A DNA stretch of 64,000 bases. Source: Gerris lacustris. Lineage: Eukaryota > Arthropoda > Insecta > Hemiptera > Gerridae. This document shows positions 1-64,000 of this stretch, in pieces. Position 1 is the stretch's first letter, and the number at the start of each line of letters is the position of its first letter. The notes beneath the pieces are model-generated. The model ran no database searches and was not told the DNA's origin. It was given only the letters and a program-made list of their open reading frames with translations. A program made the translations under genes and the position numbers. The stretch spans positions 136,591,787 to 136,655,786 of the forward strand of contig OX578276.1 of the NCBI GenBank assembly GCA_951217055.1. The letters run 5' to 3'.

Positions 1-330
1 GAATTAAAGTATCAATTTTTATAACATTTATACAGCGCAGACGGTTAAAATTTATCTCCGGGTTACATTTTTAATAAACCATTCAAATTTCATAAAAATC
101 ATATGAGTACATTTGAAGATTAATGAGTAAATAAAAATGTATGTTTGCGCTTATCGGTTAGCGAAAATGGACTGACAGACAGACCGACAGGCACGGGACA
201 AAAAATTCTCCCTTGTTTTTTAAACGGATTTTTTTTTAAATTAGAGACATAAACATTTTTCGTTCTTTAGAACGATCAAAAACCTTCCGTTACCTTCAGG
301 TAAGCTGAGAAGCAAAAAAAAGATTTTTGT
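1..330. repeat. dispersed repeat, copy 1 (AT-rich, with CAGACAGACCGACAGG tract)
   Basis: The first ~180 bases recur, diverged, at 1015-1175: both begin AATTAAAGTATCAATT, continue through a CAAATTTCATAAAAA stretch and end near AATGTATGTTTG. Bases ~170-320 (a CAGACAGACCGACAGG segment, then a TTCGTTCTTTAGAACGATCA segment and CCGTTACCTTC) recur near 1775-1935. No coding potential is visible. The family is not recognised; it behaves like interspersed non-autonomous repeat DNA. Confidence 0.6.
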
Positions 331-1014
331 AAAAAAAAACTTGGGAACTAACCGAGGAAAATGAGCATTTTATAACGACAGGCATTATCTAAAAATAGAT
401 ACTTTACTTTTAAGAAGTAGGCTTCCGATAGTGCTATCCCCTAATACCCTAAATTGCTGATGTATACTCTTATCAGATTATTGGAAAAGAAGAGAGAAAC
501 TTAGAAACTCTCTTCCTGTCACAGTAGATCCTTAGTTAAAGCAAAAAAAGCTTTTCCAAAGAGACGTTGTTTATTCTTTCTTCCTTGCCGTGCTAAAGTC
601 TTTCCTGATAGGATTAGACTGGATTGGAAAACAGGATGAATGCATAGAGCTTGGAAGCTTTTTTTTCTAAATTAAACAAAACAATATTTAGTAGATTTTC
701 ATTACAATCCGACAACTAAACCATACTTATCTTTCTTACCTAACTTACAAAGCTGATGTTTCAATAGTATTCTTACATTTATAAGACCCAATTAACTTGG
801 TTTCGCAATCTAAACAAAATAGTAATATAAAATTAAGCCACGACTTAACGGCACGTTTAAAATAGTCTGCCAATTAGTGAGGCACATCATAGCTTCCTTG
901 ATTCCTATTTCGTGAACATTAATGATTTTATGCTTTTACAACCAATTATTGACAAATTTATTTAATTTTCCCCCGTTTTTAAAATCTGTCAAAAATGTTT
1001 TGAGTTGTTTCATT
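331..1014. other. AT-rich non-coding stretch
   Basis: No open reading frame of note, no RNA gene and no internal repeat was seen. It lies between two copies of the dispersed repeat that begins the window. Confidence 0.5.
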
Positions 1015-1176
1015 AATTAAAGTATCAATTAAACAAAATTTAGGTGCACAGACAGTGAAATTTATCCGGCGCTATGAGCAGTCTACTTTTGTCAAACCAT
1101 CCAAATTTCATAAAAAATCAGCTGAGTAGGTATACTTTTGAAGATTAGGTGTAAATAAATGTATGTTTGGGCGCAT
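1015..1176. repeat. dispersed repeat, copy 2
   Basis: Second copy of the sequence at 1-180, in the same orientation, with substitutions and small indels throughout. The divergence implies an old duplication or two independent insertions. Confidence 0.6.
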
Positions 1177-1276
1177 GTGGAAGAGAAAAAATTTGAAACA
1201 GAAGGTTGAAACTTATATGGGACCAACAATGGGCTAATTATGACCAAATTTAATTAAAATCGGACAAGTGGTTTTA

Positions 1277-1697
1277 GGTTTCTGTACAAAGTACAAAAAG
1301 AAACCTTATATAACGGGTCTGTCTGTCTGTCCGTTGCTTGTTGCAATTCATAAACTACTATAGCTAGGAACATGAAATTCGGCACACAGGTGCATCTTGG
1401 CATTTGTGACAACTGCACACTTTTTCGATTTTTCACACTTAATATTTTCAAGATGGCAGCCAATATGGCGGGTTTTCTAAAAACGTTTTAAATTGAAGGT
1501 CTTGAAATGAAGAAAAAGAATATGCAACTATTAAAATTGCGCACCTAATATTTTCAAGATGGCGGCCAATATGGCGGGTGACTAAAAACGTTTTTAGTCA
1601 CCATGACATGTTATACATCAATTTAAAGGTATTGAAGTGTAGAAAAAGAATATGTAACTATTACACTTAATAATTTTAACTTTATCGTACAGAAACC
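1277..1697. mobile_element. short TIR element with internal subrepeats
   Basis: The ends are inverted copies of an 11-mer: GGTTTCTGTAC at 1277-1287 and GTACAGAAACC at 1687-1697. Inside are a TCTGTCTGTCTGTCCG tract and two direct subrepeats carrying TTCAAGATGGC and CCAATATGGCGGGT (near 1446 and 1551, ~107 bp apart). The second is followed by a hairpin, CTAAAAACGTTTTTAG. No transposase is present, so any mobility would be in trans. The plan (short TIR, TCTGTCTGTC tract, internal subrepeats) resembles the elements at 21.8 and 60 kb. Confidence 0.55.
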
Positions 1698-1774
1698 GGC
1701 GATTATCGCCTCACGTACTTACGTGAAACGCGCCTTACTTGTTTAAGATATGTTGGTGCGCCAAGAATTGAGAC

Positions 1775-1935
1775 AAAACGACAGACCGATAGACAGACGG
1801 AACCAAAAATATTCCCTGACATCTGAAACGGATTTCTTCTTCTTTCCTTGGAATTATTGAAATCGGGGGCATACATTTTTTTTTCTTCAGAACGATCACA
1901 TAGCTCCGTTACCTTCGGTAAACTCGGAAGCAAAA
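1775..1935. repeat. dispersed repeat fragment related to 170-320
   Basis: Shares the sequence order of 170-320: a GACAGACCGATAGACAGACGG-like tract, a TTCTTCAGAACGATCA-like segment, then CCGTTACCTTCGGTAA. The short frames read through it on the minus strand are repeat translations, not genes. Confidence 0.5.
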
Positions 1936-2728
1936 TAATTATACCACAAAATGACTGATTGACAATTTAGTTTTCATCGCTTACCTAATGTTTTAAACGT
2001 ATAATTCTAATATTCTTTAGAAATCGATAATACTCAGACTCATTAAATTCGTTCATTTATTTTTAAGCATCCTGTAATAAATAAGAGTTAGGCTTGGCAC
2101 AAAGTTTTACAAGGATATTTTTCAAATGACATACGAATAATAAATTAAACTCAAGGGATTGAATTTTAGTTGAATAAGAGAGATTGTCAGTTAAGAGCAC
2201 AAGCGGACAATAATGTCCTCCCATTAATTTAAATATACGTGACAACATATTGGAAAATTAATTACAAAGTCGATACTTTTATCAAGGGAGCGGCCCCTCT
2301 TCATCCTCTTTCCCCCTGTACCCCACTTACATCTGCTTTATACCACACTTTTGAATATAAATTGATAATGTGTCAATTTGTTGAAGGTAAATTTAGGAAC
2401 GGTCAAAATTACTCTCTTGTTTTTAATAATCCATTATATTGTTGTTGTTTTTTTTCATTACACAACTTCAAAAGGTAAAAATAGAATGATAAACAAGATT
2501 AGATTTATGTATAAGAGATAATTACTTTTTTAAGCGTTAAATCAAAACAGTTTTTCACATATTATTATTTTAATTTAAATTATTCGTCAGATAAAGTTAA
2601 AAATGTTGTAAATCAATTACATTAATACATAGGATAAATCTTTTAGTCATATGATCGTTTTTATTTTGAAATAATATTCAATTATTTATTAATAAATCTA
2701 TTCTTTAAATTTATTATTGTGAATTTTT

Positions 2729-3489
2729 GGAACGAAGTTCCTTATGGCACGTCACGAAAAAAAACACACCGTCACAAAATCACCTTCACGCAAAATCCGT
2801 CACGAAATCTACAGATGACGATAACTTGAGCAAAAGATCACCGAGTTAGATGAAATTTAGTACACATGTTCATTTTACCAATACCCAGGCTGAGTTCGTC
2901 GGAAAACGTTATCCGCCCAAGCATTCACGCTCAACGCTCGCGTAAACGTAAGCTTCGAAAGACGGGAAAAGGTGTTATTAAGGAAGCCTGTTACTTGACT
3001 TGTTTTGATTATTTTTGTTTATATATGTCAAAAATGTCTCTTTGTTTGTAAATAAATAAAATATAATCATGTAAAATTTAACCTTGATACAAGCAGAAGC
3101 TTTAGAGTAGGGAAGAGATATACGTGTATTTTATAATATTTTAAATTAATTGGCCGGGTAGGTAGAAAACAGTCCTATTTCAATCCAAACTCCTTTAACA
3201 AACATACTCTTCCACTATAAACTCATCATGATAAACTTTTTTCTTATATTCAATATATATTTATAGTAAGACGCTTGCTTTAATTATACAAATAATAATT
3301 TTCTTTTAATTTTGCCTTAACTCTGCTAGGTACAAACAGTTCGTTACTTTTAATTTTGTCTCTTTTCTAACTCCGCCATGTATAAGTAGTTAGCAATGTA
3401 TACGTACTTAGCAGTGTGATTTTATAATTTATATTTAATGAAAAATATAAGGAACTTCGTTCCTACCGGGTGTCCCGCGACACCACACG
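2729..3489 (+). mobile_element. GGAACGAAGTTCC-ended non-autonomous element, copy 1
   Basis: Begins GGAACGAAGTTCCTTA at 2729 and ends with the inverted form TAAGGAACTTCGTTCC, then CCGGGTGTCCCGCGACACC, a self-complementary GGTGTC/GACACC hairpin, near 3489. Internal landmarks (CAGATGACGATAACTTGAG, CGTTATCCGCCCAAG, CGCTCGCGTAAACG) recur in two copies at 9.6-11.25 kb, and the terminal motif recurs at 14.16 kb. The 61-codon frame at 2866-3051 is only a translation of this repeat. The hairpin next to one end recalls Helitrons, but no CTRR end is visible, so the class stays open. Confidence 0.65.
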
Positions 3490-3569
3490 TTTCAATAAAT
3501 TTCTATTGCGCTTTTCTTAAGTAGTTTTAAATAATTATACCTATTATTACTTTAATAGTTATTTGAGCA

Positions 3570-3725
3570 ACTAGTGCAGCAACTACTCCCCTTATAAAAA
3601 CAGAAGTGTAATATTCCTTTGTCCTAAAGTACATTGGATTAAACATCCCTTTGTCTTAATTGTTATTTAGTCAGTCATTTACATTTAAAAAAATCATAGG
3701 GGAGTAACAATCTAAAGAAGTACCA
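3570..3725. repeat. ACTCCCCTTATAAAAA dispersed repeat
   Basis: ACTCCCCTTATAAAAA near 3585 and GGGGAGTAACAATCTAAAG near 3700 face each other as partial inverted repeats. The same pair forms a tighter hairpin at 57488-57548, so this is a small interspersed foldback-type repeat. Confidence 0.5.
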
Positions 3726-4204
3726 TAATTTTAACTGTTGTACAAATAAAAATTTATTTTTTACAACGTCCTATGTTCATTATTAATTATCTAAAAAAAA
3801 AAAATAATAATTTGATCAATTATGGCGTTTATATAAAAACTCCTATGGTTCGTCAATTATTATTTCAACACCTCACCAAATATATAAATTTTTAATTATA
3901 GTTGCAACTTCTTTATTTTATTATGGTTTTTGTTAATTTACTGTTTAGATCCTTTTGTTAAAAGTGTGTAAATAACCCTTAATGTTTCTCTGGAGTTACT
4001 TTTGGTTGTTAGAATAAACTAATTTATCGAGCACGGAAAGTTAATTTAATTGAACAATACTAAAAATTAAATTAAAAGGCAGCTTTGAGATACTTGAAAT
4101 TCATTAAGGCGCTTTTTGAAGTAAACCTATTATTTGGATGAGTAGGATTAAAAGGGTTTTTAAAACAACTTCTACAAGCTGTAAAGCAGAATAATTCCAT
4201 CGAC

Positions 4205-4238
4205 ATAACTTCTACTAACAGCTGTTAGTAGAAGTTAT
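4205..4238. repeat. perfect 34-bp palindrome
   Basis: Bases 4205-4221 are the exact reverse complement of 4222-4238, with no spacer; the centre is AACAG/CTGTT. It stands alone between unrelated flanks. It could be a cruciform or dimeric binding site, or the remnant of a foldback element. Confidence 0.9.
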
Positions 4239-4479
4239 TTCTTATTCATTAGAAGATTTGCATAAAGAATCGACACAAAGGAAAATCTATACTCTATCAT
4301 AGAAGAAACGGAACCATAAAATGATCGATAATTAATTTAATTATTTTTATTAAAATTTAACGGCTTTGCTTACAAAAACTATAAAATCTATAATCTAAAT
4401 CATAATCTATAAATCAGTAAATCTAAATCTATAATCAGAACAACAACAAAACAAACAATCAGAACAACAACAATAACAG

Positions 4480-4899
4480 TAGCTTTTAATTACAAAGATT
4501 ATTTCTGTAATCAGTTGAAAATTTATTTCTGTAATCAGTTAATATAATACATAATTACATACATTGATATAGACTGCCTTATTCGCATCCTATCTCGTAT
4601 TTTATTTATGTTAACTTTTACAACCTATAATATTATCAAATTTATTTAGTTGTTACCTCCTTTAAAATTTAACGTTAATCAGTTCACTTAGATTTTATAG
4701 ATTTTGATTTAAATTTTAAAGGAGGTAACAACTGAATAAATTTGATAATATTAGGTCGTAAAAGTAAACATAAATAAAATATGAGATAGGATGCGAATAA
4801 GGCAGTCTATATCAATGAATGTAAGTATGTATTATATTAACTGATTACAGAAATAAATGTTCAACTGATTACAGAAATAATCTTGGTAATTAAAAGCTA
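4480..4899. mobile_element. foldback element, ~190-bp arms
   Basis: Left arm 4480-4670 and right arm 4711-4899 are near-identical inverted copies around a 40-bp spacer. The outer ends read TAGCTTTTAATTAC on the left and its reverse complement on the right; the inner ends read ACCTCCTTTAAAATTT and AAATTTTAAAGGAGGT. Differences are a handful of substitutions and short indels (for example ATTACAAAG against ATTACCAAG). Nothing is encoded. The transcript would fold into a long, nearly perfect hairpin. Confidence 0.85.
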
Positions 4900-5699
4900 T
4901 TGTTTGTGAAACAAATATTCACAAGTATCTCAGTTCAGGAGTCCCCATTAGTTTAGATTCTTCATTTAACCAGACTTCAAATTTTAAGGAACAAAATAGA
5001 GTGTAACATTTTCGAAGGACATTTCTACAGGAAAATATGTTTCTTACAAGCGACTCCACTTCCACTTTTCTTATTATATAATCGTTTAAACCAAATAACC
5101 ACACCCGAAACTTTTATAATGAAAAAATTATAGAAATACTTTCTATAGTGAGGTTTTTCTAAAACAGTGTTTTATAACAATTCTAAACGGGGTAATTTCT
5201 TCGAATTAATTATATAACGGAATCTAATAAAGAGGAAAATATTTTTCAACTTTGTTTTTCACAAAATAACAAAAACCCTTTTAATAATATCATAAGCTTG
5301 TAAATGTAATATTTTTAAAACCCAATAGTAAGTTTACGTAAAAATTATGAGCTAAAATATTTCTTTTTTTTAACTTGAATATTTTATTTTATTTTTATTT
5401 TTTTTTTTAATGCTGAATTGATCCTAGATCTGCAGTCACCCATCCAAATGTCATGTATGTATGGACGAGTTTAATTACAACAACCATTTAGGCACTCATG
5501 ACTAATCTAATGACTTCTACAATAGGTTGAAAGCGTTTGAAGTAGATAAAATAAATAGTTGAGACACACGTATGTATTTCTACTTTCTCCTATAAGAACT
5601 ATAAAAATCGGTTCATGAAAACTCAGGCAATCATTCTCATTTACAAGTTCATAATAACTTAGCCCAGTGATTTCCATTTATTAGTTTTCGAGTTTCTGT

Positions 5700-6090
5700 A
5701 GTACATTTAATTATTATAGAACATAATATTAAAATTTATCATAAATATAACAATTTGTCATAAAAATATCTTCTCGGCGAGGAATCAATCTCACCCGGCC
5801 TCTCATTGTCCGCGTATAAGCAATTTTCTCTGGAGCAAGATTTTCCCGGTAAAACGGCTTATATTGTTCTATTCGTATTTAAAGGGACTATTTTTTAGAA
5901 TTTTTTAATCAAATTAGTCGGAATAATTTTCGAGAAAAAATTTTTTTTTTAACTTTTTTTCAAAGTTTTTGGGGAGCCCCCCCAAATTTAGAGCTAAAAT
6001 GTATTTCTTGATTTTGCCTCGGAGTATGATTTTTCTGAACACGTTTGCCAAATTTCGTCAAAATTAGCCTAGTAGTTTAGCTCCACGCGT
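5700..6090. repeat. dispersed repeat with CACCCGGCCTCTC motif, copy 1
   Basis: Shares a long colinear block with 27340-27630: TACATTTAATTATTA, CCCGGCCTCTC, TTTTCCCGG then AAAAC, ATTCGTAT, CCCCCAAATTTAGAGCTAAAAT. A shorter match to the TTTCCCGG..ATTCATAT segment lies near 62320-62400. The end is followed by an A-run and the 5S-derived segment. It resembles a truncated non-LTR or Penelope-like 3' part, but nothing coding remains. Confidence 0.55.
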
Positions 6091-6143
6091 CTTTACAGAT
6101 TCAGACAGACATTTAAAAAAAAAAAAAAAAATCGGGTACGGGG

Positions 6144-6206
6144 TACCTCAGAACTTTTCCTCACTTCAGAGGCCACTAAAGTGGCCTCTCCTGCTGCGAA
6201 GCAGCA
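6144..6206. repeat. two adjacent GC-rich hairpins
   Basis: AGAGGCCACTAAAGTGGCCTCT and CCTGCTGCGAAGCAGCAGG are two short, near-perfect hairpins placed directly upstream of the 5S-derived segment. Confidence 0.7.
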
Positions 6207-6208
6207 GG

Positions 6209-6262
6209 AGGAAGCAGCATTGGACGTGGTCAGTACTTGGATGGGTGACCGTTCTGAACAAA
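6209..6262 (+). repeat. 5S rRNA-derived segment (5S-SINE or 5S pseudogene fragment)
   Basis: GGAAGCAGCATTGGACGTGG followed by TCAGTACTTGGATGGGTGACCG matches the 3' half of eukaryotic 5S rRNA, including the strongly conserved AGTACTTGGATGGGTGACCG block that overlaps the TFIIIA/box C control region. The 5' half of 5S is missing or unrecognisable, and after GTGACCG the match fades, so it is not a working 5S gene. It may be the relic of a 5S-derived (SINE3-type) retroposon or a promiscuous 5S fragment. The minus-strand frame across it has no meaning as protein. Confidence 0.75.
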
Positions 6263-6821
6263 CTGATTTATTATCATTTTTACAAAACAAAACAACCTTA
6301 TTTTTAATACCTATATTTTATTTTATTATTTGAAGTTTGGCGGTATTTTGACAGATGTAAACAAACTTTGACGTCATCAAAATTATCGCACTAATAAATA
6401 ATTATATTCACTTATAACTTTTAAACTAATTAATAGAATTTCATCGTTTTTTTTTTATATTTGTTCCTTAATTTTTTCAGGTTCCAACGATATGCTATAT
6501 GTCAAAAACCCATCTGTAACTTCAGTATTATTAACCGTCAAAGTTTAAAAATTCAAAAATTTATAACTTTAAACTGGCGCGGCGGCCAAAATCAAAATGA
6601 AATTTAGTGGGCTTGTTTGTCATGCAGAGAGGTACATTCGAGCCAAATTTCAACTCGATCAGGACCATTTTCGATTTATTACGATTTTTCTGACTCAGCA
6701 AACTGGGTTCAATATGGCGGAAATAGTTGATTTTCCGGGTGGCACAATTACAGGTTAGGACTGATTTTTCTGCCGTTTCAACTCTCTAGGTTAAATACCT
6801 TGGGCGCTACGATGATAACAC

Positions 6822-6852
6822 ACATACACACACACATACACACATATATACG
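6822..6852. repeat. CA-rich microsatellite
   Basis: ACACACATACACACACACATACACACATATATA, an imperfect (CA)n/(TA)n run, with no coding context. Confidence 0.8.
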
Positions 6853-6869
6853 TCATGCTGAAAACCACT

Positions 6870-7700
6870 CAGGAGGTCTTAAAAACACCTAAAACGGATA
6901 ATTCCGTTGAAATATCGCAAAAAAAAATGTTGTGAAAACAATACTTTTCCTACTATTAGTAGTGAGGAAGAGTAAAAAAAAAAACTTTTTTGGACTCAGG
7001 GAACCTGAAAACGTCTAAATCTATCAATATCGAATTTTTTGCCATCATAATACTTGCTCTTTATATGAGGAAGTAATAAGACAGTATTGTGATGGTGAAA
7101 AATTCAATTTTGAGATTTGGTGGGTTTTTACGAGATCCCTTGAGTGTAAAAAGGTCGTATATAAAAAATGTTTGTCGTCGGTAATCTGTGCAGATGCGTA
7201 AAGCCTAAACGACTGGGCCGATTTCGGTTAAATTTGGATTACATGTTTCAGAAAAATTCAACCCCGAGGCGAAATGATTTTAGCTATTTCATTGGAGGCG
7301 CAACCCCCCTAAAAACTCTAAACAGTGGATTTAAATTATTTCTCGAAAACAAAAGAATTTATTAAAATATTCTGAAATGAAGTCCATTTACAAATCTAAA
7401 AAAAGTCGTTTTAACGTTGTGAGTGCAGTGCGATCTTGATAGAATTAAGAAAAACACTAAACTGATTTGTACCTTGTTCTTTATTTTACAGCTCCTAGTA
7501 CAATGTACAACTATAAAGTAATAACCGATTTAATTTTATTGCTTCACTTGGCCCGTTTTTGAATGATGATAGGCTGACTTTTTTCGGGAGAGGATCTAGA
7601 ACTCTTTTTTTTTTATTTATGCTCATTAAGAAACTGGGCAGCTTCGTTAGCACACAAGTGTGCCAAATTTGAAGTTTTTAGCTAATCTTGAAGTCACTTA
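6870..7700. repeat. dispersed repeat relics, no gene
   Basis: Contains short stereotyped phrases seen in interspersed repeats, such as GGGCCGATTTCGGTTAAATT near 7217. The 65-codon plus frame at 7168-7365 has no recognisable domain and runs through this repeat phrase; I do not call it a gene. Confidence 0.4.
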
Positions 7701-9090
7701 TAATTTTGATGATGGGTGAGTGAGGCAGTAACAAAAATTTCAATCTTTGAAACTCTCCCCAGCTGAAAAATATGAATAGTAAGGGCTCAATTTTTAAGTT
7801 TCCTAAGCTACTTAAGTTTAATACCTTAAGAGGAAGCAGAGATAATATTATGAGGGTGAGAAAAACCGGGTGAATTGGTTTTGGTTCAAGTAAAGATACA
7901 CTGCATGCTTACTGGAACTTGGCCTTAATCACTACTGTACGTTCAGATCAAAATAAATCGTTAATCAAGAGCAAATAAAATAAATAATTTTATGGTATTC
8001 TCATTTGTACGTATAATTTCAATCTCAGATTTATAAGAATACAAAGAAATATGTTAACATAATTAATAAGTATTAATTGCTTTATTGTCACCCTTAGTTT
8101 CTATAATAAACTGAACACAGCCTAATTGCAGAATGCAGCTGTGTCTAAAGCACCTGGTATCAGAGAAATACATAATTATTTGACCTTTAGACTCATAAAT
8201 AGTAACTTTAAATAAGTGTAACTACTTTTACTATTGGAGTTAATCCTCATTTATTCTATAATGAATACAATAAAGCCACTCTAAAGAACCAAGTGTGTAC
8301 TCAAAGCATATGAGTACTTTTGCAAGTTATTATTGCATAATACGTTTGAAACAATCAGTGCTCTTGGACTTCAAATGTGTACATGCAAGGTTTTAAAAAG
8401 AAGTTGACTAATTAAACAACTGTGTTACAAAAGGAATGAAACCAACAATACAAATAGATAGAAGATAAAAATAAAACTTATAAATAAGTGAAAAGTTTCA
8501 ACACTTAAATACAAATTTATTATGTAGAGCGAGGAAACAAGTAAAAAAGTTTAATGCATTAACCCATGAAGCTACCCTCTGGGAATACTAACCTACCCAC
8601 TGAACCAGTATAATATATGTCTTAGCCAAACATTCACTAACAAAACTATATAAGTTAACCTAATGTATTTATAAGTTTTCCTTATAACTCTTATAGCCAA
8701 AGTGACCTTTGCCCCTTAATAACATTAGATGCAGTTACTCAATACATCATTTAAGTCAACATTCAATTCTGTTATTGGCTAGACATGGTTTTTTTATGTA
8801 TATAATGTAAAGATGGGACATAATTTCCTTAAATTATCTAAAGTTTTGCAAGTGTTGTTTATTTTAAGCCGATGTACATGCTACATTATATAAATGCCTT
8901 AAATAATATACTTCGAGTTTAATATAAAGGTTTTAATAAAATAAAAATAGTTTTACAGATTTTTCTCTCAATTTAACAAGTTATTTCTGTTGAAAACCCA
9001 AAATTTTAAAGTCAGTTTATCTTTAACTAAAGTGTGCGGATAGCAAAAATTAATCACTTCATAAATATTAAAATCAAACTCAACTGAATA
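7701..9090. other. AT-rich non-coding stretch
   Basis: No repeat structure, RNA gene or coding region recognised. Confidence 0.45.
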
Positions 9091-9117
9091 CATAGGTAAT
9101 TATTATTAAAATGAAAT

Positions 9118-9475
9118 GAACTTAAAAATGAAATTTCTAATTGATTGTACAAGGTACAGGTACTAAATGGGTACTTTATAATTATAAGCGATATTTCTCG
9201 GTCTAGTTCTATTGTCGTAAATGTCGACTCCTAGACTTTTGGAAAATTGAAAGCTTAGTTCGGGACTAGGTATCGTTACTGACAGAGGAAATTATTTTTC
9301 AGTGTAGCTTAGTTGGTCAGAGTACTATACTGGAAATATAGAGGCCCGTGGTTCGAGCCCCGGCGCTGGAGTCTATTTTTCTCTGTCAGTCTCCCTTTGT
9401 TAATAATAATTATAATTTGATTTAAATTAAAATTTAAACTTTCCGTAGTATGAATACTACCAAAAACTTAAAAAT
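9118..9475 (+). mobile_element. single dispersed copy of the tRNA-like 348-bp family
   Basis: Diverged single copy of the unit that makes up the 20-kb array. It starts AACTTAAAAAT at 9118 and ends on the same motif at 9463-9475, so it carries the short terminal redundancy seen in the inverted array-end unit. Landmarks in order: GATTGTACAAGGTA, TACTTTATAATTATAAGCG, GAAAGCTTAGTTCGGGACTAG, the tRNA-like core at 9299-9371, TCTATTTTT, then TTAATAATAATTATAATTTG and CCGTAGTATGAATACTACC. Substitutions are scattered through it, so this copy is much older than the array. Confidence 0.85.
9299..9371 (+). tRNA. tRNA-like gene (GGA at anticodon position), degenerate
   Basis: A box TAGCTTAGTTGG and B box GGTTCGAGCCC are good Pol III promoter matches. 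The anticodon arm is CTATA-CTGGAAA-TATAG, giving GGA with U33 and A37. The acceptor stem is badly paired (TCAGTG against CGCTGGA) and the T stem CGTGG/CCCGG has two mismatches. The variable region is only 5 nt, while true Ser-GGA tRNAs have a long arm. It is therefore a tRNA-derived element rather than a working tRNA. A T5 tract (TCTATTTTT) follows 5 nt downstream as a possible Pol III terminator. Confidence 0.6.
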
Positions 9476-9576
9476 TATATATTTTTAACTTGAAGGGAAT
9501 AAATGTCCTAAAACCTCGGATATTTGGTAATGTTTATTCAGATCGATCCTAAAACTTTATTTAAATAAAAAAAAAT

Positions 9577-10371
9577 CGTGTGGTGTCACGGGACACCCTG
9601 TAGGAACGAGGTTCCTTACATTTCTCATTAAATATAAATTATAAAATCATACTGCTAAGTAAGTATACGTTGCTAACTACTTATACATGGCGGAGTTAGA
9701 AAAGAGACAAAATTAAAAGTAACTAAGCTAGCGCCTTACAATAAATATGTATTGAATATTGAGAAAAAAGTTAATAGGAAATAGGACTGTTTTCTACCTA
9801 CCTACACGGCCTACTAATTTAAATATTATAAAATATCTCTTCCCTACACAAAAATGTTGGCTTGTATCAGGTTGAAATTTTACATGTCTGTTTCAATTGT
9901 ACTTTAGACGATGTGTAAGAAATTTTATTAAAATCGTTGCGTTAGAACTTAAGATATCGGTAAAAACGTTGTTTTCTTTATTTTAAACGTTTAGGTCTGC
10001 TTTAATAAATTTAGCGATCTTTATCACTTCATAGCAATGTCGGTGTTCGTTTTACTAAAAAGATATATTTTAAAAAAATATTATTTGTCTCAATAAATAG
10101 ATGAAGTTAGAATTTTTTCCTGTCCTAAAATTCCAATTTTAAATTTGAAGCTTACGTTTACGGGAGCGTTAAACACTTGGCACTTAACGTTGTCCATCGA
10201 GCTTGTCCTGGGCATTGGTAAAACGAACATTTGTACCAAATTTCAAGTAACACGGTCATCTTTTACTCATGTTATCGCCATCGATAGATTTCGTGACGCC
10301 TGATTTTGTGAAAGGCGTTTTTTTTTGGATTCACTCCGGGCTCCAGAACGTGCCATAAGGAACTTCGTTCC
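9577..10371 (-). mobile_element. GGAACGAAGTTCC-ended element, copy 2 (minus orientation)
   Basis: Reverse-orientation relative of the element at 2729-3489. Its plus-strand start, GTGTGGTGTCACGGGACACC, is the terminal hairpin, followed by GGAACGAGGTTCC; it ends AAGGAACTTCGTTCC at 10371. Internal blocks (TTTACGGGAGCGTT, CATTGGTAAAACGAACAT) are inverted versions of those in copy 1. Confidence 0.65.
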
Positions 10372-10390
10372 AAAAATAATTTTACTTTTC

Positions 10391-11249
10391 AGAACAAAGA
10401 TCCTTATGGCACGTTACAGCATCAGGAGACCGGGAGTGAATCCGAAAAAACCGACCGTCACAAAACCAACCATCAAAATAGACCGATGACGATAACTTGA
10501 GTAAAAGTTAACATTTTGATTTAGTTGAAATTTAGTACACACATGTTCATTTTACCAATGCCCAGGACGAGCTCGATGGACAACGTTATCCGCCCAAGGG
10601 TTCACGCACAACGCTCGCGTAAACGAAAGCTTCAAATGTAAAATTGAAATTTTAGGACGGGAAAACATTCTTACTTCATCTATTCAATGAGACAAACAAC
10701 TTTTGTAATTTTTTTTTTTTTTTTTTTTAGTAAAACCAACACAAACACCGCTATGAAGTATGAAAGATCGTTAAATTTAATGAAGCAGAACTAATTATTG
10801 TTTTAAATAAAGAAAACAACCTTTTTACCGATATCTTACATTCAAACGTACCTAACGATTTTAATAAAACTTCAAACACATCACACATCTAAAGTACAAT
10901 TGAAAAAGCAAATTTCATCCTGATACAAGCAGAAGTTTTTCTGTAGTGAATTGATGTTTGTTATAATATTTTAAATTGAGTTGGCCACATTTTGGGAACA
11001 GTCCTGTTCCCTACCTATTTGAACCATCTTCTTTAACTTTTACATGATTAACTATGCTCTCAATAATATTCAATACATATTTATTGCAAGACGCTCGCTT
11101 CGACGATAAAACAAATGCTTTTCTTTTAATTTTGCCATTACTCCGCTAAGTGCAAATAGTTATTAACTTTTTATTTATTCTCTTTTCTAACTCTGTTGCG
11201 TATAAGTAGGTAGCATCGTAAACTTAGCAGTGCGATTTTATAATTTATA
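10391..11249 (+). mobile_element. GGAACGAAGTTCC-family element, copy 3, lost 3' terminus
   Basis: Starts AGAACAAAGATCCTTATGGC 20 bases after copy 2 ends and runs in the opposite direction, so the two copies diverge head to head. It tracks copy 1 (GACGATAACTTGAG, CGTTATCCGCCCAAG, CGCTCGCGTAAACG) to TTATAATTTATA near 11249. There, instead of the usual terminal motif, it is joined to a GC-rich hairpin. Confidence 0.6.
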
Positions 11250-11297
11250 CTCGCCGGGTCGTCGTTCGGCCTACGGCCGAACTCCGCCCGACGAGTG
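11249..11297. repeat. GC-rich imperfect hairpin
   Basis: ACTCG..TTCGGCC and GGCCGAA..CGAGT pair across a tiny loop. The segment is far more GC-rich than its surroundings and sits where the neighbouring element should have its own terminal hairpin. Confidence 0.7.
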
Positions 11298-11370
11298 GCC
11301 AGGTACTTGTATAGGTCTGGTACTTATAAGAGTTGGTACTTATAGGGTTTGGTTTTTGTATAGGAGCTGG

Positions 11371-11452
11371 TACAATATAATATGATATGATATAATATAA
11401 TATGATATAATATGATATGACATAATATGATATGATATGATATAATATAATA
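11371..11452. repeat. ATATGATATAAT microsatellite/minisatellite
   Basis: Repeated 5-mers of the ATATG/ATATA type (ATATGATATGATATAATATA and variants) for ~80 bp. Confidence 0.85.
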
Positions 11453-11679
11453 AGTGCACTCTTAAAAAGAACTTGAATAATTCATATTGATTAGAAGGGG
11501 GGGGGGGGGGGTTACATAGCTTTACCTTCTAGAAATATGCTCTGAGGTGTGGTGTACGGGAAAGCTAAGAAGATCTAAGGCTGAGTAGGATTTAGCAATT
11601 AAAAATATGTATTAAATCTGTATTTTTGCTAGGGAGAAAATTAAATGATCTTAAGTGAAGGTTCTACGACATTCTAAGA

Positions 11680-12060
11680 TGTTATAGATTGCTTTAAAAT
11701 AAAAGGAAAATATTTTTTTTGCGGATGGAGAAAGGCCGGGTTCGATTCCCCACCGAGGAGAAGTCAATTTTATGATATATTTTAATCAAATAATCAATAG
11801 TAATTGAATGTATCCACCAAAAGTAGTAAATGGTAAAACACTGGGCTTAGTAATTATGAAATTATGGAAATTTCAACAACGGAGTTCAATAGAAATAGAG
11901 AGTATAGATTGCTTTAAAAAAAAAAAAAATATTTTTTATTGCGGATGGAGAAAGGCCGGGTTCGATTCCCCGCCGAGGAGAAGTCAATTTTATGATATAT
12001 TTTAATCAAATAATCAATAGTAATTGAATGTATCCACCAAAAGTAGTAAATGGAAAACAC
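11680..12060. repeat. two direct ~190-bp repeats carrying a tRNA T-arm-like motif
   Basis: TATAGATTGCTTTAAAA..GCGGATGGAGAAAGGCC..AAGTCAATTTTATGATATA..AGTAGTAAATGG occurs near 11685 and again near 11905. Each copy contains GGCCGGGTTCGATTCCCC, which looks like a tRNA T arm/B box followed by CACCGAGGAG or CGCCGAGGAG. I see no matching A box or anticodon arm upstream, so only the 3' part of a tRNA-derived element may remain. Confidence 0.6.
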
Positions 12061-12109
12061 TGGGGGAAGTAATTATGAAATTATGGAAATTTCAACAACG
12101 GAGATCAAT

Positions 12110-12530
12110 AGAAATAGGGAGTACAAAGGGGTTTCCTAGTGATGGTGTAATAAGAAATTATAGGAGAGGGGGGGGGGGGGGGGAATATAGCTAACAATAT
12201 GTTACTACTTATAAGTAAGATATAGGGAGTACAAAGGGGTTTCCTAGTGATGGTGTAATAGGAAATTATAGGAGAGGGGGAGGGGGGATATGTCTAACAA
12301 TATGTTTCTATTTATAAGTAAGAAATAGGGAGTACAAAGGGGTTTCCTAGTGATGGTGTAATAGGAAATTATAGGAGAGGGGGGGGGGGAATAGAGCTAA
12401 CAATATGTTACTACTTATAAGTAAGAAATAGGGAGTACAAAGGGGTTCCTAGTGATGGTGTGGTAAGAAATTATAGGAGAGGGGGGGGGGGGAATAGAGC
12501 TAACAATATGTTACTACTTATAATTGTTGG
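12110..12530. repeat. tandem repeat, ~103-108 bp x 4, with G-runs
   Basis: GGGAGTACAAAGGGGTTTCC begins units at 12117, 12225, 12328 and 12431 (the last has lost one T). Each contains CTAGTGATGGTGTAATA, a G-run of 8-14, AGCTAACAATATGTT and TTATAAGTAAGA. Length differences between units lie mainly in the G-run. Confidence 0.85.
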
Positions 12531-12532
12531 TA

Positions 12533-13560
12533 GAGGGTTAAAGAAAATCATAAAAGATATGGGAGTTTACTAATTCCAATGAAGCGGGGGGGGGGGGGGA
12601 GTGTGTCTAGGAATATGAGCAGAATTGCTAGAGAGGGGGTGTTCAGAGGGGGGGGGGTGTTCATCCATTTAAACCATAACCTAATCAAAGAAATCCGAAA
12701 AAACACTAAAGAAAACAGTTTTTTCAATTTATCTCAAGAAAAAAGAACTAACACAATTCAGTACATAACAATATTTACTACACTTTTCAAGAGCTTTTCT
12801 ACGATATACATCATTATTTAAAATATTAATTTTGGCATTTGTACCATTGTACCCGGGGGTACCAAAATTATATTTCAATAAACAAACAATTCAAAAAGGC
12901 TTTAAATAACCAAATAAAGAATAATAAACCACTTTTAAAATTTAAAAAATATTATATAACAACAAACATACAAATCGGTACAAAAGTACGTGTACCAATT
13001 TTTTTAAAAATAAATAAATAATATAGTTTAAATGTACAAATCAAGGGCTTTCAAATTATATACGAAGCAATATTTAAATCGGATAAAAGTGGTCACTTGG
13101 TATATGGTTTAAGAAAATTATAAATGATATGTGAGTTCACGATTCCAATGAAGGGGGGGAGAGCATCTAAGTATATGAGCAGGATTGCTAGAGAGGGGTT
13201 GTGCAGGGGGGGGGGGGGTCATTCATTTGAAACCATAAACTAACAGAAAGAAAACCATAAACCCTAAAGAAAACAGTTTTTTCAATTTATTTCAAGAAAA
13301 AATATTAATAAAACAATTGAGTACACACCAAGATGTTCGGGGGGGGGGGGGGGGGGGGAGGGTTGTTCATCCATTTAAACCATAAACTAATCTAGCAAAT
13401 CCAAGAAATAACTAAAAAATAATTATTTTCAATTTATCTCGATAAACAATAAAAATGACACAATTGACAATTATACAAATCGGTACAAAAGTACGTGTAC
13501 CAATTTTTTAAAAATAAACAAATAAAAGAGCTTTAATGTACAAGTCAAGAGCTTTCAAAT
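12533..13560. repeat. duplicated ~500-570-bp G-run repeat
   Basis: Two diverged direct copies: ATTCCAATGAAG + G-run + AGGAATATGAGCAGAATTG near 12570 and its relative near 13145, and the ACAAATCGGTACAAAAGTACG block at 12969 and again at ~13472. The AAGAGCTTTTCTACGATATACAT segment near 12790 matches AAAGAGCTTTTCAACGATATGCAT in the poly-C repeat at 54.4-55.0 kb, so all belong to one G/C-run family. The frames at 12579-12821 and 12839-13021 are repeat translations. Confidence 0.6.
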
Positions 13561-14160
13561 GATATGCGAACGAATATTATAATCGAAAAAAAGTTGTCTC
13601 GTGACGTCACGTAACCACGGCACAGTCGGGAAAAAGTTTACTCTCAATTTCTCAGCAAATAGGAAGAATTATAAACATATCAAGGTCTTGTTTTAAAGGG
13701 CATTAGTGTTAGATTTGAACCTAAAAATCAGAATTTAAATCGGTCAATTATTACCAAAGATATGAGAGCTCAAAGACAAAAATTGAAAAAAACAAAACCA
13801 AAATAGCCCCATTTAGACTACAACCAACAGAGATACGACAAAATGACCTATGAACAAAAATGTAGATCTTGCAAAATTAGTACATGTTTGTTAAATCAGT
13901 TTTTCGCTACAACAAACCGTGGATTTTTAAAAAATTCCAACACAGCTACGACGGTTTTTCTCATCTTAGGGGGGGAAGACGAAGGAAAAGTAAACTTTTG
14001 GCAATTTTTCGGGTTCACAAAGCGGGCATTGCGCATCGAATGGCGAAAACCCCAACTCTCTAGCTATAGCGGAAGTGGGTAAACATTTGTATACATGAGT
14101 CAGTGAGTCAGTCAGTGAGTTTCACAGGGGGTTGTATATATGTTAGATTTAATTAAAAGA
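13561..14160. other. non-coding stretch with interspersed-repeat character
   Basis: No gene is supported. The plus frame at 13843-14082 has no recognisable domain and contains an insect-repeat-like G-run phrase. GTCAGTGAGTCAGTCAGTGAGT near 14100 is a short simple repeat of the kind often found at element ends. Confidence 0.4.
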
Positions 14161-14195
14161 GGAGGGAACTTCGTTCCTACGACACCACACTCTAT
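14160..14195 (+). repeat. terminal fragment of the GGAACGAAGTTCC family
   Basis: GGAACTTCGTTCCTACGACACCACAC matches the 3' end of copy 1 (3460-3489) with part of the hairpin deleted. Only the terminus is present. Confidence 0.6.
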
Positions 14196-14694
14196 TTTTT
14201 TTTTAGTTTAGTTCAGTAGAAGGTCATAAGTTTTGGTTTTCTAAGGAGGGTCTTATGATTTCTAAGGATTGCCATGATTAAGTAAATAAATATAGACTGA
14301 GCAATTATACTTGTTTTGCTAATCTCAAAAGATAAAATGTTATTGATAAATTGTTGGCGAAGAATGTAAAACAGAAATAATAAAACACCTTAAACAAGGT
14401 TGTAATTGAAACCATATATATAACCTAGATAAGACACAAGAATATACACAATTATTGATCCATCGTTAAATCACCAATTGTTAGTGCGTTAAATGTCTCT
14501 TAAGCAGGCCCTACACTATCAATCCGCTTGATCAAAATAGTGCGTCAAGCTGCTTGACAAGTGCTTCAAGTAGCCTTGGGGCGCATCAAGCACACCATCA
14601 ATCATTTCACCAACACTCATTTGCAGCGGAGTTTTCTACTTACTAGTGAACTGCTCCTCCTGGACTGCAGTGAATCATTATTTTGTAGATACAG

Positions 14695-14834
14695 TGATGT
14701 CCTCACACTAAATACTACACTACGTATTATATGAAAGTATCCCTTTAACAAATTCAATATAATTTTCAAGAACAATTAAAAAAACTGTCAAAAAAACAAC
14801 TTGACATAATCAAAATAATAACAAAACCATTACA
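14695..14834 (-). repeat. BEL/Pao 3' LTR (140 bp)
   Basis: Read on the minus strand it begins TGTAATGG and ends GACATCA (TG..CA). It is identical to the 19400-19539 copy except for about one base (CTCACAC against CTTACAC near the U5 end), which implies recent insertion. The 140-bp length is short for the group. Confidence 0.85.
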
Positions 14835-15300
14835 TCCTCCCGGCCTCCTCATTGTTGTCCAGCCCTGCTGCACGTAACAGCATGATTTTTTGAATTGGCC
14901 GCTTCAGCTCTCCAACAGCGGTCTTAACGTCTACTATTCGGACCTTTCCATCGCGCCCAGGATAAACATTAACGATTATTCCCATAGGCCAACTATTTCG
15001 TGGGCTATTTTCATCAGCAATTATGACGAGGTCATCAATAGTGATATCTCTTTTTGAGGTATGCCATCTTTTTCTATTTACCAGCGTGGGTAAGTATTCT
15101 TTAATCCAACGACGCCAAAATATATCAGCATAATATTGTGCTAAACGCCACATTTTTCTATGGTGAAGTTCTTCTCTGGTGAAAAGTCCTGGTACAGCAA
15201 CATGACAGTCTTTGCCAATTAGCAAATGGTTGGGTGTCAAGCTTTCTTCGTCTTGATGGTCAGACGAGACGTATGTTAATGGATGACTGTTAACACTGTG
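14830..15300 (-). pseudogene. BEL/Pao integrase C-terminal region (DUF5641-type), 5'-truncated
   Basis: The minus-strand frame reads NSHPLTYVSSDHQDEES then LTPNHLLIG (the PLTPNHxLIG hallmark near the end of BEL integrase), then KMWRLAQYYADIFWRRWIKE and a basic DUF5641-like domain (DLVIIADENSPRNSWPMG), stopping about residue 136 after the LTPNH start and overlapping the LTR edge. The first codon of the longest frame is TTG, so that start is artificial; the reading continues upstream to ~15295. There the inversion junction cuts it. The preceding residues (TVLTDEV) are encoded on the opposite strand just to the right. The DDE catalytic core is absent. Confidence 0.85.
14835..14855 (-). other. 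polypurine tract next to the 3' LTR
   Basis: On the minus strand GAGGAGGCCGGGAGGA directly precedes the LTR's TGTAATGG. It is the expected plus-strand DNA primer position for an LTR retrotransposon in minus orientation. Confidence 0.6.
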
Positions 15301-15307
15301 TTAACAG
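15287..15307. other. inversion junction at paired GTTAAC motifs
   Basis: CTGTTAACACTGTGTTAACAG is an odd-length palindrome where plus- and minus-strand integrase codons meet. The left half continues minus-strand integrase (..VNSHPLTYV); the right half encodes TVLTDEV on the plus strand and then runs straight into gag (KPVFEIEKQ). GTTAAC on each side would give the short homology for a template jump to the opposite strand. Confidence 0.7.
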
Positions 15308-16860
15308 ATGAAGTGAAACCAGTGTTTGAAATAGAAAAACAAAGAGAAAATCAAGAATCTTCATCAGCACATTTAATAAAAGATTTTACAACAGCAACCC
15401 AAGCCATGACTGAAGCTTTCCAAAATATTGCAAAATCAAGCGCAGAAAAAGCATTGAATAAACAAATTTTAGGTCGAAAATTACCAGAGTTTTCAGGAAA
15501 CCCCGAAGATTGGCCGATGTTTATTTCATTGTAAAAAAGCTCTACAGCAAAGTGTAAATTCAGCGACGAAGAAAATATGGTAAGGTTGCATAAAGCTTTA
15601 ACCGGAAAAGCGTTATTGGCAGTAAAATCTTTATTTGTCTCCCCATTAAATTTAAGAACAGTAATAAGTATTCTAGAAACCAGGTTTGGCAGGCCGGAGC
15701 TAATAATAGAAACAATGATAAACAAAGCTCGGTCTTTGCCCTCAATATCTAGTGAAAACCCCGATAATATAATAAATTTTGCAACAAATATTCAAAACAT
15801 GACAGCAACAGCTGTATCTCTAAATTTAAGTTCATACATAACAAATCCAACCCTTTTGAAAGAACTCATGTCAAAATTACCGGTTTACTTTAAGTACGAG
15901 TGGGCCAAAAATGTGAGACGTAAAGGAATAACATTGCCTACTTTGTTAAATTTTTCAGAATGGTTAGAAGAAGCAGCTTCATTTGCTAGTTTACTAAGTA
16001 AGCCCTCTACTTCGTATGATCCGGGCGTTCGTAAAGCAGACAACAAAGTGTCAAAACCTAGTAGACAAAATGTGTTGTCAACAAATGAAAATAGTGACAC
16101 AATTGAGAAAAGAACAAGCTCATGTGCATTTTGCACAATAGATAACGATCACTCGATAACCAAATGCAAGAAAATTCTAGCTTTAAGTGTGAACGACAGA
16201 TGGGAGTGGGCTAAGTCACAACAAATTTGCTTTGCGTGCCTAAAGAAATCCCCTCATCGTGTAACCGACTGTCGATTTAAGAAAAGGTGTGGCATAAATG
16301 GCTGCCAAAAGGTCCACCACCCACTCCTCCATGCTTCTCCAAATGAAATAGACCAGTGTAATCTACAAATAGATGAAGATGAAAATGAAGTCTGCAATGA
16401 AGAGACGGTAGAAGATAAACACATCCATCAAGAAACAAATGACGATCAAGATCAAGGACAAGATGTTCACGTAATAGGGAATGATCAAGAAGAAGAACAC
16501 TTGCTTCAAGCTAGGAATGTTGGCAGACGAGTCTTACTCAAAGTAGCTCCAATCACCATCATAGGTACCAATAAATCCATTGAAACGTTCGCACTATTTG
16601 ATGAAGCCAGCACAGTTAGTCTTATTGACACGGAACTAGCAGAAGAGGTAGGCTTAACTGGACCCATCCAACCTTTAAAGATATTTTGGACAAACTCTAG
16701 CTACTACGAGGACAACAAATCAAAAAGAATAAATTTAAGCGTACAAGGAAAATTAGATGATACTGTGTTTAATTTAGAAAATGTTCGTACAATGAAGCAA
16801 TTAAATTTACCCTGCCACTCGGTAAATGCAACTAAATGTGCTAAACAGTGTGCTAAATAA
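15289..16860 (+). pseudogene. BEL/Pao gag-protease segment, inverted, with nonsense codon
   Basis: One plus-strand frame. A coiled-coil-like gag stretch (ALNKQILGRKLPEFSGNPEDWP) is interrupted by TAA at 15532-15534, then continues as RLHKALTGKALLAVKSLF and gag core, Cys/His-rich knuckles (CAFCTIDNDHSITKCKK; CFACLKKSPHRVTDC), an acidic linker and a protease-like FALFDEASTVSLID (Asp-Glu-Ala where Asp-Ser/Thr-Gly or Asp-Glu-Gly is usual). It ends at TAA 16858-16860, created by a short expansion of TGTGCTAAA (about four copies, 16830-16890); the reading resumes in another frame beyond. In the provirus sense this block is backwards. Confidence 0.85.
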
Positions 16861-16877
16861 TAATGTGCTAAATAACT

Positions 16878-18491
16878 AAATGTGCTAAACATTTAGAGCA
16901 CCTTCCAATTAAAAATGTAAAAGATGTTAAGCCAAAGGTTCTTATTGGACAGGAGCATGTAGATCTGATCATCGCACGTGAAGTAGTGCAGGGACCGAGT
17001 AACGCACCTTTTGCATCCAGAACAAAGTTAGGTTGGGTAATTCACGGGAATATGTCATTGCTAAAAGATAGAGTAGATGCAGAGTTTTCTTATCATTGCT
17101 ACGCTGAAGAATCTGAGCTGGAAGATTTGCTTCGCCAAAGTATTCTAGCAGATAATTTAGTGAAACCTGGAGAAAGGGTTATGTCACCAGAAGATAAAAA
17201 AGGATTAAAAATTATGGAAACGACGTGCAAACAATTAGAAGATAAACATTGGGAAATTGGACTTCTATGGAAAAATGAAAATACAAGGCTACCGGAAAGC
17301 AAGACAACCGCGCTTCGAAGACTTTACTCAGTCGAAAAGAAAATGGACAAAGATGACATATTTGCTAAAAAGTATTGTGAACAAATTGAAAGCTTCGTGA
17401 AGAAAGGATATGCCCGAATACTTGGTGACGAAGAATCACGAATCGAGCCCGAAAAAACATGGTATTTGCCACATTTTGCTGTAAAGCATCCAGGTAAGCC
17501 AGATAAATTTCGATTTGTGTTTGATGCTCGGGCTAAATCAAATGGAGTATCCTTTAATGACAATCTAATAACTGGGCCTGACTTACTCAACTCAGTACCG
17601 GGAGTCATACAATCCTTTCGAGAAAAAAGGTTTGCAGTAGTAGGGGATATTGAAGAAATGTTTTTACGGGTTAAAATCAAACCTGAAGATCAGGTTGCGC
17701 AGCGATTTTTGTGGCGTGGTAAAGATAGATCACTACCACCAAAGGTATATCAAATGCAAGCGATGATATTTGGCTCTGCTTGTTCACCTAGTTGTGCCAT
17801 TTTCGTTACTAGAAAAAATGCCGACAAAAATTCGAGAGAATTTCCTGCTGCTGTACAAGCAGTCTACAAAAATCACTACATGGACGACTATTTAGGTAGC
17901 TTTGACACGGAAAAAGAAGCTATAGATGTAGTAGATCAAGTAGTTAACTGCTATAAACGAGGAAATTTCTACATGCGAAATTGGATGAGTAATTCAGCAA
18001 AAATAATTGAGGGGATTCCCATAGAACTTCGGGCTAAAACGGTCGCAGAGTTAGAATTTGATCGTTGGCCAACCGCAGAACGAGTTCTAGGTTTGGTCTG
18101 GAACCCGAAAACGGATTACTTAAGCTTTTCTGATAGAGTGTTATGTAAATACGAATCTATACTTAAGAAAACAACCGCACCAACCAAGAGAGAAGTGCTC
18201 AAGGTAGTCATGTCTGTTTATGATCCACTCGGTATATTGTCGCCTATAACGATACAAGGAAGGATGCTGCTACAACAAGTGTGGGCTGAAAAAATTGGAT
18301 GGGACGATGTTATAAGCACAAGTCTTTTTAATAAATGGGTAGCATGGGCAGCCGAATTACATAACATCAAAAGCATCACAATTCCACGATGGTATGGATT
18401 TCATTCTAAAGAAACAAGTGAGGTGCAGTTGCACACTTTTTGTGATGGAAGCGAAAAAGGTTATGCTGCAGTATCATATCTGAGATTTATA
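16878..18491 (+). pseudogene. BEL/Pao reverse transcriptase with truncated RNase H, inverted
   Basis: Frame continues HLEHLPIKN..VLIGQEHVDLI, then ASRTKLGWVIHG (protease-RT linker typical of BEL), RT fingers and palm (WYLPHFAVKHPGKPDKFRFV, VVGDIEEMFLRVKI, MIFGSACSPS), and the catalytic YMDD in HYMDDYLG at ~17877-17888. It then passes through the connection (YDPLGILSPITIQG) and just enters RNase H (TFCDGSEKGYAAVSY) before breaking at ~18491. The long frame starts at GTG 16986 only because of the upstream shift; homology begins earlier. Key RT residues look intact, but there is no intact gag-pol context and the orientation is opposite to the LTRs. Confidence 0.9.
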
Positions 18492-18531
18492 GTAGGCTTA
18501 ACTGGACCCATCCAACCTTTAAAGATATTTT
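18492..18531 (+). repeat. 40-bp copy of protease-region sequence
   Basis: Exact direct copy of 16648-16687 (GTAGGCTTAACTGGACCCAT..). It follows RNase H codons directly and overlaps the next fragment by AGATATTTT, so it looks like a patch copied during strand transfer. Confidence 0.85.
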
Positions 18532-18660
18532 AGAACTTCCTTGAGTAATAGTTTTCTCAGGAGTGTCCTTCTTAGTGGCTAACGTCAATTGTTCAACTGA
18601 CTGAATGACTTTGACAACTGTTCCATTTTCACTTGGAATAGTTGTGTCGTTCGTTACTTC
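18523..18660 (-). repeat. 138-bp duplicate of gag 5' sequence
   Basis: Identical to 19049-19186, same orientation, offset 526. It is joined at its right end to minus-strand gag at 18661 and at its left end to the 40-bp protease copy through a 9-bp shared AGATATTTT. Confidence 0.85.
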
Positions 18661-19291
18661 ATTTTATTAAATGTGCTGATGAAGATTCTTGATTTTCTCT
18701 TTGTTTTTCTATTTCAAACACTGGTTTCAACTCGCATTTTCCTTCGCTTGTAATTGGTTTATCTAACCATGATTTTACCTTTTCAAGATAAGTGATTTCT
18801 TCCATATCTACCAAGTTAATACTTGATGCTCTAGAACTATTTGACTTCACAGATGCTGCCTTTAGCGCTGCTTCTGCTTCTATCAAAGCTATCTTTCTTG
18901 CCATATCTTTTGCTTTTTGGGCTTTTTCTAATTCTATTTCTGCTTTTTCTAATTCTATTTCTGCAAGCTCATTTTCTTGCTTAATCAAAGCAATGGCTCT
19001 CATTTTTTCTAATTCTATTTTCATCTGTAATCTTTTACTACTATTTTTAGATATTTTAGAACTTCCTTGAGTAATAGTTTTCTCAGGAGTGTCCTTCTTA
19101 GTGGCTAACGTCAATTGTTCAACTGACTGAATGACTTTGACAACTGTTCCATTTTCACTTGGAATAGTTGTGTCGTTCGTTACTTCAATTTTATTAATAG
19201 TTAAAGGTTGGCAAGGATCATACCTTATAGGTGGCTTTCCTGCAGTTTTCCGTGTACTTTTCCTGGCTGGAAGACTACCGGCTTCGCTCAT
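18659..19291 (-). pseudogene. BEL/Pao gag N-terminal region, 3'-truncated
   Basis: ATG at 19289-19291 on the minus strand opens a 210-codon frame: basic N-terminus (SLPARKSTRKTAGKPPIRY), a Ser/Thr-rich part, then a long heptad-like coiled coil rich in Glu/Lys/Ala (~residues 90-155: ELEKMRAIALIKQENELAEI, repeated IELEKAEIELEKA). It ends with KPVFEIEKQ..SSAHLIK, where the stop is supplied by the rearrangement. The last ~74 bp (18661-18735) are also present inverted at 15309-15382, where gag continues. The start fits its place just inside the 5' LTR. Confidence 0.85.
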
Positions 19292-19371
19292 TTTTATTTT
19301 TCGCTACTGAAAATTTACGGCAAAATTTGTCAGTAGTTTAATACAAATGACGAAATTTATATCACTGTGTA

Positions 19372-19394
19372 ACACGAAACCCAAAGGACCAGTT
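19372..19394 (-). other. candidate primer-binding site
   Basis: On the minus strand TGGTCCTTTGGGTTTCG follows the 5' LTR after ~8 nt. TGG at the start matches the complement of a tRNA CCA end, and TGGTCCTT resembles primer sites of other BEL elements. The primer tRNA is not determined. Confidence 0.45.
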
Positions 19395-19399
19395 TAATG

Positions 19400-19539
19400 T
19401 GATGTCCTTACACTAAATACTACACTACGTATTATATGAAAGTATCCCTTTAACAAATTCAATATAATTTTCAAGAACAATTAAAAAAACTGTCAAAAAA
19501 ACAACTTGACATAATCAAAATAATAACAAAACCATTACA
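19400..19539 (-). repeat. BEL/Pao 5' LTR (140 bp)
   Basis: Upstream LTR in element orientation, near-identical to 14695-14834. Both LTRs face the same way, so the interior rearrangement did not invert either end. Confidence 0.85.
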
Positions 19540-19926
19540 GATACCATGGTTTCGAATTAAGATTTGGGGTTTCTCATCTTGACAGTTGTTGCTCTCAAGC
19601 GGAAATAAAAGATTCAGAGGAAACGACGTTGGTCAAAGGCGCGGAACTTTCCACAACTTGGGACTATCACGATTCACAATAGAAATAAATCAATGAGGAG
19701 GCTAATAAATTCTCGATCGACATTATTATCTATGATGTCCGAACCTTCAAAAGTTCATAGCAGGTGACTAACGGAATGCTTGATAAAAATTGCTCTAGAC
19801 TATCAATCACCGTCAAGGCTTGACTCAATCAGCGTCAAACGGGTTCCTAGACTATCAATCATGATTGAGACCATCGCTTGACGCGTTGTTTTGAGCAAGC
19901 AGATTGATAGTGCAGGGCCTGCTTAA

Positions 19927-21800
19927 AGTTTAAAAAGTATAAGGGGAATTGATTTAATTTATATTTACCAAGTTAAGACACTGTCAATATTATTATTTTG
20001 CCAAGTTATAAAAAAACACCAGTCGAGTTTTAGACATCAACCCAAAATCTTTGTGTTCCTTTCTTCTGAACTTATAGATTAATTCTATGTCTGGACACCC
20101 CCCCCCCCCCCCAGACCACAACTGGTGACAAGTATTATATTTTAAATGTTTGGTAGATTTCCATATTCCACAGTATTTTCTTTAAGCCCAGCAGCCCAGC
20201 TTTTATGGCAACGTACTATCGAGGCGAAGTGATACAAGCAGTGGTTATTAGGACAGCAATTGCATGCTAACAAGCAATAAATATGCATGGATGAATTATA
20301 ATGGCTGGCTTTTGTTCAAAGAGAACTATATGCTAAGTTCCCCGTTTTATCTGCGTAAACATTAAGGCCACTTCAGTAACAAACCACAATTAATAATAGT
20401 CAATTAATAAATTATGAACTCGGATAATGTACCTATTAAAATCATCATACTTTGATGATCTTATATTATTATTTATTATGACATAAGTGATTCCTGTTAA
20501 ATTTGTTGTTTTTTTTTGAGAAATAATACATTAATTAATTTATCTTTTATAAGAATTTTACATATTATATCTCATAATTTGAGATTCTAAAAATGTTGCT
20601 AGACTAGACATAAACCCAAGACGATTTTGCCAGAATAGTAAAGAATAGGATCTGAAAATAAAAATTGTCACTTGAAGAGTTATGTAAATTAAAATTCAAC
20701 TCTTAATTGTCAATACAGAAACTGTAAAAGAAAGAAACTTTAAAATTATTTTAATTTAATTTTTAGAATAAGAGGATAATTGCTTTGTGTCCAAGACATA
20801 GAAAAAAACACTATAGAAAGGAACAGAGCTTTTACAACCAGATACTATTTTCAGCGAAGGCCTATTAAAAGACGTGAGCGTGAGAAAAAAAATTAAAACG
20901 AAGGTAAAAGCAAAGGAATAATGGATAAATAAAAGTCAGTTAAAAGCATTAGTAAAATAACTTTCTTACTTTCATGGTTGAAATACAAAGTGGTTCTATT
21001 CCAAATCTATGATCTATAATCTCTGCTCTTTTAAGGATTCAGGTTTATCCTAGATTATATCTCTACCCCCAAGTGTAGCGGCCCTTGAAAAGCATATTAG
21101 GAAACCCTTTAGTATCACGTACATTTCTACCCATATAAGATAGACCTTTGCTTTCTGTACACCATTTTGGCCAACTACCCTTCCTGCCTAGATATAAAAA
21201 CAAGCTATTAAAATGTTTTATTCTTTGTTGTTATTTGAAAATGTTTATGTCTGGAACATTTAACATTTTTTATCTTTGGCGCAACAGCTCGAAAGGCTTA
21301 GGTTTGCGACTCTTATTTTTTTTACACTATTTAATTAATTTGAAAATTATTATTAAATAATATTAAGTGAGGTGAATTGGTCGTTACTTGGTCAGAAGTC
21401 TAAACTGTTGTGGGTTCTCTGCGGTAGCGGTATGAGACAGCATGAGATGGTGTAAATACAGAGTGCCTTGCGGAAGGGTAATGTTTTCTATTTTCACTTC
21501 GAGTTGAGTTCTCTGCGTTAATCAGTATATCCTGTTCGGTTCAGAGGATCTTTTATATCTTGGTTGAATTAGATCTTAACGGTAGCAGTGAAAAACTTAG
21601 CGGTGTCACAGTGAAGCGGGATATACGGCACAAAGATAGTCGACAGAAGAATGTAAAGGTTAGGTTTTTATTAGATGCAAACAATACACTTCACGCATGC
21701 GCACTTACTAATTTGTTGCCACCAACCAAAATCACTCTTTTCCACCACAGTGGTTATTATACAAAAAATCACTAGGAAGTACTTGGGTAATTGCGTCCAA
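19927..21800. other. AT-rich non-coding stretch with a C-run
   Basis: Contains a 16-nt C-run near 20098-20113. The slightly GC-richer piece at 21370-21770 has two short plus frames (21148-21360 and 21560-21775), neither with a recognisable domain. No gene is supported. Confidence 0.4.
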
Positions 21801-21803
21801 GTG

Positions 21804-22636
21804 CTTTTTAGGGTTTCGTAGATGATACCCGTTATGTAATTATGATTTTATTTCTTCGACCTCAAGAATCCCTCGGGGAGTCACAATGTTTTTTATCGGT
21901 AATAACGACAAGATAAATTACATTTTTTCAGGAAATTTTCATCGCCCCACCATAAGGTATAACCATGAATTAGTTTGAAATTTTAGGACCAGCCGTTATT
22001 TAGTGGTTGGGGGGGGGGGGGGATTTTTTGGGGTATATTATATATGTCATTATATATGACTTATAATACCAATAAAGAATGCAAAATTTAAAAAAGCATA
22101 TATATATATTTGTATCCTACTTTTAGCAGCTTTCATTTGATACCCCACTCAAAATTTAAAAAAAAAAAAAGTTTGGGCGCACTTCACATTTTCGCGCACA
22201 AAATTGACAATTTTTAAAAATTGGGGATTTGCTCCCGGAATTTTCATCGCCCCACAATAACATCGAATTATTTCAAAATTTTAGAACCAACCATTATATA
22301 GTGGTTAGGGGGGGATTTTTTTTGGGAATATTTTAACATATTTAACCAATAAGGAATGCAACATTTAAAAAAGCATATATATATTTGTAACTATTCAGCA
22401 GCTTTCATTTGATACCCCGATTGATAATTAAAATTTTTTTTTTTTGAGTTTACTACATTTTTGCGAATGAGCATGCGCACATTTAATTTTGAACTTCTGT
22501 TTATTTTTTCTGTGGTTGGGTCAAAAAGTTGCACCAGTTTTAAATTTCAGCACTTTAGCTTGAACGGTTTGGGCCCTATGAACCAAAGAGCGGCGGACAG
22601 ACGGACACATTACCCTCGGCATAAGGGTTTTGAGAA
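21804..22636. mobile_element. CTTTTTAGGGTTTCG-ended element with two ~304-bp subrepeats
   Basis: Left end CTTTTTAGGGTTTCG at 21804-21818. GAAATTTTCATCGCCCCAC, a G-run, AAAAAAGCATATATATA and AGCAGCTTTCATTTGATACC occur twice (near 21934 and 22238), 304 bp apart. Near the right end are GGCGGACAGACGGACACATT and AAGGGTTTTGAG, a degraded partner of the left end. It belongs with the larger element at 59981-62171, whose inside carries the reverse complement (GGGGTATCAAATGAAAGG). Confidence 0.65.
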
Positions 22637-22639
22637 GTA

Positions 22640-23690
22640 TCTACAAATCCCTAAAAACATAATTAAATTAACTAATATGTTGAAAGTGGATTACCACATT
22701 TTTTGTTTCAATATGTGTAATATTAATTATATGGTTACGCATTCCTGTTTCCTTATCTAAATAAACGTATAACTTCCGTACCTTGCCTTTGAATACGCTC
22801 TCTACTTGCCTAAGAATAACGCTATTAGTCTTTAAAGATAGAAGATAATAACGTGAGCCATTATCTTTGTTTCGAGTTCTTAATTTCAATTAAATGTTTT
22901 GCAGAAAGTCGAGTAAAGTATTAATGAAACAGAAGTAATATACTAAATATTCATGGAAAGGAAAAGTCTAAAAAGAGTAATGAGATGAGTACAGAACAAA
23001 AGATGGCATTCTAAAGTCACGAAGGAGATTCTTAACCAAAAAACAAAAGAGATGCTGAATTAATTTTCCGGCTCAACGTTAAGTTTACCTTCCATATTGT
23101 CTAAATTTATCCTCTGAATGTATAAAAGCAGGAAATCTGATATGTGTATTTCCTTAGAGATCTCGTTCATCCATTGTTAGGTGCTTAAATAGTTAGTTTC
23201 GGTAAATAACATAACAATACTACATTTTACTTATAGTTAAAATATTTTTCCCTCTATTTCTTGTTGAATGCGCTCTTTTTCAAACCCATTCGTCGGGAAG
23301 ACAATAGGATCGATCCCTTTACTTTCCAATAACCTTCCAGGATTAGAAGGAATCCTTCACAAAGAGAAAATTTCAAATTTACCACACTTGAAAAATAACC
23401 TAGTTATTTACAAAGATAATAAATAAAAAAACACATACAGACAAACATTCATTGAGTAGGAAAAACAACATATTGAACAAAGGAATGTGGAGAGAGATTG
23501 TGAACCAGTTATGCAGAAAAAAAATCAAATGGAAAAGCAATCAGAAGAAATAAATCATTGAAACATTTGTATTGAAATCAAAATATTTCAATGTTCGTTT
23601 TATGGATAATTAAATTCTCATCGTATTTTTTCATGAAAAGAATTAAAAAGAATGAAAAAATCAGTATATTATTTTATGATTCTTTTTAAA
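22640..23690. other. non-coding stretch
   Basis: Short frames on both strands at 22461-22889 overlap each other and the element end; none is convincing. No repeats recognised. Confidence 0.4.
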
Positions 23691-23714
23691 TTTTTTTTTT
23701 TTTTTTTTTTTTTT
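23691..23714. repeat. poly-T tract
   Basis: Uninterrupted T-run of ~24. On the minus strand it would be a poly-A tail-like end, but no retroposed gene is recognisable beside it. Confidence 0.85.
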
Positions 23715-23797
23715 ATTATTTTATTTTTATTTGCTTTATTAAATAATAACACAGAAAAATAAATGTTACGAAATATTCATCATCAAACGATTATAAT

Positions 23798-24120
23798 TCA
23801 TTTATTTTTACAACCATTTAATAAATGGTTGTCACAATAGCCCTTGCCCTCTCTATCTTTATAAATTGTCTCCTTGTCATTGAGCTGAGCGAAGCGAAGC
23901 TTTTCTACTACACTTTGCATTTGGTTGGACACATACTCCTCCTGAACAGTTGATCCGATCCACACAAACTTCGTCAAGGTCATGGTGACCAAATTGGTCC
24001 AAATTGGTACACAGGGGTACGGGGTACGGGGTGCAAAAGTTAAAATAGTATATGCCCTTCATGATGCATGTCGTTTAAAAGCTCTTTAAGAGTACAGTTA
24101 TTGTTGTTATGTTCACTTTT
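23798..24120 (-). repeat. G/C-run family repeat, minus-strand copy
   Basis: On the minus strand it contains ACTGTACTCTTAAAGAGCTTTT..GCATCATGAAGGG and GTACCCCGTACCCCTGTGTACC, matching the plus-strand repeat at 54.5-55.0 kb. The GC-richer end (GTTTGTGTGGATCGGATCAA..) gives overlapping minus frames of 61-64 codons. Because they lie within the repeat in different frames, I do not treat them as genes. Confidence 0.5.
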
Positions 24121-24529
24121 GTCATATTTTCATTTAAGAGGGGGTTAAAATAGAAAAACAGGAAAAATAAGCTTTATTATAAAAAATTAGATATATAACG
24201 ATTTTTGATCCGATTTCAGATGTTTATTGTATAAGATTAAAATGCACGCTCAGGTCAAAATTGCGAGAAGACAACTGCATTGCACACCTACTATCCACAT
24301 TATTGTGACGATCTAAGGTATTTGTCGGGATGTAATTAATGATACGAGAAGGGGGAAATGTGTAATATGCGAATTATAAACCTCCCTCTAACGATCCAAA
24401 TGGATCATGGGTAGAGAAGTATAAGAAGATTGTTCAAGATTATTATGATTAAGTTATACTTTTCAAGACTAACAAGAAACTACAATTTTTGGAAATTTTC
24501 CTAGGTAACATATTTTTTAGAAAACAATA

Positions 24530-24549
24530 TCCCCCCCCCCCCCCCCCCC
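24530..24549. repeat. poly-C tract
   Basis: C-run of ~19 followed by ACAAATAAA, as in the poly-C repeats at 54.46 and 54.73 kb. Confidence 0.8.
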
Positions 24550-24932
24550 ACAAATAAACTGAACGAAAAATAAATGGAACGGATAGGGCTAAAAAGGAAT
24601 ATAAAGGCGTTTGTGTCACGTCATTTTAATAAATGGTCCTAAATTTATAGCTAACACGAACATAAATGGCGACCTTGTTTACACGGCTGGGCCAATTATG
24701 CTGGTTAAAGAACTCGTCCAATTTCTTAAATTGCCAATGGACCCTTTGTGTGTGATGAAAGCACGTACTTGCCCAATTTATTTATTTAATAAATATATAT
24801 TGCTCACTCTAAGAGTTACACGCGCACACACATCCATTATATACTTATCTCTTATATTAATATCTAATTATTTATTATATTATCTATTTATCTATTATCA
24901 TAACGCATTCCAACAATTTATCTCATTTAAAT

Positions 24933-25353
24933 TATTTTATCTCCAGTAGGGAGAAAAAGTTATGATTTTGGATTAGTTTAGAGGGACTAAAGTAAGTCTT
25001 TTCTTCCCTGAACTCAAAAAGTAGGGAGCAAAAGTAAAACCAGGGAGAAAAAGGATTGCCAAACTAATTATTTTATAAATAGTAGAGAATGGATAACTAA
25101 TGTAATGAAGTTGTTGAAATCAGGTTGGTGACACTGCTTTTTCGACCTTTTTTGTAATTTGCGCTCATCATTGTTTAAACCTGCATCTAAATAACCTTCT
25201 ATTTGAGTTTAATTGCAATTCTTATTTGTATTTAATATTGAATATCATGTATCTACTATTAAAAGTGCTAACAATTATTGTTATTTATTAAAATAATAAA
25301 TAAAACCTGTACAATGGATGAAGATGCGTTTTCTCCCTACTGGAGATAAAATA
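24933..25353. mobile_element. MITE-like element with perfect 25-bp TIRs
   Basis: 24933-24957 (TATTTTATCTCCAGTAGGGA..) and 25329-25353 are exact inverted copies. The ~370-bp interior is AT-rich and non-coding, with two partial internal echoes of the end motif (AGTAGGGAGCAAAAG; CAGGGAGAAAAAG). No transposase. Confidence 0.8.
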
Positions 25354-25360
25354 TTATATG

Positions 25361-25510
25361 TACCTCGGGAGTAAAGAGCTATAATTCCTCTAGCGATCAT
25401 TATCTCCCTCGGCTTCGCCTCGGAATTTAAAGATGGTTCCTTCGGCTACGCCTCAAGAGCCAACTTATTTGCTTAGGAAATAATGGCTTACTTTACTCCC
25501 TAGGTGCATA
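25361..25510. mobile_element. small TIR element with internal hairpins
   Basis: ACCTCGGGAGTAAAG at ~25362 faces CTTTACTCCCTAGGT at ~25493. Inside, CCTCGGCTTCGCCTCGG and CCTTCGGCTACGCCTCAAG are CTTCG-type mini-hairpins. It abuts the previous element. Confidence 0.55.
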
Positions 25511-26195
25511 AATAACTATTTTCTTTTTATTTAAACAGTTCTTACTCTTATTATTTTTAAATTTCTGTAAGACATTGCCTCACTTTACATTTATAAATTT
25601 ATATCACAAATATCATTGAACATTTACTTGACTCGACATAAAGTATGATATTATAAACTCACATAGTGTTGTACTTGGTGTTCTTGAGAGTAATATTTTT
25701 TTAGTTAGAAGAATCCATGTTATGCACTCTCAAATATATATAAATGTATTTGTAAGTAAAATATGATCCTGTACAAAAATTTCAGAATATGGTACTGAAG
25801 ATGATAAATTAATTTTTACTTTATTGAAACGTGACTTATCTTTACCACCCTCAATGATTATTAACTTTCTTAACGGATTGTTTATAGCTTTAAATATCGT
25901 AAGAAGCAATTAGTAAAAGATGCTGGTCTTCAATTTTAATACCAGCTGAATGGGGACGTTTATAGAAAACAACATTAATCTCTCTGAAAAGCATTGAATG
26001 CTCTACAAAAAAACTAAAAAAATAAAAAAATAAGATGAAAGAACATGTTCGCTTAGTATTATAAGTACCATCTTATTATTGCTTTAATTTTTCTACTCAT
26101 GGATTATTTCTTCATTTATTGAACTAATAAACTAGAAAACGAATGGTAAAATATGCTTTGAAATGAGGGTATTACATTTGGCTAGACAAGACATT
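25511..26195. other. AT-rich non-coding stretch
   Basis: No supported feature. Confidence 0.4.
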
Positions 26196-26205
26196 TGAAA
26201 TAATA

Positions 26206-27255
26206 TATTTTTTCCGTGGTAGGCTGTGAAATAGTAACTTTAGAGCCTAAAAAACATAGCTAAAATCCATTTTTTCATAACGTGGACTTAAAAAATCTTT
26301 TTATTACTCCTAGCTGTAAAGAAAAAATCTTTTACGTCCTAGGCACTAAAAGATTTTTTCTTTACGGCGGGTAGTTGTCAAAACTTCCGTTAGTAGTGCT
26401 GCAGTCTTTGTAGAAATGCTTCTAGTACGATAAAAATTCGGTAGATGTCAATGCGTTTTGTTTATCTTTTCTTATAGTGTAACCTCATTTTAAGGTTTCT
26501 TTTTTTAAGTCTTAAGTATGTACTAATATTTGTTATTATTATATATTGATTAGTGATTAATATTTAATGTTTTTTCATTGTCTGCTACCTCGGAAAAAAT
26601 AGCATATGCTACGCGACTTTGAAGTGTTTTTTCTTTACCTTGGCAATATTTACTGTCTCGCTTCGCTCGACAGTAAATGTAATTGCCGCGGTAAAGAAAA
26701 AACTCACTTCACAGCCTTGTAACATAATATACTATTTTCCGTGATAGGCTATGAAATAGTAACTTTAGAGCCTAAAAAACATCGCTAAAATCCATTTTTT
26801 CATTACGTGGACTTAAAAATCTTTTCATTACTCCTAGCTGTAAAGAAAAAATCTTTTACGTCCTAGGAACTAAAAGATTTTTATTTTCCGGCGGGTAGTT
26901 GTCAAAACTTCCGTTAGGACCGCTGCAGTCTTTGAAATGCTTCTAGTACGGTTAAAATCCGCTAGATGTCAATGCGTTTTATTTATCTTTTCTTATAGTC
27001 TAACCTCTTTTTAAGGTTTCTTTTCTTAAGTCTTAAGTATGTACTAATATTTGTTATTATTATATATTGATTAGTGATTAATATTTAATGTTTTTTCATT
27101 GTCTGCTACCTCGGAAAAAATAGCATATGCTACGCGACTGTGAAGTGTTTTTTCTTTACCTTGGCAATATTTACTGTCTCGCTTCGCTCGACAGTAAATG
27201 TAATTGCCGCGGTAAAGAAAAAACTCACTTCACAGCCTAGTAACATAATATACTA
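26206..27255. mobile_element. tandem pair of 525-bp TIR elements
   Basis: Two direct copies (TAGGCTGTGAA at 26220, ATAGGCTATGAA at 26745; period 525). Each ends CTTCACAGCC, the inverse of its start. ATAATATA flanks the left end, the middle junction and the right end, as expected if the second copy shares an 8-bp-type target duplication. Each unit holds two strong hairpins: AAAGAAAAAATCTTTT..AAAAGATTTTTTCTTT and a TTTTTTCTTTACC..GGTAAAGAAAAAA arm pair enclosing TACTGTCTCGCTTCGCTCGACAGTA. The copies differ at few sites, so the duplication is fairly recent. Non-coding. Confidence 0.75.
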
Positions 27256-27329
27256 TTAAGAATATGTTTATACTTAAAACAATCGGTGAACACTCAGACA
27301 AACTTTCTTATATACGAGTTCATAATTAG

Positions 27330-27660
27330 CCCTAGGTACATTTAATTATTACTGAACATTATATCAAAATATATCATAAAAATAACTTCCCCTCAGCGGG
27401 GAAAATCGACCCGGCCTCTCGCCATCTGCGTTAAAAACTATTTTCTCAGGCACTAGATCTTTCCCAGGAAAACTGCTTTTATCGTTAGATTCGTATATAA
27501 ATTTACAGAATTTAAGAATTCTTTAATCAAAATCGTCCGAACCGTTTTTGAGATTTTTTACGTTAATTCAGAGTATTTGCAGGGTAGCGCCCCCAAATTT
27601 GGAGCTAAAATTCATTTCACTCGACTTCACCTGGGAGGTTATGATTATGAACATATAAGT
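27330..27660. repeat. dispersed repeat with CACCCGGCCTCTC motif, copy 2
   Basis: Colinear with 5700-6010, including GACCCGGCCTCTCG, TTTCCCAGGAAAACTGCTT and CCCCCAAATTTGGAGCTAAAAT. The plus frame at 27577-27804 is a translation of the repeat and its flank. Confidence 0.55.
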
Positions 27661-28678
27661 TTTAATCTCTCCCAATTATTTCTCTTCCACCTGTGCACAA
27701 ACATACATTTATTTACTCCAATATCTTCAAAAGTTATACTTACCTGTTTTTGTTGGAAATTTGGATTGTTTATCGAAAGTAGCCCACTGATAGCCCCAGA
27801 TTAATTTTTACCGTCGGCGCTCTTTACATTTTGATAAATTTTTAATTTAATTCATGTAAGAAATATTTTTGACAGATTTTAAAAACGGGGGAAAATTTAA
27901 ATAAATTTTACAGTAATAATGGGTTTTAATAGCATAAAATTATTAATGTATGCGAAATAGGACGTGACGAAGCTAGGTGCCACACTAATGGGCAGACTAT
28001 TTATAAAATAAAAGTAAATAAAAATGATTAGAGATGTAAATCGACGACTTATGACCATTTCGGAAGGAGGTTTAGTGGTATGTTCCTGTAGCATAACATA
28101 GATTTAAAAATGAGTAAATTTTTCCCTTTGATTTCAGGGTGGTTATAAGTAATTCTGATTTGCTGGATATCAGATTAGAGGATTGAGTTATATGATATTA
28201 TGTAGATATAGAAATAGATTTCTGGCTTTACTCAAATCCACCCTTTTACTAAAGCATTATTCCAATTAGTTGTAGAATCCTGTATTAGTTATTGATTAAT
28301 AGCATAGTTCAACCTTTGCATAATAATTAATCAAATTTTCTCTTGTCTATCCTGAACGAATCCTTTTAAATGAAAATTTACAAGAACTGGAATAAATACT
28401 AGTTGTATCATATAACTAGTTTTAATGTAACAGTAGCTGGTTAATACTGTTCCCATAAATAAGTATTCAGACAAATTAATCATATTTTTTCTCCTTTGTA
28501 TAATATAAAAAATAAGTCACGTTATATTTATAGACAGGTTTTCAAGATTTTTTACTACTTAGGTAACTTCTGGTAAAAGGTTAATTACTAGTAGTTACGT
28601 GCAATATACTTCAGCAAAAAAGAGTGTATGCTTTAATAATCCTTAGCTTACTCACTAGTAATTATGTAGTTAATCAGA
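27661..28678. other. AT-rich non-coding stretch
   Basis: No supported gene or repeat; short minus frame 27897-28094 has no recognisable features. Confidence 0.4.
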
Positions 28679-28938
28679 TAGTCCAGGAGATACAGTGCAA
28701 AAAAGGGTCTGACTAACAGACTCAAGCTAGAATTTTGTGTAGAAGTTAATCTTTTGGTGCCTTTTAAGAATGTGTGGTCGGCTGAGTTCGTCTGGGGTAC
28801 ATTGCTTGGCAATAGCATAGGCATTTGAAAAAAATTAACCGGTGGAGAGCGGCCATATTGCTCCACTTATGATGGACAATGTGATTTTCATGATCCTGAG
28901 TACAAAATTAGTTTGTAGACCAAAAATCAAATTGATGC
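28679..28938 (+). mobile_element. solo arm of the GTCCAGGAGATA foldback family
   Basis: Starts GTCCAGGAGATA at 28681 and follows the left arm of the 55357-55931 foldback (TTTTAAGAAT, GTGGTCGGCT, GTTCGTCTG, ACCGGTGGAGAGCGGCCA, GATTTTCATGATCCTGAGTAC, AAAATCAA). The opposite arm is absent here. Probably a half-element left by deletion or gene conversion. The minus frame 28648-28866 lies inside it and is not a gene. Confidence 0.75.
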
Positions 28939-29959
28939 TTGAAATGACAATGGGATTTAACTAATCTATTAAATGAAAATTAATACATTCAAAGGCTAAA
29001 TCATTTAATAAATTAGGGTTAAAATGTACAAGTATGGTATATCTCATGTCAATTGAATGTAGATGTATAAAGAAAGGGCATAAACATGAAGTGTAAGTTA
29101 GAGGTAAAGTAACCATCTTTAAAATACAGAAGAGTATGATTGGGTTTTTTTTTTTATAAATTTACAGTTTTATTCCGAGCTTGATAAAAATGTTCACCCT
29201 TGACCGCTTTTGATAAGGCGTTAGTAAATTTCTAATATACTTTTTTCGATTTTGAGTGAACTTTGATAATATTTTAAATTAAATATTTTATATTTTCGTA
29301 TAATGACAGTCAAAACGAATCAATACAAAGTAACACTAGCTAGAGCGAGCTTACGGGGGGGGGGGGGAGGGGGAGGGCGCAGGTTGAAGAATAAAGAAAA
29401 TAAATTATACAATTGCTGGCAAAGTTGTACATCGTAGCACACTGAGTCTTCATGATTTAGTAACACAAACGGGCTAAAAAGACTCATCAGGTATAATAGA
29501 GACTCATTTTCAATTAGAAACTGTGCTGTATTGCATAGGTGGGTGAAACATATATTTTGACAAATTTTTGGGGAATCTAATTTTTTCTAATAAATAATTT
29601 TAAAGAATTACATTTTTTCATTATAGTACAATAGTTAAAGTGCAAAGATCAGAATGTTGTTGCCACATCACAATAGGGAAGGGGACTATCGATTGAAAAA
29701 TACTAAATGAAACAATTTGTTAAAGACTCTAAAAAAGGTGCTTTGAGGGATAAAAACAAGTGACTGACTAAGCGAACAGTATAAATCATCATATCGCTGG
29801 TGAAAGCTGAAAGATATGAAAATGGGTGTTGTATATGACGTTGCACGGGTCGATCAGGCGAAGAGTCAATTGATAAGAGCAACTTATATGATTGATGGTG
29901 CGAAGAGAATAACCTCAATATATTTAAGCTGAAAATAGATGTTGTTTATTTTTTGGCAG
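28939..29959. other. non-coding stretch upstream of the receptor exon (probable intron)
   Basis: Contains a G-rich run near 29356-29379 and otherwise AT-rich sequence ending in the polypyrimidine tract and TTTGGCAG acceptor at 29959. No further receptor exon is recognisable here. Confidence 0.5.
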
Positions 29960-30212
29960 GAGGTCGACGCTTTAACACTTCACGGCTTGGTACTTTACGA
30001 AACTTGCATAGAGAGGTGGCCAAGCCTCAAGTTAAAAGTTAGTTACGCCGTGGCGCTTTTGCTGCTTCAAGCAATCATCCCCGTTCTTGTGGTCAGCCTG
30101 GTTCACGCGAGGATAGCCGCTCATTTACACGCACACGCAACAACTCAAAGAGATTCACGGAGGGCTCAGAGAGAGATATCGAGAAACAGAAGAACAACTC
30201 TCCTTCTTACAG
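29960..30212 (+). CDS. internal exon of a neuropeptide F/Y-family G-protein-coupled receptor
   Basis: A 253-bp internal exon bounded by a TTGTTTATTTTTTGGCAG acceptor (AG at 29958-29959) and an ACAG/GTAAAA donor (GT at 30213). It reads in phase 0 from Glu and ends after base 1 of a Gly codon (phase-1 donor). Order: extracellular loop 2 with the conserved Cys in YETCIERWPS (the partner of the TM3 cysteine in rhodopsin-family receptors), TM5 (~YAVALLLLQAIIPVLVVSLV, with the family Pro), then a basic intracellular loop 3 ending SRNRRTTLLLT, the start of TM6. WPS after the ECL2 cysteine and the RNRRTTLLL junction fit NPF/NPY-type receptors; other peptide GPCRs are possible. The codons are far more GC-rich than the surroundings. 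The upstream ATG in the longest frame (29939) lies in the intron and is not a start. Other exons are not recognised in this window. Confidence 0.8.
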
Positions 30213-30344
30213 GTAAAAATTAATCTCAGTTATGAGGCATGCGCTTTTTTTAATCCCTAAATAATGTTTTAAATTTAACATTCCTCCTTTTATTCTTCAG
30301 TGCCAAATGAGTTGCACAATTACCTTTAATTAATAAATAACTCT

Positions 30345-31060
30345 TATATAGTTATATAATCTAAACGGTTAGAGATAAATTTATGGAACTTGGGGGATCT
30401 GTACCATTTAAAGACAAGTGTGAATTCATCCACCCATTTTGCCCCCAGGCACTGAAATCTAACATTTTTGTACCTTTGCCCCCCTATATTGAAGATAGAA
30501 AAAAAAGTTTGAAGTAAAATATTTATATTTTTTGCCGTAGAATACAAATCTGCTATAAAAAATATACACTTCAATTTGGAAAAAATAACACTCCAGTTTA
30601 AAATTTTGATGTTAGGTGGCCTGGGGGCAAAATGGGTTGCCCCTACTGTGCGATTGCATGAAAACAAACTTCCCTTTACGTGGTACGGATCCCCTAAGTT
30701 TCATTAATTTAACGTTAACCGTTTAGATTTTATAGCGTATTTTCGAAAGGGTCATATTGCTATCTTTACTCCTCTAAGGGGGGCAAAATATTGGAGATAG
30801 AAAAAAAATTTAGAAGTATAATGTTATTATTTTTCACCGTAGAATCCAAATATGCTATCAAAAATATACACTCCAATTTGAAATTCGGAAGTTGGGTGGC
30901 CTGGGGGCAAAGTGGGTGGTTGCCCCTAGTGTACGATTGCATGAAAACAAACTTCCCTTTAGATGGTACAGATCCCCCAAATTTCATTAATTTATCTCAA
31001 ACCGTTCAAAAGTTATGAGGGAGGGGGGAGACTTTTGGACCACCCTGCATATGTATGTAT
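30345..31060. repeat. duplicated and partly inverted dispersed repeat
   Basis: Two direct copies of ~240 bp (30490-30730 and 30790-31015) share GAAGATAGAAAAAAAA/GGAGATAGAAAAAAAA, CCGTAGAATAC/CCGTAGAATCC, GTGGCCTGGGGGCAAA, CGATTGCATGAAAACAAAC and TTCATTAATTTA. An inverted partner starts at 30360 (AACGGTTAGAGATAAATTTATGG). The right end, GACTTTTGGACCACCCTGCATATG, is a phrase common at ends of arthropod interspersed repeats. The long frames across it on both strands are repeat translations. Confidence 0.65.
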
Positions 31061-31948
31061 GAATATTTAAATATATAATATGTATCAATAATGGTAACAT
31101 TGTGCTACAGTGAATATTTAGCTAAATTTGAATCTCCTCTCTAATCCTACAAATTAAGAGTGGGCCAAAACCGATAAAATAAGTTTTAAGCTTAAGCCAA
31201 CTCTTCAATTTATAACAATAAGTAAACTATCATTAATAGAACATTTGTTAGAAAGATTTATAGTTGAGCTTATAAATATGTTGGTAGGTAGTTATGTACT
31301 TATTTATTTTGCCTCTTATATTAAATTGATAACACTGTAAGTTTCTAAATTCTTATGTATATTAGTTTAAATTTAAGTTACTCGATTATTCTTGAAATAT
31401 ATAAAGTTTTAATTTATGACTGAAAATACAGCATTTTTAAAGTTTTTTATTACTAAGCTTTATACTTTTGTGCCAACACTTTTTAGGAGATAACGTAATA
31501 CATTATATGTATTACGCTATACAATATGAGTTAGTGTATAATATGAGCAGCTATCTATAGCTATCTGGATTATCTAGAATCAACTACGGACCACGTGGCT
31601 TCAATTTTCAACAAACTTTTAAAAATTAATGCAAACATTTTAGATGCCGTTTAAGTTCTAGTGGCAGTAATAAACTACAACTACATGTTTTAAAAACTCA
31701 CACACACCATCGTGCACCTGCGATAACAAATCACTACAGACTGTTCATCATGTTCTATTAAACTGTAGCCTACTAGATGCCGGAAGAGAGAGCTCTGATA
31801 AGAGCTATTGTAAGTTAAGAAGAATCCTGGCTGCCAACTCTATGCTGAATTTCTTCCTTATTTTACTGATTTCATTCAATATTTCATTTCATCCTCAGTT
31901 GTAATACTCCTTCTTATTATTTTCAATAACATTATCCTTAATTCTTTA
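31061..31948. other. non-coding flank left of the array
   Basis: AT-rich with no supported gene. Ends at TTCTTTA, immediately before the 14-bp target duplication. Confidence 0.5.
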
Positions 31949-31962
31949 TAATAGCATATTAT
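31949..31962. repeat. left copy of 14-bp target-site duplication
   Basis: TAATAGCATATTAT, identical to 52567-52580. It directly abuts the first array base (31963). Confidence 0.8.
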
Positions 31963-32011
31963 AAATTTAAATCAAATTATAATTATTATTAACTACGGGA
32001 AACAGACAGTG

Positions 32012-32016
32012 AAAAA
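32012..32016 (-). terminator. candidate Pol III terminator (T5), repeated in all units
   Basis: On the minus strand TTTTT lies 5 nt after the last base of the tRNA-like core (GGAGTGTATTTTTC). It recurs every 348 bp, in the inverted unit and in the 9.3-kb relative. Confidence 0.65.
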
Positions 32017-32020
32017 TACA

Positions 32021-32094
32021 CTCCTGTGCCGGGATTTGAACCACGGGCCTCTATATTTCCAGTATAGCGCTCTTCCATCTAAGCTACGCAGGAG
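32021..32094 (-). tRNA. tRNA-like gene, array copy 1 (type copy; anticodon-position GGA)
   Basis: Fold (minus strand): acceptor TCCTGCG/CACAGGA with one C-A mismatch; D arm GCTT-AGATGGAA-GAGC; anticodon arm CTATA-CTGGAAA-TATAG (U33, GGA, A37); 5-nt variable region AGGCC; T arm CGTGG-TTCAAAT-CCCGG with two mismatches. GGA would read Ser UCC/UCU, but Ser tRNAs need a long variable arm, so canonical charging is doubtful. A perfect 10-bp helix outside the core (32008-32017 with 32099-32108) extends the acceptor stem. A tRNA gene finder may report this as tRNA-Ser(GGA) or as a pseudogene. I judge it a tRNA-derived mobile sequence with intact Pol III signals. Confidence 0.65.
32032..32086 (-). promoter_or_regulatory. 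internal Pol III promoter: A box and B box
   Basis: Minus strand: A box TAGCTTAGATGG at 32075-32086 and B box GGTTCAAATCC at 32032-32042; the B box matches the GGTTCRANNCC consensus exactly. Both recur at +348n. Of the changes I noted within the 58 cores, none falls in the B box. Confidence 0.75.
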
Positions 32095-35000
32095 AATGAT
32101 TTTTCACTACCGTAATCGATAACTAGTCCCGAATCCAAGCTTTCAATATTCATATACATTTAGACAGTCAATATTTATGACATTAGAACTAAATCAAGAA
32201 TTAACGCTTATAATTATAAAGTACTCAATTAGTACCTATACCTTGTACAATCAATTCGAAATTCAATTTTTAAGTTATTGGTAGTTTTCATACTACGGAA
32301 AGTTAAATTTTAATTTAAATCAAATTATAATTATTATTAACTACGGGAAACAGACAGTGAAAAATACACTCCTGTGCCGGGATTTGAACCACGGGCCTCT
32401 ATATTTCCAGTATAGCGCTCTTCCATCTAAGCTACGCAGGAGAATGATTTTTCACTACAGTAATCGATAACTAGTCCCGAATCCAAGCTTTCAATATTCA
32501 TATACATTTAGACAGTCAATATTTATGACATTAGAACTAAATCAAGAATTAACGCTTATAATTATAAAGTACTCAATTAGTACCTATACCTTGTACAATC
32601 AATTCGAAATTCAATTTTTAAGTTATTGGTAGTTTTCATACTACGGAAAGTTAAATTTTAATTTAAATCAAATTATAATTATTATTAACTACGGGAAACA
32701 GACAGTGAAAAATACACTCCTGTGCCGGGATTTGAACCACGGGCCTCTATATTTCCAGTATAGCGCTCTTCCATCTAAGCTACGCAGGAGAATGATTTTT
32801 CACTACCGTAATCGATAACTAGTCCCGAATCCAAGCTTTCAATATTCATATACATTTAGACAGTCAATATTTATGACATTAGAACTAAATCAAGAATTAA
32901 CGCTTATAATTATAAAGTACTCAATTAGTACCTATACCTTGTACAATCAATTCGAAATTCAATTTTTAAGTTATTGGTAGTTTTCATACTACGGAAAGTT
33001 AAATTTTAATTTAAATCAAATTATAATTATTATTAACTACGGGAAACAGACAGTGAAAAATACACTCCTGTGCCGGGATTTGAACCACGGGCCTCTATAT
33101 TTCCAGTATAGCGCTCTTCCATCTAAGCTACGCAGGAGAATGATTTTTCACTACCGTAATCGATAACTAGTCCCGAATCCAAGCTTTCAATATTCATATA
33201 CATTTAGACAGTCAATATTTATGACATTAGAACTAAATCAAGAATTAACGCTTATAATTATAAAGTACTCAATTAGTACCTATACCTTGTACAATCAATT
33301 CGAAATTCAATTTTTAAGTTATTGGTAGTTTTCATACTACGGAAAGTTAAATTTTAATTTAAATCAAATTATAATTATTATTAACTACGGGAAACAGACA
33401 GTGAAAAATACACTCCTGTGCCGGGATTTGAACCACGGGCCTCTATATTTCCAGTATAGCGCTCTTCCATCTAAGCTACGCAGGAGAATGATTTTTCACT
33501 ACCGTAATCGATAACTAGTCCCGAATCCAAGCTTTCAATATTCATATACATTTAGACAGTCAATATTTATGACATTAGAACTAAATCAAGAATTAACGCT
33601 TATAATTATAAAGTACTCAATTAGTACCTATACCTTGTACAATCAATTCGAAATTCAATTTTTAAGTTATTGGTAGTTTTCATACTACGGAAAGTTAAAT
33701 TTTAATTTAAATCAAATTATAATTATTATTAACTACGGGAAACAGACAGTGAAAAATACACTCCTGTGCCGGGATTTGAACCACGGGCCTCTATATTTCC
33801 AGTATAGCGCTCTTCCATCTAAGCTACGCAGGAGAATGATTTTTCACTACCGTAATCGATAACTAGTCCCGAATCCAAGCTTTCAATATTCATATACATT
33901 TAGACAGTCAATATTTATGACATTAGAACTAAATCAAGAATTAACGCTTATAATTATAAAGTACTCAATTAGTACCTATACCTTGTACAATCAATTCGAA
34001 ATTCAATTTTTAAGTTATTGGTAGTTTTCATACTACGGAAAGTTAAATTTTAATTTAAATCAAATTATAATTATTATTAACTACGGGAAACAGACAGTGA
34101 AAAATACACTCCTGTGCCGGGATTTGAACCACGGGCCTCTATATTTCCAGTATAGCGCTCTTCCATCTAAGCTACGCAGGAGAATGATTTTTCACTACCG
34201 TAATCGATAACTAGTCCCGAATCCAAGCTTTCAATATTCATATACATTTAGACAGTCAATATTTATGACATTAGAACTAAATCAAGAATTAACGCATATA
34301 ATTATAAAGTACTCAATTAGTACCTATACCTTGTACAATCAATTCGAAATTCAATTTTTAAGTTATTGGTAGTTTTCATACTACGGAAAGTTAAATTTTA
34401 ATTTAAATCAAATTATAATTATTATTAACTACGGGAAACAGACAGTGAAAAATACACTCCTGTGCCGGGATTTGAACCACGGGCCTCTATATTTCCAGTA
34501 TAGCGCTCTTCCATCTAAGCTACGCAGGAGAATGATTTTTCACTACCGTAATCGATAACTAGTCCCGAATCCAAGCTTTCAATATTCATATACATTTAGA
34601 CAGTCAATATTTATGACATTAGAACTAAATCAAGAATTAACGCTTATAATTATAAAGTACTCAATTAGTACCTATACCTTGTACAATCAATTCGAAATTC
34701 AATTTTTAAGTTATTGGTAGTTTTCATACTACGGAAAGTTAAATTTTAATTTAAATCAAATTATAATTATTATTAACTACGGGAAACAGACAGTGAAAAA
34801 TACACTCCTGTGCCGGGATTTGAACCACGGGCCTCTATATTTCCAGTATAGCGCTCTTCCATCTAAGCTACGCAGGAGAATGATTTTTCACTACCGTAAT
34901 CGATAACTAGTCCCGAATCCAAGCTTTCAATATTCATATACATTTAGACAGTCAATATTTATAACATTAGAACTAAATCAAGAATTAACGCTTATAATTA

Positions 35001-38000
35001 TAAAGTACTCAATTAGTACCTATACCTTGTACAATCAATTCGAAATTCAATTTTTAAGTTATTGGTAGTTTTCATACTACGGAAAGTTAAATTTTAATTT
35101 AAATCAAATTATAATTATTATTAACTACGGGAAACAGACAGTGAAAAATACACTCCTGTGCCGGGATTTGAACCACGGGCCTCTATATTTCCAGTATAGC
35201 GCTCTTCCATCTAAGCTACGCAGGAGAATGATTTTTCACTACCGTAATCGATAACTAGTCCCGAATCCAAGCTTTCAATATTCATATACATTTAGACAGT
35301 CAATATTTATGACATTAGAACTAAATCAAGAATTAACGCTTATAATTATAAAGTACTCAATTAGTACCTATACCTTGTACAATCAATTCGAAATTCAATT
35401 TTTAAGTTATTGGTAGTTTTCATACTACGGAAAGTTAAATTTTAATTTAAATCAAATTATAATTATTATTAACTACGGGAAACAGACAGTGAAAAATACA
35501 CTCCTGTGCCGGGATTTGAACCACGGGCCTCTATATTTCCAGTATAGCGCTCTTCCATCTAAGCTACGCAGGAGAATGATTTTTCACTACCGTAATCGAT
35601 AACTAGTCCCGAATCCAAGCTTTCAATATTCATATACATTTAGACAGTCAATATTTATGACATTAGAACTAAATCAAGAATTAACGCTTATAATTATAAA
35701 GTACTCAATTAGTACCTATACCTTGTACAATCAATTCGAAATTCAATTTTTAAGTTATTGGTAGTTTTCATACTACGGAAAGTTAAATTTTAATTTAAAT
35801 CAAATTATAATTATTATTAACTACGGGAAACAGACAGTGAAAAATACACTCCTGTGCCGGGATTTGAACCACGGGCCTCTATATTTCCAGTATAGCGCTC
35901 TTCCATCTAAGCTACGCAGGAGAATGATTTTTCACTACCGTAATCGATAACTAGTCCCGAATCCAAGCTTTCAATATTCATATACATTTAGACAGTCAAT
36001 ATTTATGACATTAGAACTAAATCAAGAATTAACGCATATAATTATAAAGTACTCAATTAGTACCTATACCTTGTACAATCAATTCGAAATTCAATTTTTA
36101 AGTTATTGGTAGTTTTTATACTACGGAAAGTTAAATTTTAATTTAAATCAAATTATAATTATTATTAACTACGGGAAACAGACAGTGAAAAATACACTCC
36201 TGTGCCGGGATTTGAACCACGGGCCTCTATATTTCCAGTATAGCGCTCTTCCATCTAAGCTACGCAGGAGAATGATTTTTCACTACCGTAATCGATAACT
36301 AGTCCCGAATCCAAGCTTTCAATATTCATATACATTTAGACAGTCAATATTTATGACATTAGAACTAAATCAAGAATTAACGCTTATAATTATAAAGTAC
36401 TCAATTAGTACCTATACCTTGTACAATCAATTCGAAATTCAATTTTTAAGTTATTGGTAGTTTTCATACTACGGAAAGTTAAATTTTAATTTAAATCAAA
36501 TTATAATTATTATTAACTACGGGAAACAGACAGTGAAAAATACACTCCTGTGCCGGGATTTGAACCACGGGCCTCTATATTTCCAGTATAGCGCTCTTCC
36601 ATCTAAGCTACGCAGGAGAATGATTTTTCACTACCGTAATCGATAACTAGTCCCGAATCCAAGCTTTCAATATTCATATACATTTAGACAGTCAATATTT
36701 ATGACATTAGAACTAAATCAAGAATTAACGCATATAATTATAAAGTACTCAATTAGTACCTATACCTTGTACAATCAATTCGAAATTCAATTTTTAAGTT
36801 ATTGGTAGTTTTCATACTACGGAAAGTTAAATTTTAATTTAAATCAAATTATAATTATTATTAACTACGGGAAACAGACAGTGAAAAATACACTCCTGTG
36901 CCGGGATTTGAACCACGGGCCTCTATATTTCCAGTATAGCGCTCTTCCATCTAAGCTACGCAGGAGAATGATTTTTCACTACCGTAATCGATAACTAGTC
37001 CCGAATCCAAGCTTTCAATATTCATATACATTTAGACAGTCAATATTTATGACATTAGAACTAAATCAAGAATTAACGCATATAATTATAAAGTACTCAA
37101 TTAGTACCTATACCTTGTACAATCAATTCGAAATTCAATTTTTAAGTTATTGGTAGTTTTCATACTACGGAAAGTTAAATTTTAATTTAAATCAAATTAT
37201 AATTATTATTAACTACGGGAAACAGACAGTGAAAAATACACTCCTGTGCCGGGATTTGAACCACGGGCCTCTATATTTCCAGTATAGCGCTCTTCCATCT
37301 AAGCTACGCAGGAGAATGATTTTTCACTACCGTAATCGATAACTAGTCCCGAATCCAAGCTTTCAATATTCATATACATTTAGACAGTCAATATTTATGA
37401 CATTAGAACTAAATCAAGAATTAACGCTTATAATTATAAAGTACTCAATTAGTACCTATACCTTGTACAATCAATTCGAAATTCAATTTTTAAGTTATTG
37501 GTAGTTTTCATACTACGGAAAGTTAAATTTTAATTTAAATCAAATTATAATTATTATTAACTACGGGAAACAGACAGTGAAAAATACACTCCTGTGCCGG
37601 GATTTGAACCACGGGCCTCTATATTTCCAGTATAGCGCTCTTCCATCTAAGCTACGCAGGAGAATGATTTTTCACTACCGTAATCGATAACTAGTCCCGA
37701 ATCCAAGCTTTCAATATTCATATACATTTAGACAGTCAATATTTATGACATTAGAACTAAATCAAGAATTAACGCTTATAATTATAAAGTACTCAATTAG
37801 TACCTATACCTTGTACAATCAATTCGAAATTCAATTTTTAAGTTATTGGTAGTTTTCATACTACGGAAAGTTAAATTTTAATTTAAATCAAATTATAATT
37901 ATTATTAACTACGGGAAACAGACAGTGAAAAATACACTCCTGTGCCGGGATTTGAACCACGGGCCTCTATATTTCCAGTATAGCGCTCTTCCATCTAAGC

Positions 38001-41000
38001 TACGCAGGAGAATGATTTTTCACTACCGTAATCGATAACTAGTCCCGAATCCAAGCTTTCAATATTCATATACATTTAGACAGTCAATATTTATGACATT
38101 AGAACTAAATCAAGAATTAACGCTTATAATTATAAAGTACTCAATTAGTACCTATACCTTGTACAATCAATTCGAAATTCAATTTTTAAGTTATTGGTAG
38201 TTTTCATACTACGGAAAGTTAAATTTTAATTTAAATCAAATTATAATTATTATTAACTACGGGAAACAGACAGTGAAAAATACACTCCTGTGCCGGGATT
38301 TGAACCACGGGCCTCTATATTTCCAGTATAGCGCTCTTCCATCTAAGCTACGCAGGAGAATGATTTTTCACTACCGTAATCGATAACTAGTCCCGAATCC
38401 AAGCTTTCAATATTCATATACATTTAGACAGTCAATATTTATGACATTAGAACTAAATCAAGAATTAACGCTTATAATTATAAAGTACTCAATTAGTACC
38501 TATACCTTGTACAATCAATTCGAAATTCAATTTTTAAGTTATTGGTAGTTTTCATACTACGGAAAGTTAAATTTTAATTTAAATCAAATTATAATTATTA
38601 TTAACTACGGGAAACAGACAGTGAAAAATACACTCCTGTGCCGGGATTTGAACCACGGGCCTCTATATTTCCAGTATAGCGCTCTTCCATCTAAGCTACG
38701 CAGGAGAATGATTTTTCACTACCGTAATCGATAACTAGTCCCGAATCCAAGCTTTCAATATTCATATACATTTAGACAGTCAATATTTATGACATTAGAA
38801 CTAAATCAAGAATTAACGCATATAATTATAAAGTACTCAATTAGTACCTATACCTTGTACAATCAATTCGAAATTCAATTTTTAAGTTATTGGTAGTTTT
38901 CATACTACGGAAAGTTAAATTTTAATTTAAATCAAATTATAATTATTATTAACTACGGGAAACAGACAGTGAAAAATACACTCCTGTGCCGGGATTTGAA
39001 CCACGGGCCTCTATATTTCCAGTATAGCGCTCTTCCATCTAAGCTACGCAGGAGAATGATTTTTCACTACCGTAATCGATAACTAGTCCCGAATCCAAGC
39101 TTTCAATATTCATATACATTTAGACAGTCAATATTTATGACATTAGAACTAAATCAAGAATTAACGCTTATAATTATAAAGTACTCAATTAGTACCTATA
39201 CCTTGTACAATCAATTCGAAATTCAATTTTTAAGTTATTGGTAGTTTTCATACTACGGAAAGTTAAATTTTAATTTAAATCAAATTATAATTATTATTAA
39301 CTACGGGAAACAGACAGTGAAAAATACACTCCTGTGCCGGGATTTGAACCACGGGCCTCTATATTTCCAGTATAGCGCTCTTCCATCTAAGCTACGCAGG
39401 AGAATGATTTTTCACTACCGTAATCGATAACTAGTCCCGAATCCAAGCTTTCAATATTCATATACATTTAGACAGTCAATATTTATGACATTAGAACTAA
39501 ATCAAGAATTAACGCATATAATTATAAAGTACTCAATTAGTACCTATACCTTGTACAATCAATTCGAAATTCAATTTTTAAGTTATTGGTAGTTTTCATA
39601 CTACGGAAAGTTAAATTTTAATTTAAATCAAATTATAATTATTATTAACTACGGGAAACAGACAGTGAAAAATACACTCCTGTGCCGGGATTTGAACCAC
39701 GGGCCTCTATATTTCCAGTATAGCGCTCTTCCATCTAAGCTACGCAGGAGAATGATTTTTCACTACCGTAATCGATAACTAGTCCCGAATCCAAGCTTTC
39801 AATATTCATATACATTTAGACAGTCAATATTTATGACATTAGAACTAAATCAAGAATTAACGCTTATAATTATAAAGTACTCAATTAGTACCTATACCTT
39901 GTACAATCAATTCGAAATTCAATTTTTAAGTTATTGGTAGTTTTCATACTACGGAAAGTTAAATTTTAATTTAAATCAAATTATAATTATTATTAACTAC
40001 GGGAAACAGACAGTGAAAAATACACTCCTGTGCCGGGATTTGAACCACGGGCCTCTATATTTCCAGTATAGCGCTCTTCCATCTAAGCTACGCAGGAGAA
40101 TGATTTTTCACTACCGTAATCGATAACTAGTCCCGAATCCAAGCTTTCAATATTCATATACATTTAGACAGTCAATATTTATGACATTAGAACTAAATCA
40201 AGAATTAACGCTTATAATTATAAAGTACTCAATTAGTACCTATACCTTGTACAATCAATTCGAAATTCAATTTTTAAGTTATTGGTAGTTTTCATACTAC
40301 GGAAAGTTAAATTTTAATTTAAATCAAATTACAATTATTATTAACTACGGGAAACAGACAGTGAAAAATACACTCCTGTGCCGGGATTTGAACCACGGGC
40401 CTCTATATTTCCAGTATAGCGCTCTTCCATCTAAGCTACGCAGGAGAATGATTTTTCACTACCGTAATCGATAACTAGTCCCGAATCCAAGCTTTCAATA
40501 TTCATATACATTTAGACAGTCAATATTTATGACATTAGAACTAAATCAAGAATTAACGCATATAATTATAAAGTACTCAATTAGTACCTATACCTTGTAC
40601 AATCAATTCGAAATTCAATTTTTAAGTTATTGGTAGTTTTCATACTACGGAAAGTTAAATTTTAATTTAAATCAAATTATAATTATTATTAACTACGGGA
40701 AACAGACAGTGAAAAATACACTCCTGTGCCGGGATTTGAACCACGGGCCTCTATATTTCCAGTATAGCGCTCTTCCATCTAAGCTACGCAGGAGAATGAT
40801 TTTTCACTACCGTAATCGATAACTAGTCCCGAATCCAAGCTTTCAATATTCATATACATTTAGACAGTCAATATTTATAACATTAGAACTAAATCAAGAA
40901 TTAACGCTTATAATTATAAAGTACTCAATTAGTACCTATACCTTGTACAATCAATTCGAAATTCAATTTTTAAGTTATTGGTAGTTTTCATACTACGGAA

Positions 41001-44000
41001 AGTTAAATTTTAATTTAAATCAAATTATAATTATTATTAACTACGGGAAACAGACAGTGAAAAATACACTCCTGTGCCGGGATTTGAACCACGGGCCTCT
41101 ATATTTCCAGTATAGCGCTCTTCCATCTAAGCTACGCAGGAGAATGATTTTTCACTACCGTAATCGATAACTAGTCCCGAATCCAAGCTTTCAATATTCA
41201 TATACATTTAGACAGTCAATATTTATGACATTAGAACTAAATCAAGAATTAACGCTTATAATTATAAAGTACTCAATTAGTACCTATACCTTGTACAATC
41301 AATTCGAAATTCAATTTTTAAGTTATTGGTAGTTTTCATACTACGGAAAGTTAAATTTTAATTTAAATCAAATTATAATTATTATTAACTACGGGAAACA
41401 GACAGTGAAAAATACACTCCTGTGCCGGGATTTGAACCACGGGCCTCTATATTTCCAGTATAGCGCTCTTCCATCTAAGCTACGCAGGAGAATGATTTTT
41501 CACTACCGTAATCGATAACTAGTCCCGAATCCAAGCTTTCAATATTCATATACATTTAGACAGTCAATATTTATGACATTAGAACTAAATCAAGAATTAA
41601 CGCATATAATTATAAAGTACTCAATTAGTACCTATACCTTGTACAATCAATTCGAAATTCAATTTTTAAGTTATTGGTAGTTTTCATACTACGGAAAGTT
41701 AAATTTTAATTTAAATCAAATTATAATTATTATTAACTACGGGAAACAGACAGTGAAAAATACACTCCTGTGCCGGGATTTGAACCACGGGCCTCTATAT
41801 TTCCAGTATAGCGCTCTTCCATCTAAGCTACGCAGGAGAATGATTTTTCACTACCGTAATCGATAACTAGTCCCGAATCCAAGCTTTCAATATTCATATA
41901 CATTTAGACAGTCAATATTTATGACATTAGAACTAAATCAAGAATTAACGCTTATAATTATAAAGTACTCAATTAGTACCTATACCTTGTACAATCAATT
42001 CGAAATTCAATTTTTAAGTTATTGGTAGTTTTCATACTACGGAAAGTTAAATTTTAATTTAAATCAAATTATAATTATTATTAACTACGGGAAACAGACA
42101 GTGAAAAATACACTCCTGTGCCGGGATTTGAACCACGGGCCTCTATATTTCCAGTATAGCGCTCTTCCATCTAAGCTACGCAGGAGAATGATTTTTCACT
42201 ACCGTAATCGATAACTAGTCCCGAATCCAAGCTTTCAATATTCATATACATTTAGACAGTCAATATTTATGACATTAGAACTAAATCAAGAATTAACGCT
42301 TATAATTATAAAGTACTCAATTAGTACCTATACCTTGTACAATCAATTCGAAATTCAATTTTTAAGTTATTGGTAGTTTTCATACTACGGAAAGTTAAAT
42401 TTTAATTTAAATCAAATTACAATTATTATTAACTACGGGAAACAGACAGTGAAAAATACACTCCTGTGCCGGGATTTGAACCACGGGCCTCTATATTTCC
42501 AGTATAGCGCTCTTCCATCTAAGCTACGCAGGAGAATGATTTTTCACTACCGTAATCGATAACTAGTCCCGAATCCAAGCTTTCAATATTCATATACATT
42601 TAGACAGTCAATATTTATGACATTAGAACTAAATCAAGAATTAACGCATATAATTATAAAGTACTCAATTAGTACCTATACCTTGTACAATCAATTCGAA
42701 ATTCAATTTTTAAGTTATTGGTAGTTTTCATACTACGGAAAGTTAAATTTTAATTTAAATCAAATTATAATTATTATTAACTACGGGAAACAGACAGTGA
42801 AAAATACACTCCTGTGCCGGGATTTGAACCACGGGCCTCTATATTTCCAGTATAGCGCTCTTCCATCTAAGCTACGCAGGAGAATGATTTTTCACTACCG
42901 TAATCGATAACTAGTCCCGAATCCAAGCTTTCAATATTCATATACATTTAGACAGTCAATATTTATGACATTAGAACTAAATCAAGAATTAACGCTTATA
43001 ATTATAAAGTACTCAATTAGTACCTATACCTTGTACAATCAATTCGAAATTCAATTTTTAAGTTATTGGTAGTTTTCATACTACGGAAAGTTAAATTTTA
43101 ATTTAAATCAAATTATAATTATTATTAACTACGGGAAACAGACAGTGAAAAATACACTCCTGTGCCGGGATTTGAACCACGGGCCTCTATATTTCCAGTA
43201 TAGCGCTCTTCCATCTAAGCTACGCAGGAGAATGATTTTGCACTACCGTAATCGATAACTAGTCCCGAATCCAAGCTTTCAATATTCATATACATTTAGA
43301 CAGTCAATATTTATGACATTAGAACTAAATCAAGAATTAACGCTTATAATTATAAAGTACTCAATTAGTACCTATACCTTGTACAATCAATTCGAAATTC
43401 AATTTTTAAGTTATTGGTAGTTTTCATACTACGGAAAGTTAAATTTTAATTTAAATCAAATTATAATTATTATTAACTACGGGAAACAGACAGTGAAAAA
43501 TACACTCCTGTGCCGGGATTTGAACCACGGGCCTCTATATTTCCAGTATAGCGCTCTTCCATCTAAGCTACGCAGGAGAATGATTTTTCACTACCGTAAT
43601 CGATAACTAGTCCCGAATCCAAGCTTTGAATATTCATATACATTTAGACAGTCAATATTTATGACATTAGAACTAAATCAAGAATTAACGCTTATAATTA
43701 TAAAGTACTCAATTAGTACCTATACCTTGTACAATCAATTCGAAATTCAATTTTTAAGTTATTGGTAGTTTTCATACTACGGAAAGTTAAATTTTAATTT
43801 AAATCAAATTATAATTATTATTAACTACGGGAAACAGACAGTGAAAAATACACTCCTGTGCCGGGATTTGAACCACGGGCCTCTATATTTCCAGTATAGC
43901 GCTCTTCCATCTAAGCTACGCAGGAGAATGATTTTTCACTACCGTAATCGATAACTAGTCCCGAATCCAAGCTTTCAATATTCATATACATTTAGACAGT

Positions 44001-44896
44001 CAATATTTATGACATTAGAACTAAATCAAGAATTAACGCTTATAATTATAAAGTACTCAATTAGTACCTATACCTTGTACAATCAATTCGAAATTCAATT
44101 TTTAAGTTATTGGTAGTTTTCATACTACGGAAAGTTAAATTTTAATTTAAATCAAATTATAATTATTATTAACTACGGGAAACAGACAGTGAAAAATACA
44201 CTCCTGTGCCGGGATTTGAACCACGGGCCTCTATATTTCCAGTATAGCGCTCTTCCATCTAAGCTACGCAGGAGAATGATTTTTCACTACCGTAATCGAT
44301 AACTAGTCCCGAATCCAAGCTTTCAATATTCATATACATTTAGACAGTCAATATTTATGACATTAGAACTAAATCAAGAATTAACGCTTATAATTATAAA
44401 GTACTCAATTAGTACCTATACCTTGTACAATCAATTCGAAATTCAATTTTTAAGTTATTGGTAGTTTTCATACTACGGAAAGTTAAATTTTAATTTAAAT
44501 CAAATTATAATTATTATTAACTACGGGAAACAGACAGTGAAAAATACACTCCTGTGCCGGGATTTGAACCACGGGCCTCTATATTTCCAGTATAGCGCTC
44601 TTCCATCTAAGCTACGCAGGAGAATGATTTTTCACTACCGTAATCGATAACTAGTCCCGAATCCAAGCTTTCAATATTCATATACATTTAGACAGTCAAT
44701 ATTTATGACATTAGAACTAAATCAAGAATTAACGCTTATAATTATAAAGTACTCAATTAGTACCTATACCTTGTACAATCAATTCGAAATTCAATTTTTA
44801 AGTTATTGGTAGTTTTCATACTACGGAAAGTTAAATTTTAATTTAAATCAAATTATAATTATTATTAACTACGGGAAACAGACAGTGAAAAATACA

Positions 44897-44970
44897 CTCC
44901 TGTGCCGGGATTTGAACCACGGGCCTCTATTTTTCCAGTATAGCGCTCTTCCATCTAAGCTACGCAGGAG
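44897..44970 (-). tRNA. tRNA-like array copy 38, anticodon-stem variant
   Basis: A-to-T at 44931 (plus strand) changes base 39 of the fold and breaks the pair closing the anticodon loop. First of four carriers spaced two units apart. Confidence 0.6.
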
Positions 44971-45592
44971 AATGATTTTTCACTACCGTAATCGATAACT
45001 AGTCCCGAATCCAAGCTTTCAATATTCATATACATTTAGACAGTCAATATTTATGACATTAGAACTAAATCAAGAATTAACGCTTATAATTATAAAGTAC
45101 TCAATTAGTACCTATACCTTGTACAATCAATTCGAAATTCAATTTTTAAGTTATTGGTAGTTTTCATACTACGGAAAGTTAAATTTTAATTTAAATCAAA
45201 TTATAATTATTATTAACTACGGGAAACAGACAGTGAAAAATACACTCCTGTGCCGGGATTTGAACCACGGGCCTCTATATTTCCAGTATAGCGCTCTTCC
45301 ATCTAAGCTACGCAGGAGAATGATTTTTCACTACCGTAATCGATAACTAGTCCCGAATCCAAGCTTTCAATATTCATATACATTTAGACAGTCAATATTT
45401 ATGACATTAGAACTAAATCAAGAATTAACGCTTATAATTATAAAGTACTCAATTAGTACCTATACCTTGTACAATCAATTCGAAATTCAATTTTTAAGTT
45501 ATTGGTAGTTTTCATACTACGGAAAGTTAAATTTTAATTTAAATCAAATTATAATTATTATTAACTACGGGAAACAGACAGTGAAAAATACA

Positions 45593-45666
45593 CTCCTGTG
45601 CCGGGATTTGAACCACGGGCCTCTATTTTTCCTGTATAGCGCTCTTCCATCTAAGCTACGCAGGAG
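45593..45666 (-). tRNA. tRNA-like array copy 40, anticodon-stem and U33 variant
   Basis: Carries the same change (45627) and also A-to-T at 45633, which replaces the otherwise invariant U33 of the anticodon loop. This copy could not act as a normal decoding tRNA. Confidence 0.6.
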
Positions 45667-46288
45667 AATGATTTTTCACTACCGTAATCGATAACTAGTC
45701 CCGAATCCAAGCTTTCAATATTCATATACATTTAGACAGTCAATATTTATGACATTAGAACTAAATCAAGAATTAACGCTTATAATTATAAAGTACTCAA
45801 TTAGTACCTATACCTTGTACAATCAATTCGAAATTCAATTTTTAAGTTATTGGTAGTTTTCATACTACGGAAAGTTAAATTTTAATTTAAATCAAATTAT
45901 AATTATTATTAACTACGGGAAACAGACAGTGAAAAATACACTCCTGTGCCGGGATTTGAACCACGGGCCTCTATATTTCCAGTATAGCGCTCTTCCATCT
46001 AAGCTACGCAGGAGAATGATTTTTCACTACCGTAATCGATAACTAGTCCCGAATCCAAGCTTTCAATATTCATATACATTTAGACAGTCAATATTTATGA
46101 CATTAGAACTAAATCAAGAATTAACGCTTATAATTATAAAGTACTCAATTAGTACCTATACCTTGTACAATCAATTCGAAATTCAATTTTTAAGTTATTG
46201 GTAGTTTTCATACTACGGAAAGTTAAATTTTAATTTAAATCAAATTATAATTATTATTAACTACGGGAAACAGACAGTGAAAAATACA

Positions 46289-46362
46289 CTCCTGTGCCGG
46301 GATTTGAACCACGGGCCTCTATTTTTCCAGTATAGCGCTCTTCCATCTAAGCTACGCAGGAG
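46289..46362 (-). tRNA. tRNA-like array copy 42, anticodon-stem variant
   Basis: Same base-39 change at 46323, 696 bp from copy 40's. Confidence 0.6.
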
Positions 46363-46984
46363 AATGATTTTTCACTACCGTAATCGATAACTAGTCCCGA
46401 ATCCAAGCTTTCAATATTCATATACATTTAGACAGTCAATATTTATGACATTAGAACTAAATCAAGAATTAACGCTTATAATTATAAAGTACTCAATTAG
46501 TACCTATACCTTGTACAATCAATTCGAAATTCAATTTTTAAGTTATTGGTAGTTTTCATACTACGGAAAGTTAAATTTTAATTTAAATCAAATTATAATT
46601 ATTATTAACTACGGGAAACAGACAGTGAAAAATACACTCCTGTGCCGGGATTTGAACCACGGGCCTCTATATTTCCAGTATAGCGCTCTTCCATCTAAGC
46701 TACGCAGGAGAATGATTTTTCACTACCGTAATCGATAACTAGTCCCGAATCCAAGCTTTCAATATTCATATACATTTAGACAGTCAATATTTATGACATT
46801 AGAACTAAATCAAGAATTAACGCTTATAATTATAAAGTACTCAATTAGTACCTATACCTTGTACAATCAATTCGAAATTCAATTTTTAAGTTATTGGTAG
46901 TTTTCATACTACGGAAAGTTAAATTTTAATTTAAATCAAATTATAATTATTATTAACTACGGGAAACAGACAGTGAAAAATACA

Positions 46985-47058
46985 CTCCTGTGCCGGGATT
47001 TGAACCACGGGCCTCTATTTTTCCAGTATAGCGCTCTTCCATCTAAGCTACGCAGGAG
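46985..47058 (-). tRNA. tRNA-like array copy 44, anticodon-stem variant
   Basis: Same base-39 change at 47019, 696 bp from copy 42's; last of the alternating run. Confidence 0.6.
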
Positions 47059-50000
47059 AATGATTTTTCACTACCGTAATCGATAACTAGTCCCGAATCC
47101 AAGCTTTCAATATTCATATACATTTAGACAGTCAATATTTATGACATTAGAACTAAATCAAGAATTAACGCTTATAATTATAAAGTACTCAATTAGTACC
47201 TATACCTTGTACAATCAATTCGAAATTCAATTTTTAAGTTATTGGTAGTTTTCATACTACGGAAAGTTAAATTTTAATTTAAATCAAATTATAATTATTA
47301 TTAACTACGGGAAACAGACAGTGAAAAATACACTCCTGTGCCGGGATTTGAACCACGGGCCTCTATATTTCCAGTATAGCGCTCTTCCATCTAAGCTACG
47401 CAGGAGAATGATTTTTCACTACCGTAATCGATAACTAGTCCCGAATCCAAGCTTTCAATATTCATATACATTTAGACAGTCAATATTTATGACATTAGAA
47501 CTAAATCAAGAATTAACGCATATAATTATAAAGTACTCAATTAGTACCTATACCTTGTACAATCAATTCGAAATTCAATTTTTAAGTTATTGGTAGTTTT
47601 CATACTACGGAAAGTTAAATTTTAATTTAAATCAAATTATAATTATTATTAACTACGGGAAACAGACAGTGAAAAATACACTCCTGTGCCGGGATTTGAA
47701 CCACGGGCCTCTATATTTCCAGTATAGCGCTCTTCCATCTAAGCTACGCAGGAGAATGATTTTTCACTACCGTAATCGATAACTAGTCCCGAATCCAAGC
47801 TTTCAATATTCATATACATTTAGACAGTCAATATTTATGACATTAGAACTAAATCAAGAATTAACGCTTATAATTATAAAGTACTCAATTAGTACCTATA
47901 CCTTGTACAATCAATTCGAAATTCAATTTTTAAGTTATTGGTAGTTTTCATACTACGGAAAGTTAAATTTTAATTTAAATCAAATTATAATTATTATTAA
48001 CTACGGGAAACAGACAGTGAAAAATACACTCCTGTGCCGGGATTTGAACCACGGGCCTCTATATTTCCAGTATAGCGCTCTTCCATCTAAGCTACGCAGG
48101 AGAATGATTTTTCACTACCGTAATCGATAACTAGTCCCGAATCCAAGCTTTCAATATTCATATACATTTAGACAGTCAATATTTATGACATTAGAACTAA
48201 ATCAAGAATTAACGCTTATAATTATAAAGTACTCAATTAGTACCTATACCTTGTACAATCAATTCGAAATTCAATTTTTAAGTTATTGGTAGTTTTCATA
48301 CTACGGAAAGTTAAATTTTAATTTAAATCAAATTATAATTATTATTAACTACGGGAAACAGACAGTGAAAAATACACTCCTGTGCCGGGATTTGAACCAC
48401 GGGCCTCTATATTTCCAGTATAGCGCTCTTCCATCTAAGCTACGCAGGAGAATGATTTTTCACTACCGTAATCGATAACTAGTCCCGAATCCAAGCTTTC
48501 AATATTCATATACATTTAGACAGTCAATATTTATGACATTAGAACTAAATCAAGAATTAACGCTTATAATTATAAAGTACTCAATTAGTACCTATACCTT
48601 GTACAATCAATTCGAAATTCAATTTTTAAGTTATTGGTAGTTTTCATACTACGGAAAGTTAAATTTTAATTTAAATCAAATTATAATTATTATTAACTAC
48701 GGGAAACAGACAGTGAAAAATACACTCCTGTGCCGGGATTTGAACCACGGGCCTCTATATTTCCAGTATAGCGCTCTTCCATCTAAGCTACGCAGGAGAA
48801 TGATTTTTCACTACCGTAATCGATAACTAGTCCCGAATCCAAGCTTTCAATATTCATATACATTTAGACAGTCAATATTTATGACATTAGAACTAAATCA
48901 AGAATTAACGCTTATAATTATAAAGTACTCAATTAGTACCTATACCTTGTACAATCAATTCGAAATTCAATTTTTAAGTTATTGGTAGTTTTCATACTAC
49001 GGAAAGTTAAATTTTAATTTAAATCAAATTATAATTATTATTAACTACGGGAAACAGACAGTGAAAAATACACTCCTGTGCCGGGATTTGAACCACGGGC
49101 CTCTATATTTCCAGTATAGCGCTCTTCCATCTAAGCTACGCAGGAGAATGATTTTTCACTACCGTAATCGATAACTAGTCCCGAATCCAAGCTTTCAATA
49201 TTCATATACATTTAGACAGTCAATATTTATGACATTAGAACTAAATCAAGAATTAACGCTTATAATTATAAAGTACTCAATTAGTACCTATACCTTGTAC
49301 AATCAATTCGAAATTCAATTTTTAAGTTATTGGTAGTTTTCATACTACGGAAAGTTAAATTTTAATTTAAATCAAATTATAATTATTATTAACTACGGGA
49401 AACAGACAGTGAAAAATACACTCCTGTGCCGGGATTTGAACCACGGGCCTCTATATTTCCAGTATAGCGCTCTTCCATCTAAGCTACGCAGGAGAATGAT
49501 TTTTCACTACCGTAATCGATAACTAGTCCCGAATCCAAGCTTTCAATATTCATATACATTTAGACAGTCAATATTTATGACATTAGAACTAAATCAAGAA
49601 TTAACGCTTATAATTATAAAGTACTCAATTAGTACCTATACCTTGTACAATCAATTCGAAATTCAATTTTTAAGTTATTGGTAGTTTTCATACTACGGAA
49701 AGTTAAATTTTAATTTAAATCAAATTATAATTATTATTAACTACGGGAAACAGACAGTGAAAAATACACTCCTGTGCCGGGATTTGAACCACGGGCCTCT
49801 ATATTTCCAGTATAGCGCTCTTCCATCTAAGCTACGCAGGAGAATGATTTTTCACTACCGTAATCGATAACTAGTCCCGAATCCAAGCTTTCAATATTCA
49901 TATACATTTAGACAGTCAATATTTATGACATTAGAACTAAATCAAGAATTAACGCATATAATTATAAAGTACTCAATTAGTACCTATACCTTGTACAATC

Positions 50001-51508
50001 AATTCGAAATTCAATTTTTAAGTTATTGGTAGTTTTCATACTACGGAAAGTTAAATTTTAATTTAAATCAAATTATAATTATTATTAACTACGGGAAACA
50101 GACAGTGAAAAATACACTCCTGTGCCGGGATTTGAACCACGGGCCTCTATATTTCCAGTATAGCGCTCTTCCATCTAAGCTACGCAGGAGAATGATTTTT
50201 CACTACCGTAATCGATAACTAGTCCCGAATCCAAGCTTTCAATATTCATATACATTTAGACAGTCAATATTTATGACATTAGAACTAAATCAAGAATTAA
50301 CGCTTATAATTATAAAGTACTCAATTAGTACCTATACCTTGTACAATCAATTCGAAATTCAATTTTTAAGTTATTGGTAGTTTTTATACTACGGAAAGTT
50401 AAATTTTAATTTAAATCAAATTATAATTATTATTAACTACGGGAAACAGACAGTGAAAAATACACTCCTGTGCCGGGATTTGAACCACGGGCCTCTATAT
50501 TTCCAGTATAGCGCTCTTCCATCTAAGCTACGCAGGAGAATGATTTTTCACTACCGTAATCGATAACTAGTCCCGAATCCAAGCTTTCAATATTTATATA
50601 CATTTAGACAGTCAATATTTATGACATTAGAACTAAATCAAGAATTAACGCATATAATTATAAAGTACTCAATTAGTACCTATACCTTGTACAATCAATT
50701 CGAAATTCAATTTTTAAGTTATTGGTAGTTTTCATACTACGGAAAGTTAAATTTTAATTTAAATCAAATTATAATTATTATTAACTACGGGAAACAGACA
50801 GTGAAAAATACACTCCTGTGCCGGGATTTGAACCACGGGCCTCTATATTTCCAGTATAGCGCTCTTCCATCTAAGCTACGCAGGAGAATGATTTTTCACT
50901 ACCGTAATCGATAACTAGTCCCGAATCCAAGCTTTCAATATTCATATACATTTAGACAGTCAATATTTATGACATTAGAACTAAATCAAGAATTAACGCT
51001 TATAATTATAAAGTACTCAATTAGTACCTATACCTTGTACAATCAATTCGAAATTCAATTTTTAAGTTATTGGTAGTTTTCATACTACGGAAAGTTAAAT
51101 TTTAATTTAAATCAAATTATAATTATTATTAACTACGGGAAACAGACAGTGAAAAATACACTCCTGTGCCGGGATTTGAACCACGGGCCTCTATATTTCC
51201 AGTATAGCGCTCTTCCATCTAAGCTACGCAGGAGAATGATTTTTCACTACCGTAATCGATAACTAGTCCCGAATCCAAGCTTTCAATATGCATATACATT
51301 TAGACAGTCAATATTTATGACATTAGAACTAAATCAAGAATTAACGCTTATAATTATAAAGTACTCAATTAGTACCTATACCTTGTACAATCAATTCGAA
51401 ATTCAATTTTTAAGTTATTGGTAGTTTTCATACTACGGAAAGTTAAATTTTAATTTAAATCAAATTATAATTATTATTAACTACGGGAAACAGACAGTGA
51501 AAAATACA

Positions 51509-51582
51509 CTCCTGTGCCGGGATTTGAACCACGGGCCTCTATTTTTCCAGTATAGCGCTCTTCCATCTAAGCTACGCAGGAG
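51509..51582 (-). tRNA. tRNA-like array copy 57, isolated anticodon-stem variant
   Basis: Same base-39 change at 51543, 13 units away from copy 44, so the variant has moved within the array or arose twice. Confidence 0.6.
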
Positions 51583-51856
51583 AATGATTTTTCACTACCG
51601 TAATCGATAACTAGTCCCGAATCCAAGCTTTCAATATTCATATACATTTAGACAGTCAATATTTATGACATTAGAACTAAATCAAGAATTAACGCTTATA
51701 ATTATAAAGTACTCAATTAGTACCTATACCTTGTACAATCAATTCGAAATTCAATTTTTAAGTTATTGGTAGTTTTCATACTACGGAAAGTTAAATTTTA
51801 ATTTAAATCAAATTATAATTATTATTAACTACGGGAAACAGACAGTGAAAAATACA

Positions 51857-51930
51857 CTCCTGTGCCGGGATTTGAACCACGGGCCTCTATATTTCCAGTA
51901 TAGCGCTCTTCCATCTAAGCTACGCAGGAG
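51857..51930 (-). tRNA. tRNA-like array copy 58 (last direct copy)
   Basis: Final minus-strand core, identical to the type copy. The array continues to 52203, within the next unit just before its core would begin. Confidence 0.65.
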
Positions 51931-52203
51931 AATGATTTTTCACTACCGTAATCGATAACTAGTCCCGAATCCAAGCTTTCAATATTCATATACATTTAGA
52001 CAGTCAATATTTATGACATTAGAACTAAATCAAGAATTAACGCTTATAATTATAAAGTACTCAATTAGTACCTATACCTTGTACAATCAATTCGAAATTC
52101 AATTTTTAAGTTATTGGTAGTTTTCATACTACGGAAAGTTAAATTTTAATTTAAATCAAATTATAATTATTATTAACTACGGGAAACAGACAGTGAAAAA
52201 TAC

Positions 52204-52566
52204 AATAACTTAAAAATTGAATTTCGAATTGATTGTACAAGGTATAGGTACTAATTGAGTACTTTATAATTATAAGCGTTAATTCTTGATTTAGTTCTAA
52301 TGTCATAAATATTGACTGTCTAAATGTATATGAATATTGAAAGCTTGGATTCGGGACTAGTTATCGATTACGGTAGTGAAAAATCATTCTCCTGCGTAGC
52401 TTAGATGGAAGAGCGCTATACTGGAAATATAGAGGCCCGTGGTTCAAATCCCGGCACAGGAGTGTATTTTTCACTGTCTGTTTCCCGTAGTTAATAATAA
52501 TTATAATTTGATTTAAATTAAAATTTAACTTTCCGTAGTATGAAAACTACCAATAACTTAAAAATT
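52204..52566 (+). mobile_element. inverted terminal unit with 15-bp terminal redundancy
   Basis: A complete unit in the opposite direction. It begins AATAACTTAAAAATT (52204-52218) and ends with the same 15 bases (52552-52566), directly against the right target duplication. In between: GATTGTACAAGG, AGCTTGGATTCGGGACTAG, the tRNA-like core, GTATTTTTCACTG, and CCGTAGTATGAAAACTACC. It carries the ancestral T allele at the CGCTTATAA site. Confidence 0.85.
52389..52462 (+). tRNA. tRNA-like gene in the inverted unit
   Basis: Identical in sequence to the type copy but on the plus strand; T5 follows at ~52468. Together with copy 58 it forms a divergent pair whose transcripts would run away from each other. 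Confidence 0.65.
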
Positions 52567-52580
52567 TAATAGCATATTAT
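52567..52580. repeat. right copy of 14-bp target-site duplication
   Basis: TAATAGCATATTAT, perfect match to 31949-31962; followed by unrelated TACACAACCGGCATC. Confidence 0.8.
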
Positions 52581-52621
52581 TACACAACCGGCATCCCTTT
52601 AATATATAAAGGGATTTATTA

Positions 52622-53048
52622 GTTCACAATTTGTGTGAGTAAAAAACAAGACACTAAGGTATGTATCATATGTGGCTCATAGGAACTTTTTCAACATCAG
52701 GCAAGACGTCGTTAAGATGTTGGCTCGGCATTGCGCCATATTCCGCATCGTTTTATCGCGTTCGACTAATCAGGGGCCTAACGATGCCCACCCAAGCAAG
52801 TATGGCGGTATAAGAGCACCCTCGTCTCTGATAAGCCCTATATCTGATCTTCTGGATCTAGTATAGGTCCAGAGTTGGGTGGGCATCGTTGAGCCTCTGA
52901 TGAGTCGGACGCAACGAAACGATGCAGGACATGGCGCAATGCTCAGCCAACATCTTAAAGACGACATGTCTAATGTTAGAACAGTTCCAATGAGCCACGT
53001 TTACGTGACACATTCCTTGGCGTCTCTCACTCACACATAATTGTGTAG
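52622..53048. mobile_element. foldback element with ~180-bp arms and hammerhead-like core
   Basis: Arms ~52625-52800 and ~52874-53047 are imperfect inverted copies: CACAATTTGTGTGAG at one end and CTCACACATAATTGTG at the other, with TGGCTCAT/ATGAGCCA, AAGATGTTGGCT/AGCCAACATCTT and CGATGCCCACCCAA/TTGGGTGGGCATCG inside. The ~70-bp centre includes CTGATCTTCTGGATCTAG. GC-richer than the surroundings. Overlapping frames at 52672-52866 and 52770-52967 are byproducts of the palindrome. Confidence 0.8.
52883..52925 (+). ncRNA. hammerhead-ribozyme-like motif in foldback arm
   Basis: GCATCG-TT (52883-52890), CTGATGA (52897-52903), a 12-nt segment able to form a short stem II, GAAA (52916-52919), then CGATGC (52920-52925), which pairs with the upstream GCATCG as stem III. 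Core elements are in hammerhead order with a GUU-type cleavage triplet. But only GAGCCT lies between the cleavage position and CTGATGA, too short for a stem I hairpin. The other arm has the same motif on the minus strand with a damaged core (CTGATTA, GATAAAA). Activity is unproven. Confidence 0.3.
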
Positions 53049-53049
53049 C

Positions 53050-54000
53050 TTATTGCAGAGTGCAAACACGGTATCATATTAATGATCGGATTTATTATTG
53101 TAAAACAATAACTACTATAAGTAATATTATAACTTAACTATATGCCAGTTTAGATATTAGGTAGAGGCAATCACCGAGTTCATTATTGTGCCACACGTTG
53201 TTGTAAATAAATAAAAACAATAAATAAATAAAATTGTACATTTGTTCCAAATATCTTGTAATAATTTGGAGCAGTGCCTTTGATTTATACCTGAATGTGC
53301 TGAAAGGCTCTGTAAACTTTGTTAAGGATACATTACGTAACTCCATTTGTATTGAGACTTTAACTGATAGAGGCGTTAGGAGGGAACAGGAGGTCTCCTT
53401 TGGTCAGGATATATGGAACAAATATTTAATACAATATGGTTTAATTATAGTTTTGTACTACTTGTAGGTACATATATAATAAGTCAAGTTTTATGTAGTT
53501 ATTTGTGTCTGATTTTATCGTTATGTTAAATCTGTAACTAATAATATTATACGAATATAATCATACCACTGTTAAAATTAAGTTCAGAAGTCTTATAACT
53601 AGTATATAATTCATATTACTTTTCCTTAAAAGTTACTAACTTGTATAAACTATATAATTTGAAAATCACTTCACCGTATTTCTTTATAACGAATATTTAA
53701 AATACTTAAAATTTACAGTTACATAAATTAGAATTTCTACAGTTGTTAATCGCATTAGTACATAGAATGGAGCATGCCGTAGTAGTCACAAAACACACAC
53801 ACACATTTATTGTTCAGAATTTGAATCAGTGTAACATGAAGTTTGTGAAATTCAGTTTAAGTATTTAGATGGGTTGATTATAACTCAAATCTGACATTTC
53901 GCTGATATACGAGATGTATAAGCAACGTTCAGTATTAAGCCCGTACCGGATTATAAGCTTAACATTCACGACATTTCCCTTTAATCTCTATCTTCCTGTA
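53050..54000. other. AT-rich non-coding stretch
   Basis: Overlapping short frames on both strands (53134-53467) have no recognisable features. ACACACACACACA near 53793 is a short CA repeat. Confidence 0.4.
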
Positions 54001-54001
54001 T

Positions 54002-54051
54002 TTAACCTGAATTCTTGGCGATGTCTTCCCATCGCCAAGAATTCAGGTTAA
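54002..54051. repeat. perfect 22-bp stem hairpin
   Basis: 54002-54023 and 54030-54051 are exact reverse complements around a 6-base TCTTCC loop. It is too short for a typical pre-miRNA; unrelated flanks suggest a tiny foldback or a protein-binding palindrome. Confidence 0.85.
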
Positions 54052-54457
54052 GTAAAAGAGTTGGAAAATAGGTTTTCAAATTAAATTGTTAAGTAAATAA
54101 ACCACTGAAGTAAACAATAAATTAAACAACATAAATTTATGTGTTCATCGAATTTAGTAAAACCAACCAAAAACTATATATATCTAAATCTAAATTAAAA
54201 CCTCTGTTTGCACCTACAATAAAAATTAATACTATTTCAAACATCAATATTCCTCTTCTCTTCAATTTTATTACTACTGGATACCCGTAGTAATAATAAA
54301 ATCCGCTACGGATTATTATTTTAATTTGATAAGTTTATAAACTAACATCAAGAAACAATTAAATTATTTTACTATGCGAGAATATCTAGATTCATTCCCT
54401 CCCACTTATTTCTATACCCCCTCTTCTTTGATAACATAATTTGCAAATATCCCAAAT

Positions 54458-54992
54458 TTACCCCCCCCCCCCCCCCCCCAAATAAAATATGACAAAACTG
54501 TACAAAACAACTATTACTGTACCCCTAAAGAGCTTTTCAACGATATGCATCAGGAAGAGTATTCATTACTTTGGTGACCCCGTATTCATTACTAGTACCC
54601 CGTGTCCCTGTGTATTAAAAATTAGTGCAAATTTTCATCGAGATCGGACTAAAACTGTAGATTTTTATAAAGAACATACACAATACACACATACGTTGAC
54701 TTTTAGATATATATTTTTCCATTTTACCCCCCCCCCCCCCCCCCATATGTAAATAAAAACAAATACTGTACTCTTAAAGAGCTTTTCAATGGTATGAATC
54801 ATGAAGGGTTTTCATTACTTTGACATTTGTACCCCGAACCCCTGTGTAAAAAAATTTAAATCTCGAAATTCATGTGGAGAGTGATTTTCACCTTGCTGAA
54901 GGTGGGCGAATTTTCATCAAGATCGGACTAAAACTGTAGATTTGTATAAAGAACATACACACATATGTTGGCTTTTATTTATATAGATTAGG
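54458..54992 (+). repeat. poly-C-headed repeat x 2 (~270 bp each)
   Basis: Both units start with a C-run (~54462-54479; ~54727-54744), then AAATA, ACTGTAC, TTAAAGAGCTTTTCAA or TAAAGAGCTTTTCAA, CATTACTTTG, GTACCCCG, CCCTGTGTA, TTTTCATC, AGATCGGACTAAAACTGTAG, AAGAACATACACA. The same phrases occur, rearranged or inverted, at 12.5-13.5 and 23.8-24.1 kb. The 87-codon frame at 54489-54752 is a repeat translation. Confidence 0.75.
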
Positions 54993-55007
54993 CAATGTTC
55001 ACAAGAA

Positions 55008-55145
55008 GCCTATTCGATATTCGATGTTTCCCGTATACGGGTTTTATCGAATAAGAGGCAGAATTTCATTCCACGACTATTCGATTCGATATTTTCATGT
55101 ATACGGTTTTATCGAATACGGGATTCATTCGATTTTTTTCCGTAT
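55008..55145. repeat. TATTCGAT..ATCGAATA palindromic subrepeats
   Basis: Two adjacent ~62-bp copies, each TATTCGAT..GTATACGG..TTTTATCGAATA, so each can fold on itself. Confidence 0.65.
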
Positions 55146-55356
55146 TTACGATTACTGACCCAAGGCACACAGTCATCACTCATCATTGTAATGGTAAGCT
55201 TTGATGATTTATTAGCAAGACTTGAAGATTCGATTCTTCCGCTTATGGATACAAATATAGAGTCTGGATACAATTTTATTATATTTCTATCCTCGAATTT
55301 TGTTTAGCTGCTTTATTTTTATAATTATTATTCAACGACTTATCCCACAAATAATA

Positions 55357-55931
55357 GTCCAGGAGATAGCGTGCAAAAAAGTGTCAGACTAACATCAAGC
55401 TATAAATTTGTATATCAGTAAATCTTTTTAGCGCCTTTTAAGAATATGTGGTCGGCTAAGTTCGTCTGCGGGACATTGCTTGGCAATAGGCGTTTGAAAA
55501 AAACAAACCGGTGGAGAGCGGCCAGGTCTCACCAATTATGGTGGACAATGTGATTTTCATGATCCTGAGTACAGAATTAGTTAGTAGACCGAAAATCAAG
55601 TTGATGTTAGTTTGTCCCTTAACAGGCGAACACGTTGATTTTTAGAAATTTTTAATAACTAACCTATCAAGTGTGAAAATAACAACGACTTGATTTTTGG
55701 TATACTAACTAATTCTGTACTCAGGATCATGAGAATCACATTGTCCACCATAATTAGTGAGGCATGGCCACTATCCACCGGTTTGTTTTTTTCCAACGCC
55801 TATCGCCAAGCAATGTCCCGCAGACGAACTTAGCCGACCACATATTCTTAAAAGGCGCTAAAAGTTTTACTGGTATACAAATTTCTAGCTTGATGTTAGT
55901 TAGACACTTTTTTGCACGCTATCTCCTGGAC
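55357..55931. mobile_element. foldback/MITE element with ~250-bp arms and TA flanks
   Basis: Left end GTCCAGGAGATA at 55357, right end TATCTCCTGGAC to 55931; TA flanks both sides (55355-55356, 55932-55933). Arms match over ACCGGTGGAGAGCGGCC, ATGATCCTGAGTACAGAATTAGTTAG and CCGACCACATATTCTTAAAAGGCGC, around a ~90-bp non-palindromic centre. TA duplication with long TIRs fits a Tc1/mariner-type MITE. No transposase. The plus frame 55764-55961 lies in the right arm and is not a gene. Confidence 0.8.
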
Positions 55932-55959
55932 TATAAGGTTTTATTTCAATTAAATAAAT

Positions 55960-57480
55960 AATATGGATATTGGGAATTCGGCTTCCATCTTGGCGAGATC
56001 TTTACTAGTTTTTTAACACTATGGAATTAATGTTCTTTTAAAATGTTTTTCATCTTATTTCATTTGAATATGTTAATTGTAAAAGCATCCCATGTCATTT
56101 AGAACAACTGTGGTGGCAAATAATCTCCCTCTATGTGCCAATATTATGAAAGCAGCGTTTTAAATTGCACTACTAAAGAAATACCACATGAATTTAAATC
56201 GTCTAGTACCCTATGTTTGGAATTTATCCAATATTACAATTACAGGTAATGGTTTCCTGTTTTATCTTTGTGCTTAAACACATCGTAGATTATGATAATG
56301 ATAAGATGAAAAACATTTTAAAAGAACATTAATTCCATTGTGTGAAAAACTATTAAAAGATTAAGGCCAGGTTCACATGACGATATTTTTCCCGTACAGC
56401 GTATAGAGGATTTTATCCTATGTGTGGAATACATACACAAGCACTTGTTTGGTTTCAAAGCTGTCTGATTTTGCTGCACGTGAATTATCCGTAGACAGCT
56501 GATTTTGGACATATACCTGCAGCAGGGAATTTCCCACTAATTTGTAATCGTAACCCACTAATTGTATGATTCTGTTCTTAAAAATTAGCGGTGTGAGTTC
56601 TTCCCACCGTCAGTTAAAAAAACAACTTTATTCTTGTCAATACATTTAACTTCTATCCCATTTAAATCGCAACATTAAGATTAAATTTTAAGTATAGCTT
56701 GTGCCATGCTTCCATTCGTCGAGTCCACAGGAGTTAAATTTGACTTATCTGAGCCAAAAATGTTTAAGCCACGATATTGGCTTCAGCTTCTTCTTCCACC
56801 AGGCAGGATGGATGTTTTATCTTGAATAAAAAATTGACGTAATATGAAGGAAAAAAAGGAAAAAGAGATAATTTTAAGGATCGTCCCAGCTTCCTTTCGT
56901 GTACAGTATCAATAAAGAAAATACTAAAAAAACTTTATTAAAATGATTAATTCCGTCGCTTATGCAACCTTGTTCAACGAAGTCTGATGATTAATATTTC
57001 TCAAGAATAAACTCTAGTTTTTTTTTTTCCATATCATCAGATTTATTTTTATATTAAGCAATTTCAAGCTTACATAACTTTTTTAAAGCATATGTATTAG
57101 CAGCAGACACTAATACAACCTTTAACTGCTTTATTTTAAATTACGTAACACTTTAAATATGCTCATATTGGTAATTGAGATCGTTATTAAAATACAATTA
57201 CATAATTGGATTTTTTTTTCTTGTATTAAAAATTGCGAAATGTCTAAAATCCTTATAATTAATTAAACTCTAAAACCTTTCCGCTATATAACGATTATAA
57301 TGCTGCATAACTATCAATTATTCAAGAGTCATCGAAATTTAGCTTAGCATAAAAAGTGCTATATTCTCTTGAAGACAGGCAGTCTCCACGCTTTTTCTAC
57401 TAAACTAAAAGTTATTTTGAATCTATTAATTTGGTCAGAATGAACATTGTAATGTTTACTGAATAAACTATAACAAATTA
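55960..57480. other. AT-rich non-coding stretch
   Basis: AAAATGTTTTTCATCTTAT (56039-56057) and its inverse ATAAGATGAAAAACATTTT (~56302-56320), next to AATTAATGTTCTTTT and AAAAGAACATTAATT, form an inverted pair ~270 bp apart, probably another small TIR element. Otherwise nothing supported. Confidence 0.45.
56024..56345. mobile_element. TIR element (~320 bp)
   Basis: ATGGAATTAATGTTCTTTTA..ATGTTTTTCATCTTAT on the left is mirrored by ATAAGATGAAAAACAT..TAAAAGAACATTAATTCCAT on the right, giving arms of about 38 bp. The interior is non-coding. Confidence 0.7.
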
Positions 57481-57487
57481 AGATGGC

Positions 57488-57548
57488 ACTTCTTTAGATT
57501 GATACTCCCCTTATAAAAAATCCCCGAAGGGAGTAACAATCTAAAGAA
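57488..57548. repeat. CTTCTTTAGATTG hairpin repeat
   Basis: CTTCTTTAGATTG..ACTCCC and GGGAGTAACAATCTAAAGAAG fold back around TTATAAAAAATCCCCG. Related to 3570-3725; another half (TTTAGACTGTTACTCCCC) follows at ~57570. Confidence 0.65.
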
Positions 57549-57879
57549 GGTGTACTGAATATTCATCTTTAGACTGTTACTCCCCTTATAAAAATAGACT
57601 GTCAATTGGTGTGGCACATAGCCTCTTCGCACCTTATCACGAACTTTATTGATATTATTAGTCCAGTCGGCAGGTATTAAAAATGAGGAGCTACCTTTCA
57701 AAAGGTCATAAAAACTTTTTTTTATATATTGTATGTACCCTATATTGTTTTTTATATATTGTAGTTAAAAACCCAAGTTTTCGACATTCTAGACCCTGTG
57801 CTAACCCGGGGGGGGGGGCCAAAATACGCTAAATTTTAGTAATTAATGTTATATTATTCCGTTAACGTTTTATTATTAC

Positions 57880-58200
57880 TGGTCTTATATTACTTTGCTT
57901 TGTAAGTTTCATCGCACATTTCCGTTTCCGTAATTTTGAACAACTTCCCGTGATTCAATCTTCCCCAAATTTTGCACATAGATACAACTAAGGTGAAGAA
58001 TACAGAAACCAAAAATTAAAAAATAATTTTAAAGAAATGGCGTCAAATTTATTTGCTTTTTAAGTTTCATCGCACACCTATTACCCAAATTTTGAACCAC
58101 TTATCGTCATTCAAATCTTCCCCAAATTTTGCACATAGATACAACTAAGATGGAGAATAAAGAAACCAAAAAAAAAAAAAAAAGTTGATAATAAGACCAG
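57880..58200. mobile_element. small TIR element with two ~160-bp subrepeats
   Basis: CTGGTCTTAT at 57880 and ATAAGACCAG to 58200 are inverted ends. TTGCTTT..AAGTTTCATCGCACA, TTCCCCAAATTTTGCACATAG, ATACAACTAAG and AGAAACCAAAAA each occur twice inside. Confidence 0.65.
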
Positions 58201-58652
58201 TTTTGAAAAATTGCATTTTTATATTAATTATTTTTTGTTTTGTTTTTCCTAAATTAATTAAAGTTTAATAAATAATAAATATAAAACAGGAATCGTCGCC
58301 TTTCTTTAATATATAAAAGGACAAATCTTTGTACAAAGGAATTTGCCAAAACCGAAACTAAACTGTGAGAAGAAAAATGAGCCCAAGATCAAGGTGGGAG
58401 GGGTTTGTTAAGGTTTTTGCTCTTCCTTTTGAACACCGTGGGCGCTCGGTCCCCAGTTCTAAATAGAATTTGATTAATTCAAGGGCTAAACAAAGTTTTG
58501 AATTGAATTAAATTATACTTTCACTGTGGTTTTCTGACAATAGTATCGGATTAAGCAAATAGTTCTCTCAGTTAAGTAAGTTATCAGTCGTTTATTTTAG
58601 GATCTGGTAAGCATTTCTTCATTCAAACACAGCAAATTAAAGAATATTAACA
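58201..58652. other. non-coding stretch
   Basis: No supported feature. Confidence 0.4.
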
Positions 58653-58704
58653 TAAATCAAATTATAATTATTATTAACTACGGGAAACAGACAGAGAAAA
58701 ATAC

Positions 58705-58743
58705 ACTCCAGCGCCGGGATTTGAACCACGGGCCTCTATATTT
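58705..58743 (-). tRNA. tRNA-like 3'-half fragment
   Basis: Minus-strand T arm and 3' acceptor (GGTTCAAATCCCGGCGCTGG) with part of the anticodon arm; the 5' half is missing. Confidence 0.5.
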
Positions 58744-58860
58744 ATAATTATATTTTATAATTATATTTCCTTTATAATTATAAGCGTTATTTCTCGGTCT
58801 AGTTCTATGTCATTAATGTTGACTTCTAAGACTTATGTGGAAAATTGAAAGCTCAAATTC

Positions 58861-58933
58861 TTCTGCGTAGCTTAGTTGGTAGAGCGCTATACTGGAAATA
58901 TAGAGGCCTGTGGTTCAAATCCCGGCGCTGGAG
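58861..58933 (+). tRNA. tRNA-like gene (GGA), solitary copy
   Basis: The best-paired D arm of the family (GCTT-AGTTGGTA-GAGC) and A box TAGCTTAGTTGG; B box GGTTCAAATCC; anticodon arm CTATA-CTGGAAA-TATAG; acceptor TTCTGCG/CGCTGGA with one T-T mismatch; T stem TGTGG/CCCGG still mismatched. The downstream T5 terminator is deleted (GGAGTTAAAATTTAATC), so termination would be elsewhere. Confidence 0.6.
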
Positions 58934-59079
58934 TTAAAATTTAATCTTTCTGTAGTATGAATACTACCAAAATGGTAAAATAAGAATATTAACAGACTAG
59001 AGGTTAAACTCGTATTTAATTATGTTATATTAAACAATTTTTATAGTGGTCGAGAGCAAAAGGTTTTCGATTCATAGCA

Positions 59080-59270
59080 GGCAGCTGATACGGGAAAAGA
59101 AAAGGGCCTAATTAACGCGAGTTATTAAGAGCCTTGATAAAGTGGTAAAGCTACCTCTATTGCTACTGTACTATCAGAGTAGGCAGCTGATACGGGAAAG
59201 GAAAAGGGCCTAATCAACGCGAGTTATTAAGAGCCTTGATAAAGTGGTAAAGCTAACCTCTATTGCTACT
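59080..59270. repeat. tandem duplication, ~100-bp unit x 2
   Basis: GGCAGCTGATACGGGAAA starts units at 59080 and 59182. Both continue GAAAAGGGCCTAAT, AACGCGAGTTATTAAGAGCC, TTGATAAAGTGGTAAAGC, CCTCTATTGCTACT with only a few differences. No coding frame. Confidence 0.85.
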
Positions 59271-59980
59271 TTCAATTTACATCCTAACATACTTCACTCC
59301 CTTTACCATGAGCTTAGAAAATTCATCTAAATTGGATATGATTAAAAAAGCCATGTTCCTATTATATGGCAGGAATGCGGATTACAGGTCAGAAAGGTTA
59401 GAGTACCTGTACGAAAGGTTTAATAAGTAACATACTGAAACAAACTAAAACTAACATCCTAAACTAGAAACAATTATTTAAAATATTTGGATTGTTACTA
59501 CATCCAAGTCTTTGATGTATTATAATTATTTAAATAGTTGGATTTAATATATCCATATATATTTAAACGGAATCTTAAATATAAAGCTTATTTCCGTTAT
59601 TTTATATTTTGACCTCAAATTTATAATTGGCGACCTAAAAAACCCCTAGGATTTGTATAAATCTTAAGTTATGTATATTTATCACGAATTTCATGTACAA
59701 TTTAAGATATTTCCCGCCATCTTTGGGCCACCATTTTTTTTTATTTAACATTCATAATCAGCAAACCCTAAAAACCCCATATCTTTAAATTAAAACCCAA
59801 AAGAAAGATAATGAAAAAAAGATATTCAAATCTAAGAACTGGCTGCTTCGTTCGAAATGTGGCCCATTTTAGAGCTTAATTGTCACCACTAGTATGTATG
59901 TAACTAATTAAAAAATATACTTCAGTGTGTATGCATTGATATTTTGTAGTACTTAGAAACATGTGATCTATAGCTATAGC
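59271..59980. other. non-coding stretch
   Basis: AT-rich; no supported gene or repeat. Confidence 0.4.
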
Positions 59981-60921
59981 ACTTTTTAGGGTTTCGTTGG
60001 TAAAACCAAAAAAAGAAACCCTTATAGTTTCGTTCATGTGTCTGTCTGTCACTCTGTACGGTTCCAATAACTTTTGAATAAAAAGAGATAGAAACGTGAA
60101 ACTTTCCAATATTAAAGATCGTTTTGACGCGCACACAGGAAAAATATAGCAAACTCAAAATTATCAGCTGTTCAAATCCAAAATGGCGGATAACTCACGT
60201 CATGCGAAAAAAATATTTTTTTAAAATTTTAAGTGGGGTATCAAATGAAAGGTATTAAAGAGTAGATTACAAATATATATATCACTTAGGGAAAGTGTTA
60301 GATTTTCGGCACCATTTTGTCAAAAAACATCGAAATTTTGCGTGCCCCCCCCCCCCCCAAAAATCGTATTTCCGCTCATACTAAAAATTTAGAAAAATAT
60401 GCAAAATGTGTGGTCTGGTGGGTCATAGAAAAAATAAGATTAGCAATTTGATCTGATTTACTGGGAATCCAAGATAGCGGATAATTCATGTCACACGAAA
60501 ATAAATATTTTTTAAAATTTTGGGTGGGGTATCAAATGAAAGGTATTGAAGAGTAGATTACAAATATATATATCACTTAGGAAAAGTGTTCAATTTTCGG
60601 GGCCATTTTGTCAAAAAACATCGAAATTTTGCGTGTCCCCTCCCCCCCCCCTAAAATCATATTTCCGCTCTTACTAAAAATATAGAAAAATGTGCGGTCT
60701 GATGGGCCAAAGAAAAAATAAGAATAGCAACTTAGTCGGATTAACTGGGAATCCAAGATGGCGGCTGATTGATGTCACGGGAAAAAAAATATTTTTTTTA
60801 AATTTTGAGTGAGGTATCAAATGAAAGGTATTGAAGAGTAGATTACAAAAATATAAAACACTTGTAGAAAGCGTTTAATTTTTCCCGCCATTTTGTCAAA
60901 AAACATCGAAATTTAGCTTGT

Positions 60922-60952
<31 letters not shown>

Positions 60953-62171
60953 CTATATTTCCGCTCTTACTAAAAATATAGAAAAATATGCAAAATGTGC
61001 AGTCTGATGGTCCAAAGAAAAAATAAGAATAGCAACTTGGTCGGATTAACTGGGAATCCAAGATGGCGGCTAATTGCTGTCACGGGGAAAAAAATATTTT
61101 TTCAAAATTTTGAGTGGGGTATCAAGTGAAAGGTATTGAAGAGGAGATTACAAAAATATATAACACTTGTGGAAAGCGTTTAATTTTTTTTGTACTTTTG
61201 CTTATTTTTAGGACCTGTCCTAATGGGGTACTAGGATAGGGCCACATTTTTTTGCGTTTTGTTTTAAATTTGTTGTAGGTTAAATGGACGAAATTTTGGA
61301 AACACGATATATTTTTGTGAACCAAATTTCAATACCTTTAAATTGACACTTACTTTTAATTTTCAAATGACAAAAAAAATTGGGACTCCATAGTTACGGC
61401 CCCCTAAAATTTTTTAAATTTGACTTTTTTATATCAACTCCCAGAAATATCATTGGACCACAGAGATGCATATTCTTGTATTTTTGCCTTATTTTGAGGA
61501 CCTGCCCTAATGGGGTAGCGTGGGGGGGGGGACATTTTTTATGCGTTTTGTTTTAATTTTTAGGGGGGTAAAATGGCCGCCATTTTGGAAACAAGATATA
61601 TTTTTGTGAACCAAATTTCAATACCTTTAAAATGATACCCAACTTTGAATTTTCAAATGACAAATAATTTGGGGCTCCATAGTTACGGCCCCCTAAAATT
61701 TTTAAAATTCACTTTTTTATATCGACTCTCGGAAATATCATTGGACCACAGAGATGCATATTCTTGTATTTTTGCCTTATTTTTAGGACCTGTCCTAATG
61801 GGGTAGTGCAGGGGGGGGGGACATTTTGGGTTTTTTTTAATTTTTTGGGGGGTAAAATGGCCGCCATTTTAGAAACGCGATATATATTTGTAATCTACAT
61901 TTTAATACCTTTGAAATGATACCCATCTTGAAAACAACAAAAAATATAAAATATTGCGATCTATTCGCAATTCATCGCAGATCGCAGAAATTTGGAGTGT
62001 TTAAGTCGGCAATAGTTTTTCTGTTTTTGGGCAAAAAAGTTTAACTTGTATACCAAATTTCAAGTCTATAGCTTCAGTAGGTCGGGAGATATACTCCAAG
62101 GTGCGACGGACGGACGGACGAACTACCAAAAGCATTAGGGTTTCTAGGACGACCTCGAAACCCTAAAAAGT
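59981..62171. mobile_element. 2.2-kb TIR element with two sets of ~300-bp internal subrepeats
   Basis: Perfect 16-bp ends: ACTTTTTAGGGTTTCG (59981-59996) and CGAAACCCTAAAAAGT (62156-62171). The first subrepeat set (GGGGTATCAAATGAAAGGTATT near 60235, 60535, 60812, 61116) carries ATGGCGGATAA or similar, ATTTTGTCAAAAAACATCG and a C-run of 9-26. The second set (AGGACCTGTCC..TAATGGGGTA near 61210, 61495, 61785) carries a G-run, AAAATGGCCGCCATTTT and AGTTACGGCCCCC. TCTGTCTGTC on the left and GACGGACGGACGAAC on the right sit just inside the ends. No transposase; frames across it are artefacts of the subrepeats. Confidence 0.75.
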
Positions 62172-62740
62172 CAGTCGGAGAAATTCGAACAAAACTTTTT
62201 TGTATACATAGTTAAAAAACTATCGTGGTGATCTCGTTTTCAATTTTAAGCAAAATCAGATTTATTTTTATCAATATTTCGGGAATTAATTATAAATAAA
62301 TTATTCTCAATTATTCATTTTTCCCGGAAAAACGACTTGTATATCGTTCAATTCATATTTTAGTCCATTTAAAAAACACTTTCGAATTAGAATTCTGTCA
62401 TTTAAACCGTTTACAAGAAATATATTTTTAGAATAATAATAGCTTTCAAGAAATAATGAGTTTAAGAGTGGAAGCGAACCTTAATTTCGCTTAGTGATGA
62501 GATTATTCTGAACATTGGCATACATCCCAGTACTTTAGGCTCTATGCATTTGCACAAACTACGGCAAAAAATTACTTTCCTTATAATACCTACATATCTT
62601 TTTTTCATATCAAATAAAAATGACAATAAATAAAAGAGTAAAAGTTATATACTAATTTATTATTTAAAAGCATATTTCCTATTATGAAATGTATATTTTA
62701 TCTGTAGTATGAGTATTATGTACGTATATAATATGATATC
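62172..62740. other. non-coding stretch with a repeat fragment
   Basis: 62310-62410 holds the TTTTCCCGGAAAAACG..TTCAATTCATATTTTAG segment of the 5.7/27.4-kb dispersed family. Nothing else supported. Confidence 0.4.
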
Positions 62741-62744
62741 CGCG

Positions 62745-62990
62745 TAAGAAATCAGAAAGACTGCACTGCACAAAGTTACTGAGATCCCTCTTCCGTTGCC
62801 CAGGTCTGTCCAGCATACTCGACAGACCTGGATCCATGGATATATTCGCGCCATACAAGAGCGGATCGAGACGCTGGAATGTTTTCACGGTATAGATCAG
62901 ACGGACGGGATCTGCACGATAGTGGAGAACGACAGACCTGAGATCAGCCATCCAGGCCGTCAAAAATATCCGCGGATCTGATCCGTCATA
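62745..62990. other. GC-richer island with overlapping frames, unidentified
   Basis: Sharply more GC-rich than its flanks. Contains a perfect inverted pair, CAGGTCTGTC/GACAGACCTG (10 bp, 62801-62830), a third GACAGACCTG near 62931, and CCGCGGATCTGATCCG at the right. Frames are open on both strands (plus 62796-62981; minus 62682-62963 and 62660-62854), but none has a domain I recognise. The plus frame has a possible TTCCGTTGCCCAG acceptor before it and no clear donor. It may be an exon of an unrecognised gene or a repeat. Confidence 0.3.
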
Positions 62991-64000
62991 AAATCTGCTC
63001 GTGTGTGGCTTGCTATTGTCATTTCTATGCCGTTTACTTTGTCATGGGTTTTTCATTAAAAATAATTAAATCTGAACTATGTAATTGTGATTTGCATTTA
63101 CTTTTTACTACGTTTATATTAGCTTGGTTTCTTGTTTGTTTGTCCAGTTTTAACTAACTTCCCGAGTAGCTAGACATTTAGAATAGCTCTGAGCAGTATG
63201 ACAATGCATTATTTTAATACTTTTAGCCATCTTTCAGCTGAATTTAATTCGTTTTCAGCAAATTTTGCTGTATAGAAAGTTAGTTCGGAAAATTTTCGCA
63301 AGTTATTTTATTTGTTTTGGCATATCCCATATTTACGATCTTCATTTTGACGGGTTTCAAATGCATGATTTATGATATCAAATTTAAAAACGTAGTATAT
63401 AAAAAGTTCTTTTTATCTTGTAATTATTGTTACTTATAAGAAAGCTCTTGAGGCGTAGATTAAAAGTATTTAGGTTTCTAATATTTGTATATGCACAATT
63501 ATGATTAATATTTAATATTTATTCAAAAATTGGTTATTTATCGAGCCTCATAAAAATTTAGAGGAATTATCACATCTAATATATAGCCTCCAAACTGTGA
63601 TTACCTGAATATAATAGAACGAATTATGTATAATATAGTCTTGACTCTTTTCTATGAAGGCTTTAGAAACGAAAATATTTAGAAATTTTTAGGTGAAGGC
63701 TAGTATAAATAAAATATAATTATACAGTTAACAAAATGGTTCAAAGTTTTTGAATTAAAACAATATTTTTAAAAATAATCAGAAATCCAGGAAAATATTT
63801 CAATTGTCAGCACCAAAAACAAGATAAGAGTATAAATAATATCTAGCATTTATCAAGATTTAGAATCCTATTTCCTGAAGTCTTGTTAAAAATTGTTTGT
63901 TTTTCAAGGAAACCAGAAGATTAATGTAGTGAAAATCTCATCAATATTTATCAACCGGCAGAAATCTACCATACTCTCATTTGTTCAGAAGTGAGTTTGA
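62991..64000. other. AT-rich non-coding stretch
   Basis: No supported feature up to the window end. Confidence 0.4.

Follow-up and report, generated by a model that had tools for sequence, protein, structure and literature searches.

A 20-kb array of tRNA-like units in Gerris lacustris is probably one arm of a single retroelement insertion

Introduction

SINEs derived from tRNAs carry tRNA-type promoter boxes, are non-autonomous and are flanked by target-site duplications. Animal (non-LTR) retrozymes are described as dispersed and abundant elements of low GC, with units of ~170-400 nt that occur as dimers up to 62-mers (Cervera & de la Pena 2020, PMC7229834). Their target-site duplications, when present, exceed 4 bp, and the model given there leads from circular RNA to tandem cDNA with Penelope-like elements as candidate sources of the enzyme (PMC7229834). 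Bdelloid Penelope copies are reported to have direct pLTRs, an adjacent inverted pLTR and duplications of 8-10 bp, and a 31-bp tail is optional at one inverted pLTR (Arkhipova et al. 2013, PMC3846280).

The window analyzed here is a 64,000-nt stretch of the Gerris lacustris genome (OX578276.1, positions 136,591,787 to 136,655,786, forward strand). It contains a 20-kb array of tRNA-like units, which is compared below with related insertions elsewhere in the genome.

Results

The first-pass annotation described a 58-copy array of a 348-bp unit. The array is real: TRF reports it at 31964-52204 with a period of 348, 58.2 copies, 99% matches and 0% indels, and 19,836 bp, or 57 x 348, separate the outermost tRNA cores (32020, 51856), as claimed. 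The low divergence among units also holds, since 34 of 58 units equal the consensus, 19 have one substitution and 5 have two. Each of the 58 full units measures 348 bp, and together they comprise 13 distinct sequences with a GC content of 31-32%. The array edge at ~52204, however, is not the end of the feature, because an inverted copy continues to 52566 and is followed by a 14-bp duplication. The block thus has two arms. The B arm (31964..52204, minus strand) consists of 58.2 head-to-tail units, with its outer end at unit position u312 (B site) and its inner end at u256. The A arm (52205..52566, plus strand) is one inverted unit of the same haplotype as the array, and 359/359 bases at 52208-52566 are identical to the array consensus. 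Its outer end is at u11-15 (A site); the position is ambiguous, as a few bases there could equally belong to the duplication. The sequence TAATAGCATATTAT bounds the whole block on the plus strand at 31949..31962 and 52567..52580, and is matched nowhere else in the window (0.00 expected).

No open frame of at least 110 aa overlaps the array, and the 348-bp unit is too short for a frame with reverse transcriptase (RT) and GIY-YIG domains. Therefore, the unit would be at most a non-autonomous passenger of a Penelope-like element. Scattered units of the array share the variants A68T (12/58) and T221A (5/58), which are not predicted by one circle copied once. Four of the five T221A carriers are the alternating units 37, 39, 41 and 43 (chance 0.0018), which points to later local duplication.

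The tRNA-like sense of the array is the minus strand. In this sense each unit has the A box TAGCTTAGATGG, the B box GGTTCAAATCC and a T5 run, as the annotation stated, and the single T5 run per unit lies 4 nt beyond the tRNA fold, which occupies u183-255 of 348. The search with cmscan finds tRNA-like cores in 58/58 units (40.8-55 bits; cut-off 29), from 32021..32093 to 51857..51929 on the minus strand. The fold of the inverted copy (52390..52462, plus strand, 55 bits) has a GGA anticodon and a bulged U in the T stem; the T5 run at 52467..52471 (plus strand) resembles a Pol III terminator and is the sole run of four or more T in the sense unit. ARAGORN detects 57/58 cores and calls them tRNA-Ser(GGA). 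A long variable arm would be needed for tRNA-Ser identity, and this arm is absent from the fold. The fold had been considered defective. One acceptor position is indeed unpaired and one T-stem U is bulged, but in the model alignment the defect is milder than claimed. The tRNA fold is maintained, with 26 double-change cells against 12.3 +- 2.2 when shuffled and at most 3 when slid. The boundary between nt 37 and 38 is the usual site of tRNA introns.

No ribozyme or other circularizing motif was found in the 348-bp unit. Ribozyme families were absent from the search results for the inverted copy (E <= 10) and for three array units (E <= 5). A genome search with RF00163 (hammerhead) gave no match anywhere, but its controls were equally silent, which makes it uninformative. 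The circular minimum-energy fold of the unit is unremarkable (z = -1.05), and an IMG/VR scan with a 22-mer gave 0 matches.

The relatives of the unit are dispersed, as had been noted: a 27-mer of the element has 10,888 exact matches in the 937-Mb genome. The presence of 62 clusters within 6.4 Mb indicates that the family is not confined to large arrays. Among the first 100 places of the 27-mer, opposite-strand neighbors less than 600 bp apart are arranged -+ in 25 cases and +- in 1, and the same-strand spacings (n=10) are 346-349 bp. The window itself holds an older, shorter insertion of the family at 58640..58994, with a minus piece at 58643-58743 and a plus piece at 58770-58970, flanked by AAGAATATTAACA at 58640-58652 and 58982-58994. 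This duplication was not scored in the stricter automatic test because the plus arm was cut short there. A further, old copy in a single orientation (9119..9476, plus strand) has 84% identity to the unit.

The anatomy of the family was determined from 83 two-armed insertions in three samples, of which 82 are distinct since one locus of sample J is also in sample B (L029 = L068). Sample A is biased to young copies and has 27 loci, 2 in the window and 25 among the matches listed (L006-L008 were dropped, being the same place as L014). Sample B covers 37/57 planned regions in the first 6.7 Mb of C1. Sample J has 22 loci picked by their junction, left from 30 after removal of 8 that repeated a locus on the opposite strand. 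Unpaired segments (5, 14 and 4 in the three samples) were removed before the two-armed counts. A target-site duplication of at least 10 bp flanks 60/83 insertions (21/26, 21/34, 18/23), compared to 15/900 flank-swapped controls; the other 23/83 are without a 10-bp duplication. Most duplications are 10-16 bp. The arms are head-to-head, and their outer ends have two preferred AT-rich sites, A (about u14) and B (about u315), with 47 nt between them. One end of each kind is found in 71/83 insertions, while A/A occurs in 0, B/B in 2 and another end in 10. Outer ends vary by several nt. One insertion (L035) has a 13-bp duplication, and its arms end at u124 and u70; the template thus extends past A and B. 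A DNA transposon with inverted repeats was rejected, as the ends vary by several nt and the duplications vary in length. Snap-back self-priming of one cDNA was also rejected as a general source of the second arm, since neither arm is consistently the longer and the 47-nt tail sets the two outer ends apart.

Arms span 0.1 to 58 units, and 0.1-25 at other genomic places, in a series of about 1.1, 1.4, 2.2, 3.5, 5.3, 8.9, 11.5, 25 and 58 units. More than one unit is present in 36 arms of samples A and B, and small insertions hold 1.1-5 units with the same ends. For example, the insertions L005, L025 and L027 have 1.4 units in one arm and a single duplication. Tandem copies in such small insertions fit the copying of a multimeric or circular RNA better than gene amplification in place. 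The clean signature is present in the window array (58 units), L016 (11.5) and L012 (8.9), and is missing in three of the four longest arrays. For L009 (21.5 units) neither a second arm nor a duplication was found, L010 (20.6 units) ends at u147 with no duplication, and L011 (24.9 units) is B/B with a 7-bp match only. Later truncation might explain these unclean ends.

In the loci compared, each insertion has one main haplotype. Private variants are fixed throughout an arm in L011 (T103C+A142G, 25/25) and L016 (T103A+A104T, 11/11), and the 25 units of L011 have zero internal differences. Private variants are common to both arms where both cover the site in L022 (A290G), L026 (A224G) and L017 (T258C), and the two arms of the first insertion of L020 have seven variant sites in common. 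Single-unit differences also occur, and A191G of L018 is confined to one arm.

The inner ends, where the two cDNAs meet, were counted in 120 cases; sample J was excluded because it was chosen by junction. An even distribution would give 0.34 ends per position. At u220 (tRNA nt 38) there are 25/120 exact ends and 30/120 within 1 nt. A further 7/120 fall immediately upstream of the tRNA, at u171-182. This is the expected start of a Pol III transcript, so these fit the ends of linear RNA. Minor sites with 3 ends each, nt 59 and nt 21, are suggestive only, and 4 ends are at u232, with no modification to account for them. In 21 microhomology-free junctions 11/42 ends are at u209 (nt 27); the anticodon-loop pattern that caught them fixes the neighborhood, so only the peak within ~u206-220 counts. 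The commonest junction string accounts for 38/76 places, and two other strings of the same length were listed apart. Changes at A219 (L014, L022, L028) were dropped as proof of a modified A37, because they coincide with junction overlaps (L014, L022) or a short arm end (L028).

GIY-YIG domains were scored in 150 of 1,680 candidates, some in open frames of 845-900 aa, recognized by their endonuclease domain. Pairs of these domains within 10 kb (n=20) are -+ in 16 cases, same-strand in 4 and +- in 0, which is the same outward-facing layout as the arms of the element. A comparison of the unit with five Penelope-type 3' regions (623-701 bp) established no common sequence. The 3' region of L101 has a 33-column AT-rich match, reached by shuffles in 0/200 trials (blastn) and 5/200 (longer local alignment).

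Discussion

At the level of sequence, the insertion is established, with its target-site duplication, head-to-head arms, A and B sites, main haplotype and inner ends in the anticodon loop. The 20-kb block is probably one arm of a single insertion of an abundant, gene-less, non-autonomous and target-primed retroelement; this reading includes a small RNA template, which would probably be circular, copied in laps, probably by a Penelope-like enzyme. A Penelope-like element seems the most likely source of the enzyme. The first-pass annotation had proposed a very recent amplification. The array is indeed young, but it would be one arm of one retroelement insertion instead of an amplified block of tRNA genes. 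The annotation rightly set the block apart from ordinary tRNA clusters and from ordinary satellites; unlike a satellite, the family is not limited to large arrays, and its dispersed insertions have target-site duplications.

A 348-nt RNA with the tRNA fold would be made from multi-unit loci and circularized, possibly through cleavage of the anticodon loop and joining by tRNA ligase. An endonuclease would nick the two strands of AT-rich DNA about 10-16 bp apart, and the 3' ends of the nicked target would pair with the RNA at sites A and B, one end at each site. Reverse transcriptase could then copy from a fraction of a lap up to many laps on both nicked strands, with most stops 3' of tRNA nt 37 and fewer 3' of nt 26, a pattern that modified bases or cleavage in the anticodon loop would produce. 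The two cDNA ends would be joined, often through short microhomology. The 58-unit arm may have been made by extended rolling-circle copying, and unequal exchange may have added units afterwards.

The same target-primed retroelement might instead have copied a linear multi-unit read-through RNA of an existing array. Since the arrays are near-homogeneous, a linear multimer would also yield one haplotype per insertion; the inner ends at u171-182 may reflect 5' termini of transcripts, and those at u220 would be run-off ends if the RNA were cleaved between nt 37 and 38. However, a 20-kb, 58-unit RNA must traverse 58 T5 runs and 58 tRNA folds uncut, the arm-length series demands templates of many lengths, and outer ends that shift by several nt are unlike a defined RNA 3' end. 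A linear template is rather unlikely. Growth in DNA, by unequal exchange or slippage from a short insertion of one or two units to 58, has a similarly low probability. The alternating T221A units, the scattered common variants and the lack of clean ends in L009-L011 favor it, but small insertions already hold 1.1-5 units with the same ends, and the 25 units of L011 are without internal difference.

The copy number could also be an assembly artefact, as the 20-kb array is longer than many long reads. This is quite improbable, given the defined order of the 13 different unit sequences and arrays of 20-25 units at other loci, one of them (L011) with its own private haplotype. Even with a wrong copy number the insertion anatomy stands. 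It is more doubtful still that the block arose by amplification of tRNA-like Pol III gene units, all in one orientation, for the sake of their product. The A box, B box, T5 run and covarying fold would suit such a role; however, the target-site duplications, inverted arm, preferred A and B ends and about 10,900 copies of the 27-mer are explained by transposition without any product function.

Returning to the copied-circle reading, a tentative extension is that host tRNA machinery, not a ribozyme, makes and marks the circular RNA. The fold would then serve as promoter and as the site of cleavage (nt 37/38) and ligation. Modifications at nt 37, 26 and perhaps 58 and 20 would cause the cDNA stops, and unmodified templates would allow dozens of laps and so satellite-like arrays. 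If the preferred reading is correct, a single insertion event produced the greater part of a 20-kb satellite-like array at once, which would be a direct route from small RNA to satellite. The retrozyme idea of RNA circles as transposition intermediates would extend to an element that has no ribozyme, and thousands of copies would form a natural record of where a retroelement RT stops on a tRNA. With the rule for A and B ends, simple counts could test a two-primer model of Penelope-type insertion.

The element resembles tRNA-derived SINEs in its promoter boxes, non-autonomy and target-site duplications. A SINE has a 5' tRNA head, one orientation and a 3' tail, whereas here the tRNA is mid-unit with T5 right after it, and the arms are head-to-head with tandem laps. 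Helenus TRIMs, as presented in PMC10886601, also have tRNA-derived sequence in a small non-autonomous element, but have LTRs and, in one family, 5-bp duplications, in contrast to duplications of mostly 10-16 bp and no LTR layout. Mammalian tailless tRNA retropseudogenes share tRNA-derived inserts, target-site duplications and truncation in single-stranded regions (PMC5322556). Those inserts are short and attributed to LINE1, and neither laps nor paired fixed ends seem to feature in that account. Penelope-like elements, as described in PMC3846280, have in common with this element an inverted terminal copy, tandem copies, short duplications and an optional tail at one end; unlike them, the 348-bp unit has a tRNA and no protein-coding sequence.

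Two-armed inverted insertions do not seem to be part of the retrozyme description in PMC7229834, and the word 'inverted' is absent from its main text. Other retrozyme traits are found here, with tandem units of 150-450 bp (348 bp), low GC and duplications longer than 4 bp. No type I hammerhead ribozyme was found in the unit, which has the tRNA fold instead. By analogy, the element may work like an animal retrozyme in which a tRNA fold takes the place of the hammerhead.

Array and insertion in the window

The block at 31964-52204 comprises 58.2 copies of a 348-bp unit with no indels, as the first-pass annotation had proposed. Its 58 full units include 13 distinct sequences; the consensus is matched exactly by 34/58 and the substitutions total 29. 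A tRNA-like core is detected on the minus strand in 58/58 units by cmscan and in 57/58 by ARAGORN, and the A box, B box and T5 tract previously ascribed to each unit are present in all of them, with a single T5 run per unit. One unit aligned to the tRNA model forms a full cloverleaf in which a single acceptor position is unpaired and the T stem contains a single bulged U.

An inverted unit, which the first-pass annotation did not contain, adjoins the array end in the opposite orientation (52205-52566) and equals the array consensus at 359/359 positions, counted from 52208. The outer edges of the array and inverted copy carry TAATAGCATATTAT (31949-31962 and 52567-52580), which has 2 matches in the window versus 0.00 expected. 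Since the inverted unit adjoins the array and TAATAGCATATTAT lies at both edges, the two make up a single insertion flanked by a 14-bp target-site duplication. That this is the insertion of a target-primed retroelement is as good as shown. An older copy with the same build and a 13-bp duplication lies at 58640-58994.

Several other repeats occur in the window. Directly right of the insertion (52600-53060) is a long imperfect inverted repeat with AAGATGTTGGCT and AGCCAACATCTT in its arms, perhaps another small mobile element. A different tandem repeat (2 x 220 bp, 11683-12123) contains the B-box-like stretch GGGTTCGATTCCCC and may be another small-RNA-derived element; a related piece is inverted at 27337-27445. 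Remains of a BEL/Pao LTR retrotransposon span 14830-19300, with Peptidase_A17 and RVT_1 sharing a frame, DUF1759 in another frame and DUF5641 on the opposite strand. Tandem repeats are also found at 26200-27257 (2 x about 524 bp) and 60175-61929 (305-bp and 289-bp units).

Insertions across the genome

Unit positions are numbered in tRNA sense from u1 = ACTTAAAAATTG. An exact 27-mer (u283-309) has 5,549 + 5,339 occurrences in the 937-Mb genome. The first 100 places form 62 clusters across 6.4 Mb, where opposite-strand neighbours within 600 bp are arranged -+ in 25 cases and +- in 1, and the 10 same-strand neighbours are spaced by 346-349 bp. Three samples were analyzed: sample A (27 loci, 2 in the window and 25 from genome matches), sample B (37 regions within the first 6.7 Mb of C1) and sample J (22 loci chosen by junction pattern). 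These gave 26, 34 and 23 two-armed insertions, respectively, of which 82 are distinct; 5, 14 and 4 unpaired segments were left out of the counts.

The two head-to-head arms usually have different outer ends, one at end A (about u14) and the other at end B (about u315), in 21/26, 29/34 and 21/23 insertions of samples A, B and J. Across the samples there are no A/A and two B/B combinations, and 10 insertions have another end. Duplications of at least 10 bp flank 21/26, 21/34 and 18/23 insertions, compared with 2/300, 8/300 and 5/300 when flanks were swapped between loci. One locus (L035) has arms ending at u70 and u124, yet has a 13-bp duplication. The A ends peak at u14-17 (44/75) and the B ends at u310-320, each with a spread of several nt. 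Annealing of target DNA ends to AT-rich RNA, the proposed insertion step, would produce such wandering, whereas a fixed RNA 3' end would not. The L062 insertion has an unusually long, AT-rich flanking duplication of 36 bp. At L020 (842-3713) three insertions of the element lie side by side. Two of them are no more than about 8 bp apart, suggesting that a later insertion landed in an older copy or beside it.

Template and copying

The shortest arms measure a few tens of bp, and longer ones reach 1.1, 1.4, 2.2, 3.5, 5.3, 8.9, 11.5, 20-25 and 58.2 units. The long arm is the A arm in some insertions and the B arm in others, and 9/64 of the sample-B arms with an A or B end are longer than one unit. 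Private variants are fixed across the units of one arm, and both arms carry the same ones in L017, L020, L022 and L026, where both cover the site. Single-unit differences are also present, and A191G in L018 is confined to one arm. The 25 units of L011 have zero internal differences. Fixed, arm-shared variants and the uniform L011 units are the outcome expected from copying one small template again and again. L009, L010 and L011 (20-25 units each) fit less neatly, as a clear target-site duplication was not found in any of them, nor was a second arm in L009. In the proposed template step, one small RNA would be copied repeatedly, lap after lap. The best of several accounts, and one that is somewhat favored, has a circular template copied in successive laps. 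It is a bold but testable guess that tRNA processing makes this putative RNA circle.

The window array is less pure, with A68T in 12/58 units and T221A in 5/58; four of the latter five alternate (units 37, 39, 41 and 43; chance 0.0018). The scatter of both variants and the alternation of T221A make it likely that some exchange or duplication within the array followed insertion.

The tRNA fold is conserved. In 31 copies (u156-290, alignment A1), pairing in the cloverleaf and flanking helices is retained through two-sided changes in 26 double-change cells versus 12.3 +- 2.2 shuffled (0/500 as high), in an alignment where the older subfamily is off by one base in a flanking helix. Sliding the structure along the alignment leaves 1-3 such cells. 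Counted by pairs showing double changes, the excess is less pronounced (6 versus 4.4 shuffled, 79/500). Three rows (L081, L091 and L093) have G-C in place of C-G at one pair of the T stem and still keep the bulged U.

The inner ends, where copying stops, are concentrated in this fold: 70/120 from samples A and B lie inside the tRNA, a region making up 21% of the unit. Exactly u220 (tRNA nt 38) accounts for 25/120 and u219-221 for 30/120, where an even spread would give 0.34 per position. Genome-wide, an anticodon-loop junction pattern has 87 matches at 76 distinct places, the commonest (38/76) joining a u220 end to a u210 end via 3 nt of microhomology. Of the 42 ends at the 21 microhomology-free junctions, 16 lie at u220 and 11 at u209 (nt 27); the pattern itself requires ends near u220/u209, so only peak sharpness counts as evidence.

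Positions 38 and 27 are directly 3' of A37 and G26. Modified bases are common at 37, 26, 58 and 20 of eukaryotic tRNAs, and they stop or mislead reverse transcriptases. Modification at 58 and 20 would be consistent with the inner ends at nt 59 (3) and nt 21 (3), but their numbers are too small, and the four at u232 have no modification that would account for them. In one study, m2,2G26 is reported to cause misreading rather than stops, and m1A and i6A are among the modifications leaving a readout (PMC12140624). Cleavage of the RNA between nt 37 and nt 38 would explain the nt 38 stop equally well. A plain structural stop at nt 38 and nt 27 is less likely, since copying has already passed through the anticodon stem's 3' strand before it reaches either position.

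Source of the enzyme and comparison with known systems

The unit encodes no product of at least 110 aa. GIY-YIG, the endonuclease type of Penelope-like elements (PMC3846280), gave 150 scored matches among 1,680 candidate domains in the genome. Some lie in open frames of 845-900 aa. The type of domain and the length of the frames make it probable that these matches are Penelope-like. The 20 pairs within 10 kb are arranged -+ (16), on the same strand (4) or +- (0), so that these pairs and the tRNA element share an outward-facing layout; the ends of one pair are 99.7% identical across 697 bp. Same-strand pairs 3.4-3.5 kb apart occur at G000:C10:27501292 and 27504677 and at C4:22384346 and 22387827; these may be tandem Penelope-type copies with long open frames. 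In published Penelope copies a terminal copy is inverted, tandems occur, one of the ends carries a tail and duplications measure 8-10 bp, with one copy lacking a duplication (PMC3846280). The one-end tail as described there matches the relation A = B plus 47 nt in the tRNA element. The five Penelope-type 3' regions compared have no secure sequence in common with the unit. It is likely that a Penelope-like enzyme carried out the insertion.

The comparisons made set the element apart from SINEs, Helenus TRIMs and satellites, and it is probably not a tRNA gene cluster. The top-ranked matches of literature searches, in a collection that lacks most subscription journals and preprints, include none describing a tandem element that bears a tRNA and forms two-armed insertions. 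Although a hammerhead defines the animal retrozyme and none was found in searches of the unit, the tRNA element appears to work like a retrozyme (PMC7229834).
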